From assembly GCA_022841625.1 (NCBI GenBank), contig JALHRD010000033.1, positions 1 through 56,089 on the forward strand: DNA of 56,089 nt, given 5' to 3'. Position 1 is the stretch's first letter. Each line of letters starts with the position of its first letter. Origin of the DNA: Xanthobacteraceae bacterium (GTDB lineage: Bacteria > Pseudomonadota > Alphaproteobacteria > Rhizobiales > Xanthobacteraceae). The notes beneath the pieces were generated by a model, which ran no database searches, was not told the origin of the DNA, and worked only from the letters and a program-made list of their open reading frames with translations. This document shows positions 1-56,089 of this stretch, one piece after another. Both the position numbers and the translations under genes were made by a program.

Positions 1-86
1 TCGCTCCCCGCTTCCTTCACGCCGACCTCACGGTTAGACGCTCTGCGGTTCGCTTCGCTCGCTGTGACCAGCTCACGAGAGGACTT

Positions 87-329
87 TCACCTCCAAGTCG
101 ATGCCCATGCCGGGCGCACCCACGAACGGTCGCCACCAAACTTGGGGCGACCGTTCTCTAGTTGCTTGTGCGGACTGTCCTCAAAGGAAGAAACATTTAC
201 TGCTTGAAGAAGCGCAGTCTTTCCCGAGTTGTTCTGTCCAATGATGACGTTAAAACCCGGGCCAAATTCGATAGACCCAGAATCACGATAGCTTTTGTAG
301 TTCTCAATCCGAAGGCTGCGGATTTGCAT
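87..329 (-). pseudogene. Truncated AAA/RecF-like ATPase fragment (N-terminus only)
   Basis: The 80-residue product starts MQIRSLRIENYKSYRDSG and carries a Walker A motif, GQNNSGKT, at about residues 34-41. This is the usual beginning of AAA_15/AAA_23, OLD-nuclease or RecF-like ATPases, which normally run to several hundred residues with Walker B and signature motifs. Here the frame ends about 38 residues after Walker A. The last part passes through an inverted repeat (124-134 against 146-156), and no continuation is visible in the 86 bases beyond. The stretch is visibly less GC-rich than the genes to its right. I read it as the decayed or deleted remnant of a mobile or defence-type ATPase; an intact short protein is less likely. 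The ATG at 329 is preferred to the upstream start at 353 because the family N-terminus begins there. Confidence 0.6.
124..156. repeat. Inverted repeat, 11-bp arms
   Basis: GAACGGTCGCC (124-134) and GGCGACCGTTC (146-156) are perfect inverted copies separated by 11 bases. They lie in the 3' part of the truncated ATPase fragment, close to where its homology seems to end. They could be the end of a lost element or a simple stem-loop; there is no T-run to suggest a terminator. Confidence 0.5.
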
Positions 330-361
330 CCCACATAGTATACTTGACCACAACCGCTGGT

Positions 362-1753
362 CTACATCGCCTTGACGATGTTCTCCGCCATCTTCTTGGC
401 GTCGCCGAGCAGCATCATGGTGTTATCCCGATAGAACAGCGGATTGTCGATGCCGGCATAGCCCGACGCCAGCGAGCGCTTGATGAACATCACGGTGCCG
501 GCCTTCCACACTTGCAGCACCGGCATGCCGTAGATCGGCGAGGTCTTGTCGTCTTCGGCGGCCGGATTGGTGACGTCGTTGGCGCCGATCACAAACGCGA
601 TATCGGCCTGCGCGAATTCCGAATTGATGTCCTCAAGCTCGAATACCTCGTCATAGGGCACGTTGGCTTCCGCAAGTAGAACGTTCATATGGCCGGGCAT
701 GCGGCCAGCGACCGGATGGATGGCGTATTTGACCTCGACGCCCTCTTTCTTGAGATGGTCGGCCATTTCACGCAGCGCATGCTGGGCTTGCGCCACCGCC
801 ATGCCATAGCCCGGCACGACAATCACCTTCGTCGCATTCTTCATGATGTAAGCGGCGTCCTCCGCCGAACCGATCTTCACCGGACGTTGCTCGGCAGCGC
901 CAGCCGCCGCCACCTCGCCGCCGAAGCCGCCGAGGATCACCGAAATAAAACTACGGTTCATGCCCTTGCACATGATGTAGGACAGGATCGCGCCGGATGA
1001 ACCGACCAGCGCACCGGTGATAATCAGCGCGGAATTGCCGAGCGTGAAGCCGATGCCGGCCGCCGCCCAGCCGGAATAGGAATTAAGCATCGAGATCACC
1101 ACCGGCATATCGGCGCCGCCGATTGGGATGATGATCAGAACGCCGAACGCGAACGATGCCAGCGCCAACAGCCAGAACGCCAGATAGCTCTCGGTGCGCG
1201 CAAACCAGACGGTCAAAAGCACGATTGCGACCGCAAGCGCGATATTGACGACATGGCGCGCCGGCAAAATGATCGGCGCGCCGCTCATGCGGCCGGAGAG
1301 CTTCATAAACGCAATCACCGAACCCGTGAATGTGACGGCGCCGATGGCGGTGCCGATCGCCATTTCGATCAAGCTCGCGGTATGGATGCGGCCAACCGCG
1401 CCGATGCCGAAAGCGGCGGGGGCGTAGAGCGCGCCAGCTGCGACCAGCACTGCCGCCATGCCAACCAGCGAGTGGAAGGCCGCGACCAGTTCCGGCATCG
1501 ATGTCATTGGAACCCGCCGCGCGATCACCGCCCCGATGCCGCCGCCGATGCCAACGCCAAGACCCACCAGAATCCAGGCGCCAAAGCCCGCCGGCGGATG
1601 CGCGGCGAGCGTGGTGACGATCGCAATCGCCATGCCGATCATGCCAAACAGGTTGCCCTGGCGGCTGGTCGCCGGGCTCGACAGCCCGCGCAGCGCCAGA
1701 ATGAACAGGACGCCCGCGACCAGATAGAGCAGCGCAGTGATGTTGGCAGTCAT
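362..1753 (-). CDS. pntB: NAD(P) transhydrogenase subunit beta
   Basis: PntB (463 aa) forms most of the proton channel and the NADP(H)-binding domain III of the membrane transhydrogenase, which couples proton entry to hydride transfer from NADH to NADP+. The first ~270 residues are a series of hydrophobic helices. The C-terminal soluble part contains the NADP site, with VIVVPGYGMAVAQAQ, HPVAGRMPGHMNVLLAE, GANDVTNPAAEDD and PIYGMPVLQVWKA, all hallmark PntB strings. It follows pntA2 after about 10 nt and pntA1 upstream, so the three subunits are almost certainly one operon. The length is normal for the family. Confidence 0.97.
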   Translation of the reverse strand: MTANITALLYLVAGVLFILALRGLSSPATSRQGNLFGMIGMAIAIVTTLAAHPPAGFGAWILVGLGVGIGGGIGAVIARRVPMTSMPELVAAFHSLVGMAAVLVAAGALYAPAAFGIGAVGRIHTASLIEMAIGTAIGAVTFTGSVIAFMKLSGRMSGAPIILPARHVVNIALAVAIVLLTVWFARTESYLAFWLLALASFAFGVLIIIPIGGADMPVVISMLNSYSGWAAAGIGFTLGNSALIITGALVGSSGAILSYIMCKGMNRSFISVILGGFGGEVAAAGAAEQRPVKIGSAEDAAYIMKNATKVIVVPGYGMAVAQAQHALREMADHLKKEGVEVKYAIHPVAGRMPGHMNVLLAEANVPYDEVFELEDINSEFAQADIAFVIGANDVTNPAAEDDKTSPIYGMPVLQVWKAGTVMFIKRSLASGYAGIDNPLFYRDNTMMLLGDAKKMAENIVKAM

Positions 1754-1762
1754 CGGCGCGTC

Positions 1763-2182
1763 CTATTTTTTCTTCTGGTACATGGCGAGCATGCGCTGGG
1801 TCACCAGGAACCCTCCGAAGATGTTGATCGACGCGAAGATCAGCGCGATGAAGCCCAACGCCCGCGCCCAGATCGGGCCGGCGTCATTGGCAACCAGCGC
1901 CACACCGACGGCGAGCAGAGCACCGACAACGATGACCGACGAGATCGCGTTGGTCACTGACATCAGCGGCGTGTGTAGCGCCGGCGTCACCGACCACACC
2001 ACGTAATAGCCGACAAAAACCGCCATCGCGAAGATCGAGAACTGAAACACGAATGGATCGACACTGGCCGCGCCGGCGGCCTGCAGCGCGCCGCCACTCA
2101 CGGCCCCAACGATGTCGAGTTGCGCGAGCAAGACATCGCCGGTTGCCGCTTTCGCGAGGCCGGCCGGTGCGATCATCGGCAT
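1763..2182 (-). CDS. pntA2: NAD(P) transhydrogenase subunit alpha part 2
   Basis: This 139-residue membrane protein corresponds to the hydrophobic C-terminal part (domain II) of alpha, which is a separate subunit in alphaproteobacteria. It shows several transmembrane helices, including [20 protein letters not shown], and the string [20 protein letters not shown], a conserved signature of the alpha membrane domain. The charged C-terminus MLAMYQKKK is also typical. It lies between pntA1 (11 nt upstream) and pntB (9 nt downstream) on the same strand. The split alpha arrangement matches Rhodospirillum and rhizobia, whereas E. coli has a fused PntA. Confidence 0.95.
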
Positions 2183-2193
2183 CGTGGATCTCC

Positions 2194-3327
2194 TCAGGCC
2201 GCGCTTTTGGGCGCAAAACTCGGATGAATGACGGCGCCGTCGCGGGTGAGCACGGTCGCCTTGACGATCTCATCATCCCACGGCACCGCGAGTGACTTGG
2301 TGGCCTTATCGATCATGAGTTCGAGGAACGTCAGAAGGTTCTTGGCATAAAGCGCGGATGCAGTGGCGGCCAGTCGCCCGGCCACGTTCAGATGGCCGAC
2401 GATCTTGACGCCATTGACGGCGGCAACTTCGCCGGGCTTGGCACCTTCGACATTGCCGCCTCGCTCGACCGCGAGATCGACAATGATTGAGCCCTGCCGC
2501 ATCGACGCCACCATGTCCTTGCTGACCAACCGCGGCGCCGGCCGGCCTGGGATCAGCGCGGTGGTGATGACGATGTCCTGCTTCTTGATGTGATCGGCAA
2601 CCAACGCCGCCTGCTTCGCCTGATACTCTTTCGACATTTCCTTGGCGTAGCCGCCGGCGGTCTCGGCCTGTTTGAATTCGTCGTCCTCAACGGCAATGAA
2701 CTTCGCGCCGAGGCTCTGCACCTGTTCCTTGACCGCCGGGCGGACGTCGGTCGCCGTGACGACGGCTCCCAGCCGGCGCGCGGTGGCGATCGCCTGCAAG
2801 CCGGCGACGCCGACGCCCATCACGAATATCTTGGCGGCCGGAACGGTGCCGGCGGCAGTCATCATCATGGGCAGCGCGCGGCCATATTCGGCGGAGGCAT
2901 CGATGACGGCGCGATAGCCGGCGAGGTTGGCCTGACTTGACAGCACGTCCATCGATTGCGCGCGGGTGATGCGCGGCATCAACTCCATGGCAAACGCTGT
3001 AACGCCGGCATCGGCCATTGCCTTGAGCGCGGCGTCATTGCCATAGGGATCCATGATGGCGATGACGACGGCGCCTTTCTTATATTGCGCGAGTTCGATC
3101 GCATTCGGCCGGCGCACCTTGAGCACCACGTCAGCGCCCTTGACCGCGTCGGCCGCGACGGTCGCGCCAGCGGCGGTGTAGTCGCTGTCCAAAATGCCCG
3201 ATTTAACGCCGGCGCCCGGATCAACGACCACGTCCGCGCCCAGACTCTTCAATTTCTTGACGGTGTCGACTGTTGCTGCGACCCGATCCTCCGCTGGATC
3301 GGATTCGCGCGCGACGGCGATGCGCAT
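2194..3327 (-). CDS. pntA1: NAD(P) transhydrogenase subunit alpha part 1
   Basis: This 377-residue soluble protein is domain I of the transhydrogenase, which binds NAD(H) and passes hydride to domain III of PntB. It opens with [20 protein letters not shown], the alanine dehydrogenase/PNT N-terminal signature. A Rossmann segment, [23 protein letters not shown], lies near residue 170, followed by VTATDVRP. The end, [11 protein letters not shown], also matches the family. It is the first gene of the pntA1-pntA2-pntB operon; a small oxidase-subunit gene lies about 50 nt upstream in the same direction and may be cotranscribed. Confidence 0.96.
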
Positions 3328-3375
3328 ACTGCCCGCCTCCTTCAGTTTGACGGCGAACGCAACGACAAACGCACG

Positions 3376-3669
3376 CTAAGCGGCGGCAAGCGCGAGGGCG
3401 AGCAGCGAGAGGACAATCATGACCCCACTCGGGGCTTTCGCGCCGGTGGCGAAACCATGAATGGCAACAATCGGCGCAAACAAGAAAATAATCGGGAGCG
3501 CGATCCCCCAACGGCCGGTGGTCCCGCCGATGGCGAGGCCAATTGTGATGCAGATGACCAGCGCGCTCCCAATAAAGGCCAACAGCAAGAAATTTTCATA
3601 GGTCGATTCATGCGCGGGCACATCGTTGCCTGTTGCGGTCGCGTATTCGACCGGGCCGTGGTCAGCCAT
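3376..3669 (-). CDS. aa3-type cytochrome c oxidase subunit IV-like protein
   Basis: The 97-residue product begins MADHGPVEYATATGNDVPAHESTYENFLLLAFIG and has two or three transmembrane helices after an acidic start. The (M)PAHESTYxxFL motif is characteristic of the small bacterial aa3-type cytochrome oxidase subunit IV family (CoxIV_bact, about 45-60 residues). This copy is longer, with an extra hydrophobic C-terminal part holding one or two helices. It sits upstream of the pnt operon on the same strand, as it commonly does in alphaproteobacteria, hinting at co-regulation of respiratory and transhydrogenase functions. No other oxidase genes lie in the window. The exact role of subunit IV is poorly defined. 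Confidence 0.8.
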   Translation of the reverse strand: MADHGPVEYATATGNDVPAHESTYENFLLLAFIGSALVICITIGLAIGGTTGRWGIALPIIFLFAPIVAIHGFATGAKAPSGVMIVLSLLALALAAA

Positions 3670-3761
3670 AGAGTCCTCCGATTGGTCCGTCTGGCGCGGG
3701 AATTAGCGCAAATAGGGCGCGAGAGCAACGGCCGGCGACGGATTCGGGCTGAATTGCAAAC

Positions 3762-5147
3762 CTATTTTGCAGGAATTGGCGCGAGCCCTGCCGCCGCCAG
3801 CGCCCGCGCCTGCTGCGCGGCCACCCGTTCAACCGAAAAGTCCTGAATTGCCTCATTGAACAGCCGATAGAAGTTGAGTTCCGCACGCAAATGCAGGAAC
3901 ACCGATCCAAGGCCGATTGCGGCGCGGTCCATCAGGACGAACTCCTGCGGCACCGTCACCGGCCCCTTCTCCCTGAGCGCGGTGTGAACCAGATAGGCTT
4001 GGCGACGGCCATAGTCGGATGGTTTGACCCCGTCGGCGATGCTGCGCACCCGATCGTCCATCAGCGGACCGTAGATAAAGCGTGCCCAGATGTTGAGCGT
4101 ATCGATCAGATCGCGACTGAGCCGCTTGAACCCCCAGGTTTCATAGGCGTGGACAACGCGTGCATCGTCGCCATCCTTCAGTCCGTGATAGAGGTCGACC
4201 ACGGCGCCGACGAATGACGGTGGGAAAATCCGAATACAACCGTAATCGAGCAGATTGATGCCGCCGGCCTGGCCATCGCATTCAAACACCGAATAATTGC
4301 CAAGATGCGGGTCGCCGTGAATTACGCCGACGCGGCTGAACGGAAACCACCAGGCCGTGAACATGGCACGCGCCAGCCGATTGCGGCTATCGAGGCTGTC
4401 CTCGGTGTGCGCAAGCATCGCGTCGCCGTTAAGCCAATCGAGCGTCAGCAGCCGCCCAGTCGACAATTCCGGCCACGAACGCGGCACCCGAATAAGGTCG
4501 ATGTCGGCGAGCATGGCGCGGTAGAGCGCCACATGCTTGGCCTCGCGCTGATAATCGAGCTCCTCGCGCAACCGCGCGCCGATTTCCTTGGCGATTTCAG
4601 TGGTGTCGATGGCAGGATCCATGCGCCGGTGAATGGCAAAGATCAGACCCAATTGCTTAAGATCGGCTTCGACCGCCGACTGCATGTCGGGATATTGCAG
4701 CTTGCAGGCTAGCTCAGCGCCGTCGCGCGAGCGTGCGCGGTGGACTTGGCCAAGCGACGCCGCCGCCGCCGGATGATGCTCGAAGGCGGCAAACTTCTGC
4801 TGCCAGTCCGGTCCAAGTTCGGCGATCATGCGCCGTTTCACGAATGCCCAGCCCATCGGCGGCGCCTGGCTCTGCAGCTTGCTCAGTTCGGCGACATATT
4901 CCGGCGGCAGCGCATCGGGAATGGTGGCCATGAGCTGCGCCACCTTCATGATCGGCCCCTTAAGGCCGCCGAGCGCCGCGGCAAGTTCCAGGGCATTGCG
5001 GCCGCGATCGAGAGTCAAACCGAAGAACCGCGCGCCCGCCATCCGCGCCGCGACGCCACCAACATTGGCGCCGATCCGCGCATAGCGCGCGACACGGGCG
5101 GTAAGGCGGTTGCGTTCGGTGTCGGTCATGGGGCTAAGCACACTCAA
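3762..5147 (-). CDS. ABC1/AarF/UbiB-family atypical kinase
   Basis: The 461-residue protein belongs to the UbiB/ABC1 protein-kinase-like family, linked to ubiquinone biosynthesis or lipid-dependent ATPase functions. Visible motifs are KVAQ in GPIMKVAQLMATIPDALP (the KxGQ element, with Ala for Gly), the Ala-rich nucleotide loop AAAASLGQVHRA, the ELACKLQYP lysine, HGDPHLGNYS as the catalytic HGDxHxxN-like loop, and LLDYGCIR in the metal-binding DFG position. Start candidates are 5147 (MSVLSP) and 5129 (MTDTERN). The KxGQ change recurs, as far as I remember, in alphaproteobacterial AarF proteins, so it need not mean loss of function. It is not obviously in an operon: 86 nt separate it from the toxin gene upstream. 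Confidence 0.88.
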   Translation of the reverse strand: MSVLSPMTDTERNRLTARVARYARIGANVGGVAARMAGARFFGLTLDRGRNALELAAALGGLKGPIMKVAQLMATIPDALPPEYVAELSKLQSQAPPMGWAFVKRRMIAELGPDWQQKFAAFEHHPAAAASLGQVHRARSRDGAELACKLQYPDMQSAVEADLKQLGLIFAIHRRMDPAIDTTEIAKEIGARLREELDYQREAKHVALYRAMLADIDLIRVPRSWPELSTGRLLTLDWLNGDAMLAHTEDSLDSRNRLARAMFTAWWFPFSRVGVIHGDPHLGNYSVFECDGQAGGINLLDYGCIRIFPPSFVGAVVDLYHGLKDGDDARVVHAYETWGFKRLSRDLIDTLNIWARFIYGPLMDDRVRSIADGVKPSDYGRRQAYLVHTALREKGPVTVPQEFVLMDRAAIGLGSVFLHLRAELNFYRLFNEAIQDFSVERVAAQQARALAAAGLAPIPAK

Positions 5148-5233
5148 TCATTCTTAAGACAAGTAGGTATTCCGCCAGGAAATATGATTGCGCAAAGAGC
5201 GGCAACATCTGCATCGATGGAAACTGAGCGTGT

Positions 5234-5620
5234 TTACGACTTCGGCCAATTGTCGCGGATCCAGCGCGCGAGGCTTTCCTCACTGACCTCGCCGGCGGCA
5301 AGCGAGAGGATCATGGCGGCGGCCATCTCTTCAGCGACGATGAAATCGACACCATTCACGCCGAGGAAAGTGTACAGCGCCAGCAGCGAGGTGCGCTTGT
5401 TGCCGTCCACAAATGGATGATTTCGCGCGATCCCAAACGCATAGGCCGCAGCAAGTTCGGGCAGTTCGACGCCTTCGTAGGCCCATTTGTTGCGTGGCCG
5501 ATCAAGCGCCGACTCCAGCATGCCGGCGTCGCGAATTCCGGGTAGTCCGCCATGTATCGCCAGCTGCTCATCATGAATGGCAACGATCATAGCGACCGTC
5601 AGCCACGCCGGCTCGTTCAT
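5234..5620 (-). CDS. doc: Type II toxin, death-on-curing (Doc/Fic) family
   Basis: This 128-residue Fic-fold protein contains HPFVDGNKRT at about residues 69-78, which matches the Doc variant of the Fic motif (HxFxDGNKR). Doc toxins phosphorylate elongation factor Tu, whereas classical Fic proteins transfer AMP. IHDEQLAIHGGLPGIRDAG near the N-terminus and the ESALDRPRNKWAYEG segment are further Doc signatures. The start overlaps the stop of the upstream antitoxin gene by 4 nt (5617-5620), the usual coupled arrangement. The partner is AbrB/MazE-like, unlike the Phd antitoxin of phage P1. Confidence 0.93.
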   Translation of the reverse strand: MNEPAWLTVAMIVAIHDEQLAIHGGLPGIRDAGMLESALDRPRNKWAYEGVELPELAAAYAFGIARNHPFVDGNKRTSLLALYTFLGVNGVDFIVAEEMAAAMILSLAAGEVSEESLARWIRDNWPKS

Positions 5621-5889
5621 TTGGCGAGTTCCGCAAGCGCGTTGCGATAAATCTTCATGCCGCGCCGCGCGACCTCCATGGCCCTTTCGAAATCGGGGTC
5701 ATAGGGCGTCAGCCGAATGCCGCCCTCCGGCGTCAGGGTGGCGTAAAACGTGTCGCCGACGCTGAGACGAAGGCGCGCCATCACGTCTCTGGGCAGGATG
5801 ACGCCCGCGGAGTTTCCAATTTTCTTCAGCTTCACGGTCGCTACAACTTGGCCCTTCGGATCGGGTTCGACCTTCTTTTGCACGGTCAT
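5617..5889 (-). CDS. Antitoxin of the AbrB/MazE family
   Basis: The 90-residue protein has an AbrB/SpoVT swapped-hairpin DNA-binding domain: VATVKLKKIGNSAGVILPRDVMARLRL, followed by VGDTFYATLTPEGGIRLTPYD. The C-terminal tail, FERAMEVARRGMKIYRNALAEL, is an amphipathic helix expected to wrap the Doc toxin. The ATG at 5889 is chosen over the upstream start at 5937 because a clear Shine-Dalgarno (AAGGAG) sits 8-9 nt before it, and the longer frame would run through the palindromic operator at 5904-5924. The toxin gene follows with a 4-nt overlap. Antitoxin and complex probably repress their own promoter. Confidence 0.9.
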   Translation of the reverse strand: MTVQKKVEPDPKGQVVATVKLKKIGNSAGVILPRDVMARLRLSVGDTFYATLTPEGGIRLTPYDPDFERAMEVARRGMKIYRNALAELAK

Positions 5890-5903
5890 TGCCGAGGCTC
5901 CTT

Positions 5904-5924
5904 CGTTATACAAAATGTATAACG
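5904..5924. promoter_or_regulatory. Palindromic operator of the toxin-antitoxin operon
   Basis: CGTTATAC (5904-5911) and GTATAACG (5917-5924) are perfect 8-bp inverted repeats around AAAAT. The site lies 15 nt upstream of the antitoxin start, in an AT-rich patch within GC-rich DNA. AbrB/MazE-type antitoxins bind such palindromes to autoregulate their operon, so this is the likely operator overlapping the promoter. Confidence 0.7.
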
Positions 5925-6008
5925 GAAATGGTGCCATCGTTCAACAACGGTTTGTGGAAATAAGTAGCTGTTTTGATAAATAAAATTTGGTTCAGATGTC
6001 ACGCGCGC

Positions 6009-7841
6009 CTAGTCCAAACCCTCCAGCTCCGCGATCATGCCCTCGATCACCCCCAGGCCGCCCTGCCAGAAGGCCGGGTCGCTGGCGTCGAGGCCGAACG
6101 GCGCCAGCAGTTCCGCATGATGCTTGGTGCCGCCGGCGGCGAGCATCTTGAGATAGCGATCGGCAAAACCCTGGTTCGAGCGCTCATAGACCGCGTAAAG
6201 CGAATTCACGAGACAGTCGCCGAACGCATAGGCGTAGACGTAAAACGGCGAATGCACGAAATGCGGGATATAGACCCAAAATGTTTCGTAGCCGGGCCGC
6301 AGATCGATCGCGGGGCCGAGGCTCTCGCGCTGAACCTCCATCCAAAGCTCGCCAATCTGATCGGACGTCAATTCGCCGTTGCGGCGCTCGGTGTGCAGCC
6401 TGTGCTCGAAAGTATAGAACGCGATCTGCCGCACCACGGTATTGATCATGTCCTCGACCTTGGCGGCCAGCATGGCCTTGCGCTGCTTGCGCTCGGTGGT
6501 CTCGGCGAGCAGCTTGCGGAACGTCAACATTTCGCCGAACACGCTCGCGGTTTCCGCCAGCGTAAGCGGCGTCGGCGCCATCAACGCGCCGTTCGGCGCC
6601 GCCAGCACCTGATGCACGCCATGGCCCAGTTCGTGCGCGAGCGTCATCACGTCGCGCGGCTTGCCTTGATAATTGAGTAGCACATAGGGGTGCGCCGACG
6701 GCACGGTCGGATGCGCGAAGGCGCCGGGCGATTTGCCGGGACGGACCGGCGCATCGATCCAATTGTTGTCGAAGAACTGCGCGGCGACATCCGCCATATC
6801 GGACGAAAACGCACGATAGGCGGTGAGCACCATCGCTTGCGCTTCGCTCCACGGGATGCTGCGGGTCGCGACTTTCGGCAACGGCGCGTTGCGATCCCAA
6901 TGCGCCAGCCGCTTCTGGCCGAACCAGTGGGCCTTGAGCGCGTAGTAGCGGTGCGAGAGCCGCGGATAGGCGGCGCGCACCGCCGCCACCAGCGCGTCGA
7001 CCACCTCCGACTCGACGCGATTTGAGAGATGACGCGAATCCGCGACGTCGGCAAAACCGCGCCAGCGATCCGAAATCTCTTTGTCCTTGGCGAGCGTATT
7101 GGTGATGTGCGTGAACTGCCGGATATTGTCCTTGAAGGTCGCTGCCATCGCCTGGGCCGTACCCTTGCGTATCGCGGCGCGCGGATCTTGCAGCAATTTG
7201 AGCGTCGGCTCGATCGCCAATGATTTGCCGCCAACCTTGAAACGCAGTTGCGCGATGGTCTCGTCGAACAGCCGATTCCAGGCCGCGTAAGCGGTCACCG
7301 ATTTCTCGTGGAAGAGCTGCTCGACGCGATCCTCAAGCTGATACGGCTTGTCCTTGCGGATGTCTTCAAGCCACGGCCGATAATGCGCCAGTTCGGAATT
7401 GGCCATCGCCTTTTCGAGCTTGGCGTCGTCAAGACGATTGAGCTCCAGCACAAAAAACAACAGATGGGTCGATGCACCGGTGAGGCGTTCCTGCACATCG
7501 CCATAGAACTTCGCGCGGGCCGGATCGATGGTGTTCTCCGCATGGACCAGGCCCGCATAGGAGGCGAGCCGGCCCAAAAGATCGTCGAGTTGCTCGAAAC
7601 GCCGGACCGCTTCACACAGCTTTTTGCCGGCGTCCGGACGCGCTACCAAAGCCGCAAGCTTGCCCTTGAAATCGTCCTCAAAAACAACGCAATAGCGGTC
7701 GGCGCTATCGAGGTCGCGCTTCACCGCCGGATCGTCGATGCCAGCATAGAGCGCGCTCAAATCCCATTCCGGCAATTCATTGCGCTTCGCCGCGGATTTG
7801 ACGGCCTTGCGGACAACGGCAGATTTCGATTTTGCGGGCAT
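6009..7841 (-). CDS. pepF: M3 family oligoendopeptidase (PepF-like)
   Basis: This 610-residue zinc metallopeptidase degrades short peptides in the cytoplasm. The HExxH zinc site is HELGHGVHQ at about residue 398, and a third-ligand glutamate follows in LAETASVFGEMLTF. Downstream, RPGYETFWVYIPHFVHSPFYVYAYAFGD is the family substrate-binding region with conserved His and Tyr residues. Length and order match the PepF/M3B clade. The Lys/Ala-rich first 20 residues have no signal-peptide features. It stands alone and is divergent from the sigma-54 regulator, with 331 bases between them. Confidence 0.95.
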   Translation of the reverse strand: MPAKSKSAVVRKAVKSAAKRNELPEWDLSALYAGIDDPAVKRDLDSADRYCVVFEDDFKGKLAALVARPDAGKKLCEAVRRFEQLDDLLGRLASYAGLVHAENTIDPARAKFYGDVQERLTGASTHLLFFVLELNRLDDAKLEKAMANSELAHYRPWLEDIRKDKPYQLEDRVEQLFHEKSVTAYAAWNRLFDETIAQLRFKVGGKSLAIEPTLKLLQDPRAAIRKGTAQAMAATFKDNIRQFTHITNTLAKDKEISDRWRGFADVADSRHLSNRVESEVVDALVAAVRAAYPRLSHRYYALKAHWFGQKRLAHWDRNAPLPKVATRSIPWSEAQAMVLTAYRAFSSDMADVAAQFFDNNWIDAPVRPGKSPGAFAHPTVPSAHPYVLLNYQGKPRDVMTLAHELGHGVHQVLAAPNGALMAPTPLTLAETASVFGEMLTFRKLLAETTERKQRKAMLAAKVEDMINTVVRQIAFYTFEHRLHTERRNGELTSDQIGELWMEVQRESLGPAIDLRPGYETFWVYIPHFVHSPFYVYAYAFGDCLVNSLYAVYERSNQGFADRYLKMLAAGGTKHHAELLAPFGLDASDPAFWQGGLGVIEGMIAELEGLD

Positions 7842-8172
7842 GGCGTCTAGTCGCTTCGGATCAGAAAGGTCGGGTGCGCACCAAACCCTGCGCCTATGGC
7901 GAAGCCAAGGCCGGGCATCCGAATCGGCGGGCAGAATCTATCGCTCCGCCAGGGCGCGAGAGCAACTCTGAATCGCTGCTGCACAGTGTCACGTTGCGGT
8001 CTGATGCCAAATTATGGCCCGCGCCATCGGCGATGGCGCGGGCAACCTGGACGTTCCGCGGTTGGCGCCTCACGCGCTATCTCGAAACGGCCGAGCGCAA
8101 GGCGCTTTAACACCGCCTTAAGCCTGCTGCGGCACAGTGACCCAATTCGGTACACGCGTAGTGGGTGCGTCC
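7842..8172. other. Divergent intergenic region with a 27-bp palindrome
   Basis: This 331-base gap between pepF and the sigma-54 regulator holds no convincing gene. Its main structure is a perfect palindrome at 8017-8043: arms GCCCGCGCCATCG and CGATGGCGCGGGC around one central G. There is no T-run, so it is not a standard terminator. It lies 130 nt before the regulator and could be an operator or a repeat. I see no clear sigma-70 or sigma-54 promoter. Confidence 0.5.
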
Positions 8173-9711
8173 ATGGTTGAGCGAATTCTTGTCGTTGACG
8201 ACGATCCGGTGCAACGACGCCTTCTGCAAAGCATGATCGCCCGCAACGGCTATGAAGTTCTCCTTGCCGAAGGCGGCGACGCGGCAGTCACGATGCTGAT
8301 CGGCCCGACCGCCGACAGCGCGCCGATCGATGCCATTGTGCTCGATCTGGTGATGCCCGATCTCGACGGGCTCGGCGTGCTCGGTCGCATCCGCGAGGCC
8401 GGACTGGCGATTCCGGTGATCGTGCAGACCGCCCATGGCGGTATCGATAACGTGGTGTCCGCCATGCGCGCGGGCGCCGCCGATTTCGTGGTCAAGCCGG
8501 TCAGCGCCGAACGGCTGGAGGTGAGCCTGCGCAATGCGCTCGCCACCAAGGCGCTGGAAAGCGAAATTCAACGGCTCAAACGCAGCCGCGCCGGCACGTT
8601 GACCTTCAAGGACATCATCACCCGCAGCCAGCGCATGAACGCCGTGCTGCGCCAGGCGGAAAAGGCGGCGGGCTCCGCGATCCCGGTTTTGATCGAAGGC
8701 GGATCGGGCGTCGGCAAGGAATTGATCGCGCGTGCCATCCACGGCACCGGCGAACGGCGCGCCAAGCCCTTCATCGCGGTCAATTGCGGCGCCATTCCCG
8801 AGAATCTGCTCGAGTCGACCCTGTTCGGGCACGAGAAGGGCGCCTTCACCGGCGCAACCGATCGGCACAGCGGCAAATTCGCCGAGGCCCATGGCGGCAC
8901 TTTGTTTCTCGACGAGATCGGCGAGTTGCCACTGGCGGCGCAAGTCAAGCTCCTGCGCGCGATCCAGGAGGGCCAGATCGATCCGGTCGGCTCCCGCAAA
9001 CCCGTTAAGGTCGACGTGCGGCTGATCTCCGCAACCAACCGCGACCTCGCTGCCGACGTTAAAACCGGTCGCTTCCGCGAAGACCTGTTTTATCGCCTGC
9101 ATGTCTTCCCGATCAGCGTGCCCTCGCTGGCCGAACGGCCGGAAGACATCCCGGAACTCGCACGGCACTTCTTGGCGCGGTTCGCCGCCGAGGAGGGCAA
9201 GCGCATCCGCCGGTTCGATGGCGAAGCGCTCGCACTGCTGTCGCGCTACCGCTGGCCCGGCAATGTGCGGCAACTTGAGAACGCGGTGTTTCGCGCTGTC
9301 GTTCTGGCCGACGGGGACGAAGTGAGTGTCGCCGAGTTTCCGCAGATTGCGGCACTCGACCAACGCCCCGAGGTCGCATCCCCGGCCATTGCGCCGGTTT
9401 TTGTCGAACCCGTCGGGCCAGTTGCCGCGCCGCCACCGCTCGCAAAACTCATGCCCGCGGATAACAGTATTGCACCGCAGCACACCGACACTGGATCCGC
9501 GCTCCCGCTGCTAAACGACCGCGGCGAGGTCCGCCCGTTCGACGAAGTCGAGGCTGAGGTGATCCGCTTCGCGATTTCGCATTATCGCGGGCAGATGTCG
9601 GAGGTCGCCCGGCGGCTTCGGATTGGCCGCTCGACCCTTTATCGCAAGCTCGACGCCCTGGGGCTGAACCGCATGGCCGAAAACGATACGGACCCCGTTG
9701 TCGCCGGGTGA
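8173..9711 (+). CDS. Sigma-54-dependent response regulator (NtrC type)
   Basis: The 512-residue protein has three parts. A receiver domain (1-120) has phospho-acceptor Asp58 in AIVLDLVMPDLDG and a KPVS lysine. A sigma-54 AAA+ domain (about 150-380) has Walker A EGGSGVGKE, the sigma-54-contacting loop KGAFTGAT, Walker B TLFLDEIGEL and a WPGNVRQLEN end. A Fis-type helix-turn-helix follows (MSEVARRLRIGRSTLYRKLD). The ATG at 8173 is preferred to 8137 because the receiver starts directly with MVERILVVDDD. No partner histidine kinase is nearby. The L,D-transpeptidase 160 nt downstream is a plausible target or neighbour, but this is inference. Confidence 0.95.
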   Translation: MVERILVVDDDPVQRRLLQSMIARNGYEVLLAEGGDAAVTMLIGPTADSAPIDAIVLDLVMPDLDGLGVLGRIREAGLAIPVIVQTAHGGIDNVVSAMRAGAADFVVKPVSAERLEVSLRNALATKALESEIQRLKRSRAGTLTFKDIITRSQRMNAVLRQAEKAAGSAIPVLIEGGSGVGKELIARAIHGTGERRAKPFIAVNCGAIPENLLESTLFGHEKGAFTGATDRHSGKFAEAHGGTLFLDEIGELPLAAQVKLLRAIQEGQIDPVGSRKPVKVDVRLISATNRDLAADVKTGRFREDLFYRLHVFPISVPSLAERPEDIPELARHFLARFAAEEGKRIRRFDGEALALLSRYRWPGNVRQLENAVFRAVVLADGDEVSVAEFPQIAALDQRPEVASPAIAPVFVEPVGPVAAPPPLAKLMPADNSIAPQHTDTGSALPLLNDRGEVRPFDEVEAEVIRFAISHYRGQMSEVARRLRIGRSTLYRKLDALGLNRMAENDTDPVVAG

Positions 9712-9873
9712 CACGCCACGGGAAATCGATCAAATTCTACGTGATCCGGTCGCGTTCCGTATTGCAAGAACGGCAAAATTATCGTCTGTTTACGGCCGTT
9801 CGCATGGGTGGAATTTGACGGCGGGGTTGCCGCATTTGCGGTCATTTCCGCATTGAGACGGGAGACGACTCCA

Positions 9874-11817
9874 ATGCGCGGCCTTCGGTTTGACCGCCAA
9901 ATACGCGGCACCGCCCTGGTGTTACTATCTACGGTTGCTTTGCCCATTTCGGTTGCGGGCGCCCAAACCAGCACCCGGCCCCCGAATCCGGCGGCAATCG
10001 AAGCCGCGGTTCCGATGCCCAGGCCGGCCAATGTGCCCCCGCCAAGCGCGTTGGACGTCGCGGTAACGACTGAGGGCGTTGGGGGTGGTACGGAAGCAAC
10101 GCCCGGCACGGCTGAGCCCGCTGCGACCGCAACCGTCACACCAATCCAGACAGCGCCAGCCGACCCATTCGCTTCGCTGGCGCCGGCCGACCGACCGATC
10201 GCCGAGCGGTTGCGTGACCTTCTGCCGCGGGCGGACCGTACGTTTGCCAGCCGCAAGGAGCGGCTGGCAATCGAAGCCTTCTACCAAAAACGCAATTATG
10301 CCCCGCTCTGGTTCGAACGCGGCGCCGCCAGCGCACGGGCCAATGCGGCCATTACCCGCATCCAGTCCTCGGCGGCCGACGGTCTGATCGCGGCCGAATA
10401 CAGATTCCCGGAAATGGCGAACGCGGCCGCCGACGCCCAGGCCGAAGCCGAACTGCGCCTGACGGCGACGCTGATCACCTTCACGCGCCATCTCCAGGCT
10501 GGACGTTTCCCTTATGCCCGTATGGGCGGCGAGATCATGCTGCCGCAAGAACCGCCGGACATTGCCGCAACGCTCAACGCAATCGCCGGCGCAAGCGACG
10601 TTGCTGCCGCAATCGATGCGTTCAGCCCGCCGCAGCCCGGTTATCGCGCGCTGAAAGCCAAGCTCGCGGAACTGCGCGGGGCGACCGGCGAGGAGCCCAA
10701 GATCGTGCAGATCCCGGAGGGTCCGACGCTACGGCCGGGCACGGAAGATGCCCGCGTTCCGTTGCTTCGCCAGCGGCTCAATGTTGCAGGCGATGCGACC
10801 GGCCTCCGTTATGACGAAGCGCTTGTCGTGGCCGTGCGGACCTATCAGAAATCCAACGGGATGAACCCCGATGGGCTGATCGGCAACGCCACACTGCGCA
10901 GCCTGAACGCCGTTGCAGCCCCGCGCCGCAGCGACGTGATCGATACCGTCATCGCCAATATGGAGCGTTGGCGCTGGATTCCCCGCGATCTCGGCAAAGC
11001 CCACGTCATGCTCAACATCCCGAATTACACGCTTCGGGTCATGAATGACGGGCGGGAGGCCTGGACGACCCGGGTTGTGGTCGGCAAGCCGACGACCGCG
11101 ACGCCGCTGCTTACCGAGACGATGAAATTCATCACCGTCAATCCCACCTGGAACGTTCCGCCTTCGATCGTTCAGAACGAGTACCTGCCAGTGCTGTCGC
11201 AGGATCCGGGCGCGCTGTCACGCATGGGCATCAAAGTCGTTAACAACCGCGACGGCAGCGTGCACATGTTCCAGCCGCCTGGCGACGGCAACGCGCTTGG
11301 ACGGCTGCGGTTCAATTTCCCGAATCGTTTCCTGGTTTACCAGCACGACACTCCGGATAAGAACCTGTTCTCGCATGATCGTCGCGCTTACAGCCACGGC
11401 TGCATGCGGGTGCAGGATCCGGTCAAATATGCCGAGGTGTTGCTGTCGATCGTGCTCCCTAATGGCGGCTACACGCAGCAGCGTATCCGTTCGCTGTATG
11501 GCCCGGCCGAACACAATATTCAGTTCCCGACACCGATACCGGTGCACATCACCTATCAGACTGCCTTTGTCGACGATGCCGGCGAACTCCAAGTCCGTCC
11601 GGACATCTACGGGCTCGATGCCAAGACGCGGAATCTCATTCGCAGCGAGCGCAGCGTGGTCGAACCGGCCAATGAGCGCCCGGCACCAGCCGCAACGACC
11701 CAGCTCCGGCCGGCTCGCCCGAAGGAAGGCACACGCACCGTAGGCTTCTTCGAGTCGCTGTTTGGCGGCGGTGGCAGCGCTGCGGCAGCGCCGACCCCGA
11801 AGGCGCGGGTCCGCTAG
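9874..11817 (+). CDS. L,D-transpeptidase of the YcbB type, periplasmic
   Basis: The 647-residue exported enzyme forms 3-3 peptidoglycan cross-links or attaches proteins to peptidoglycan. The N-terminus, MRGLRFDRQIRGTALVLLST, leads into a signal peptide ending near AGA. A scaffold domain (about 70-270), a peptidoglycan-binding repeat (RVPLLRQRLNVAGDA to NPDGLIGNATLRSLN) and the YkuD catalytic domain follow, with YSHGCMRV at about 505-512 supplying the nucleophilic Cys510. The YcbB-like fold of LDT proteins in rhizobia fits the layout. The start at 9874 has GGAG 9 nt upstream; the longer frame from 9808 lacks a signal peptide at its start. The C-terminus is Pro/Ala/Arg-rich. Confidence 0.93.
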   Translation: MRGLRFDRQIRGTALVLLSTVALPISVAGAQTSTRPPNPAAIEAAVPMPRPANVPPPSALDVAVTTEGVGGGTEATPGTAEPAATATVTPIQTAPADPFASLAPADRPIAERLRDLLPRADRTFASRKERLAIEAFYQKRNYAPLWFERGAASARANAAITRIQSSAADGLIAAEYRFPEMANAAADAQAEAELRLTATLITFTRHLQAGRFPYARMGGEIMLPQEPPDIAATLNAIAGASDVAAAIDAFSPPQPGYRALKAKLAELRGATGEEPKIVQIPEGPTLRPGTEDARVPLLRQRLNVAGDATGLRYDEALVVAVRTYQKSNGMNPDGLIGNATLRSLNAVAAPRRSDVIDTVIANMERWRWIPRDLGKAHVMLNIPNYTLRVMNDGREAWTTRVVVGKPTTATPLLTETMKFITVNPTWNVPPSIVQNEYLPVLSQDPGALSRMGIKVVNNRDGSVHMFQPPGDGNALGRLRFNFPNRFLVYQHDTPDKNLFSHDRRAYSHGCMRVQDPVKYAEVLLSIVLPNGGYTQQRIRSLYGPAEHNIQFPTPIPVHITYQTAFVDDAGELQVRPDIYGLDAKTRNLIRSERSVVEPANERPAPAATTQLRPARPKEGTRTVGFFESLFGGGGSAAAAPTPKARVR

Positions 11818-11859
11818 ACCCGTTATCGGCCATGATAGCGGTTATGCCCTAAAGAGTTT

Positions 11860-11881
11860 GGCCGCCCCGCCCGGGGCGGCC
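11860..11881 (+). terminator. GC-rich hairpin after the L,D-transpeptidase
   Basis: GGCCGCCCCG (11860-11869) pairs perfectly with CGGGGCGGCC (11872-11881) around a 2-nt spacer, 42 nt past the transpeptidase stop. No T-run follows, so it may be a Rho-assisted or simply stabilising 3' structure. Confidence 0.4.
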
Positions 11882-12042
11882 CACCGCCAACGTTTTATCC
11901 ACATAGCGGTGTCTGTTAACCACTGGACCGCTCTTTAGTATTCCGGTGGCCACTTTTCGCCACAGTCCCTGTATAGTCATAACAATATCGGGGGGGACTG
12001 GGCTGTCCGCGCTTACCGCGCATTAACCCATCCCTATTAAGT

Positions 12043-13719
12043 ATGCGTTTACCATGTTTGTCGCGGCAGGTGCCGTGGCTGTTTGGTTTATTGCAGCTTT
12101 ATAGCGAGAAACGAGTGCCGGTCGGTCAAACGCGCACAAATTCCAGGTTTTCGAAGACCCTTCGGGCCGGGTGCTGCGGCAGTGTGGCTGCCGTAGCGGT
12201 GCTGTTTGGCGCCGAATCAGTGCAAAATGCGACCGCCAATGGCGATACCCGCACCATCAGCTTTCACCACATTCATCTGAAGGAAGACACCACCGTCACC
12301 TACAAGGTGAATGGTCGCTACAATCAGGCTGCCCTTCAAAAGATCAATTACGCACTCCGCGACTGGCGCTCCAACGAACCGACCAATATGGACCCCCACC
12401 TGATCGACGCCCTGTGGGAGATCTATCGGGAAAGCGGGGCGCGGGAGCCGATCCATGTGATCGGCGGCTACCGGGCACCGGCCACCAATGCGATGCTCCG
12501 TCGCCGCTCAAGCGGCGTCGCCAAATTCAGCCAGCACATGCTGGGCAAAGCCATCGACTTCTACATTCCGGACGTCGAGCTTGAAACGGTTCGCGACGCC
12601 GGGCTGCGGCTGCAACGCGGCGGCATCGGCTTCTATCCTTCATCCGGAGCGCCGTTCATTCACATGGATGTCGGCGGTGTTCGCCACTGGCCGCGGCTGC
12701 CGGAAGCACAATTGGCCCGCATCCTGTCGAAGGGTCCGCCGACACAGCTGGCATCCAGCAGTCCGGCCGCGCAGAAGCAAACCGCCAGACCGGCCGTGGT
12801 CGCGTCGCGCAATGTCCGCGACGAGGACGAGGATGCCGAAGTCTTTGCCAGGCCCGCGTCACGGGCACGCGTTGTAGCGTCTGTTACCCCCGAGCAGACG
12901 GTCGCCGCCGTACCGACGCCGCGGGCGCGCCCGAACATCTCGACCGAACCGGCCCCATCCGGATTCAACCTTGCCGCTGCGTCATCGCAACCGGCGCGGT
13001 CGCGGCCGGCGCCGCCTGCGGAAGAGGCCGCGCCCTCCGGTTTTGGCTTGGCTTCGATTTCATCGCAGCCGGTTCAATTAGCGCCGGCACGGCCGGCGCA
13101 GGCCGCGAGCCTGGTTCCGCAAGCCACCGCTTCGGCGAACGACGTGATCAACCAGCGCGGCTTCTGGCAAGGCACAGCCGACACGTTTGCGCGGCCGGTA
13201 CCGCCCGCCGATATTCCCAATATGCGGACCGCGGCCGCGGAAACACCGATCACCGGCAGCGTCGCGCATGGCAGCCTGGCGCCGTGGCCAATGCATGACC
13301 GCGGCGCGGCGCCTGATGCCCTCGCCTATGCGCCGGCCAATGACTCGGTCGACACCCGGTTGGCGCCAAAGGCACGCGTCGCAGCGCGTCCCCCGGCGCC
13401 GCAACGCGACACAACAACGCCGGTCCCCGCGACCAAGTCGGCGGCGCTTCCGAGCGTCAAGGTCGGCGAGCGCTTCAACAATCCATGGATGCGCGCGATG
13501 ATCGTGGCGCCGAGCGCGCTTGAGTTCATGAGTTCATCACTCTACGGCGCACCCGACACCGCCGGCCTAACGCCGCATCTTCAGAAGCCTGCGGCCATGG
13601 TCATGATGACCTTCTCCGACGATCCACATCTCGGGATGTCGTCCGACGAATTCCGGGGCAACGCCGTGGTGTTCGTCGCAACCGTCACGTTCAACCAACG
13701 CACCGCAATGCTGCGCTGA
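12043..13719 (+). CDS. DUF882 (YcbK-like, M15-related) envelope protein
   Basis: The 558-residue protein carries a DUF882 domain at about 65-230, related to D-Ala-D-Ala peptidases of the M15/YcbK group. Zinc-site-like residues are visible in FSQHMLGKAIDFYIPD (His and Asp) and PFIHMDVGG. A basic and hydrophobic start (AVAVLFGAES) suggests export or membrane anchoring. The remaining ~300 residues are low-complexity Pro/Ala/Arg with two imperfect repeats (APSGFNLAAASSQPARS and APSGFGLASISSQPVQL), as expected for a wall-spanning linker. Its neighbour is the L,D-transpeptidase, so a role in peptidoglycan remodelling is likely but inferred. A strong terminator follows. Confidence 0.85.
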   Translation: MRLPCLSRQVPWLFGLLQLYSEKRVPVGQTRTNSRFSKTLRAGCCGSVAAVAVLFGAESVQNATANGDTRTISFHHIHLKEDTTVTYKVNGRYNQAALQKINYALRDWRSNEPTNMDPHLIDALWEIYRESGAREPIHVIGGYRAPATNAMLRRRSSGVAKFSQHMLGKAIDFYIPDVELETVRDAGLRLQRGGIGFYPSSGAPFIHMDVGGVRHWPRLPEAQLARILSKGPPTQLASSSPAAQKQTARPAVVASRNVRDEDEDAEVFARPASRARVVASVTPEQTVAAVPTPRARPNISTEPAPSGFNLAAASSQPARSRPAPPAEEAAPSGFGLASISSQPVQLAPARPAQAASLVPQATASANDVINQRGFWQGTADTFARPVPPADIPNMRTAAAETPITGSVAHGSLAPWPMHDRGAAPDALAYAPANDSVDTRLAPKARVAARPPAPQRDTTTPVPATKSAALPSVKVGERFNNPWMRAMIVAPSALEFMSSSLYGAPDTAGLTPHLQKPAAMVMMTFSDDPHLGMSSDEFRGNAVVFVATVTFNQRTAMLR

Positions 13720-13741
13720 TCCTGCGCCCGCACTAAACGAG

Positions 13742-13770
13742 AAGGCCGGGACCAGCGCCCGGCCTTTTTT
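13742..13770 (+). terminator. Rho-independent terminator after the DUF882 gene
   Basis: AAGGCCGGG (13742-13750) pairs with CCCGGCCTT (13758-13766) across the loop ACCAGCG, followed by six T residues. It sits 22 nt after the stop codon and also separates this gene from the convergent GapR gene. Confidence 0.92.
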
Positions 13771-13815
13771 ATTGGTCACGCTTAGGGGAGCGGTGCGCCA
13801 ATATCCGGAACGGCG

Positions 13816-14094
13816 TCAGTTCAACATGCCGAGCGCCAGCATGTAGGTCTCAAGAATCGCCTCATGCTCCTTGCGCTCGTCGTTGTCTTCTTTGCGCATC
13901 CGAATGATGGTGCGTAGCGCCTTGATGTCAAAGCCCATCGATTTGGCTTCGCCATAAACGTCGCGAATGTCGTCGGCGAGCGCCTTTTTTTCCTCTTCCA
14001 ACCGCTCGATCCGCTCCACAAAGGCCTTGAGGTGATCCTTGGCAAACCGGCTTGCCGGCTGATCCTGTTGATTTTCGGCGGTCGCAGTCGACAT
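13816..14094 (-). CDS. gapR: GapR nucleoid-associated protein (DUF2312)
   Basis: The 92-residue protein matches GapR (DUF2312), an alphaproteobacterial DNA-binding protein that tracks overtwisted DNA ahead of replication and transcription. A central coiled coil, [18 protein letters not shown], is followed by [22 protein letters not shown], the most conserved block in the family. The ATG at 14094 is chosen because GGAGG stands 9-13 nt upstream and because family members start with a short polar tail; an upstream start at 14121 would add unrelated residues. It lies tail to tail with the DUF882 gene. Confidence 0.93.
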
Positions 14095-14218
14095 CGGTGG
14101 CTTCCTCCATTCACGCAACATTGCGCGACTAGAAGGACCGGGAGTCGGGGTCGGAGGTCAAGGGCGGATGGGTTTGCCCCCATGGTCATCCACAATGGGG
14201 GACGATAGTTCTGGACAA

Positions 14219-14515
14219 TCAGTGTTTGTGGCTTGCCTTTTCAAACGCAGCCTTTTGCTCAGCGGTGGCTTCCTTCTGGAATTTCGCCTTCCATTCCTCG
14301 AATGGCATGCCGTAGACCGCTTCGCGGCTCTGATCCTTGCTCATCGCCACGCCCTTGGCATCCGCGGCGTCCTTCATCCAATTGGACAAGCAATTTCGGC
14401 AGAAGCCGGCGAGGTTCATCATATCGATGTTCTGCACATCGCTGCGCGTCCGCAAATGCTCAAGCAGGCGCCGGAACGCTGCGGCCTCGAGTTCGGTGCG
14501 GGTCTTGTCGTCCAT
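14219..14515 (-). CDS. DUF1244 family protein
   Basis: The 98-residue soluble protein belongs to DUF1244, a small helical family of unknown function, common in proteobacteria. Key strings are FRRLLEHLRTRSDVQNIDMMNLAGFCRNCLSNW and YGMPFEEWKAKFQ; the FCRNC pair of cysteines might bind a metal or serve a redox role. The start at 14515 (MDDKTRTELE) has AAAAGGA upstream, and the longer frame from 14644 looks non-coding. It sits upstream of gapR on the same strand, 124 nt away. Confidence 0.88.
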   Translation of the reverse strand: MDDKTRTELEAAAFRRLLEHLRTRSDVQNIDMMNLAGFCRNCLSNWMKDAADAKGVAMSKDQSREAVYGMPFEEWKAKFQKEATAEQKAAFEKASHKH

Positions 14516-14794
14516 GGCAATATCCTTTTTGGGTTTGGCGACCAACATAGCCACTGCCACCGCCGGATTGAAGGGCCGATCGACCGGTCCGACCGTCGCC
14601 CTGCCGCGATTATTCCCGGAGCAACGGGCCAAAACGGATCGCATCGGGGCGAATCTCGGCGTGGAACTCCGCCGGGCTACTCAGGCGCAGATCCTTGCCC
14701 GGGCGTAACAGCCGTTACTTCATATCGCGGGTTTGCCTGAGCGTCGCAATGTCGCGATGAGCGTTGCGACCTCCGGGCGCAAAGTCGCCACCGG

Positions 14795-16993
14795 CTAAGC
14801 CAGCGCCGCCTTGACCCGGTTCGGCGTGAACGGTGCGTTGCGCAGCCGCCGTCCGGTCAGCGCGAACACCGCGTTGCTGACGGCCGGCACCACCCCAGGT
14901 ATCCCAAGTTCACCGACCGGCAGCGGGATATCGCCGCTGCGGATGACTTCCACGGCGATTGGCGGAATCTCCGACAGCCGCAAGATTTCGTAGTCGTGGA
15001 AATTGCTCTGCTGCACCACGCCATCCTGGATCGTGATCCGTTCCTTGAGCGCGCTGCCGAGCGCAAAGATCAGCGAGCTTTCAAGCTGCGCCACGATGTT
15101 GCCGGGCTGCACCGGCAGCCCAACATCGGCCGCGCACCAAAGGTTGTGACACCGGATCCGTCCGGTCGACCGGTCGACCGACACCTCGGCCACGGTACCA
15201 ACCAGCGAGAAGCCGATCGGCGGCAATCCAAGTTTTCCAAACGAGATTCCAAGCGCCGTGCCGTCGCGCTTGCGGCTCCAATCGGCCATCTTGGCCGCCG
15301 CCTCGACCACCCGCCGCGCGCGCGGATCCTTGAGCAACGCGAGCCGATACGCCAACGGGTTCTGGCCGGCGAGCTGCGCGAGTTCGTCGATCACCACCTC
15401 GACGGCGAAATTGGTTGCGCCAGCGCCGATCCCACGCCAGGGCGCGGTGCGCACGCCCCGCTCCTCATAGATGTGGTCGGCGATATGGGTGGGCACGTCG
15501 TAATGCGGCACGTCAGCGCCGGCAAAGACGATGTGGTCCACACCCTTCTGGGCATCCATCCGCGCTTGGCCATAGAGATACGGCACCACGGTGTCGGCCG
15601 CGATCCGGTGGCGCCAGCCGACAATCTTGTCGCTGGCGTCGAGACCGACTTCGATGCGTTGCGCATACATTGGTCGGAACCGGCCATGAACAACGTCGTC
15701 GCCACGGCTCTGAATCATCTTCACCGGCTTGCCCGCCGCCTTGGACAGGTTCACGGCATCGATCACATATTCGACAAAGATGTTGCGGCCGAACGAACCG
15801 CCCATTTGCATCTGGTGCAGCGTGACTTTTTCCACCCCGACGCCCGCGGCCTTGGCCGCCTCGGCAACCGCGCGGGTCTGCCATTGCGTTCCGGTCCACA
15901 CCTCGACGCCGTCGGGCTTGACCCAGGCCACGCAGACATGGGGTTCGATCTGCGCGTGATAGACGTAGTCGCAGGTGAATTCACTGGCGTGGACCTTGGC
16001 CGCGCCCGCGATCGCCGCAATGGCATCGCCGGTGGTGCGGCCCACGACACCTTTGCGGGCGGGATCGCGCACATGGGCAAGATATTCATGCAGGTTTGCG
16101 GCCGAATCGACCTTCGAGCCCGGGGCGTCACGCCATTCCGCCTTAAGCTTGCCGCGCGCGGCAAACACCGCCTCGACCGTATTGCCGATTATTCCGACGC
16201 CGTTGTCGAGCGCCACCGCGTCAAGAATATTCGGCAAAGCCTTCAACTCATCGCGATTAAACGAAATCGGACCTGAGCCACGCACCGGTGCGCGCGCCAG
16301 CGTCGCGTAGACCATGCCCGGCACCTGGACATCCATGGCATAGAGCGGCTTGCCCGACGATTTATCGACGACATCGGGGCGCGGCACATCCTTGCCGATC
16401 AGCCGGAATTGACTTGCCGGCTTGAGTTCCTCCGGCTTGACCTCGGGAAGTTTTTCCGGGACCTGCGCAAAGGCTGCGACTTCACCATAGCCAATGCGGC
16501 GCTTGGATGCCGCATGTACCACCGTGCTCGGCTCGGTCGTGAGTTCCGTGACCGGCACCTTCCAGCGCTCCGCCACCGCATTGAGCAGAACGCGGCGCGC
16601 CTGCGCCGCCGCTGTCCGGCACGGGATCCAATAGCCGCGCACCGTCAGGCTTCCCACCACCATTTGCTGCTGGAGGATCGGATGGTTGAAGACCGCCGCG
16701 ACCGGCGCCTGCTGCACCCTGACCTTCGACCAGTCCGCGTCGAGTTCCTCCGCGATGATCAACGGCAGCGCGGTATTGACCCCCTGCCCCATCTCCAGCG
16801 CCGGAGAGGCGATGGTGATGGTTCCGTCCTTGGCGATCGTGACATAGGCGTTGAGCCGGCCGCCGGACTGAGCAAAGGCGTCGCTCTCCCCGAACAAGGA
16901 CGGCGCGCCAACCGCAAAGGCGAACGACAGACCGGCCGAACCGGCGAGCATCTCACGACGGCTTAGTTTGGCCTTGCTGTGACGACGGTTCAT
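14795..16993 (-). CDS. iorB: Molybdopterin-binding subunit of an isoquinoline-1-oxidoreductase-type hydroxylase
   Basis: The 732-residue large subunit belongs to the xanthine-dehydrogenase family, IorB/aldehyde dehydrogenase branch. A twin-arginine signal is visible, SRREMLAGSAGLSFAFAVGAP, so the folded enzyme is likely exported to the periplasm. Cofactor-region strings include EMGQGVNTALPLIIAEEL, GGSFGRNIFVEYV, APWRGIGAGATNF and, near the end, PVGELGIPGVVPAVSNAVF, whose Glu is in the usual active-site position. The start at 16993 leaves a 1-nt gap after the iorA stop; the frame upstream of it overlaps iorA and is not used. The substrate (N-heterocycle or aldehyde) cannot be told, and no cytochrome c electron acceptor gene is adjacent. 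Confidence 0.93.
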   Translation of the reverse strand: MNRRHSKAKLSRREMLAGSAGLSFAFAVGAPSLFGESDAFAQSGGRLNAYVTIAKDGTITIASPALEMGQGVNTALPLIIAEELDADWSKVRVQQAPVAAVFNHPILQQQMVVGSLTVRGYWIPCRTAAAQARRVLLNAVAERWKVPVTELTTEPSTVVHAASKRRIGYGEVAAFAQVPEKLPEVKPEELKPASQFRLIGKDVPRPDVVDKSSGKPLYAMDVQVPGMVYATLARAPVRGSGPISFNRDELKALPNILDAVALDNGVGIIGNTVEAVFAARGKLKAEWRDAPGSKVDSAANLHEYLAHVRDPARKGVVGRTTGDAIAAIAGAAKVHASEFTCDYVYHAQIEPHVCVAWVKPDGVEVWTGTQWQTRAVAEAAKAAGVGVEKVTLHQMQMGGSFGRNIFVEYVIDAVNLSKAAGKPVKMIQSRGDDVVHGRFRPMYAQRIEVGLDASDKIVGWRHRIAADTVVPYLYGQARMDAQKGVDHIVFAGADVPHYDVPTHIADHIYEERGVRTAPWRGIGAGATNFAVEVVIDELAQLAGQNPLAYRLALLKDPRARRVVEAAAKMADWSRKRDGTALGISFGKLGLPPIGFSLVGTVAEVSVDRSTGRIRCHNLWCAADVGLPVQPGNIVAQLESSLIFALGSALKERITIQDGVVQQSNFHDYEILRLSEIPPIAVEVIRSGDIPLPVGELGIPGVVPAVSNAVFALTGRRLRNAPFTPNRVKAALA

Positions 16994-16994
16994 G

Positions 16995-17453
16995 TCACGC
17001 CTCCCGTGCGGCGCGTTCGATGGCGCGAACAATGCGGGGATAGGTTCCGCAACGACAGAGATTGCCGTCCATATGCGCAACGATCTGCTCGCGTGAAGGC
17101 TTCTTGTTGGTGGCAAGCAATTCGGCCGCCTGCATGATCTGGCCGGACTGGCAGTAGCCGCATTGCGGCACCTGTTCGGCGATCCAGGCGCGCTGCAGCG
17201 GATGGTTGGCGTCAGCCGCAAGGCCTTCGATGGTGGTCACCTGTTTGCCCCCGAGCTGCGATGCGACGACCTGACAGGAACGAACCGCCCTGCCATCGAC
17301 ATGCACCGTGCAGGAGCCGCACAGGCCGGTGCCACAGCCATATTTGGTGCCGCTGAGCTTGAGATGCTCGCGGACAATCCACAACAGCGGAGTATCGGGT
17401 GCGACCTCGACCTTGGCCGGCCGACCGTTGATCGTGAACGCAACTACTGCCAT
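16995..17453 (-). CDS. iorA: (2Fe-2S)-binding subunit of the IorAB-type hydroxylase
   Basis: The 152-residue electron-transfer subunit has two [2Fe-2S] clusters. The plant-ferredoxin-type site is [20 protein letters not shown] with a fourth Cys in VRSCQV. The C-terminal four-helix site is [13 protein letters not shown] with [12 protein letters not shown]. These are the two characteristic motifs of small subunits of the xanthine-dehydrogenase family. The start at 17453 is preceded by GGGAGGA and gives a normal length; the longer frame to 17759 crosses the divergent promoter region. iorB follows directly, so the two are one operon. Confidence 0.95.
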
Positions 17454-17672
17454 CGATGTCCTCCCTGGCGCGATCCCGTTTTGGAACCTTTTGTGGAATT
17501 CTATTATTATATATTTGGGCGGACAACAATGCGCGCCGCCGGGCGAGACCGGCACCCCGGGCTCCCCCCAAAACCGTGGGATTTCACTTGCCAACCCACC
17601 GCCACTAAGGAGTAGCTGAAACTTGTCGGTGCCTCGGCGTTTGGATCGGATTCGAACTGGCAGGACGCTATC

Positions 17673-18965
17673 GTGACGACACCGCACCGCACCTTCCTGG
17701 AGGGCTTGTTCAACAGCGCGGTGGCTGCCGCCCATCCGCGCCATTGCCTGCCGCCACATTTACCCGAGCCGCCACCATCCGGCAGGCTGATTATTCTGGC
17801 CGCCGGTAAAGCCGCCGGCGCCATGGCCGAAATCGCGGAGCGGCATTATCGCAACGACCGCGGCGTGGCCGCACATCGGATCGATGGGCTGGCCGTCACA
17901 CGCCACGGCTACGCGCGTCCAACCCACCAGATTCGAGTGATCGAAGCTGGGCACCCGGTTCCCGATGCTGCCGGACTTGCTGCGACCGCCGATACACTGT
18001 CGCTCGCCGACTCGGCGGACGTAAACGACCTGGTCGTCGTGCTGCTGTCCGGCGGCGCGTCAGCCAATTGGATTGCACCCGCCGCCGGCATCACACTTGC
18101 CGAAAAGCAGACATTGACGCGCGCGTTGCTGGCATCGGGCGCGTCGATTACCGAAATCAACACGGTGCGCAAACATCTCTCGCGCATCAAAGGCGGCCGT
18201 CTCGCCGCACGGATCCACCCGGCCCGGTCGGTCACGCTCGCCATTTCCGATGTGCCGGGCGACGACCCCGCGGTGATCGGATCAGGCCCGACGGTGTCAG
18301 ACCCGAGCACGCTCACCGACGCACGCGCCACACTGGCGCGCTATCGCCTCGACGTGCCGGCGGGGATTGCGAGCGCGCTAACGAACCCTGCCAACGAGTC
18401 CCCCAAGCCCGGTAATCCGATCTTCACCAGAGCGTCGTTCGCACTCGCCGCCCGGCCGGCCGATGCGTTCGATCAGGTCGCCGCTGCGGTGCGCTCGGCT
18501 GGCTATGATTGCGTGCTGCTCGGAAACCGGATCGAGGGCGAGGCCCGCGCGGTCGCGGCCGAACACGCGCGCCGCGCGCTTGAGCTACGCGCACAGGGCC
18601 GGCGCGCAGTGCTGCTCTCGGGCGGCGAGTTGACCGTCACCCTACGCAGCGGTGGCCGCGGTGGCCCAAACCAGGAATACGCCCTGGCGCTGGCCATTGC
18701 GCTGGCCGACGCCGCTGGGATCGCCGCCCTGGCCGGCGATACCGATGGCATCGACGGCGGCAGCGGCCGGCCCGACGATCCGGCCGGGGCCTTTATCGAT
18801 TCGACGACATTGCCGCGGGCGCGCCGGCTTAACCTCGATCCCGCCGTCTTCCTCGATGCCAATAATTCGACCGAATTCTTTGAAAAGCTCGGCGATCTCG
18901 TAAGGCCCGGCCCAACTTGCACCAATGTCAGTGACTTCCGTGCTATCCTCGTTGACAGTCCTTAA
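17673..18965 (+). CDS. gckA: Glycerate 2-kinase (MOFRL/DUF4147 family)
   Basis: The 430-residue enzyme phosphorylates D-glycerate to 2-phosphoglycerate and feeds lower glycolysis. The N-terminal DUF4147 domain shows [17 protein letters not shown] and [16 protein letters not shown]. The C-terminal MOFRL domain shows [25 protein letters not shown] and [21 protein letters not shown] and closes with [11 protein letters not shown]. It was formerly called hydroxypyruvate reductase TtuD. The start codon is GTG with AGGA about 9 nt upstream. The pyruvate kinase 600 nt downstream on the same strand would act on the following steps, so a glycerate-to-pyruvate group is plausible. Confidence 0.93.
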
Positions 18966-18994
18966 ATCTTCACGCGTTATCACAGTGCCGGAAT

Positions 18995-19576
18995 ATGACG
19001 GATGTCATGACCGATAAACCAGCCGTCGCGTGTGCTGGCCGTGACCGGCTCATGCACGGCATGCGCAAAGGCATTGTGAGCGTGGCGATGGCCTGTGCGA
19101 TTGCTCTTCCCGCCGATAGCGCAGCCGCCGATTTCCGGATCTGCAACAATACCGGCAGCCGTGTCGGCGTCGCACTCGGCTATAAGGACAGCGAGCAGTG
19201 GACCACCGAAGGCTGGTGGAACCTCTCCGCCCGAACTTGCGAAACCATTTTGCGCGGCGCTTTGGCGGCGCGCTTCTATTACGTCTACGCAGTTGACTAT
19301 GATCGCAGCGGCGAATGGGCCGGCCGCGCATTCATGTGCACGCGCGACCGCGAATTCACAATCCGCGGCACCGAGGACTGTCTTGCCCGCGGCTACGACC
19401 GCACCGGATTTTTCGAAGTCGACACCGGCGAACAGCCGTCATGGACGGTGCAGCTCACGGAATCGGCCGATCAGGCACCACAGCAGCCGTTGCAATTGCG
19501 CGTGCCGCTGACTCCTTTCCCTCCAGCAACCGGACGGCCGAATACCCCGCAGCCAGCTCCGGCGCGCAAAAACTGA
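18995..19576 (+). CDS. DUF1036 family exported protein
   Basis: The protein (193 aa from this start) contains a hydrophobic export segment, GIVSVAMACAIALPADSAAA, then a DUF1036 domain: DFRICNNTGSRVGVALGY, TEGWWNLSARTCETIL and FYYVYAVDYDRSGEWAG. DUF1036 is a small beta-rich domain of unknown function with conserved cysteines, frequent next to pyruvate kinase in Rhizobiales. The start might instead be the Met at residue 20 or 23. It runs into pyk with a TGATG stop-start overlap, implying translational coupling. The C-terminus is Pro-rich. Confidence 0.85.
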   Translation: MTDVMTDKPAVACAGRDRLMHGMRKGIVSVAMACAIALPADSAAADFRICNNTGSRVGVALGYKDSEQWTTEGWWNLSARTCETILRGALAARFYYVYAVDYDRSGEWAGRAFMCTRDREFTIRGTEDCLARGYDRTGFFEVDTGEQPSWTVQLTESADQAPQQPLQLRVPLTPFPPATGRPNTPQPAPARKN

Positions 19577-21012
19577 TGCGTCGTCAACGCCGAACCAAGA
19601 TCGTAGCCACTCTCGGTCCCGCCTCCTCCGATCGCGCGGCGATTGCCGCACTGTTTCGCGCTGGCGCCGATGTCTTCCGCATCAATATGAGCCACACCTC
19701 GCATGACAGCATGCGGACGCTGGTCTCAACGATTCGCGCAATCGAGCTCGAGGTCGAGCGGCCGATCGGCATTCTGGTCGATCTCCAGGGCCCGAAGCTA
19801 CGCGTCGGCCGCTTCGCTTCGGGCCCGGTCACGTTATCGAAGGGAGCAACGTTCACGTTCGACGAGGACCCGGCGCCCGGCAACACCGCGCGCGTCCAGC
19901 TGCCACATCCTGAAATCTTCTCCGCGATCGAACCCGGTCACTCGTTGCTGCTTGACGACGGCAAGCTGCGCCTGACGACTACGGCGGTTACGCCGGGCAA
20001 GATCGTCACCCAGGTAAACGTCGGCGGCAACCTATCGGACCGCAAGGGCGTCAGCCTGCCAGACACCACGATTCCATTTTCCGCGCTGACGCCGAAGGAT
20101 CGCTCCGATCTCGAAGCCGCGCTCGATGCCGGCATCGATTGGGTGGCGCTGTCCTTTATCCAGCGTCCCGAGGATATCGCGGAAGCCAAGAAGATAACCC
20201 GCGGTCGCGCCGCGGTGATGGCCAAGATCGAAAAGCCGCAGGCGGTGAACCGATTGGCTGAAATCCTGGAAATCGCGGACGCCTTGATGGTGGCGCGCGG
20301 CGACCTCGGCGTCGAAATGCCACTGGAACGGGTTCCGGGAATTCAAAAATTCATGACGCGCACCGCGCGCCGCGCCGGCAAGCCGGTCGTGGTCGCGACT
20401 CAGATGCTAGAATCGATGATCAACAGCCCGGTGCCGACCCGCGCCGAAGTATCGGATGTCGCCACCGCCATCTTCGAGGGCGCGGACGCGGTCATGCTTT
20501 CCGCGGAATCGGCGGCAGGAAAATTCCCCGTGGAAGCGGTCGCCACCATGAACCGCATCGCCGAGGAAGTGGAGCGCGACTCGATCCACCAGACCATCGT
20601 GCAGGCGCAGCGCACCGATCCCGAACCGACCGGCGCCGATGCGATCGCGGCCGCGGCGCGCCAAATTTCCGAGACACTGGAGCTCTCTGCGCTCATTTGT
20701 TGGACGACGTCCGGTTCCACCGCTTTGCGCGTTGCCCGCGAGCGGCCTCGCGCGCCGATCGTTGCGATCTCACCGATCTTGGCAACTGCGCGGCGACTCT
20801 CGCTGATTTGGGGCGTACATTGCGTGGTGGCGGAAGACGCCCACGACCAGGACGACATGGTGGAGCGCGCCTGCCGGCTTGCCTTCAAGGACAACTTTGC
20901 CCGGGCGGGACAGCGCGTGATCGTGGTGGCTGGACTGCCGCTCGGCACTCCCGGAGCCACCAACATGCTGCGCATCGCATTTGTCGGTGCCGAGGCGGGC
21001 CGCACGCTATAG
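19576..21012 (+). CDS. pyk: Pyruvate kinase
   Basis: The 478-residue enzyme converts phosphoenolpyruvate and ADP to pyruvate and ATP. Motifs: RRTKIVATLGPASSD at the N-terminus, FRINMSHTSHDSM, ILVDLQGPKLRVG, MAKIEKPQAVNRL with the catalytic lysine, MVARGDLGVEMPLERVPG, and TQMLESMINSPVPTRAEVSDVA. The C-terminal domain follows with AISPILATARRLSLIWGVH. The ATG at 19576 shares its A with the TGA of the DUF1036 gene, and a longer upstream reading would overlap that gene. Length is normal. Confidence 0.97.
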   Translation: MRRQRRTKIVATLGPASSDRAAIAALFRAGADVFRINMSHTSHDSMRTLVSTIRAIELEVERPIGILVDLQGPKLRVGRFASGPVTLSKGATFTFDEDPAPGNTARVQLPHPEIFSAIEPGHSLLLDDGKLRLTTTAVTPGKIVTQVNVGGNLSDRKGVSLPDTTIPFSALTPKDRSDLEAALDAGIDWVALSFIQRPEDIAEAKKITRGRAAVMAKIEKPQAVNRLAEILEIADALMVARGDLGVEMPLERVPGIQKFMTRTARRAGKPVVVATQMLESMINSPVPTRAEVSDVATAIFEGADAVMLSAESAAGKFPVEAVATMNRIAEEVERDSIHQTIVQAQRTDPEPTGADAIAAAARQISETLELSALICWTTSGSTALRVARERPRAPIVAISPILATARRLSLIWGVHCVVAEDAHDQDDMVERACRLAFKDNFARAGQRVIVVAGLPLGTPGATNMLRIAFVGAEAGRTL

Positions 21013-21058
21013 ACTACGAATCGATTGAATCGGACCGTGGTCTGACCTCATTTGTTCA

Positions 21059-21105
21059 AGCATGATATTTCCCGAAAACCGGTTCCCGCTTTTCGGGATC
21101 ATGCT
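21059..21105. repeat. Imperfect palindromic repeat between convergent genes
   Basis: The outer arms AGCATGAT (21059-21066) and ATCATGCT (21098-21105) and inner arms CCCGAAAA (21071-21078) and TTTTCGGG (21090-21097) enclose CCGGTTCCCG. It is a stem-loop between pyk and the TPR gene, and may serve both as a terminator. Part of the same sequence (GGTTCCCGCTTTTCGG) recurs at 39395-39410, so it is probably a dispersed repeat family. Confidence 0.75.
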
Positions 21106-21123
21106 CAAGCACAACGCTACAAA

Positions 21124-21771
21124 TTAGATTTTGCGGCCGTCGACGGTTTCGGTCAGCCGTTTGATCAAATCGGGAATCCGCTCCATCCGCGGATAGAGGT
21201 CAACCGCGCGGCGGAATGCGGTCAGCGCGCGCGACTCGTCGCCCACATCGTTGAGAATCATGCCGAGACCAGCCCAGGCGCCAAAATGTCTCGGCTCGCG
21301 TGACAACACAACGCGCAGATCGGCCATCGCCGATGTGTAATCGCGTTTGTGGAAGTAGAGCGTGGCGCGACGGTTCCAGGCCTCAACATAATCCGGCTTG
21401 ATGTCGATGATCGCGGTGAGAAGTTTGATCGCGAGGTCGACGTCTTTGCCTTCGGTTGCGGCCCGCACCCGGCCCATCAACAGCGCCGCGGTATCGCCGC
21501 CGGTGGCAGCCCACGCCGCCCAAATGCGACCCTCGATATACTTCGCGCTCTCCGCAGTCGGAGCGACCTTGAGCGCGGCAAACAACCGATCGAGATTTTG
21601 CGCAGCGTTACCGCCCGGCGCACGCGGTAGGTCGGCCGGCGGTTCGACCGGCCGCGGCGGCTCTATGCCTGGCGGCGCAATCTCGGGCGTCTGCGCCAGC
21701 GACGGCACAGCCAGCACCGCGGCTGCCGCCACGAATGCCAAGCCAAGCCAAGGACGGAATCGGTGAGACAT
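21124..21771 (-). CDS. Exported TPR-repeat protein
   Basis: The 215-residue protein has a signal peptide (RFRPWLGLAFVAAAAVLAVPSLAQ) and then a Pro-rich stretch and three to four tetratricopeptide-like helical repeats; IKPDYVEAWNRRATLYFHKRD and EPRHFGAWAGLGMIL are typical TPR helices. TPR proteins mediate protein contacts in periplasmic or membrane-associated complexes; the partner is unknown. The start at 21771 gives a good signal peptide, with a longer upstream frame rejected. It is convergent with pyk and followed by rpmJ on the same strand upstream. Confidence 0.8.
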   Translation of the reverse strand: MSHRFRPWLGLAFVAAAAVLAVPSLAQTPEIAPPGIEPPRPVEPPADLPRAPGGNAAQNLDRLFAALKVAPTAESAKYIEGRIWAAWAATGGDTAALLMGRVRAATEGKDVDLAIKLLTAIIDIKPDYVEAWNRRATLYFHKRDYTSAMADLRVVLSREPRHFGAWAGLGMILNDVGDESRALTAFRRAVDLYPRMERIPDLIKRLTETVDGRKI

Positions 21772-21854
21772 GCGACCGGAATTTAACGGCTGGAACGACC
21801 GTAGCAAAGCCCGGGATCAAGGCGGTGTCGCGGCAAGGCGACCGCAAGCCTAAT

Positions 21855-21980
21855 TTAGCCCTGCCGAGCCTTAAAGCGCTTGTTGGTCTTGTTAATGACG
21901 TAGACCCGGCCCTTGCGCCGCACCAAGCGGTTGTTGCGGTGGCGGCCGCGCAGCGATTTCAACGAGTTACGGACTTTCAT
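21855..21980 (-). CDS. rpmJ: 50S ribosomal protein L36, zinc-free type
   Basis: This 41-residue gene encodes [20 protein letters not shown] and ends [12 protein letters not shown], an L36 of the cysteine-free (C-minus, YkgO-like) type. The classical zinc ribbon CxxC pairs are absent. In alphaproteobacteria this form is generally the only L36, so the lack of cysteines does not by itself show zinc control. It was read directly from the sequence. It lies divergent from a TonB receptor behind Zur-like boxes, 170 nt from its own start. Confidence 0.95.
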
Positions 21981-22150
21981 GACGGGCTCCGGGGGGCTCG
22001 CGCGGCGCGGGCTCGGGGTTGGATGAGTTGGGCCGTTTCATAAGGGGGGCGCGCCGCGCCGTCAATTGCGTGATTCTCACGGCCTTCGAATCCGACCGCC
22101 AATCGAAAGCCGGACCAGGTCGATTCTCGATTGACAGTTTCCCAAACGTT

Positions 22151-22188
22151 CGTAATGTTATAACAATACGTAATATTATAACATGCTG
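22151..22188. promoter_or_regulatory. Two tandem Zur-box-like operators
   Basis: CGTAATGTTATAACAATACG (22151-22170) is a near-perfect palindrome (9 of 10 base pairs). A second site, starting CGTAATATTATAACA, begins 18 bp later at 22169-22188. The GTTATAAC core and AT-rich flanks resemble Zur boxes of alphaproteobacteria. They are centred about 45 nt before the TonB receptor start, so repression by zinc-bound Zur is plausible. Which metal controls it is inferred. Confidence 0.6.
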
Positions 22189-22202
22189 GTTGAGGTGTCG
22201 GG

Positions 22203-24491
22203 GTGGACAGGTGGGGTCGGGGTGCCGTTCTCGGCGGCGCTGTGGTTTCGATGATCGTAGGCGTGGGGCGGCAGGCCCCGGCGCAGATATCGACTGCATT
22301 GCCGGAGATCGTGGTCAATGCGCCAAGTCCGATCGTGCGGGCACGGCCGCGCCCTGCAGCCCCGGCGGCGGTAACGGCTCCCGCGCCCGAAGCGCCACCT
22401 GCCCCGGCCGAGCTGCCACCGGGCTGGCTTCCGATCGTCGCCGACCAGTTCGCCACGGTGACCGTCGTCACCCGCGAGGAGCTCCAACGCACGGGCGGCG
22501 GCGCGCTCGGCGACGTCCTGTTCGCCAAGCCCGGCATCACCGGGTCGAGCTTCGCGCCCGGCGCGGCGAGTCGGCCGATCGTGCGCGGGCTCGACACTTA
22601 TCGCGTGCGCATCCAGGAGAACGGCGTCGGCTCGAGCGGCGTGTCGGAACTCGGCGAGGATCATGCCGTGCCGCTCGATCCTCTCGCGGCGGATCGAGTC
22701 GAGGTAGTGCGCGGCCCCGCGACGCTGCGCTGGGGCTCGCAGGCGATCGGCGGCGTGGTCAATGCAACCAACAACCGGATCCCGGATGCCCTCCCGTGCC
22801 GCGCCTACGCGCCGACAACTGGCTATGGATTCCCTACCAAGACCGTTGCCCCCGGCGTGGCGGCGGCGCCGTGCTTGAATTTCGAAACGCGCGGCGCCGC
22901 CACCACTGTCGACAACGGTCTCGACGGCGCCGTCATCCTCGACGTCGGCGCCGGCAACTTCGCCTTTCACGCCGATGCATTCGGCCGGCGCGGCGATGAC
23001 TACCGCATTCCTCGCTATCCCTATTTGCCGCCGCGCGACCAAACGCTGCCGTTCAACGGACGGCAGCCAACCTCATCGATGCGCACCGACGGACAATCGG
23101 TCGGCGGCTCCTACATCTTCGAGCAAGGATTCGTCGGAGTTGCGGTCACCCGCAACACCAGCCTCTATCGCGTACCTGGCCTCGAAGCGACCGAAACCAA
23201 TACCCGCATCGATATGGAGCAAACCAAAGTCACCAGCCGCGGCGAATACCGCGTGCAGTCCGGCGGCGTCGACACAATCCGGTTCTGGCTCGGGCACACC
23301 GACTACAAGCACAACGAGCTCGCGAACGAAGGCGGCTTTGACGGCGTCCAGCAAACCTTCACCAACAAGGAGCAAGAGGGCCGCGTCGAAGTCCAGCTCA
23401 CGCCGTTCGATCTGCGCTTCGCCACACTCACGACCGCGCTCGGCGTCCAGGGCATTCACCAGCGGCTGAACGCCCCGGGCGCCGAAGGCGGCCTGTTCGA
23501 TCCCAACCGCACCACCACCATCGCAGGATTCCTGTTTAACGAATTCCGCTTCGCCGAGACATTGCGGGCGCAGGTCGCAGGCCGCATCGAGGAGACGCGC
23601 GTACGAGGCTCGGTGCCCAATCTTCTTGTCGATCCACTCACCAATATCGAGCGCGACCGCCGCTTCACGCCGAAAAGCGCCTCCGTCGGTCTCCTCAAGG
23701 ACCTCCCATGGGACATCGTCGGGAGCATTACCGCACAATACGTGGAACGCGCACCGCGCGCGCCGGAATTGCTATCGCGCGGCGTGCACGAAGCCACCGA
23801 GACCTTCGACATCGGAAATCCGAATCTCAAGATCGAGGCCGCGAAGACCGTCGAAGTCGGCATCCGGCGTCCCCGCGGACAATTCCGCTTCGAAGCGACC
23901 GCGTTTTACACGCGCTTTTCCGGATTCATCTTCCGCAACCTGACCGGCGAGACCTGTGACGAAACCGTCGACACCTGCACCGGCGCGCCGTTCTTCGGCG
24001 CTGGCGGCGACCTCAACCAGGCAATTTATTCACAGCGTGACGCGACGTTCCGCGGCGGTGAATTCCAAAGCCAGCTCGACGTCGCGCCGCTCTGGGGCGG
24101 CATTTTTGGGATCGAGAACCAGATCGACATCGTACGCGCGACCTTCACTGACGGCACCAATGTACCGCGTATCCCGCCGGTGCGTGTTGGCGGCGGCGTA
24201 TTCTGGCGCGATGCCAAATGGCTGGCGCGCGTCAACCTCCTGCACGCGTTCAACCAGAACGACATTGCGATGATGGGCGAGACGACGACCCGTGGCTACA
24301 ACCTGCTCAAGGCCGAGCTCGTCTATACCACGCCACTCAGGCCAAACGATTTTGGTGCGCGCTTCCTGACTGTCGGCATCGCCGGCAACAACTTACTCAA
24401 CGACGACGTCCGCAACCATGTGTCGTTCAAGAAGGACGAGGTACTGATGCCAGGCCGCAGCGTGCGCATGTTCGCCAATCTTAGGTACTGA
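22203..24491 (+). CDS. TonB-dependent receptor, ZnuD-like (probable zinc uptake)
   Basis: The 762-residue outer-membrane protein starts with a signal peptide (GRGAVLGGAVVSMIVGVGRQAPAQ), a Pro/Ala-rich linker, then a plug domain at about 85-180: TVVTREELQRTGGGALGD, RPIVRGLDTYRVRIQENG, DHAVPLDPLAADRVEVVRGP and LRWGSQAIGGVVNATNN. The 22-strand barrel follows, with FRFAETLRAQVAGRIEE and the closing YNLLKAELVYTTPLR to MPGRSVRMFANLRY, ending in an aromatic residue. The string DHAVPLDPLAADRVE recalls ZnuD-type zinc receptors, consistent with the Zur-like boxes just upstream. GTG is the start. The TonB gene follows 86 nt downstream on the same strand. Confidence 0.85.
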   Translation: MDRWGRGAVLGGAVVSMIVGVGRQAPAQISTALPEIVVNAPSPIVRARPRPAAPAAVTAPAPEAPPAPAELPPGWLPIVADQFATVTVVTREELQRTGGGALGDVLFAKPGITGSSFAPGAASRPIVRGLDTYRVRIQENGVGSSGVSELGEDHAVPLDPLAADRVEVVRGPATLRWGSQAIGGVVNATNNRIPDALPCRAYAPTTGYGFPTKTVAPGVAAAPCLNFETRGAATTVDNGLDGAVILDVGAGNFAFHADAFGRRGDDYRIPRYPYLPPRDQTLPFNGRQPTSSMRTDGQSVGGSYIFEQGFVGVAVTRNTSLYRVPGLEATETNTRIDMEQTKVTSRGEYRVQSGGVDTIRFWLGHTDYKHNELANEGGFDGVQQTFTNKEQEGRVEVQLTPFDLRFATLTTALGVQGIHQRLNAPGAEGGLFDPNRTTTIAGFLFNEFRFAETLRAQVAGRIEETRVRGSVPNLLVDPLTNIERDRRFTPKSASVGLLKDLPWDIVGSITAQYVERAPRAPELLSRGVHEATETFDIGNPNLKIEAAKTVEVGIRRPRGQFRFEATAFYTRFSGFIFRNLTGETCDETVDTCTGAPFFGAGGDLNQAIYSQRDATFRGGEFQSQLDVAPLWGGIFGIENQIDIVRATFTDGTNVPRIPPVRVGGGVFWRDAKWLARVNLLHAFNQNDIAMMGETTTRGYNLLKAELVYTTPLRPNDFGARFLTVGIAGNNLLNDDVRNHVSFKKDEVLMPGRSVRMFANLRY

Positions 24492-24577
24492 ATGGCATCC
24501 GCCGACGCTATGAGGGAATCAAACGATTCGAAACGAATGCTCGATTTTCTCCCCATTGCAGCAGCTTTCAAAAGCCG

Positions 24578-25582
24578 ATGAATCATTCGTGCGCCGATGG
24601 CGACGCCCGGCGAGAACTGACGCTGAGCAGCGATCCGAACCGGCATTATCTCGTTCTGGTGGCGCATGACCCTTTGCCATCCGTGGCCGCCGATTTCAGC
24701 AACGTGGTGCCATTCACGCACCAGCGCGCGATCGAGGCAAATTTTCCATCGGCGACGGCCACGGCCGCAGATCGCCCGGCACTGTCTCCGCTGGATTATG
24801 ACCTATGCCGGCGCATCGCGCTGCTTGCCAGCTCATTCTTGCTGCACGGTCTATTGCTGGCGATGTTCCGGCAAGACGTGACGCCCGCAGCGAGCGTTGG
24901 TATCGAATCAATCAGGGTCGAGATTACGCTCGGTGCCACTACTGCCGCGGGCCGCGCGCTCCAGCCGGGCGAACAGGAGATGGAACCCGTAACAATGCCG
25001 GAAGAGCGCGCGCCAGACGAACTCACGACCTCGCAACCTCGCGTTGCGACCGTCATGTCGCAGGAGATTCCCGTGACGGCTCGGGATGCGGCACCAAGGG
25101 CGATACCCCAGCAGACACCGCTGGATTTTGAGACCGCGCCGGAGCAGCGCACGCCGGTCGCCGAACTGCCCGAACGGAAGGTGCAGCAAGCACCGGAACA
25201 TACGCGCATTGATGCGCTCACGGAGAAGATGGCTGCCCAAAAGAAGCACGTCGCTGCGGTGCCAAGCGATTCCGCCAGCGGCATCGGCCACGGCCGTTCG
25301 GACGTTTCCTCCAACTACAATGGCTTGGTCGCGGCCCATCTCCAACGCTACAAGCAATATCCTGCGGCCGTGCGCACGGCCAGATCTCAGGGAACCGCCA
25401 CGGTCTCCTTCACAATTGACGAGTTCGGCCGCGTCACGTCAGTGCGACTGGCGCAGGCGTCCGGCACTAGCGCTTTCGACCAGGAGGTTGTGGCAATGGT
25501 ACGCCGCGCTTCGCCGTTTCCCCAGCCGCCAGACCGCCACCGCCGCGAATTCACGGTGCCGGTGAGATTTAGTTTGCGCTGA
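24578..25582 (+). CDS. tonB: TonB-family energy transducer
   Basis: The 334-residue protein has one N-terminal membrane helix (RIALLASSFLLHGLLLAMFR at about 85-105), a periplasmic Pro/Glu-rich spacer and a C-terminal TonB domain at about 240-334 with YNGLVAAHLQRYKQYPAAVR, GTATVSFTIDEFGRVTSV and FDQEVVAMVRRASPFPQPP. TonB transmits proton-motive energy to outer-membrane receptors such as its neighbour. ExbB and ExbD are not in the window. The membrane helix being preceded by ~80 residues is unusual, and a later start is possible, though none is better supported. Confidence 0.9.
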   Translation: MNHSCADGDARRELTLSSDPNRHYLVLVAHDPLPSVAADFSNVVPFTHQRAIEANFPSATATAADRPALSPLDYDLCRRIALLASSFLLHGLLLAMFRQDVTPAASVGIESIRVEITLGATTAAGRALQPGEQEMEPVTMPEERAPDELTTSQPRVATVMSQEIPVTARDAAPRAIPQQTPLDFETAPEQRTPVAELPERKVQQAPEHTRIDALTEKMAAQKKHVAAVPSDSASGIGHGRSDVSSNYNGLVAAHLQRYKQYPAAVRTARSQGTATVSFTIDEFGRVTSVRLAQASGTSAFDQEVVAMVRRASPFPQPPDRHRREFTVPVRFSLR

Positions 25583-25676
25583 TAGAGCTGAACGAAGAGC
25601 GAGATTTTATCGAGCTGCTAAAAGAGGCCCATAAAAAAGGGCGATGGTCGCGAGCACCCCTTGCGCACCGCTCGCA

Positions 25677-26729
25677 CTACAATCTTGTTTTTCCGACAAA
25701 CGCGGGTGTTGCGCCGAGCCAAGGAATCCTGTCAAGCGAAAGCTCAACCGTCAGCACGCGGTACGTTTCCTCGGCCGGAATGCTAGTGATCTCTTCAAGC
25801 GGATAGCTGCCGACGCAGCTTTCCGCTATCCATCGGCGCAGCGATGCACCAGGCAGCTCCTTGAGACGAGCCTCAACTTGAGCGGCAAGCGGCCTGCCGG
25901 GTTCGATCGAGGTTGCGACGGCGCCGAGCCAAGTGTCAGCGGCGGCATAAGCGCGGCGCGTCCCCGCATCGCGCGCAAAACTACGGATGCGGCGCACCCA
26001 AGCGCCTTTGTAGGCGACCGACGCCCGCACCGCGAAGCGGCCAGCAAGCGGCAACGTCCCCGCGATACGGATCAAGCGCCGGTCGGCATCGAGATCGGGG
26101 GCAATGGCGATGTAGGCTTCCTCGGCGCCGCCAAGCCGCGCCTGCTTTTCGACCAAACCAGCGACCGCGCCGGCATCGACCGAGTGCGCAGCGTCAACCT
26201 GATCGAGCGCGGTATTGGCAAGCGCGTCGGCGCGCGTAATCAATCCGCGCTCTGCCTCATCGATGGCGCATCGCGCGTCGGCGAACACAGCCCCCATGTC
26301 GATGAGCTCGACGCCTGGCGCCGCGTCGATGATTTCATCATACAGGCCCGCCGGCAGGCTGTCGTAATTCAACACGCCAACCCGCTTGCAGCCGGCCTGC
26401 GCAATCCGTTTGCCGACCGCGGCTCCGGGCTTCGGCGTGTTGACGATCTCGCTCAGCGAATCGGTGGTGCGGATCCAATTCGCGACGCGCTTCGACAGCG
26501 CGGTCGCAAACACCGGCGCACCCTGGCCCGGCAGCATCAGCATGCCATCCGACCAATAGGGCGTGAAACCGGTCAGCCATGTCACCGCGCTCGGCTGCAC
26601 CAGATTTGTGTAAAACAGCGCCGCATCGAGCCGATTGTGTTGCAGCGCCGCGCGCAACCGCGCGATACGCGCCTCAAGCGCCGCCTTCGGCAATTCTGCG
26701 GCATTCCATCCCATCAAACCGCGACGCAT
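25677..26729 (-). CDS. M24 'pita-bread' protein lacking metal ligands
   Basis: This 350-residue protein has a creatinase/prolidase-like N-terminal domain (LEARIARLRAALQHNRLDAALFYTNLVQPSAVTWLTGF) and a degenerate M24-type C-terminal half. The usual DxGxxxxGYxxDxxRT, HGxG and ED metal motifs are missing altogether, so it is not an ordinary metallopeptidase. It is the last gene of the minus-strand cluster and is preceded by another M24 gene after 10 nt. It may be a non-catalytic partner of that protein or a metal-independent hydrolase like creatinase. Substrate unknown. Confidence 0.7.
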   Translation of the reverse strand: MRRGLMGWNAAELPKAALEARIARLRAALQHNRLDAALFYTNLVQPSAVTWLTGFTPYWSDGMLMLPGQGAPVFATALSKRVANWIRTTDSLSEIVNTPKPGAAVGKRIAQAGCKRVGVLNYDSLPAGLYDEIIDAAPGVELIDMGAVFADARCAIDEAERGLITRADALANTALDQVDAAHSVDAGAVAGLVEKQARLGGAEEAYIAIAPDLDADRRLIRIAGTLPLAGRFAVRASVAYKGAWVRRIRSFARDAGTRRAYAAADTWLGAVATSIEPGRPLAAQVEARLKELPGASLRRWIAESCVGSYPLEEITSIPAEETYRVLTVELSLDRIPWLGATPAFVGKTRL

Positions 26730-26739
26730 GGCTCAGTCC

Positions 26740-27837
26740 TTACGCCGGTACGCTGAAAAGCTCGCGGGCGGTCTTGGTGAAGACCTCGCAGCCGGTCTTG
26801 GTGACGGCGACCACATCGCCGAGCACCAGATAGCCCACCACCGGATGATAGGTGTTGGGATGCACGATCAACGTCATCCCCGCGTCAATTCGCGTGGTGA
26901 CATCTTCGAGAATATGCGGCTTGCTGTCCGCAAACAGCCCGACGCCATGGCCGCGCACGCGGGTATATTGATCGGTGACGTAGATTCCGAGTCCTTCGCG
27001 ACGGAAAATGTCATTCTCGGCGCGCGCAATGTCGGCGGCGGTCACACCGTCACGAACCGCGGCGATGCCGGCTTCCATCGCCTCGCGGTAAAGCGCAAAC
27101 GCCTTGTTCTGTTCGGCATTGGGCTCGCCAACAACCAGCGTCCGGCAAATCTGAGCATAATAGCCCTCGACGCAGGGCGTAAGTTCGGTGGTCACGAGGT
27201 CGCCGGCCTTGAGCCGCTTGCCGCTCGGTGGCGCCATGCCGCGCACCTCAGGTCCGCCGACGCCGATGATCTGGAAATTGTCATCGACGCCCTTTGAGCG
27301 AAAAAACGCTTCAGCCTCCGCGATCAATTCGTAGTCGGCGCGGCCGGGCTTCGCCGCATCGCGGAACACCGCATAGCCCTCGTCCGCCACACCGCAGGCG
27401 CGGCGAATGGCATCGACCTCGGACGCCAGCTTGCCCATCAGCAGGCGATCGAGAAACGCGGTGCGATCGCCGAGATTGAGTTCTTTGGCGCGCGCCGCGA
27501 TCCGGCGCGGGATCAGCCGGCTCGGCGCGGTGCCGATACGGCGGTTGCTCAGACGATTGAGCGCCCGATCGACCTCACCCAGCAAATCCGGCGCATGCAC
27601 GATTTCAACGCCGGAGCACTCCAGCGCCGCGCGGTCGACCTCAAGCGCGCTATCGAGATAGAGCGTGACGCCATCCTCGCGCACAACCGCCAGCGCTTGG
27701 CCTTCCAAAATTCCGAAGTCGGTGGCATAGCGGAGATAGTCGTTTTGCCAAGCATTGCCGTATAGCAAAAGAACATCGAGGCCCTCGCCCGCCATTTCCT
27801 CAAGCAGCCGCGACCTGCGGTCGGTGAAAACCGTCAC
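26740..27837 (-). CDS. M24 family protein, creatinase-like with altered ligands
   Basis: The 365-residue protein has the M24 two-domain layout: N-terminal LLEEMAGEGLDVLLLYGNAW and a C-terminal pita-bread domain. GHGVGLFADSKPHI retains the central His297. Three of the other metal positions have changed: Glu218 and Gln229 replace the two Asp residues in TTELTPCVEGYYAQICRT, and His326 in TLIVHPNTYHP stands where Glu is expected. Loss of metal ligands with retained His is seen in creatinase, a metal-independent C-N hydrolase. GTG at 27837 is the start, 4 nt after the permease stop, with GGAAGGA upstream; the longer reading overlaps that permease. Confidence 0.75.
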   Translation of the reverse strand: MTVFTDRRSRLLEEMAGEGLDVLLLYGNAWQNDYLRYATDFGILEGQALAVVREDGVTLYLDSALEVDRAALECSGVEIVHAPDLLGEVDRALNRLSNRRIGTAPSRLIPRRIAARAKELNLGDRTAFLDRLLMGKLASEVDAIRRACGVADEGYAVFRDAAKPGRADYELIAEAEAFFRSKGVDDNFQIIGVGGPEVRGMAPPSGKRLKAGDLVTTELTPCVEGYYAQICRTLVVGEPNAEQNKAFALYREAMEAGIAAVRDGVTAADIARAENDIFRREGLGIYVTDQYTRVRGHGVGLFADSKPHILEDVTTRIDAGMTLIVHPNTYHPVVGYLVLGDVVAVTKTGCEVFTKTARELFSVPA

Positions 27838-27841
27838 AGTG

Positions 27842-28594
27842 TCATTCCTTCCAACGCGAAAAGCGGGCTTCGACCAAGCGCACCAGCTCATTGAGCGCCA
27901 CCGCCATCAGCGCCAGCGTCAAGATTAGCGCGATCAAAGCCGATGGATTGAAGGTTTCGGCATAGAGCAGCGTAAAGAAACCGATCCCGCCCTGTGAGAC
28001 AAACAGCTCCGCCAACAATACGCCCAGAAGCGTCATGGTCATCGCCAGCCGCAAGCCGGTGAATACCGCAGTCACCATGTGCGGGAACACGACATATCGT
28101 AACTGCTCAAATCGCGTCGCGCCCATGGCGGCGGCGCCGTGCATCAGCAGCGGATTGACATTGCGCATGCCGGCAATGGTGTTGACGATCACTGGGAAGA
28201 TGCCGTGACTGAAGCCGAAGGCGATCTTGCCGGCCGGCCCAAGCCCGAACATCAGGACGAACAAAGGCAGCAGAATTGCCTGCGGGATGCCATAGAGCAG
28301 CAGCACGATCGGGTAGAAACTGCGCCGCCCGACATCGCTGAGCCCAACCAGGACGCCAATCAGCATGCCAAACACCACCGACATCACGAATGCCACCACC
28401 AGCTCGATCAAGGTGACGCCAATGGCGTTGAGCACCCGCGGCTCACCCAGCACTTTCGGCCACAGTTCCGCCAAGACCTGGCTTGGCGCAGCCGACAGCG
28501 ACGAGGTCGCAAAGACGCGGGCATAGAACTCCCACACCAAGACGACGCCGAGAATTAGCAGCAGCCGGACCAGACGGATTTTGTGTGGTGACAT
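27842..28594 (-). CDS. ABC transporter permease (SsuC/TauC type)
   Basis: The 250-residue inner-membrane permease belongs to the nitrate/sulfonate/taurine uptake group. It has five to six transmembrane helices and the EAA loop MHGAAAMGATRFEQLRYVVFPHM (about 150-172), which contacts the ATPase. It begins MSPHKIRLVRLLLILGVVLV at 28594, 5 nt after the stop of the partner permease. Two permease genes back to back suggest a heterodimeric channel. The transported compound is unknown; the binding protein and dioxygenase downstream point to a small organic molecule. Confidence 0.92.
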   Translation of the reverse strand: MSPHKIRLVRLLLILGVVLVWEFYARVFATSSLSAAPSQVLAELWPKVLGEPRVLNAIGVTLIELVVAFVMSVVFGMLIGVLVGLSDVGRRSFYPIVLLLYGIPQAILLPLFVLMFGLGPAGKIAFGFSHGIFPVIVNTIAGMRNVNPLLMHGAAAMGATRFEQLRYVVFPHMVTAVFTGLRLAMTMTLLGVLLAELFVSQGGIGFFTLLYAETFNPSALIALILTLALMAVALNELVRLVEARFSRWKE

Positions 28595-28599
28595 GCCGC

Positions 28600-29364
28600 T
28601 CACTCCCGCTCGCTGCGGGTTTCGACCGCGAGCGCAAGCAGATTGAGCATCACCGACATGCACACCACAAATGAGATCCAGGCGTAAAGTTTCGCGGTCT
28701 CCATCAGCTCGGCGGCCAACGCAGTGGCGCGGCCTACCCCGGCGGTGGCCGCCAGGGTTTCGCCGCCCAGCACCGAGGCGATGCAAATGAAGAAACCGAT
28801 GCGCAGGCCGGTAAGCGTCACCGGCAATGCGGCCGGCATATAGACATAGCGGAACTGCTGCCAGCCCGAGGCGCCCATGGCGCGCGACGCCCGCAAATAG
28901 AGATCGTCGACATTCGAGAATGCCGCAATCGTATTGAGCGCGATCGGGAAAAACGCATAAGTCGCGCCATAGGCGACCTTGGAGTCGGGACCAATGCCGA
29001 AAAACAACACAAACAACGGGAAGAACATCGTCAGCGGCACCGCGAACATGCCGGACAATACCGGTTCAAACAGATGCACCAGCGTGCGCGAGCGCGCCAC
29101 TGCAAAGCCCACCGCGATCCCGACGATCGCCGCGATCGCATAGGCCTTGATGATGGAAACCACGGTGACATAAAGCGCCGACCACAGCTGGCCGGACCGC
29201 ACCAGCACGCCCATTTCGCGCCACACCAGTTCTGGCGCCGGCAGAAACAATTTCAAGGTGCCGCCGGAACGCGTGACGATGTACCAGGCCCCGAACATCG
29301 CCGCCAACATGCCGAACTGAATGGTGCGAATGACGAGCTTGTCCTGCGCGATCATCGCTGTCAC
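28600..29364 (-). CDS. ABC transporter permease (SsuC/TauC type), partner
   Basis: The 254-residue permease is the second channel subunit of the importer. It starts MTAMIAQDKLVIRTIQFGML and has about six helices; the EAA loop is LRASRAMGASGWQQFRYVYMPAAL. The start is GTG, overlapping the ATPase stop by 4 nt (29361-29364), a standard coupling overlap. It is similar in length to the other permease but not in sequence, so they are likely non-identical subunits of one transporter. Confidence 0.92.
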   Translation of the reverse strand: MTAMIAQDKLVIRTIQFGMLAAMFGAWYIVTRSGGTLKLFLPAPELVWREMGVLVRSGQLWSALYVTVVSIIKAYAIAAIVGIAVGFAVARSRTLVHLFEPVLSGMFAVPLTMFFPLFVLFFGIGPDSKVAYGATYAFFPIALNTIAAFSNVDDLYLRASRAMGASGWQQFRYVYMPAALPVTLTGLRIGFFICIASVLGGETLAATAGVGRATALAAELMETAKLYAWISFVVCMSVMLNLLALAVETRSERE

Positions 29365-30236
29365 GCTTGCGCGTCGCGCGCGAGCCGCATCGCGGCAACG
29401 GTCTGCCGGATTTCATCGCGCAGGAGTCCGTAGAGCTCCTTGCGAATGTTCTGGAACGCGTCGGTCAGCATGAAGTCGGGCGAGCGTGGGTGCGGCTCCG
29501 GCACCAGAATACTCGCCTTGATCTTCCCCGGCCGCGCCGTCATCACCACAATACGGTCGGCGAGGAACACCGCCTCGGCGAGCGAATGCGTCACAAAGAC
29601 GATGGTCTTGCCGCGGCGGGCGAGCAGGATCGAGAGATCCTCACCCAGCACCATGCGGGTCTGCTCGTCGAGCGCTGCGAACGGCTCGTCGAGCAGCAAG
29701 ACCTCTGAACCGACGCAGAGGCCGCGCGCAAGATTGATGCGCTGCTTCATGCCGACCGAGAGCTGCTTGGGATAATGGTTGGCGAACTGTTCCATGCCGA
29801 CCGCCGACAAGGATTGCATGGCACGGTCGCGCCAATTTGCTTCTTCGATGCCGCGAAATTTCAGCGCCAGCCGGAAATTTTCCAACACTGTGTACCAGGG
29901 AAACAATGTGCTCTCTTGAAACACATAGGCGATATCGTCGGGACGCGGGCTCGACACCGGTGTGCCGTTGACCGAGACGGTGCCGACGGTCTGCTGCAAC
30001 ATGCCGCCGATAATGCTCAACAGCGTGCTCTTGCCGCAGCCGGATGGCCCCAACAGACAGACAAACTCGCCCTTGCGGATATCGAGCGAAATATCGTCGA
30101 GCGCATGCACGCTCTGGCTCGGTTCGCGCCCGGCGAACGTCATCGAGACGTTACTGATGGTGATCGCTGGAGCCTGCACTCCGGTAGCCCTCGCCGATAC
30201 GGCGTTCGCGCCAACCACATTGCCCCCGGTCATCAC
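29361..30236 (-). CDS. ABC transporter ATP-binding protein (SsuB/TauB type)
   Basis: The 291-residue ATPase has Walker A GPSGCGKSTLL, a Q-loop in YVFQESTLFPW, the signature LSVGMKQRINLARGL (with VGM for the usual SGG), Walker B VLLLDEPFAALDEQTR and a switch His in FVTHSLAEAVFLADR. The signature is slightly unusual but lies in the right place. Start is GTG at 30236 followed directly by ATG. The gene starts 1-2 nt after the binding-protein stop and runs into the permease, all in one operon. Confidence 0.95.
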   Translation of the reverse strand: MMTGGNVVGANAVSARATGVQAPAITISNVSMTFAGREPSQSVHALDDISLDIRKGEFVCLLGPSGCGKSTLLSIIGGMLQQTVGTVSVNGTPVSSPRPDDIAYVFQESTLFPWYTVLENFRLALKFRGIEEANWRDRAMQSLSAVGMEQFANHYPKQLSVGMKQRINLARGLCVGSEVLLLDEPFAALDEQTRMVLGEDLSILLARRGKTIVFVTHSLAEAVFLADRIVVMTARPGKIKASILVPEPHPRSPDFMLTDAFQNIRKELYGLLRDEIRQTVAAMRLARDAQA

Positions 30237-30237
30237 G

Positions 30238-31203
30238 TCAGAACTTCACCGGTACAAAATTGTCATTATAGATCGTGCGCGCATCCGGCAGCGTATCGAG
30301 GATGCCGAGTTCCAGGAGCGACTTACGGATCACCTCGATCGAGACCGGACTCCATGCACCGTCGCTTGAAAAGCCGCCGACCTGCGCATCGTAAATGCGC
30401 GACACGATGCTTTCCCGCACGTCGATTGCCTTGGCGGTGATCTTCACCGTCTCGGCCTTGTTGGCGCGGATGAAGGCGATGGTCTTGAACCAGCCGCGCA
30501 AGAAGCGCCGCAACACGTCAGTGCGCTTTTCAACCATGGCGTCGGTCGCGAAGATCACATGGGTATAGAAGTTCTTTTCGATGTCACCAAAGTCGACCAG
30601 AATTCGACCGCGCTTCAGTTCCTCAAGCTCGTAGCCGCTCGCCGATTCGACCACCATGGCGTCGAGGTCGCCGCGCTCCATGGCGGCAAGCCGCGCCTGC
30701 ATCGAGCCAAGCGGCATCACCTGCATGCCGTCCCGGCCCCAACCCTGCTGACGCGCCATTTCGCGGCTCAGCCAGTCGGTGAGCGAACCGCCGGTGGTAA
30801 CGCCGACGCGCTTGCCTTTGAGATCGGCAACCGTCTTGATCGGCGACTTGGCGAGCACGACCATCGCCAAGTTCGACGGTGCGCCATACATTGCCGCAAC
30901 CCCGATCGCCGGCACGCCCTTGGCGCGAAAACCGAGCCCGGGCCCGGAGCCGAGGGCGACATCGACCGCGCCGGCAGTGAGGCCGGCCTGCATCTGGGCA
31001 TCGCCCTTGAAGCTCGAAATCGCGAGATCGATGCCTTCCTGCTTGAAAATGCCGACCTGCACCCCGACATCGGTGGCGGCAAAGGCCCAGGAGTTCGGCA
31101 CGGATTTGCCGATCCGGAGCTTGTCTTGCGCCAAGGCCGGCGCGCTCATGAGCAGCGCGGCGGCCAATGCCGCAATCGAGCGGCGTCTCACCAACCAAGA
31201 CAT
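30238..31203 (-). CDS. ABC transporter substrate-binding protein (NMT1/SsuA type)
   Basis: The 321-residue periplasmic binding protein starts MSWLVRRRSIAALAAALLMS with a signal peptide cleaved near ALAQ. The body resembles NMT1/SsuA/TauA proteins: KSVPNSWAFAATDVGVQVGIFKQEGI, LGSGPGLGFRAKGVPAIGVA and LKGKRVGVTTGGSLTDWLSR. These bind sulfonates, nitrate, pyrimidines, aromatic acids and related ligands, so the exact ligand stays open. It is followed by the ATPase and permeases and preceded by the TauD-like dioxygenase gene, which may act on the imported ligand. Confidence 0.9.
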   Translation of the reverse strand: MSWLVRRRSIAALAAALLMSAPALAQDKLRIGKSVPNSWAFAATDVGVQVGIFKQEGIDLAISSFKGDAQMQAGLTAGAVDVALGSGPGLGFRAKGVPAIGVAAMYGAPSNLAMVVLAKSPIKTVADLKGKRVGVTTGGSLTDWLSREMARQQGWGRDGMQVMPLGSMQARLAAMERGDLDAMVVESASGYELEELKRGRILVDFGDIEKNFYTHVIFATDAMVEKRTDVLRRFLRGWFKTIAFIRANKAETVKITAKAIDVRESIVSRIYDAQVGGFSSDGAWSPVSIEVIRKSLLELGILDTLPDARTIYNDNFVPVKF

Positions 31204-31230
31204 CGATGCTCCTCCAAAGACCTCTGCGGT

Positions 31231-32103
31231 CTATACCGGCTTTTCGCCAAGAATTGTGATCCGCCGCAACAGCCGGCGTTCACCTGCGCTGAAATCGGTG
31301 CGGGCGTGCAGTGTACAGCGATTATCCCACATCAGGATATCGCCGGGACGCCACAAGTGTTCATAGATGAATCGCGGCTGCTCTTGGTGGTTAAACAGGA
31401 ATGTCAGCAGTTCCTCGCTCTCGGCCGGATCGAGCTCTTCGATCCGGCGCGTCATCAGCCGGTTGACATAGAGCGCCTTGCGGCCGGTCGCAGGATGGGT
31501 TCGAACCACCGGATGGGCGTAGCAGGGCGCCCCGGGCGGAACCTCGGATTTCCGGATGGTCGCGGCGGTATCGTAGTCGTAGGCGTTAAGCGCCTTGCGA
31601 CCCGCGATCCGGCGCTTGATATCCGCCGGCAGCGTTTCGTAGGCCAGGTAGGCGTTCGCGAACAGCGTATTGCCGCCCACGCTTGGGACTTCGATGGCGT
31701 AAAGCATCGAAGCCTTGGCGGGAATTTTCTGGTGGCATTGGTCGGTATGGAACTGCATCTCACCGTCGGGCAGCGCGCCGATCGGCTTGCCGTCCTCGCG
31801 AATATTGGAGATCAGCATCACCGCTGGATGTGAGCGGACGAATTGCTGGGTGTGGATCTTGGCGGGTGGTCCGAAGCGCTCGGCAAAGCGCACCTGGTCG
31901 TCTTCGCTCAGCTTTTGGTCGCGCAACAGAATGACCAAATGCTGGTGCCAAGCATCCAGCATCACCTGGGCGAGCAGGTCGTCGATATCGTCACGCAGGT
32001 CGACGCCAATGATCTCGGCGCCGATGGCCGGCGATAGCGGACGCACGGTCAATGTCGGAGTCGGTGACCGCACTGGCGTCGCGGCGGAACCGGTCGTTTC
32101 CAT
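31231..32103 (-). CDS. TauD/TfdA-family Fe(II)/2-oxoglutarate dioxygenase
   Basis: The 290-residue enzyme contains the iron-binding facial triad His119-x-Asp121 (in EMQFHTDQCHQ) and His266 (in MWDNRCTLHARTDF), plus Arg residues in GERRLLRRI for 2-oxoglutarate. TauD-family enzymes hydroxylate carbon next to sulfonate, phenoxy or amine groups, leading to loss of sulfite, phenol or an aldehyde. In an operon with an SsuABC/TauABC-like importer the natural guess is an organosulfonate or related compound, but the neighbouring VOC and M24 proteins suggest otherwise. Position within the cluster is the main clue. Confidence 0.9.
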   Translation of the reverse strand: METTGSAATPVRSPTPTLTVRPLSPAIGAEIIGVDLRDDIDDLLAQVMLDAWHQHLVILLRDQKLSEDDQVRFAERFGPPAKIHTQQFVRSHPAVMLISNIREDGKPIGALPDGEMQFHTDQCHQKIPAKASMLYAIEVPSVGGNTLFANAYLAYETLPADIKRRIAGRKALNAYDYDTAATIRKSEVPPGAPCYAHPVVRTHPATGRKALYVNRLMTRRIEELDPAESEELLTFLFNHQEQPRFIYEHLWRPGDILMWDNRCTLHARTDFSAGERRLLRRITILGEKPV

Positions 32104-32160
32104 GGCGTCACTCCCTGACGTTTTTCAGGTCAGCCGATTATAGGGGCGATCCAAGCGAGA

Positions 32161-33189
32161 TCAAACCACCGGCGCCGGCGCTACCGATTGCAGCGTTGGC
32201 ATGACCTCGTGCGCAAACAGTTCGATCGACCGCTGTGTTTCGGCGAGCGGCAGATCGCCAAAGGCAAATTGCCCGACACAGTAATTACTGCCAGTCGCCG
32301 CAAGCTGCTCGCGCAGAAACGTTGCGACGGTGCGGGGCGAACCCGCAACCCCCTGGCCGACCGCCGCGATCCCGTCGAAATCTGGCGGCCGCGGATGCAT
32401 GGCCGAATAATTGTGGCGGCGGTGGAGGTATGTGAAGCTGTGGTGCCAGCGCGGATAAGCACGGCGCGCCAGCGCCAGCGCCGCGGCATCGGTCTCCGCC
32501 ACAACGATAAACCGGCCAAGCCCCATCAGCGGCAATGGCGCTTCACCCCAAGCCTCCCGCCAGGCGGCGCGGAACACCTCAAACGAGGCGCAGGTGGCGG
32601 GAACCGAGTCGAGGCTGATCACCCGCAGGCCCTTGCGCGCCGCGCGCTTGGCGCTTTCGGGCGCATGCAGACCGTACCAGACCGGAGGATACGGCTTTTG
32701 CAATGGCGCAAGCTCCATCGGCACATTGTCGAATTGAAAGAACCGGCCATGGAAGGTGAGCGTGGGCTCGGTCAGCCCCTTCAGCACGAGTTCGAGCGCC
32801 TCGGCATAGATTTCCTGCGCAAGCTTGGGATCCTGACCGTAATAATCCAATTCGATGCCGACCGAGCCGCGTCCGAATCCCATCTCGAACCGGCCGCCGC
32901 TCATTTGATCGAGCATGCAGATCTCTTCGATCATGCGGATCGGATGATAAAGCGGCAGCGCGTAGACCATCGGGCCGAAGCGCAGCCGCTGAGTTCGCTG
33001 CGCAACCGCCGCCAGAAACACGCTCGGGCTCGGCGCCAGCCCAATCGGTGTCGAATGATGTTCGGCGACATGATAGGCGTAAAAACCGAAGCGGTCGTAA
33101 TCCGCAATAGTCTTCAGCCGCGCCTCGTAATAATCGGCGAGCGACAGATCGTTACGGTCGAGATGGTCGAAAACGCCGAACTGCATCAT
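32161..33189 (-). CDS. LLM-class flavin-dependent oxidoreductase
   Basis: The 342-residue protein is of the bacterial-luciferase-like family. N-terminal FGVFDHLDRNDLSLADYYE, RFGPMVYALPLYHPIRMIEEICMLDQMSGGRFEMGFGRG and YYGQDPKLAQEIYAEALELV are family hallmarks. Members use reduced FMN or F420 and oxygen to cleave or hydroxylate alkanesulfonates, EDTA-like amines, pyrimidines and others. The ATG at 33189 overlaps the VOC stop by 4 nt, so translation is coupled. It probably acts in the same pathway as the dioxygenase downstream; electron-supplying reductase genes are not in the window. Confidence 0.9.
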   Translation of the reverse strand: MMQFGVFDHLDRNDLSLADYYEARLKTIADYDRFGFYAYHVAEHHSTPIGLAPSPSVFLAAVAQRTQRLRFGPMVYALPLYHPIRMIEEICMLDQMSGGRFEMGFGRGSVGIELDYYGQDPKLAQEIYAEALELVLKGLTEPTLTFHGRFFQFDNVPMELAPLQKPYPPVWYGLHAPESAKRAARKGLRVISLDSVPATCASFEVFRAAWREAWGEAPLPLMGLGRFIVVAETDAAALALARRAYPRWHHSFTYLHRRHNYSAMHPRPPDFDGIAAVGQGVAGSPRTVATFLREQLAATGSNYCVGQFAFGDLPLAETQRSIELFAHEVMPTLQSVAPAPVV

Positions 33190-34004
33190 TCGTCGGTCAC
33201 GTCAATCCACACGCCGCCGGGGTCGGCCATTTGAAATTTGCCGCCAGCTTCCTTGGCGAAGAATGCCTTGCGCGCCTCCGCCTCCTTGCTGCCGCCCAGC
33301 CGCATGGGCGCAACATACGGGTTCATCCCGGAAGTGGTCGCAACATGCTGCTTGAAGGCTTCGATATTTTCGACCTTGAAGCCGATGTGATCAGGACCTG
33401 GCCGCTTGATCGACATATTCTCAAAGATCGAGACCGACCACGGCAGGATCGAAAGGGTCACACGACCGTCGGTCAGGTGGTGACCGGAAGCGCTGCCAGC
33501 CCGATTCGCCGGCTTAAGCTCAAAGACATATTGATAAAAGTCCGCGCATTTCTCTGGGTTCATGGTGCGGATTGCGAACTTCGCGAGATAGCGGTCCTGG
33601 TTCCAGCCCGACGCCGCCTGCTCGGCATAAACGCCGACCAGTTTGTCGCCCTCGTCCTTTTGCGCCAGATCGAAAATATTGCCGTCAGGATCGTGGCCGC
33701 TGTAATTCGCAAATGGCCGCGTCGACGGCCGCTTGACGATATTGGCCTGCGGAAACTTTTCGCGCGCGCGCTTGAGCACGGTGTCGATATCGTCGACCAC
33801 CAGTCCGAAGTGGTCGAGCCCGCCAACATAGCCGTCGCGCAGTGGATTGATGTTGAGGCCAACATAACCGTCGCCGACCGTGACTGCATTGAGCGGGCGA
33901 CTGGTCTTGCCAGAGCGTTTGAGCCCGAAAAACGCCTCATAAAAATTCGCCAGCATCGGATAGATCGGGCTGACCATCGCCATGTGATTGATTTTCGCAA
34001 ACAT
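33186..34004 (-). CDS. Two-domain VOC-family protein (possible extradiol dioxygenase)
   Basis: The 272-residue protein has two vicinal-oxygen-chelate modules. Candidate metal ligands are His in GGLDHFGLVVDD at about 70 and in GPDHIGFKVENI in the second module. Strings such as YSGHDPDGNIFDLAQ and FYQYVFELKP are typical VOC elements. VOC enzymes cover extradiol ring cleavage, glyoxalases and isomerases, so specific function is open. ATG 34004 is preferred over TTG 34010 because GAGG lies 9-12 nt before it. It overlaps the oxidoreductase gene and follows the TctC gene by 2 nt. Confidence 0.8.
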   Translation of the reverse strand: MFAKINHMAMVSPIYPMLANFYEAFFGLKRSGKTSRPLNAVTVGDGYVGLNINPLRDGYVGGLDHFGLVVDDIDTVLKRAREKFPQANIVKRPSTRPFANYSGHDPDGNIFDLAQKDEGDKLVGVYAEQAASGWNQDRYLAKFAIRTMNPEKCADFYQYVFELKPANRAGSASGHHLTDGRVTLSILPWSVSIFENMSIKRPGPDHIGFKVENIEAFKQHVATTSGMNPYVAPMRLGGSKEAEARKAFFAKEAGGKFQMADPGGVWIDVTDE

Positions 34005-34006
34005 CC

Positions 34007-35035
34007 TCAAGACCTCGATAATTCGATCGAACGGGTCACTATATCCGGCGGGACATCGAGGGTCTGTTCTATCAGCTTTTGCAGATCGTCACCCGACATC
34101 GGGCCGAATTCGAGATTGCGCTTGTCCATCTCCGCCCTGAACGCCGGATCGGCCAGCATCGCCGCCACCGCGCGCCGCAGCACCGCCAGCCGGTCGGCCG
34201 GAATATCCGGCGGCGTCATCAGCGCGCGACCCACTTCGGCGGTACTGCCGAACAGATTGAGCACTTGTTTGTCGGAGGACGTCTTGCCGAACTCGACCAT
34301 CGCCGGCACCGCGGCAAATTGCGGATGGCGGCGCTGGGCATATTGCACCAGCACGTTCACGGTCTTGTCCCGCAACCAAGCCGGCCGGCCAAACAGCAGA
34401 TTTTCCAGCGTCGCATGCGCGCCTTCGGTTTCGCCGCGCTCCATTGCCAGCAGCGTGCCGGTGGTGCCGGGATAGCCTTTGACGATCTTGAACCGCGTGC
34501 CGGCGAGCTTGTTCATCAGGCTCGGCATCATCTCGGTGGTGGCGCCGGCACTGGTTGCTGCCATCACAGTATCGCGCGTCATGGCGTCGGCGATCGATTT
34601 GGTCGGCGACGTCTGCCAGGTCAGCGAGACTTCAATGATCGGCGTAAACCGCCCAAGCCAGCCGAACCGGCGCATGTCATAGGCCACCGCCGGATCGCGC
34701 AGCGCCTGGGTCAACGCCAATTGCTGGCCGATCATCCCGATGGTGAGCCCGTCCTTGGACGCCTGGCCGAACAGATAATTGGCCGCCTTGACGCTGCCGA
34801 CGCCGGGCATGTGCTTGACCGCGATGGTCGGATTGCCCGGGAGATATTTCGGCAGCAATTGCGCCGCAAGCCGCGAATAAACGTCGTAGCTGCCGCCGGG
34901 ATTGTATCCGACGATCAGCGACATCGGCTTGCCTTTGAAAAACTCCTCCGCGCTCTGGCCGCGCGCATGCGGTGTGAACACAATAGCGGCGAGCGCAATA
35001 ACGACGATTTTTCCGTACAGTGAGACGTGCGGCAT
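34007..35035 (-). CDS. TctC-family (BugT-like) substrate-binding protein
   Basis: The 342-residue periplasmic protein starts MPHVSLYGKIVVIALAAIVF with a signal peptide ending near ARGQ. The motifs AEEFFKGKPMSLIVGYNPGGSYDVYSRL, NPTIAVKHMPGVGSVKAANYL and VMAATSAGATTEMMPSLMNKL are characteristic of Bug/TctC proteins, which bind carboxylates or aromatic acids. The usual partners TctA and TctB are absent from the window, so the protein may work with a distant transporter or as a sensor. The start at 35035 is favoured over 35098, which overlaps the next gene. Confidence 0.88.
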   Translation of the reverse strand: MPHVSLYGKIVVIALAAIVFTPHARGQSAEEFFKGKPMSLIVGYNPGGSYDVYSRLAAQLLPKYLPGNPTIAVKHMPGVGSVKAANYLFGQASKDGLTIGMIGQQLALTQALRDPAVAYDMRRFGWLGRFTPIIEVSLTWQTSPTKSIADAMTRDTVMAATSAGATTEMMPSLMNKLAGTRFKIVKGYPGTTGTLLAMERGETEGAHATLENLLFGRPAWLRDKTVNVLVQYAQRRHPQFAAVPAMVEFGKTSSDKQVLNLFGSTAEVGRALMTPPDIPADRLAVLRRAVAAMLADPAFRAEMDKRNLEFGPMSGDDLQKLIEQTLDVPPDIVTRSIELSRS

Positions 35036-35045
35036 CGGACTTCTG

Positions 35046-36239
35046 CTACCTCCCGGATGCGACGCCGCCGCGATTCCAGCCGCGCGCGCCTTCGCCATAA
35101 ATTTCGAAGCCAGTGTCGGTCACCGCAATGGTGTCCTCAAGCTTAATGAAGCCGCGCTTGGGATGCATCAGCGTGGTTTCCACCGAGACCACCATGCCGG
35201 TTTCGAGCGGCCGTGTCGCGTCATAGGCATCGTAGGGCACCGGACCGGTGGCGGTCAGTCGCGGCGCCTCATGGCTCACCAGCCCCATGCCATGCGCCAG
35301 AAAGTGCATGTGATTGTGCAGCTTCGATTTGGCCAGCAGCGCCTCGGCGGCGGCATAGATTTCACCGCCCATCACGCCGGCCTTCGCCGGCTTCATCGAG
35401 GCGCGCTGGATCGCCTCAATCTCGGCCAGCATATCGACCAGCTCCGCATCGGGCTCGCCCAGGATCGCCATGCGCGCGAGATCGCCGATATAGCCATGAT
35501 AGTTTCCGCCGGAATCGAGCGAGAGCACATCGCCAGCCTCCCAGCGCTGCTCGGACGGCGCGCGGTTGTGGCTCGCGCCGGCGGCGATCAGGCAATATTC
35601 GAAGGTCAGGCCGCGGTTGGTTTCCTCGACCTTGAGCGCATCTGCCAGTTCCTGCTTGGTGGCGCCGGCCTGGTGGCTGGCGATCACCGCCTGCATCGAA
35701 TCGATCACCCGTTCGGAAGCGATCCGCACCATTTCCAATTCGGCCGGCGATTTGCGCGCCCGCAGCCGCTCCAGCACAAACAGCGCGTCGACGATCTCGA
35801 CTTCGGGCATGGCGCCGCGCAAGGCCGCCGCCGAATCCATCGGCAGGAACGCCATCTCGACCGCGATCCGCCGCGCCGGCCCGATCTTCTTGAGATGATC
35901 GACCGCCTTCTTGATCACATCGATCGAGCCCGACGCGGTGCAATTGCCTTCCGGCGTCCAGAACGATTTCACCTCGCGCTGGTGGTTTTCCAACCGATGG
36001 CCGAAAAACGCCGCCTTGTCGGGCGCGCCCTTCGGGTAGATCATGATCGGCAGGTAACGGCTCAGCCCCATCGCATCCATATAGTCAAAGAAAAACGCGC
36101 GATGGCCGCCGAGCAGGTACTGCACATTGTGTTTCGAGCTTGCGAGCAGCGCATCGATCCCGGCCTCCTCCATGAGGCGGTCGAGGCGCGCGGCGTCGAA
36201 CGGGATTGTCGATGCCGCCGGCTTGACAGTGGTGAGCAT
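35046..36239 (-). CDS. M24 metallopeptidase (Xaa-Pro peptidase/creatinase family)
   Basis: The 397-residue protein has a full set of M24 metal ligands: Asp242 and Asp253 in LDSGGNYHGYIGD, His316 in AHGMGL, Glu354 in VSVETTL and Glu368 in KLEDTI. This implies a dinuclear metal hydrolase acting on peptide or amide bonds. The N-terminal domain is RLMEEAGIDALLASSKHNVQ. The ATG at 36239 leaves normal length; the frame upstream runs into the divergent promoter region. It is the first gene of the minus-strand cluster, and contrasts with the two metal-ligand-free M24 proteins at its far end. Confidence 0.92.
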   Translation of the reverse strand: MLTTVKPAASTIPFDAARLDRLMEEAGIDALLASSKHNVQYLLGGHRAFFFDYMDAMGLSRYLPIMIYPKGAPDKAAFFGHRLENHQREVKSFWTPEGNCTASGSIDVIKKAVDHLKKIGPARRIAVEMAFLPMDSAAALRGAMPEVEIVDALFVLERLRARKSPAELEMVRIASERVIDSMQAVIASHQAGATKQELADALKVEETNRGLTFEYCLIAAGASHNRAPSEQRWEAGDVLSLDSGGNYHGYIGDLARMAILGEPDAELVDMLAEIEAIQRASMKPAKAGVMGGEIYAAAEALLAKSKLHNHMHFLAHGMGLVSHEAPRLTATGPVPYDAYDATRPLETGMVVSVETTLMHPKRGFIKLEDTIAVTDTGFEIYGEGARGWNRGGVASGR

Positions 36240-36427
36240 GACCAAGGCTCCTGCTGGTTGTCGCGGCGACGCGCGCCGCATTCTTTGACGATAGTGGGCT
36301 GGCAACAATGGTGGGCCGGGCGCGCGGCCAAAACAAGCCCCGCCGACGCCACCCCGGAATGCCGGCCTTACTTGACGCTTGCGCGCGCGGTTGGCAACGT
36401 CATCCGCGCATCCACGGAGCAACGAAC

Positions 36428-37486
36428 ATGCGCGCCGTTCGAACCGGCATGAACCCTGTCGCACTGGCCCTGCTCGGGCTGCTGGCGGCCGCGCCGACGC
36501 CGGCCGCAAGCCAGGCCGATTTCTACAAGGGCAAGACCCTCGAACTGATCATCTCAACCGGTGCCGGCGGCGGGCTTGACGCCAATGGCCGCATCGTCGC
36601 GCGCCACCTCGGCAATCATATCCCGGGAAATCCGACCGTGGTGGCCAAGAACATGCCCGGCGCCGGCCACATCCGCGCGGCCAATTATGTGTTCAGCCAA
36701 GCGCCCAAGGACGGCACCACCATCGGCACTTTCATCCCGATTTTCGTAATGGCGCAGGTGCTCGAACGCAGCAAGAGCATCCAGTTCAATCCGGCGCATT
36801 TTCAATGGCTGGTGTCGACGTCCTCCAGCAATTCGACGGTCTATACCTGGCACACCACCGGCGTGAAGACGCTGGAAGACGCGATGCAAAAGCAAGTGCT
36901 GATGGGCGGCACCGGCGTCGGCTCCTATAATGTGATCTACCCGACCGTCTTGAACAGCGTCGTCGGCACCCAGTTCCGGCTGGTGACCGGCTATGCCAGC
37001 ACCAGCGAGATTGCGATCGCGCTGGAGCGCGGCGAAGTGGAGGGCCGCGCCGGCAATAATTTCAACAGCCTGACTTCCGAACATGCCGACTGGCTCAAGG
37101 CCGGCAAGATCAACCTTCTGGCCCAGGTCGGCTTGGAGCGCGACGCTGAGTTTCCGCAGGTTCCGCTGATCACCGATTTCGCCAAGACCGACGACGCGCG
37201 CCAGATCTTGCGTTTTTTCTCGACCGACATCGTGATCGGCCGCCCGTTTGTCACCTCGCCGGGCGTGCCGGCCGAGCGGGTCGCCATGCTGCGCAAGGCT
37301 TTCGACAGCCTGCTCCAGGATCCCGCGTTCCGCGACGACTGCAAGAAGGCTGGTATCGATATCACGCCGGTCAGCGGCACGGCGATCCAGCAGATCGTGA
37401 CCGATTTCATCAACACGCCGGCCGATATCGTGGTGAAGGCGAAAGCCGCGATGGAACCCCGCAACACCACCGAACGCAAAAAATGA
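36428..37486 (+). CDS. TctC-family (BugT-like) substrate-binding protein, second copy
   Basis: The 352-residue periplasmic protein has a signal peptide (MNPVALALLGLLAAAPTPAA after MRAVRTG) and the Bug/TctC body: YKGKTLELIISTGAGGGLDANG, NPTVVAKNMPGAGHIRAANYV and MGGTGVGSYNVIYPTVLNSV. It is related to, but not a duplicate of, the copy at 34007-35035. ATG 36428 has GGAG about 8 nt upstream. It is transcribed away from the minus-strand cluster and starts 189 bp beyond the start of the M24 gene, so the two sets share a divergent promoter region. No TctAB genes are present. Confidence 0.88.
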   Translation: MRAVRTGMNPVALALLGLLAAAPTPAASQADFYKGKTLELIISTGAGGGLDANGRIVARHLGNHIPGNPTVVAKNMPGAGHIRAANYVFSQAPKDGTTIGTFIPIFVMAQVLERSKSIQFNPAHFQWLVSTSSSNSTVYTWHTTGVKTLEDAMQKQVLMGGTGVGSYNVIYPTVLNSVVGTQFRLVTGYASTSEIAIALERGEVEGRAGNNFNSLTSEHADWLKAGKINLLAQVGLERDAEFPQVPLITDFAKTDDARQILRFFSTDIVIGRPFVTSPGVPAERVAMLRKAFDSLLQDPAFRDDCKKAGIDITPVSGTAIQQIVTDFINTPADIVVKAKAAMEPRNTTERKK

Positions 37487-37591
37487 CCATCGGAAACCTG
37501 CGCGCTCGTTACTGTGTCCGTTCCCTTCGCGAGAGTGGGCACGCGATGCGAGAACCGTTTTTGTTCATGTAGCAAGTACAAGTTTGAGCCA

Positions 37592-38581
37592 ATGAAAAAA
37601 CTGCACCTGACGATTGCGACCCAGGATTACGACCATTTCCGCGATTTCCGCACCGGCGACATCCGCGCCGAGGGCATCGAGCACACCTGGCTGATGCCGG
37701 AACTGCACGAGATTTTCGCGCGCTTTACCGCCAACCGCGAATGGGACGTGAGCGAACTCTCGTTTGCGAAATTCGCCGCCCAGGTGACGCGCAAGAACCC
37801 CGACATTCTGGCGCTGCCGGTGGTCTGCTCGCGGCATTTCCGGTTCTCGGCGTTCTTCGTCAACAAGAACAGCAAGATCAAAAGCGCGAAGGACCTCAAG
37901 GGCAAGAAAATCGGCTCGCCGGAATGGGCGCACACCGCCGCGGTCTATATGCGCGGCTGGCTCGGCGACGAATGCGGCGTCAAACTCAAAGATGTCCACT
38001 GGTACCAAGCTGGCCTCAACCAGGCCGGCCGCGCCGAGAAGGTCGAGCTGTCGATCCCGAAAGGCGTAAAGCTGACCCGCGTCGAGGATAAGTCGCTGTC
38101 CGACATGCTGGCCAAGGGCGAGATCGACTGCGCCTTGGTGGCACGGCCGCCTGACTGTTTCCTGCGCGGCCATCCCGACGTGGTGCGGCTATTTCCGAAC
38201 TATCTCGAAATGGAAGAGCAGTATTACGCGCGCAGCAAGGTCTGGCCGATCATGCATGTGATTGCGATTAAGAAATCGATCCTCGACCGCGACCCCTGGG
38301 TTGCCGGCAGCCTTTACAATGCCTTTACGGAATCCAAAGAGCGCAGCATCGGCCGCCTCGCCGACGTGACCGTATCGCGCTACCCGCTGCCATGGTTGAC
38401 GACCTATGCCCGGCGGATGCGCGATCAGTTCGGCGGCGATCCGTTTCCTTACGGGATCGAGGAAAACCGACCGACGCTGGAGCAATTCATGCGCTACACC
38501 TTCGAACAGGGCATCGCGCATCGCCACGCCAAGGTCGACGACATTTTCCCGAAGGGCATGATGGTCGAGCATCTGACCTAA
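37592..38581 (+). CDS. 4,5-dihydroxyphthalate decarboxylase-like protein
   Basis: The 329-residue protein begins MKKLHLTIATQDYDHFRDFR and resembles 4,5-dihydroxyphthalate decarboxylase (Pht5/OphD-like) and its relatives, which share the fold of periplasmic binding proteins. It has no signal peptide. Core strings: GIEHTWLMPELHEIFARFT, KIGSPEWAHTAAVYMRGWL, DCALVARPPDCFLRGHPDVVRLFP and YPLPWLTTYARRM. The start at 37592 is used because the extension to 37514 lacks family similarity. It probably belongs functionally with the TctC gene 105 nt upstream. The family contains many members of unproved activity, so decarboxylation is tentative. Confidence 0.8.
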   Translation: MKKLHLTIATQDYDHFRDFRTGDIRAEGIEHTWLMPELHEIFARFTANREWDVSELSFAKFAAQVTRKNPDILALPVVCSRHFRFSAFFVNKNSKIKSAKDLKGKKIGSPEWAHTAAVYMRGWLGDECGVKLKDVHWYQAGLNQAGRAEKVELSIPKGVKLTRVEDKSLSDMLAKGEIDCALVARPPDCFLRGHPDVVRLFPNYLEMEEQYYARSKVWPIMHVIAIKKSILDRDPWVAGSLYNAFTESKERSIGRLADVTVSRYPLPWLTTYARRMRDQFGGDPFPYGIEENRPTLEQFMRYTFEQGIAHRHAKVDDIFPKGMMVEHLT

Positions 38582-38718
38582 AGTGCGCGGGCGCGGCGCT
38601 ATGCGCGGTGCCGATTCGTTTACCTGAACGCCAATTCGGAGCCGCGGATTAAGACTCGGGAAAACCGATTGGCGCAAAACTCTGCGCACGAACAACGCGG
38701 CATTCGGGGATGCGAGCA

Positions 38719-39159
38719 ATGACCGACAACACCAAATTTCAGGAATTCGTCACCAATCGCATCGCCCGCAGCCAGATCACTTTTGGCGATATTCGCCGGC
38801 TTCAGCGGGACTATCTTCCGGACGGGGTTACGACCACCGCCGAAGCGGAAATGCTGATCCGCCTCGATGGCGCGGTCGAGCGCGCAGACCGGGCCTGGGC
38901 CGATTGGCTCGCCGCCGCCATTGTGGATTTCCTAACCAGCGGTGAGCAGCCCGAGGACGGCCGCGAGCCCCGTGAATGGCTAAAGCGCCTGTTGGCCGAG
39001 CTTGGCGCCTCCACCAAAGCGACGCGGAAGATCGCGCGCGAACTTCGCGCCGAGCGCGCCAGGCAGCCGATTGCTTTCCTGGCGATTGACGATAGCGCGG
39101 TCGCCATGTTCCCGACCGTGATCGAGCCGGCCACGAACCAGCTTGAGATGGCGGCGTAG
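38719..39159 (+). CDS. Hypothetical protein, conserved-looking
   Basis: The 146-residue protein starts MTDNTKFQEFVTNRIARSQI and has no signal peptide or membrane helix. The middle (EAEMLIRLDGAVERADRAWADWLAAAIVDFL) looks helical, and the second half is basic. I do not recognise a domain. A start at 38710 (MRAMTD) is possible, but the GGGG stretch fits 38719 better. The gene lies between the DHP-decarboxylase-like gene and tRNA-Val, and its codon usage agrees with its neighbours, so I count it as real. Confidence 0.7.
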   Translation: MTDNTKFQEFVTNRIARSQITFGDIRRLQRDYLPDGVTTTAEAEMLIRLDGAVERADRAWADWLAAAIVDFLTSGEQPEDGREPREWLKRLLAELGASTKATRKIARELRAERARQPIAFLAIDDSAVAMFPTVIEPATNQLEMAA

Positions 39160-39221
39160 GTTCGGCGAACCGACGCCCACGACCTCATTCGCAAAACGCG
39201 ACTTGAGCTTATCGATAGAAA

Positions 39222-39296
39222 TGGTGGGCGCGACAGGGATCGAACCTGTGACCCCTACCATGTCAAGGTAGTGCTCTTCCGCTGAGCTACGCGCCC
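39222..39296 (-). tRNA. tRNA-Val (anticodon GAC)
   Basis: On the minus strand the 75-nt molecule folds as a cloverleaf. The acceptor stem GGGCGCG pairs with CGCGCCC, followed by discriminator A and an encoded CCA. The anticodon stem CTACC/GGTAG encloses TTGACAT with anticodon GAC, decoding GUC (and GUU). The T arm GGTTCGATCC is standard. No integrase or duplicated 3' end is seen nearby. Confidence 0.97.
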
Positions 39297-39379
39297 TTGT
39301 GGTGCATCGTCTTATCGGCTCCCCCGGAGCGAGGCAAGCCGCCGGGTCGGGGCCGAGAGGGGTCCCCTTTAGAGCGTGA

Positions 39380-39418
39380 TCCGGCCGGAATAACGGTTCC
39401 CGCTTTTCGGAAACGGGC
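39380..39418. repeat. Partial copy of the palindromic repeat
   Basis: CGGTTCCCGCTTTTCGG within this stretch matches the loop and inner arm of the repeat at 21059-21105. The palindrome is less complete here. It lies between tRNA-Val and cpdR. Confidence 0.5.
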
Positions 39419-39420
39419 TC

Positions 39421-39792
39421 TCAGGCCGCCAGCATTTTCTGCACTTCGTTGACCAAATCACGCAGATGGACCGGCTTCGACAGAACCTTGGCGTTCTTGG
39501 GCGCCGCTGAATCTGGGTTGAGCGCGACCGCCGCAAAGCCGGTGATGAACATGATCTTAATGTCGGGATCGAGCTCGGAGGCGCGGCGTGCGAGTTCGAT
39601 GCCGTCCATTTCAGGCATCACGATATCGGTGAGCAGGAGGTGGAACGGCTCCTCGCGAAGCCGCTCATAGGCCGCGAGCCCATTGTCGTAAGAAATCACC
39701 TCATAGCCGGCATTCTGCAGCGCCTTGACCAGAAAGCGGCGCATGTCGGTATCGTCTTCCGCCAGAAGAATCTTCGACATCTCTTTACTCAT
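39421..39792 (-). CDS. cpdR: Single-domain response regulator CpdR
   Basis: The 123-residue protein is a bare receiver domain. It starts MSKEMSKILLAEDDTDMRRF; LLTDIVMPEMDGIELARR contains the acceptor Asp (residue 56 here, 51 if translation starts at the second Met, 39777). In Caulobacter, CpdR is an adaptor controlled by the CckA-ChpT phosphorelay and directs ClpXP degradation of cell-cycle proteins. KVLSKPVHLRDL is the switch lysine region. The start choice is uncertain. Divergent neighbour hutG-like gene begins 170 nt away, a common arrangement in Rhizobiales. Confidence 0.92.
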   Translation of the reverse strand: MSKEMSKILLAEDDTDMRRFLVKALQNAGYEVISYDNGLAAYERLREEPFHLLLTDIVMPEMDGIELARRASELDPDIKIMFITGFAAVALNPDSAAPKNAKVLSKPVHLRDLVNEVQKMLAA

Positions 39793-39962
39793 TGCAGCCG
39801 GCGTCCCTTGATTGTCCCGAACCCATAAGCCGGATACGGGGTAAATATCGGGTGAACCCGACAATATATTGGCAGTGGCCCCACGGCCATGGACATTCGC
39901 TGGGTTCGCGGCATAGTGGTGCGGCTTGAACGGGCGCTCCGCCATCGAGGCAAACGTTATCC

Positions 39963-40850
39963 ATGCGCGTTAGCCAGGACGAACTGGATCCACCATTCGA
40001 AATCCTTGAGCCGGACGCATGCTGCGGCCCGGTTGTCTTCAACTCCCCCCATAGCGGCTGTGTCTACCCCCGCGAATTCCTGGCGGCCTCCCGGCTCGAC
40101 GTGGCAACGCTGCGCCGCTCCGAGGATTCCTTTGTCGACGAGCTGCTATTTGGCGTGCTGCGCCGCGGCCATCCACTGATGCGGGCGCACTTTCCGCGCT
40201 GTTATGTCGACGTCAATCGCGAGCCCTATGAGCTCGATCCCCGGATGTTCGAGGGCCGCCTGCCCTCTTTCGCCAATACCCGCTCGATGCGGGTCGCCGG
40301 CGGGCTGGGCACCATCGCCCGGGTGGTCGGCGATGCCCAGGAGATTTATGGCCAGCGCATTCCGATCGACGACGCAATCCGCCGGATTGAAAGCCTTTAT
40401 AAGCCTTATCATCGCGCCCTGCGCCGATTGTTCACCCGCATCCATCGCGATTTCGGTGCTGCGGTCTTGGTCGACTGCCACTCCATGCCGTCGACCGCCG
40501 GCGCCCGGGACGACCACCCGCGCGCCGACGTGGTCTTGGGCGACCGCTACGGCACCAGTTGCGTGCCGGCGGTGGCCGAGACAATCGAAACGACATTCCG
40601 CCAATTGGGCTACGTTGTCAGCCGTAATAAGCCTTATGCCGGAGGCTTTATTACCGAGCACTACGGCAATCCGACCGCCGGCCTGCACGCCATCCAGCTT
40701 GAATTTAACCGCGCGCTGTATATGGACGAGCGGCGCTTTGAACGCACTGGAGCGTTTGTAACCCTCGCGGCGGACTTGGAAACATTAGCGGCGCGGTTGG
40801 CCAGTATCCCGGTGCAAGAACTGCGGCCCTACCGGGCAGCAGCGGAGTAA
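39963..40850 (+). CDS. hutG: N-formylglutamate amidohydrolase
   Basis: The 295-residue protein belongs to the N-formylglutamate amidohydrolase family, which releases formate from N-formyl-L-glutamate in the last step of histidine breakdown. Motifs: VVFNSPHSGCVYP with a metal-binding His, YVDVNREPYELDPRMF, and AAVLVDCHSMPS with the conserved DCH. The C-terminal HYGNPTAGLHAIQLEFNRALYMDE is also conserved. No other hut genes are present, and members near cpdR may have other deformylation roles. It is divergent from cpdR. Confidence 0.9.
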   Translation: MRVSQDELDPPFEILEPDACCGPVVFNSPHSGCVYPREFLAASRLDVATLRRSEDSFVDELLFGVLRRGHPLMRAHFPRCYVDVNREPYELDPRMFEGRLPSFANTRSMRVAGGLGTIARVVGDAQEIYGQRIPIDDAIRRIESLYKPYHRALRRLFTRIHRDFGAAVLVDCHSMPSTAGARDDHPRADVVLGDRYGTSCVPAVAETIETTFRQLGYVVSRNKPYAGGFITEHYGNPTAGLHAIQLEFNRALYMDERRFERTGAFVTLAADLETLAARLASIPVQELRPYRAAAE

Positions 40851-40877
40851 TTGGAAAGCGTCAGTACTGGTGATCAT

Positions 40878-40966
40878 AAAAAAGGGGCCGCGGCGAACCG
40901 CGGCCCAAGTCTAGGGAGGAAACGCCCAAGGAGGGCAGCGATATCGCAAAGCGATACCGCGCTGCA
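40878..40966 (-). ncRNA. MmgR/alpha-r8-like small RNA, copy 1
   Basis: On the minus strand this ~89-nt RNA would start near 40966 with a stem (GCAGCG...CGCTGC). A single-stranded core containing CCTCCTT and TTTCCTCCCT follows. It ends in the hairpin GGGCCGCGG/CCGCGGCCC and a six-T run at 40883-40878. The TTTCCTCCCT block is the hallmark of the alphaproteobacterial MmgR/alpha-r8 (suhB, RF00519) family, which could pair with ribosome-binding sites. A -35/-10-like pair (TTGCGC and TATTAT) precedes the start. A second copy lies just upstream on the same strand. Confidence 0.85.
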
Positions 40967-41047
40967 ATATAATACATTGCATCGCACAAAGCGCAAGTGC
41001 CGATTAACGCTTTCGGCAAGGGGCATACAAGCAATTGTAATATAAAG

Positions 41048-41136
41048 AAAAAAGGCCGCCTGCTTGCGCAAGGCGGCCCAAGTCTAGGGAGGAAACGCCC
41101 AAGGAGGGCGTAGCAGCAACGCAGAGCGCTGCCGCA
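41048..41136 (-). ncRNA. MmgR/alpha-r8-like small RNA, copy 2
   Basis: This is a second sRNA of the same layout: 5' stem (GCAGCGC...GCTGC), an identical 37-nt core (plus-strand 41073-41109 equals 40900-40936), and terminator hairpin GGCCGCCT/AGGCGGCC ending in T residues at 41053-41048. The 5' stem and terminator differ from copy 1 while keeping the pairing, which argues for selection on structure. Both copies sit beside an inositol-monophosphatase-family gene. The copies start 171 nt apart, so each probably has its own promoter. Confidence 0.85.
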
Positions 41137-41358
41137 TTGCGATGATGTGGTATCTCCGAGCGGAAAAAGCAAGCGATGCTGACCTAACTTGCTATGCAGA
41201 AACACGAATATGGTACGCTCTGTGTTTCATAGGCCACAGTTCGGATTGGACGATAGCCAGAGGGATAATCGTTTGAGATCAAATACTTGTAGTCACCGAA
41301 CATGCCAAATCTCACCCCGTGCTCCGAACGGTGGCGGCGAAGCGCCGCAGCGCCGGCT

Positions 41359-42153
41359 ATGACTGCGATCGATTTCGCAACCTTTGTGGACGAACTGGCC
41401 TCGGTTTCCAGCGAGACCATCCTGCCGTTTTTTCGGACCTCGCTCAGCATCACCGATAAGGGCAAGGACCGCTTCGACCCCGTCACCGTGGCCGACCGCT
41501 CCGCCGAGACGGCCATGCGCACAATGATCCGCCGCTCCTTCCCGGCCCACGGCATTGTCGGCGAGGAGTACGGACCCGACCGCGCAGACGCCGAATATGT
41601 TTGGGTGCTCGACCCAATCGACGGCACCAAGTCATTCATCGCGGGAATGCCGGCCTGGGGTACGCTGATCGCACTGACGCGGTTCGGCGAACCGGTGTTC
41701 GGCCTGATGAACCAACCCTTCATCGGTGAACGCTTCAGCGGCGACGGTCTCGCGGCGCGCTATCGAGGGCCGGCCGGCGAACGCGATTTGCATGTGCGCG
41801 CCTGCGCCACGCTCGCCGAAGCGGTCTTGTTCACCACCAGCCCGCTCTTGATGAACGACGCCGACCGCGCGTGCTTTCGCAAGGTCGAGGAAGCGGTCCT
41901 GCTCTCGCGTTATGGCGGCGATTGCTACGCCTATTGCATGCTGGCCGCGGGCCATATCGATCTGGTGATCGAAACCGAGCTCAAGCCTTACGACATTATC
42001 CCGCTGGTTCCGATCATCGTCGGTGCCGGCGGCATCGTGACGACCTGGGAAAATGAATCGCCGGTGGCGGGCGGACGCATCGTCGCGGCCGGCGACAAAC
42101 GCGTGCACGCCGCCGCTTTGGAGTTGCTGAGGAAAGCGAATAGCGAATTGTGA
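41359..42153 (+). CDS. hisN: Histidinol-phosphatase, inositol-monophosphatase family
   Basis: The 264-residue phosphatase has the metal-binding motifs of the IMPase superfamily: HGIVGEEYG, VWVLDPIDGTKSFI and, near the C-terminus, ELKPYDIIPLVPIIVGAGG, the variant of WDxxAxxxIxxEAGG typical of HisN-like members. It dephosphorylates histidinol phosphate in histidine synthesis; other sugar or inositol phosphates are possible. Start 41359 (MTAIDFATF) fits the family better than 41302; no strong RBS is seen at either. The last codons (AAGCGAATAGCGAATTGTGA) are part of a repeat that continues beyond the stop. Confidence 0.85.
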   Translation: MTAIDFATFVDELASVSSETILPFFRTSLSITDKGKDRFDPVTVADRSAETAMRTMIRRSFPAHGIVGEEYGPDRADAEYVWVLDPIDGTKSFIAGMPAWGTLIALTRFGEPVFGLMNQPFIGERFSGDGLAARYRGPAGERDLHVRACATLAEAVLFTTSPLLMNDADRACFRKVEEAVLLSRYGGDCYAYCMLAAGHIDLVIETELKPYDIIPLVPIIVGAGGIVTTWENESPVAGGRIVAAGDKRVHAAALELLRKANSEL

Positions 42154-42250
42154 GTAGCGAATAGTCACCGAAAGGGGCTTGGCGACTGCCCCTCCTTTCC
42201 TATTCGCTATTCGCTATTCGCTATTCGCTATTCGCTATTCGCTATTCGCT
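42135..42250. repeat. TATTCGC tandem repeat with inverted copies
   Basis: Seven perfect head-to-tail copies of TATTCGC occupy 42201-42249 and end at the stop codon of the next (minus-strand) gene. Inverted copies (GCGAATA units) lie at 42136-42163 and overlap the last codons of hisN, so the RNA could fold into a long hairpin between the convergent genes. GGGGC and GCCCC flank the middle. The array is short and perfect, hence likely to vary in copy number. Confidence 0.85.
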
Positions 42251-43194
42251 CAAAACGCGGCCGTGCCCGGCACAAAGGCGTCGAACGCAGCCAGCACTTG
42301 CCCGCGGTAGCGATCCTGTTCCATCAGCAATTCGTGCCGCGCACCCGGAACGATGAGATGCGAGCCCGCGCGCAGGCGGTATGCGAACTCATCGATCGCT
42401 TGGGTCGATACGACTTGGTCATGACCGGCGGCGATCACCAGCATTGGCTGGCGTATCTTGATGGCGTAGCTCGGCTCGGCCAGGAGGCTCATCATCCGGA
42501 ACACGGAATCGGCCCATGCTACCGTCGGCCAACCAAGCGCCAGCGACGGTTCCGCATCGAGCACCGCGACATTGCGCGCATAGCGCACCGGATCCGACGT
42601 CAGCAAATTGCCGATGAACGGCCGCTGCTGCATGACCGTAGCGTCGCCACCCGGCACATAGGCACCGCCAAGGCCGAGCAACCGCAAGGCCCGCACCGCG
42701 ATCTTAGTCGCCATTGACTTGCGAAGGCCCGGCAATCCAATCAGCGGCGCCAACAGCACCATGCGATCGAACCAGCGATGCCCTTGATGCGCGGCGCGCA
42801 GCAACACCGTGGCACCCATCGAATGGGCGAGGCCGAACACCGGCGGCGGACAGTCCGGCAGCACCACTTCCTGCATGAAAGTTGCAAGATCGATTTCGTA
42901 ATCGGAAAACCGACGCACATAGCCTTTGCGCGGATTACGCAATTGGCGTTGCGAGCCGCCCTGGCCGCGCCAATCGAGCGCCGCCACTGCGAAGCCGCGC
43001 GCGCGCAGGTCACGAACGGTTTCGAAATATTTTTCGATGAATTCGGCGCGACCGGGAAACAGACACACCGTGCCTTTTCGTCCCGACGGCGGCGCCCAGC
43101 GCGCAAAACGCAATGACACCCCGTCCGGCGTTTTCAGCATGCCGGTGACGACGTCCTCGGGTACCGGATTGGCGGGGATAGAAATAAGGTTCAT
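42250..43194 (-). CDS. pldB: Alpha/beta hydrolase, lysophospholipase-like
   Basis: The 314-residue protein has the alpha/beta-hydrolase fold of the lysophospholipase L2/monoglyceride lipase group. The nucleophile elbow is GLAHSMGATVLLR, with Ser at the centre. HG-equivalent oxyanion segment CLFPGRAEFIEKYFE, LDWRGQGGSQRQL and IAAGHDQVVSTQAID (Asp) with GARHELLMEQD (His) complete the expected triad. No signal peptide is evident. It is convergent with hisN; the 3' end touches the TATTCGC array. The physiological substrate is likely a lysophospholipid or monoacylglycerol, but this is by family only. Confidence 0.85.
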   Translation of the reverse strand: MNLISIPANPVPEDVVTGMLKTPDGVSLRFARWAPPSGRKGTVCLFPGRAEFIEKYFETVRDLRARGFAVAALDWRGQGGSQRQLRNPRKGYVRRFSDYEIDLATFMQEVVLPDCPPPVFGLAHSMGATVLLRAAHQGHRWFDRMVLLAPLIGLPGLRKSMATKIAVRALRLLGLGGAYVPGGDATVMQQRPFIGNLLTSDPVRYARNVAVLDAEPSLALGWPTVAWADSVFRMMSLLAEPSYAIKIRQPMLVIAAGHDQVVSTQAIDEFAYRLRAGSHLIVPGARHELLMEQDRYRGQVLAAFDAFVPGTAAF

Positions 43195-43341
43195 GGCTGG
43201 GGTTTCGCGCGCAGCGGCACTCTGTCGCGCTTATAGCAGCCCCCGGCCGCGCCTCAATTAAACCAAGGCTTGGTTTCGCAAGACTTTCATCGCTCTCCCG
43301 GGTATTCTTAATTTTATTGAAAAATCAAATACTTATATCCT

Positions 43342-43370
43342 CTTGCGCTGCCTCAAAGCGCCCCCATATG
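43342..43370 (+). promoter_or_regulatory. Sigma-32-type heat-shock promoter
   Basis: CTTG (43342-43345) is followed by a 16-nt gap to CCCCATATG (43362-43370), close to the heat-shock consensus CTTG/CCCCATNT. It would start transcription near 43377, giving an ~85-nt leader before the hsp20 start, as ROSE-controlled genes usually have. Confidence 0.75.
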
Positions 43371-43377
43371 GAAAGTT

Positions 43378-43461
43378 GTGCAGGCCCATTGTGGATGCAC
43401 ACTAAACCCGGTCTGGCCCGGATGGGCAGATCTCACTGCATGTCGCTTTAGGAGGATATGC
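43378..43461 (+). promoter_or_regulatory. ROSE-type RNA thermometer in the hsp20 leader
   Basis: The 3' hairpin fits the ROSE pattern exactly. GCATG (43438-43442) pairs with TATGC (43457-43461), and TCGCT (43443-43447), the UYGCU motif, pairs with AGGA (43453-43456) of the Shine-Dalgarno with a bulged G. TTAGG forms the loop. Upstream, GTGCA (43378-43382) and TGCAC (43396-43400) form another stem. At low temperature the Shine-Dalgarno is occluded; heat opens it. Confidence 0.8.
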
Positions 43462-43462
43462 C

Positions 43463-43921
43463 ATGCGAACTTTCGACCTAGCTCCCCTCTATCGTTCGAC
43501 CGTTGGTTTCGATCGCCTGTTCGATCTTTTCGATCAGGCCGCCGGGCACGATGGCGCACCCGGGTACCCGCCCTATAACATCGAGCGGACCGACGAAAAT
43601 AACTACCGTGTCACGGTTGCCGTCGCCGGCTTCTCGGAAGCCGACATCACGATCGAAGCAAAAGAGAACACGCTGACGATCCGCGGCGAGAAGCGGGCCC
43701 AGACCAACGAGCCCAAGGGCGAGACGCTTTATCAAGGCATCGCCGCCCGCGCGTTCGAGCGTATCTTTCAGCTCGCCGATTACGTCCAGGTAAAGGGCGC
43801 GGCACTGGAGAACGGTCTCTTGCATGTCGATCTTGTGCGCGAAGTCCCCGAGGCTAAGAAGCCGCGCCAGATCAAGATCGGCAACGGCCTGCCCAAGGTC
43901 GTCGAACAGCAAGCCGCGTAA
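43463..43921 (+). CDS. hsp20: Small heat-shock protein Hsp20 (class A, IbpA/HspA-like)
   Basis: The 152-residue chaperone has an N-terminal arm (MRTFDLAPLYRSTVGFDRLF) followed by an alpha-crystallin domain at about 38-135: YNIERTDENNYRVTVAVAGFSEADITIEA, GIAARAFERIFQLADYVQVKGA and a closing PRQIKIG (IxI-like). It binds unfolding proteins and keeps them refoldable. AGGAGG lies before the ATG and is embedded in the thermometer hairpin. A strong terminator follows. It matches the rhizobial class A sHsps normally regulated by ROSE. Confidence 0.95.
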   Translation: MRTFDLAPLYRSTVGFDRLFDLFDQAAGHDGAPGYPPYNIERTDENNYRVTVAVAGFSEADITIEAKENTLTIRGEKRAQTNEPKGETLYQGIAARAFERIFQLADYVQVKGAALENGLLHVDLVREVPEAKKPRQIKIGNGLPKVVEQQAA

Positions 43922-43946
43922 GCAGCCTGCCGTCCGCAATTGGCGG

Positions 43947-43985
43947 AAGCGCCCCGGCTCAACAGCCGGGGCGCTTTCATTTCTT
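43947..43985 (+). terminator. Rho-independent terminator after hsp20
   Basis: A 13-bp stem, AAGCGCCCCGGCT (43947-43959) with AGCCGGGGCGCTT (43964-43976), encloses the loop CAAC and is followed by T-rich sequence (TTTCATTTCTT). It ends 55 nt after the hsp20 stop. Confidence 0.92.
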
Positions 43986-44146
43986 ACCGACCGCGGTGAT
44001 GGCGTTCGCAACCCATGCGTGCGGCGCGAACCGGGAACGTGCGCTCTCGCGAGAGCGGCATGGAATCGAATACTCCCCCAGGCGTGCAGAAACCGGGTGG
44101 AACCGGGCGCTGTTGGCGGCGATCCTGCAGGCCGGGAGGCGATCCA

Positions 44147-44914
44147 ATGCAGCAGCAGCTATCGGGCCGAACCGCCATCGTTACCGGTGCAAGTTCCGGC
44201 ATCGGATATGCGACAGCGAAGCGGTTCGCGCGCGAAGGCGCAAAAATTGTCGTTGCAGCAAGACGGCGGCCGGAACTCGACGCCCTGGTCGCCGATATTC
44301 GTAATGACGGCGGCGAAGCCGTGGCAATCGCCGGGGATGTAAGGGACGAGACCTACGCCCGCGCGCTTGTGAATGTTGCCGTTGATGAGTTCGGCGGTCT
44401 CGACGTGGCTTTTAACAACGCCGGTACTTTAGGTCAGCTGGGATCAGCGGCCGCGATGACCCTGAAAAACTGGCAACACACGCTAGACACCAATCTGACC
44501 AGCGCGTTCCTCGCGGCCAAGTATCAAATTCCAGCGATGCTTGCTCGCGGCCGTGGTTCGATCATCTTTACCTCGACATTCGTCGGCTCGACCGTCGGCT
44601 TGCCCGGTACCGCGGCCTATGCCGCGAGCAAGGCTGGCCTCATCGGTCTTACCCAGGTTCTCGCCGTCGAACTCGGTCCCAAGGGCATTCGCGTCAATGC
44701 CATCTTGCCCGGCGGCACTCATACGCCGATGGCACGCAGCATGGCAGGCAGCCCGGAGACGCTCGCCTTTGTGGAAGGCCTCGATGCCCTCAAGCGCCTT
44801 GCCAACCCGGATGAGATTGCGGACTCCGTCCTGTATCTTGCCTCGGATGCGTCGAGTTTCACCACCGGGGCAGCGATTCTGGTCGATGGCGGTTTATCGA
44901 TCAACCGGACATGA
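44147..44914 (+). CDS. SDR family oxidoreductase
   Basis: The 255-residue classical short-chain dehydrogenase has the cofactor motif TGASSGIG at about 13-20, NNAG at 87-90, catalytic Ser in IIFTSTFVGS and YAASK with Tyr and Lys. RVNAILPGGTHTPMA and SSFTTGAAILVDGGLS close the domain. Basic residues after the glycine motif (AARRRPELD) favour NADP(H). ATG 44147 has GGGAGG upstream; the frame from 44015 crosses unrelated sequence. It is monocistronic, with no close functional neighbours, so the substrate is unknown. Confidence 0.92.
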   Translation: MQQQLSGRTAIVTGASSGIGYATAKRFAREGAKIVVAARRRPELDALVADIRNDGGEAVAIAGDVRDETYARALVNVAVDEFGGLDVAFNNAGTLGQLGSAAAMTLKNWQHTLDTNLTSAFLAAKYQIPAMLARGRGSIIFTSTFVGSTVGLPGTAAYAASKAGLIGLTQVLAVELGPKGIRVNAILPGGTHTPMARSMAGSPETLAFVEGLDALKRLANPDEIADSVLYLASDASSFTTGAAILVDGGLSINRT

Positions 44915-45015
44915 CCCACCGTCATGCGGTTGAGAGCGGGAGCAACAGGGCACTGGCGCACTTTGACCATGCCAGAGCGTTTACATCGACTTAAGACAAT
45001 TGGGCTTCGCACGGC

Positions 45016-45726
45016 CTAGTCGAGCGGGGCGACTGGAACCATTTGCGTTTCGGTGGGCTGCACAGGCTTTACCGCGGTAATCGGCGGACTCGTTGCGGGT
45101 CGGCCCGCGGGGGCCATCGCCGCAGCGGCGGGCACTTCCGGTACCGATTGAATCGCCTGAGGCACCGCCTCGTTCGCCGCAACCGCCGGCCGAGGACGTG
45201 GCAACGGCGTTGGCGTTGAACGCGTCGGCACCGAACTCGTGATGTCCGGAGCGCTCGCGGGCCGCGGATCCTGTGGCGCACTCACCGGCAGTGCCGGTGC
45301 CCGCGCGGCGCGCGGCGGCTCCGTAAGGCCAGGCGGTGGCAGCACTTCACGCGAGGGCGCTGGCGCCGCTCCGTATGGGGGCGCGACCGGGATGTAGCCG
45401 CGCGGACGAACGGCATAGTACGCGAAACGGGGATCGTGGGCCGGCGATGCATGAAGAATCCGGCGGTTGGCGCCGACCACGACACGCAATTGACCGCCCA
45501 TATTGTCGGAGGCAAGCACGACATAGTTTGCGCCTTGGCGCGCCGGCTGGGTCAAAGGCGTCAACCCGGACGCACGCACAATCGCCAGAACCTCAGCACT
45601 CGAAAGCCCCGGGTGAGGTGACGGCACAATCGCCGCGCGCGGCGGCTCGACCTGCGCCTGGGCCTGCGAGACCATGACAACACCGAGCAGCGCGAGCCCG
45701 ATGCCAATCGCGTTCCAGTGTTTCAA
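45016..45726 (-). CDS. Exported Pro/Ala-rich protein of unknown function
   Basis: The 236-residue protein has a signal peptide, MKHWNAIGIGLALLGVVMVS up to QAQAQ. A short ordered part (about 35-110) follows: SSAEVLAIVRASGLTPLTQP, ANYVVLASDNMGGQLRVVVG and NRRILHASPAHDPRFAYYAV. This resembles the small PepSY-like or DUF-type modules of Bradyrhizobium exported proteins. The rest is Pro/Ala/Thr-rich and probably unstructured. No enzyme motif is seen. A periplasmic or surface location is inferred. It is read against gltB, 537 bases away. Confidence 0.75.
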   Translation of the reverse strand: MKHWNAIGIGLALLGVVMVSQAQAQVEPPRAAIVPSPHPGLSSAEVLAIVRASGLTPLTQPARQGANYVVLASDNMGGQLRVVVGANRRILHASPAHDPRFAYYAVRPRGYIPVAPPYGAAPAPSREVLPPPGLTEPPRAARAPALPVSAPQDPRPASAPDITSSVPTRSTPTPLPRPRPAVAANEAVPQAIQSVPEVPAAAAMAPAGRPATSPPITAVKPVQPTETQMVPVAPLD

Positions 45727-46263
45727 GACGCTGTCCCCTATTTCATTGTCTCGTTATGGAGCAAGCCTAAGTGGGGCGGACGCCGAAATTCGGGCAGAAC
45801 TAGCCACGGCAACGCCATAAAGACCGCGGTGCTCGTATCGCCGAACTTCGGCCCGGCGGCGGCGCCAGCTCCATGCATCTTGGCGCGCCTTGGAGAGCGA
45901 ACTGAAGGCAATGCGGCCGACGCGGATCGTCGAGACCCAATTTTTGGGCCAGGAAACCGAGAAACCGGCATTTTAAACTAGGTGATCCCTTGTATCCGCG
46001 ACTAGAATTTGGCAAGGTATGTTAGGTCAGCATTGCTGTCCCACTTGGTGGTAACGCTGTGGTGAGCCCAACCGGGCTTCGGGCGAGCGCCAACAGGTAC
46101 GGCTGGACATTGGCCATCCACAGCGGGCGAAACGGCCGTCAATTTGACGCGACACCGGCGGCTCCTTGGCGAGGGGCGGACGTTGCTGCGGATTGCGAAC
46201 CGCCCGCTTGGCAAACGCGACGGTCATTGAACCTGACCAACGGAAAACACGAAGACGTTCGGG
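45727..46263. other. Intergenic region upstream of gltB
   Basis: This 537-base stretch holds no convincing gene; short frames on both strands lack motifs and have poor codon patterns. It likely contains the divergent promoters of the exported protein and gltB. I could not identify a riboswitch, a nitrogen-regulator (NtrC) box or a sigma-54 promoter (GG-N10-GC) with confidence. Sequence immediately before gltB contains no clear Shine-Dalgarno. Confidence 0.5.
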
Positions 46264-50994
<4,731 letters not shown>

Positions 50995-51006
50995 TCCGAG
51001 CGATTC

Positions 51007-52452
51007 ATGGGCAAGATCACCGGCTTTCTCGAATACGAACGCAATGACCGCGACTACGCGCCGGTCGAGGAACGCGTTAAGCATTGGCGGGAATTCGTGC
51101 TGCCGTTGTCCGAGGAGGACAATAAAACTCAGGCCGCGCGCTGCATGGATTGCGGCGTGCCCTATTGCCACGGCAGCAATATCGTTACCGGCGCGCCGAC
51201 CGGCTGCCCGGTCAACAACCAGATTCCGGATTGGAACGATCTGGTCTATCGCGGCGATTGGGACGAGGCCGCGCGCAATCTACACTCGACCAATAATTTT
51301 CCGGAAGTGACCGGCCGCGTCTGCCCGGCGCCGTGCGAAGCATCCTGCACCCTCAACATCGACGACAACCCCGTCACCATTAAAACCATCGAATGCGCGA
51401 TTGCCGACCGCGCCATTGCGCAGGGCCTCAAGCCCGAACCGCCGACGGTAAAGACCGGCAAGAAGATCGCGGTGGTCGGCTCCGGCCCCGCCGGAATGGC
51501 CTGCGCCCAGCAACTCGCGCGCGCCGGACACAACGTGCATGTGTTCGAAAAGCACGCCAAGGCCGGCGGCCTGATGCGCTACGGCATTCCCGACTTCAAG
51601 ATGGAGAAGCACCACGTCGATCGTCGCGTCGCACAGATGGAAGCCGAAGGTGTGACGTTTCACTACAATGCCCATGTCGGCGTGACCGTCGATGCCGCCA
51701 AGCTGGTCGCCGAATACGATGCGGTGGTGCTGGCGGGCGGCGCCGAAAACGCCCGCGACTTGCCGATCTCCGGCCGCGATCTCAAAGGCATCCATTTCGC
51801 GATGGACTTCCTGCCGCAACAGAACCGGCGCGTCAGCGCCGAGCCGCAGGCGACCGATGCCGAACCGATCCTTGCGACCGGCAAGCATGTTGTCGTGATC
51901 GGGGGCGGCGACACCGGCTCCGACTGCATCGGCACTTCGTTTCGCCAAGGCGCCTTGTCGGTGACCAATTTCGAAATCATGCCGCAGCCGCCGGCGATCG
52001 AGAACAAGCTGCTCACCTGGCCGGACTGGCCCTGGAAGCTGCGCACCTCGTCAAGCCACGAAGAAGGCGCCACGCGCGATTTCGCGGTCGGCACGCTGGC
52101 CTTCGCGGGCGAGAACGGCAGCGTCACCAAGCTCACCTGCGCGCGCGTCGACAACAAGTTCCAACCGATTGCCGGCACCGAATTCGACGTCAAGGCCGAC
52201 CTTGTGCTGTTGGCGATGGGCTTTGTCTCGCCGATGCATGACGGCATGATCGCTTCGCTTGCGCTGGCGCTCGATCCGCGCGGCAATGTCAAAGCCGACA
52301 CTGTGTCTTACCGCAGCAGCAATCCGAAAATTTTCGCCTGCGGCGACATGCGGCGCGGCCAATCGCTGGTGGTGTGGGCGATTCGCGAAGGCCGTCAGAC
52401 CGCCCATTCGGTCGATCAATTCCTGATGGGATCGACCAATCTGCCGCGTTAG
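51007..52452 (+). CDS. gltD: Glutamate synthase [NADPH] small subunit
   Basis: The 481-residue flavoprotein passes electrons from NADPH to GltB. The N-terminal Fe-S part has [21 protein letters not shown] and CPAPCEASC cysteines. The FAD dinucleotide fold is [22 protein letters not shown], followed by the NADP fold [16 protein letters not shown] and the closing [20 protein letters not shown]. It forms an operon with gltB. Length is typical. gltBD is central to ammonium assimilation and often under nitrogen control. Confidence 0.97.
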
Positions 52453-52548
52453 CGATCCGATTCTAACATTCGCATCCCGCGCAAGCCGCACCGGGAAAGC
52501 GAATGTCAAATCCACTCCACCGGTGGCGTCAAGCTGCGACGCGAACTC

Positions 52549-54306
52549 TCAGCGCAGCAACGGCAATGGCGGCCGTGGCGCATTGTCATTGCTCGCGCGC
52601 GGTGGTGGCGGCGGCGCCTTGCGTTGTTGCGGCGCGGGTTGCGTCGGCTGTGTCGGTGGCGCCGGCTGCGCCGGCAATATGCGGGCGTCGCCAAACGGCC
52701 GGGCCGGTGCCTTGGGTTGCGGCGCCGCGGCCGGATTGGACGGTGGCAGCGCCGCTTTTGGCTGCGGCGACGGCGCCAGTTGCGGCGTCGACGTGCGCAC
52801 CGGTGCGGGCGGCTGAACCTGCGGCTCCGGCCGCGCCACCACTGGCAGCGTCGGCAATTCCTCGGGCTCGCCTTCCTGCACCAGGGCGACGCCGTCGCGC
52901 GGCCAGGCGAAATTATCGGCGCGTCCCGCCGGCGCGGTCACCGGCTCGCCGCGCACCAGCACACGCGTCGCTAATGGATCGCTGGCGCTAGGCCGCGCCG
53001 GGCCGCCGCCCAGCAATTCACTGCCGCCACCGATCGACGCCGTCAGCGGAATCACCGGACCGACCAACGGCCGCGCTGCGCCCGGACGGCCGGGCTGCGT
53101 CGAGGGCTCCGGCGCCGGAAATGCAATCGGCGTATCGCGGCCGAGCAGGCTGCGCAGAATTTCGCGCTCGACATAATGGGCGAGTTTGCGGGCGCCAGCG
53201 CGCGTGAAATAAAGGCCGTCACCGGAACGCAACCGGCGGCTCTGGCCTTCAAAATCCGGTCCCTGCACCGTGTAGCGTCCGGCCTCGTCGACAAAGCCAT
53301 CCCAAATATCGACATAGGTGATCCCGGCGCGTTCGGCGCGGCTGCGGTAGAGCTCGTTGAGATAGGCCGCATCGGCCGACTGCCGCGCCACCCGCTGCGG
53401 CGGCAGGCCGACCCAAAACACCGGCACGTTTGCACTCTTGAGCGCGGCGATGGTGGCGTCGATGCGCCGGACATAATTGGCCTGCCAGGCTTCGCTCTGG
53501 AACTCCGCCGGGCCGGTGGCCGCCGCGCGCGTTTGTTCGGGCGTAGCGGAGGGTGCTGGCGTGGTCTTGCGCAATTCGGCGTTCTGCGCTTCGGCGCTCG
53601 CACGTGCGCGGCTCTCCGGCGAATCCGGGTCGTGATATTCGGCATCGTCGGGCTTGGTCGCGGCCGGCTGCGCCGCGCCGCGTCCCGGCGGCGTCGGCGC
53701 TGCGGTTTGCTCGCGGATCGCCTGACGATCGTGGAAGCCGACCATCATCACGATGAATTTCGGCTTGTCCGCCGCGACCGCCTCGCGCACGACCTGCGGC
53801 CATTCGATGTCGCGCCGCGTATCGTAACGGATCAGGCCCGCATAGGAGCGATGCTTGCGCACAATACCGAATTCAGGCCGCTCGGCAAAAGCTTCTTCCA
53901 ATCCCAGCGCGAGCCAGTCCGCCATCGCATCGCCCAGCACCAGGACGGGTGTGGTGATGGCGGCAATCGATTCTGGCGAACGGCGCGCCGGCGGCGGCGC
54001 CTGCACATTATCCACCTTTGGCTGTTGCTGCTGCTGCTGTTGTCCCGGCCCCAAACCAAAGCCCCCGAACAAGGCGCTGAATGGATTGTATGGCTGCGGC
54101 GCCCGCTGCGGCAGTTGCGACGGCGGCTGTTTCCCCGGCGGCGGCGGCGCGGGCCGCGAACCCAGGTTAAATGGATTCCAAATCTGCGCGACCGCCGGCG
54201 CCAGCAAGGCAAAGCTGAGCAGCGCGACCGCCGCCAATGGGGCGAGCACGCGAATGGCCTTGCGGAAGCGGATGTGCCGGTATGTGACCAATCGACTGGG
54301 TTCCAT
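52549..54306 (-). CDS. SGNH/DUF459-family protein with changed catalytic residues
   Basis: The 585-residue exported protein starts MEPSRLVTYRHIRFRKAIRV and has a membrane or signal segment (VLAPLAAVALLSFALLAPAVA), then a Pro-rich linker with seven glutamines (QQQQQQQ). The SGNH domain (about 100-400) resembles DUF459 proteins: VLVLGDAMADWLALGLEEAF, IVMMVGFHDRQAIRE and YVDIWDGFVDEAGRY. The GDS nucleophile is GDA here, and DGLYFTRAGARKLAHYVERE has Tyr where DxxH His is usual. The C-terminus is Pro/Ala-rich. It may be a non-catalytic polysaccharide-acyl or wall protein. It is convergent with gltD. Confidence 0.82.
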   Translation of the reverse strand: MEPSRLVTYRHIRFRKAIRVLAPLAAVALLSFALLAPAVAQIWNPFNLGSRPAPPPPGKQPPSQLPQRAPQPYNPFSALFGGFGLGPGQQQQQQQPKVDNVQAPPPARRSPESIAAITTPVLVLGDAMADWLALGLEEAFAERPEFGIVRKHRSYAGLIRYDTRRDIEWPQVVREAVAADKPKFIVMMVGFHDRQAIREQTAAPTPPGRGAAQPAATKPDDAEYHDPDSPESRARASAEAQNAELRKTTPAPSATPEQTRAAATGPAEFQSEAWQANYVRRIDATIAALKSANVPVFWVGLPPQRVARQSADAAYLNELYRSRAERAGITYVDIWDGFVDEAGRYTVQGPDFEGQSRRLRSGDGLYFTRAGARKLAHYVEREILRSLLGRDTPIAFPAPEPSTQPGRPGAARPLVGPVIPLTASIGGGSELLGGGPARPSASDPLATRVLVRGEPVTAPAGRADNFAWPRDGVALVQEGEPEELPTLPVVARPEPQVQPPAPVRTSTPQLAPSPQPKAALPPSNPAAAPQPKAPARPFGDARILPAQPAPPTQPTQPAPQQRKAPPPPPRASNDNAPRPPLPLLR

Positions 54307-54982
54307 TGGGTTGCGCGGCTCGCCGCCGCAAGAGCGACTAACGGCATGCCACCGCGCCAATACTACGGCAAAAATGTCAATTGCGGGACCACCTCCGGCG
54401 GTTGTTAACGATTGGAATTAACCGGCTTTGGCCTTGGCCAATCCACCTGCCGGCCGCGATCTTTCAGCGTCTTACAGCATGCTGTAAGATCGAAAAACGC
54501 GGAATTCAGTTGTTTCTCCAAATACTTGAATTGTCGATCTTACTCAAACGACGTTTTTTTTGTGCACGCCGCCTGCGGCGTGCCGATTTCTTCCGGGGCG
54601 CCGCGCCGTCGAAAGCCCGAACGCGGAAACCCTGGCACAGCAATGTGGTGGGTCAACGAGGCGCCATGCAACGCTGTGAACGCATGAGCACCGGCTCGGT
54701 GCATAACGTCGGGCGATGCGCGCTACAAACGCATGAGAAGTGCCGGTGCCGTGCGGCTGACACGCGCTTTGCGCCATATCCACATAAATCGTAACGGACA
54801 GGCGCCGCCGCAGCGCCGAACGGCGGATGACCGAAGCGTCTGCCGCGTCTCGGTGCGCGGCATAAGGCCGGTTACGCCTTCGGCTACCCACCAACGAGCG
54901 ACGACTGTGCTACCATTGGGTTCTTACCGGGCAACATTGCAGATGCACCGGCGATGATAACAATCACGGGAGGGCTGCGATC
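54307..54982. other. Intergenic region with palindromes, no clear gene
   Basis: This 676-base stretch separates the SGNH-like gene and the alpha/beta hydrolase. A perfect 20-bp palindrome, TCTTACAGCATGCTGTAAGA, occupies 54470-54489. A second inverted repeat, GCACGCCGC and GCGGCGTGC (54564-54572, 54575-54583), follows a T-run. The remainder (54590-54900) reads on the minus strand as a Cys/Arg-rich frame lacking any recognised domain and is likely non-coding. Parts may be a dispersed repeat, but I see no second copy in the window. Confidence 0.5.
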
Positions 54983-55828
54983 ATGGAGACCGACAGACGC
55001 ACCATACTGACATCGGCCGCCGCGGCAGCGGCGACCGCCGCCGCGCCGCAGGTGTTTGCGCAGCAGGCTGGGCAAGCCGGATTTTCGTTTTACGAAAAAG
55101 GCAATGTCCGCATCCGCTACACCGAGACCGGCAAAGGCTTTCCGATCTTGGTCACTCCGGGCGGCGGCTTGAACTCGCGGATCAGCAATTGGCCGAACGC
55201 GGTCATCAACGTGATGGAAGAGTTCAAGCACGACTTCCGCTGCATCACCATGGACCAGCGCAATGCCAATGGCGGCGAATCGAGCGGCCCGATCCCGGTC
55301 GACGACCCCTGGGGCGCCTTCGCCGACGACCAGTTGGGGCTGATGGACCACCTCGGCATCCGCCAGTTCTTTTTCTTCGGCAACTGCATCGGCGGCCCGT
55401 TCGCGTTGAAGCTGATGGAACGCGCGCCGCAGCGCGTGGTCGCGGCCGTGCTGAGCCAGCCGGTCGGGCACCGGCCGGACAATCCGGACGTGATGTATAA
55501 TTCCGGCAAGAATGTCTGGGCCAAGGAGTTCCGCGAACGGCGGCCCGACGTGCCGATGGAGACCATCGAGAAATACCTGCACAATCTTTACCGCGTGCGG
55601 GCCGATTTTGTGTACAGCGTGTCGCGCGACTTTGCGCGCGCCTGCCCGACGCCGATGCTGGTGCTGCCGGACGACACCCCGGCGCACCCGCTCCAGACCT
55701 CCATCGACATCGCCTCGCTCGCCCCGAACGCCGAGATCACGGTGTTTCCCTGGAAGGAGCCGGCCGACCTGAAGGCCCGCACCATCAACCGGGCGCGCAG
55801 TTTTCTGAAGACGCGGCAGACGGTGTGA
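54983..55828 (+). CDS. Exported alpha/beta hydrolase with a Cys nucleophile
   Basis: The 281-residue protein starts METDRRTILTSAAAAAATAA, a twin-arginine-like signal with the basic pair and a hydrophobic Ala stretch. The alpha/beta fold is visible in ILVTPGGGLNSRISNWPNAV, DQRNANGGES and the nucleophile elbow FFFGNCIGGPFALKLM, where Cys stands in the place of Ser. PMLVLPDDTPAHP supplies a candidate Asp, but a clear catalytic His near the C-terminus is not seen. Cys-nucleophile members include dienelactone hydrolases and C-C hydrolases. It could also be non-catalytic. GGGAGG is present 13 nt before the start. Confidence 0.8.
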   Translation: METDRRTILTSAAAAAATAAAPQVFAQQAGQAGFSFYEKGNVRIRYTETGKGFPILVTPGGGLNSRISNWPNAVINVMEEFKHDFRCITMDQRNANGGESSGPIPVDDPWGAFADDQLGLMDHLGIRQFFFFGNCIGGPFALKLMERAPQRVVAAVLSQPVGHRPDNPDVMYNSGKNVWAKEFRERRPDVPMETIEKYLHNLYRVRADFVYSVSRDFARACPTPMLVLPDDTPAHPLQTSIDIASLAPNAEITVFPWKEPADLKARTINRARSFLKTRQTV

Positions 55829-55830
55829 GA

Positions 55831-55950
55831 CCTAGGGTGGGCATAGCTCGCCGCGCAAAGCGAGCGAGCGTGCCCACCTTGTGATTGAATCGACCGTCGA
55901 GGCGCCTTGGTGGGCACGGCGCGAAGGCGCGCCTTTGCCCACCCTACAGG
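55831..55950. repeat. Pair of REP-like palindromic elements
   Basis: GGTGGGCA (55836-55843) and TGCCCACC (55871-55878) form one palindrome; a second has GGTGGGCA (55909-55916) and TGCCCACC (55936-55943) with GC-rich cores. The outer flanks TAGGGTGGGCA and TGCCCACCCTA also pair, so both could fold into one large structure. This form of dispersed repeat is common in Bradyrhizobium-type genomes, and here it follows the hydrolase gene. Confidence 0.75.
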
Positions 55951-56089
55951 CGACCCCAACGTCTGTAGCAAGTAGATGGGGTAACGGGCCCTCGCCAAGC
56001 AAGCCGCTTGCTCGCTACAGCGCTGTGTGGGGCGCGCTCGCTCGCGGCTTGCATGGTGAGGCGGTCGTCCCTCAAACTGATGGTGTCAA

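Follow-up and report, generated by a model that had tools for sequence, protein, structure and literature searches.

Creatinase (creatine amidinohydrolase; 1chm, 1kp0) and the ectoine hydrolase DoeA/EutD (6twj) perform hydrolytic C-N chemistry on non-peptide substrates, and creatinase and EutD act without the metals used by prolidase. Their fold family is shared by two adjacent gene products, M24b (by sequence) and M24c (by predicted structure), encoded in a 56,089-nucleotide stretch of Xanthobacteraceae bacterium DNA (contig JALHRD010000033.1), hereafter the window. By analogy, the same chemistry is proposed for these two proteins, although M24b differs from creatinase and DoeA/EutD in its residues at the metal-ligand positions (E/Q/H/H/G) and in having a constant, degenerate partner gene. 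The SsuABC and TauABC systems with SsuD and TauD have an importer architecture, an LLM protein and a TauD protein in common with the window; however, the window proteins score below the curated cut-offs, TauD is not conserved and a flavin reductase is missing. The solved 4,5-dihydroxyphthalate decarboxylase (9jp7) resembles one window protein by sequence, and the context of that gene is presumably unlike that of phthalate operons. No literature on the structure or mechanism of this decarboxylase was found among open-licence papers.

HyuA-HyuB form an ATP-dependent hydantoinase/oxoprolinase family, and its known members open lactam and hydantoin rings (PMC8453981). The HyuA-HyuB of loci related to the window belong to the family of the HyuABC hydantoin pathway of Pseudomonas sp. 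NS671 and of the caprolactamase CapAB (PMC8453981), and they have a C-N hydrolase-like gene directly behind them. The related loci differ in carrying M24b-M24c, not HyuC, behind HyuAB, and the window cluster lacks HyuAB. Open-licence papers yielded nothing on a pairing of M24 proteins with HyuAB or on this gene set.

Layout of the locus

The cluster has 13 genes (Table 1). Eleven are on the minus strand in the order M24a, TctC1, VOC, LLM, TauD, SBP, ATPase, two permeases, M24b and M24c, and a divergent plus-strand pair encodes TctC2 and a protein of the 4,5-dihydroxyphthalate decarboxylase (DHPD) family. ORF calls and Pfam or profile matches confirmed the gene set, coordinates and families given in an earlier note on this DNA, including the divergent pair. 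The tight minus-strand packing it described is close to the ORF calls. TctC1/VOC, VOC/LLM and ATPase/permease 1 overlap by 4 nt, the 57-nt gap preceding tauD was borne out, 27 nt precede the SBP gene, and the other gaps are 1, 5 and 10 nt. To these must be added overlaps of about 50 nt between the longest ORFs of M24a/TctC1 and of permease 2/M24b, so that the true starts are probably slightly further downstream. M24a most likely starts at 36239. The true start of TctC2 is probably at about 36446, and that of the DHPD-family protein is most likely near 37592, because its homology begins only at residue 26. No signal peptide was apparent by eye in the latter protein.

Table 1. Coordinates of the cluster's genes and of a promoter-like site in the window
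Feature	Coordinates	Strand	Remarks
M24c	25677..26729	-	degenerate pita-bread protein; Pfam Creatinase_N alone; constant partner of M24b
M24b	26740..27891	-	pita-bread family; Pfam M24 and Creatinase_N; E/Q/H/H/G at ligand positions instead of D/D/H/E/E
ABC permease 2	27842..28594	-	PF00528; start MSPHKIRL; SaoP/TauC-like, under cut-off
ABC permease 1	28600..29364	-	PF00528; TauC/SaoP-like, under cut-off
ABC ATPase	29361..30236	-	PF00005
Importer SBP, SsuA/NMT1 family	30238..31203	-	NMT1 match
TauD-family Fe/2-oxoglutarate dioxygenase	31231..32103	-	PF02668
Promoter-like site TTGATC-16-TATAAT	32137..32164	-	between LLM and TauD/SBP
LLM flavin monooxygenase-like protein	32161..33189	-	PF00296
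Two-domain VOC protein	33186..34010	-	Glyoxalase domain (Pfam)
TctC1, TctC/Bug-type binding protein	34007..35098	-	PF03401
M24a	35046..36239	-	Pfam M24; all five metal ligands D/D/H/E/E retained
TctC2, divergent TctC/Bug-type binding protein	36308..37486	+	PF03401
DHPD-family protein	37514..38581	+	match to 9jp7_A, 1.3e-60

The promoter-like site matches the consensus at 10 of 12 positions, and both hexamers and their spacing are identical in the window and in two relatives of the same genus (L009 and L010). Its position past LLM and its identity in all three genomes suggest two transcripts, M24a-TctC1-VOC-LLM and an ABC importer-M24b-M24c unit led by TauD where present. The promoter itself is only suggestive, since the region contains 6 such sites against 4.7 (sd 2.2) in shuffles, which is not above chance, and since its first hexamer shares bases with the stop codon of LLM. 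A single conserved 11-gene operon was rejected because tauD is absent in both relatives and the promoter-like site past LLM is conserved.

The M24b-M24c pair and its HyuAB neighbors

The earlier note's term metalloenzyme fits M24a alone among the three M24 proteins. The five ligand positions, which we take to be D, D, H, E and E, were aligned with prolidase 3q6d, and all are complete in M24a. M24b has E/Q/H/H/G in 24/24 aligned homologs (L093, whose reading frame is split, was excluded) and so does not have the five ligands of an M24 metallopeptidase of the prolidase/aminopeptidase P kind, whereas M24a in the same cluster does. The catalytic residues of creatinase include an active-site histidine; in an alignment that did not contain creatinase itself, a position at which M24a and the C5 paralog carry H is occupied by E or D in M24b. 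M24b scores higher on prolidase profiles than on creatinase and is far under the NCBIfam cut-offs for ectoine hydrolase (32 bits of 613 and 44 of 575). For M24c, in which Pfam recognizes nothing beyond Creatinase_N, an AF2 model (pLDDT 87.6) matches prolidase and creatinase (TM 0.71 and 0.70, respectively). Its dN/dS of 0.17-0.18 and this predicted fold disfavor a pseudogene; the corresponding ratio for M24b is 0.055-0.075. Both proteins thus resemble creatinase in combining a pita-bread fold with the lack of a prolidase metal site, M24b by family match and lost ligands and M24c by predicted fold.

Of 391 genomes of the family, 27 encode M24b, and it also occurs on 3 Neorhizobium megaplasmids (64-66% identity). 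The pair recurs in two bacterial families and is more widely distributed than the whole block. Gene contexts were read in 20 of 24 other family genomes (G623, G629, G468 and G533 were left out) and in two of the three plasmids. M24c is directly behind M24b in 25/25 loci, 3 of the window type and 22 of other types; in L131 the contig ends after 42 residues of M24c, and in L143 the sequence visible ahead of M24b is limited to about 60 nt. The root of the M24b tree is not firm, a point counted against our main reading. An annotated plasmid record names the two proteins "aminopeptidase P family" and "M24 family metallopeptidase"; these names are likely wrong, as the metal ligands are missing. M24b and M24c are apparently an undescribed, recurring enzyme-like pair, and the best reading of its context is that of a metal-free, creatinase-like C-N hydrolase.

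Among the 22 loci of other types, 13 have HyuA-HyuB directly upstream of M24b, with HyuB ending between -37 and +55 nt from it; these loci represent six genera. HyuAB does not adjoin M24b in the other nine, one of which is cut by a contig end. The identity of HyuA and HyuB was confirmed by Pfam in L125. The sole HyuAB locus with an orthologous ABC importer is L133, which reads LysR, SBP-ATPase-permease-permease, then HyuA-HyuB-M24b-M24c. Its four importer proteins are 48, 64, 52 and 57% identical to those of the window, and it has no LLM or TauD match. Relatives of the window SBP at 64-65% are also found in the M24b loci L134 and L135. Neorhizobium galegae has the arrangement LysR-HyuAB-M24b-M24c-ABC. 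The constant element of this wider module is M24b-M24c, and its companions are an ABC importer, HyuA-HyuB or both; in the window it takes the form of module B (SBP-ATPase-permease-permease-M24b-M24c).

No HyuA or HyuB match was found in the cluster of the window or in those of its two relatives. When 14 genomes were searched for the M24b-linked HyuA, only four (G470, G425, G413 and G410) had one of at least 65% identity, and in G410 it is about 14 kb away from M24b. The other 10 have no HyuA above 52% (51% in the window genome, 50% in each of the two relatives), so that seven further genomes, some of them incomplete, appear to run M24b-M24c without that HyuAB. The absence of HyuAB from the window cluster and of the linked HyuA type from the window genome was counted against our main reading, as was the abundance of HyuA genes, of which the window genome has 7.

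Thirty-six other genomes have LLM, and its context was read in 20 of them. In three (L179, L180 and L184) an LLM relative (65%) has HyuA directly behind it. All three are congeners of the window organism, so they may go back to a single event, and no M24b match is present in any of the 20 contexts. A strict replacement of HyuAB by LLM is weakened by these adjacencies and by the several genomes that keep M24b-M24c without that HyuAB.

Conservation of the whole block

The earlier description of an uncharacterized uptake-and-catabolism cluster with conserved order is supported. The block minus tauD is intact, in the same order and at 75-95% identity, in the two congeners; LLM is 86-87% and the DHPD-family protein 90-94% identical. 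Across all 12 genes common to the three genomes dN/dS is 0.03-0.18, and by this sequence measure the cluster is no chance assembly. The three carriers keep module B together with module A (TctC2-DHPD divergent, then M24a-TctC1-VOC-LLM), with the same kinds of flanking genes. The gene-order check suggested at the outset thus succeeds in these relatives, but the full block is narrow, being found in 3 genomes. A wide spread was not found: VOC (at 1e-60, 397 order genomes) and M24b (at 1e-40, 398 phylum genomes) each matched only the window genome itself. A VOC search of plasmids gave no match.

Outside the window, this form of module A was found only in the two congeners. That its genes come from large families (TctC, LLM, VOC) was counted against our main reading. 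In another genus (L041) DHPD (61%), TctC2 (62%) and VOC recur together with a TPP enzyme.

Proposed function and alternatives

Of the three substrate types named earlier (aromatic, sulfonated or N-containing acid), the last is best supported, because both cluster halves have relatives adjoining HyuA or HyuA-HyuB. We tentatively read the cluster, at somewhat less than even confidence, as a composite locus that takes up and breaks down a cyclic amide or a carboxylated ring compound containing nitrogen, with M24b/M24c as a creatinase-like C-N hydrolase. The substrate would be captured by the TctC and SBP proteins and imported by the ABC complex. Oxygenation or opening of the ring would fall to LLM and VOC, with TauD as a supplementary oxygenase; in related loci HyuAB would carry out this step through hydrolysis driven by ATP. 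M24b/M24c, acting like creatinase as a heterodimer free of metal, would then cleave a C-N bond in the ring-opened product in the place of HyuC in the classical HyuABC pathway, and M24a and the DHPD-family protein could add further C-N hydrolysis and a decarboxylation. It is doubtful, though conceivable, that M24b-M24c is a new, metal-free heteromeric creatinase-fold hydrolase cleaving the C-N bond of the HyuAB product, and that in the window lineage a route through a flavin monooxygenase and VOC has taken the place of the ATP-dependent opener ahead of this pair. A vague unknown operon here gains a testable unit, one that is recurrent, lies behind HyuAB in six genera and shows the same non-metal active-site signature throughout. 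Should the pair prove to be a C-N hydrolase, genes now misnamed would acquire a function and a class of substrates, and the fold would have a further metal-free catalytic solution besides that of creatinase.

A sulfonate- or sulfur-scavenging cluster, in which an SsuABC-like importer, an SsuD-like LLM and TauD would release sulfite, appears very unlikely. The importer called SsuABC-like is complete, and Ssu/Tau models are among those matched by its permeases, ATPase and SBP, but all score under the Ssu/Tau cut-offs (SBP 124 bits on SsuA_fam, cut-off 163.5), and L133 pairs the same importer type with HyuAB-M24b-M24c. LLM fits other LLM subfamilies (1.8e-29) far better than alkanesulfonate monooxygenase (1e-7 to 2e-7; 30 of the 518 bits of the SsuD cut-off). 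No flavin reductase is present among the 13 genes, which also weighed against our main reading. A TauD family member is present; however, it is not conserved in the cluster, it reaches 194 of the 313 bits set for taurine dioxygenase, and its nearest solved chain is (R)-phenoxypropionate dioxygenase (6d1o).

Degradation of a nitrogen-free aromatic diacid of the phthalate type, by oxygenation, DHPD-family decarboxylation and VOC ring cleavage, is unlikely. It would agree with the full-chain alignment of the DHPD-family protein to 9jp7 over 320 residues, with the company of DHPD, TctC2 and VOC in L041, and with the VOC model. The ring-cleavage type noted earlier for VOC holds for its predicted fold: the best of five models (pLDDT 81.8, the range being 81.8 to 51.0) has the two-domain fold of type I extradiol/HPPD-like dioxygenases (TM 0.50-0.63, rmsd 6-12, among the 50 matches listed). 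Such enzymes have an H, H, E metal triad in the C-terminal domain, and here Lys144 replaces the first histidine in the window, L009, L010 and L041, while H9, H67 and D114 of the N-domain are invariant in 12/12 sequences. The 13 genes include no Rieske oxygenase or dihydrodiol dehydrogenase, and a phthalate-type pathway would account neither for the three proteins of creatinase/prolidase fold nor for the HyuAB links. Rather doubtful is an opportunistic neighborhood of two unrelated operons of promiscuous families, with no single pathway. In the other genomes read, relatives of module A and of module B are found in separate places; the modules are divided by a promoter-like site, and tauD is not a constant member. 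Against this, the modules stay together in three species with the same order and flank types, the 12 shared genes are under purifying selection, and relatives of both modules adjoin HyuA.

TauD had been included in the set, but falls outside its conserved part, as it occurs only in the window copy. It was either gained by module B in the lineage of the window or lost twice in the relatives. TauD-family proteins have an HxD...H iron triad and a C-terminal arginine; the window protein aligns with 6d1o over the HTD and the distal H/R region, and is thus predicted to have the Fe/2-oxoglutarate dioxygenase motif. Its nearest kin are in 5 congeners (74-76%), where the surroundings differ (three were read gene by gene).

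Gene content and conservation of the cluster

The earlier note had listed an ABC importer with TctC, TauD, luciferase-like (LLM), VOC, M24 and decarboxylase-like proteins at 25677-38581, and this gene set is borne out. The cluster belongs to a known class of uptake-plus-catabolism clusters. The window proteins do not reach the curated cut-offs for the SsuABC/TauABC-SsuD-TauD sulfonate system, and the cluster fails those for ectoine hydrolase. No description of the gene set, or of a pairing of M24 proteins with the ATP-dependent hydantoinase/oxoprolinase family (HyuA-HyuB, HyuAB), was found in open-licence papers. The base composition of the cluster shows nothing unusual relative to the window.

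Features of the cluster and its flanks
Feature	Position	Strand or location	Assignment
Eleven-gene run	36239 down to 25677	minus	
M24a		minus	M24 + Creatinase_N (Pfam/NCBIfam)
TctC1		minus	TctC/Bug-type binding protein (Pfam/NCBIfam)
VOC		minus	two-domain VOC protein (Pfam/NCBIfam)
LLM		minus	flavin monooxygenase-like (Pfam/NCBIfam)
TauD		minus, between LLM and SBP genes	Pfam/NCBIfam
SBP		minus	SsuA/NMT1-type binding protein of the importer (Pfam/NCBIfam)
ABC ATPase, two permeases		minus	Pfam/NCBIfam
M24b		minus	M24 + Creatinase_N (Pfam/NCBIfam)
M24c		minus	Creatinase_N only (Pfam/NCBIfam)
Divergent pair	36308-38581		
TctC2		divergent pair	TctC/Bug-type binding protein (Pfam/NCBIfam)
DHPD		divergent pair	barely recognised by Pfam; match to solved 4,5-dihydroxyphthalate decarboxylase 9jp7, 1.3e-60
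TonB-dependent receptor-like, TonB-like genes	22203-25582	convergent with the cluster's downstream end	named by eye
Response-regulator-like, N-formylglutamate amidohydrolase-family genes	39421-40850	beyond tRNA-Val	

Scanned once with VOC as the query, the genome_contigs collection yielded two loci, L009 and L010, on contigs of G443 and G404, both from the window's own genus. The DHPD-to-M24c block keeps its order and strands in both loci with 75-95% protein identity, TauD excepted: neither locus has a TauD match at 1e-5, and the SBP gene directly follows LLM. dN/dS ranges from 0.03 to 0.18 across all 12 shared genes. The cluster is real, kept in three species, and mosaic. At E<=1e-30 the VOC protein is present in 12 of 391 genomes (family draw), with at least 76% identity in four of them (its own, G443, G404 and G423). 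G423, of a different genus, has VOC, DHPD and TctC2 beside a TPP enzyme, and its 12.5 kb contig has no match to LLM, ABC or M24. Among flanking genes, L010 matches the receptor and L009 the TonB gene at the position corresponding to the TonB region, and the response-regulator-like and N-formylglutamate amidohydrolase-family genes also lie near the cluster in L009 and L040.

The M24b-M24c module and its HyuAB neighbors

The part most worth further study is the M24b-M24c module. M24b is found in 27 of 391 family genomes at E<=1e-55, in one of 398 genomes phylum-wide at 1e-40 (its own), and on three Neorhizobium galegae megaplasmids (64-66% identity). Gene neighborhoods were examined in 20 of the remaining 24 family genomes and in two of the three plasmids. 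M24c follows M24b in all 25 loci, including the window, L009 and L010, at 9-146 nt from match end to match end in 24; L131 shows 42 residues of M24c before the contig ends. In L093 (13291-16123; N. galegae pNgVX) M24b is split, with 460 from its first part to M24c. HyuB and M24b are each annotated there as two genes, unlike in strain HAMBI 540 (L094), where both are single open frames; the splits may be either sequencing error or real breakage.

In 13 of the 22 loci other than the three of the window type (the window, L009 and L010), spanning five genera of the family and Neorhizobium, the HyuB match ends -37 to +55 nt from M24b; HyuA and HyuB were confirmed by Pfam in L125. L133 has the order LysR, SBP-ATPase-permease-permease, HyuA-HyuB-M24b-M24c, and its importer resembles the window's (SBP 48%, ATPase 64%, permeases 52 and 57%). 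This locus is a bridge between the window-type importer and the HyuAB-M24b-M24c arrangement. An SBP gene lies just ahead of HyuA-HyuB-M24b-M24c in L134 (65%) and immediately precedes M24b in L135 (64%). The N. galegae order is LysR, HyuA, HyuB, M24b, M24c, MmgE/PrpD, SBP, ATPase, two permeases, amidohydrolase. The M24b tree, whose root is unsure, places the three window-type sequences among HyuAB-linked ones. Four loci of one genus (L125, L129, L130, L132) carry two DHPD-family genes near M24b-M24c with several genes between, which in L125 encode a cupin and three molybdenum hydroxylase subunits (Pfam).

A search of 14 genomes with the L125 HyuA found HyuA of 65-86% in four (G470, G425, G413 and G410, in the last ~14 kb from M24b). 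The other ten have none above 52% (window genome 51%; its two relatives 50% and 50%); therefore M24b-M24c can exist without L125-type HyuAB. Most of the 14 also carry a number of further HyuA genes (seven in the window genome).

M24a, taken as reference, has D, D, H, E, E at the five metal-ligand columns; each of the 24 M24b homologs compared, a set that excludes L093, has E, Q, H, H, G. This uniform substitution, with a dN/dS of 0.055-0.075, points to a function that has been maintained in M24b although the prolidase metal site is missing. By sequence, M24c resembles the fold only weakly (best 3.4e-6, in the N-terminal part). Its structural model (pLDDT 87.6) nevertheless aligns along the chain with prolidase (TM 0.71) and creatinase (TM 0.70), at rmsd 5.3. 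Conserved stretches of M24c include GAEE and YKGxWVR. Dimers are the active form of prolidases and creatinase, so a heterodimer of M24b with M24c is probable. Contig C5 of the window genome (L045, G000:C5:168000-186619) carries HyuA-HyuB-DHPD-M24b paralog-M24c-like-amidohydrolase_2-TctC, the M24c-like label being based on position and weak similarity. The paralog is 32% identical and retains E, Q, H, H, G, and L045 is a second version of the module, of divergent sequence.

LLM and VOC proteins and a proposed pathway

At E<=1e-95, 39 of 386 family genomes have an LLM match, and 20 contexts were examined from the 36 other genomes that carry it. HyuA lies directly behind LLM in three of the 20, all from the window's genus (L179, L180, L184), with HyuB next in L180 and its start visible in L179. 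TauD (75% identity) is divergent to LLM in one (L176), an ABC ATPase match falls within the stretch in five, and M24b is matched in none. LLM, TauD, HyuAB, amidohydrolases, TctC/Bug and DHPD-family proteins thus appear in shifting combinations within the family. Two further mixtures are in the window genome, namely the C5 locus above and one on contig C4 (LLM 56%, TauD 49%, ABC, UbiD-like decarboxylase, DHPD 34%). The latter, L046 (G000:C4:90001-110000), is an unassigned cluster that also includes FAD_binding_2, enoyl-CoA hydratase-like and TctC proteins. Four genomes of one other genus (G446:C32, G407:C4, G470:C1, G568:C383) have a second, more distant LLM, 50-52% identical to the window's, which shares a contig with M24b at a distance of 15-36 kb.

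The best VOC model has a pLDDT of 81.8 (lowest of five, 51.0) and matches HPPD, hydroxymandelate synthase and catechol dioxygenases, with TM 0.50-0.63 among the 50 matches listed. All 12 aligned sequences share the N-domain residues H9, H67 and D114. The first C-domain ligand position is His in eight of the 12 and Lys144 in the window type, which contradicts a canonical extradiol pathway. VOC may use its N-terminal domain, or else be no dioxygenase.

PMC8453981 describes HyuAB family members as hydrolyzing hydantoins and lactams, and the HyuAB association therefore suggests, as substrate class, either a cyclic amide or a ring acid that contains nitrogen. The main weakness of this proposal is that neither the window genome nor those of its two relatives have the linked HyuAB type. 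Direct observation covers the order of the genes, their conservation, the absence of metal ligands in M24b, the invariable M24b-M24c pair and the linkage to HyuAB in other loci; beyond this, a pathway may be proposed. The binding proteins and ABC complex would take up the substrate, and LLM and VOC, with TauD in the window's strain, would oxygenate or open it. M24b/M24c would then hydrolyze a C-N bond in the product, the place taken by HyuC in hyuABC according to PMC8453981, and M24a and the DHPD-family protein would act in later steps.

The LLM-downstream gap and tauD

The gap after LLM, the sole one above 27 nt within the minus-strand run, contains TTGATC-16-TATAAT. L009 and L010 have the same two hexamers, again 16 nt apart, although the remainder of the gap diverges. 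The evidence for a promoter here, and with it for two units rather than one, is suggestive only, because the first hexamer overlaps the stop codon of LLM and promoter-like sites in the region are not above chance (6 vs 4.7 expected, sd 2.2). tauD stands immediately behind this site, ahead of the SBP gene. Two losses could explain its distribution, but the M24b tree groups the window with L010 to the exclusion of L009 (support 83/84), so that one gain would be simpler. The TauD family is strongly expanded, with seven matches at 1e-60 in the window genome and 2-9 in the other seven genomes of its genus.
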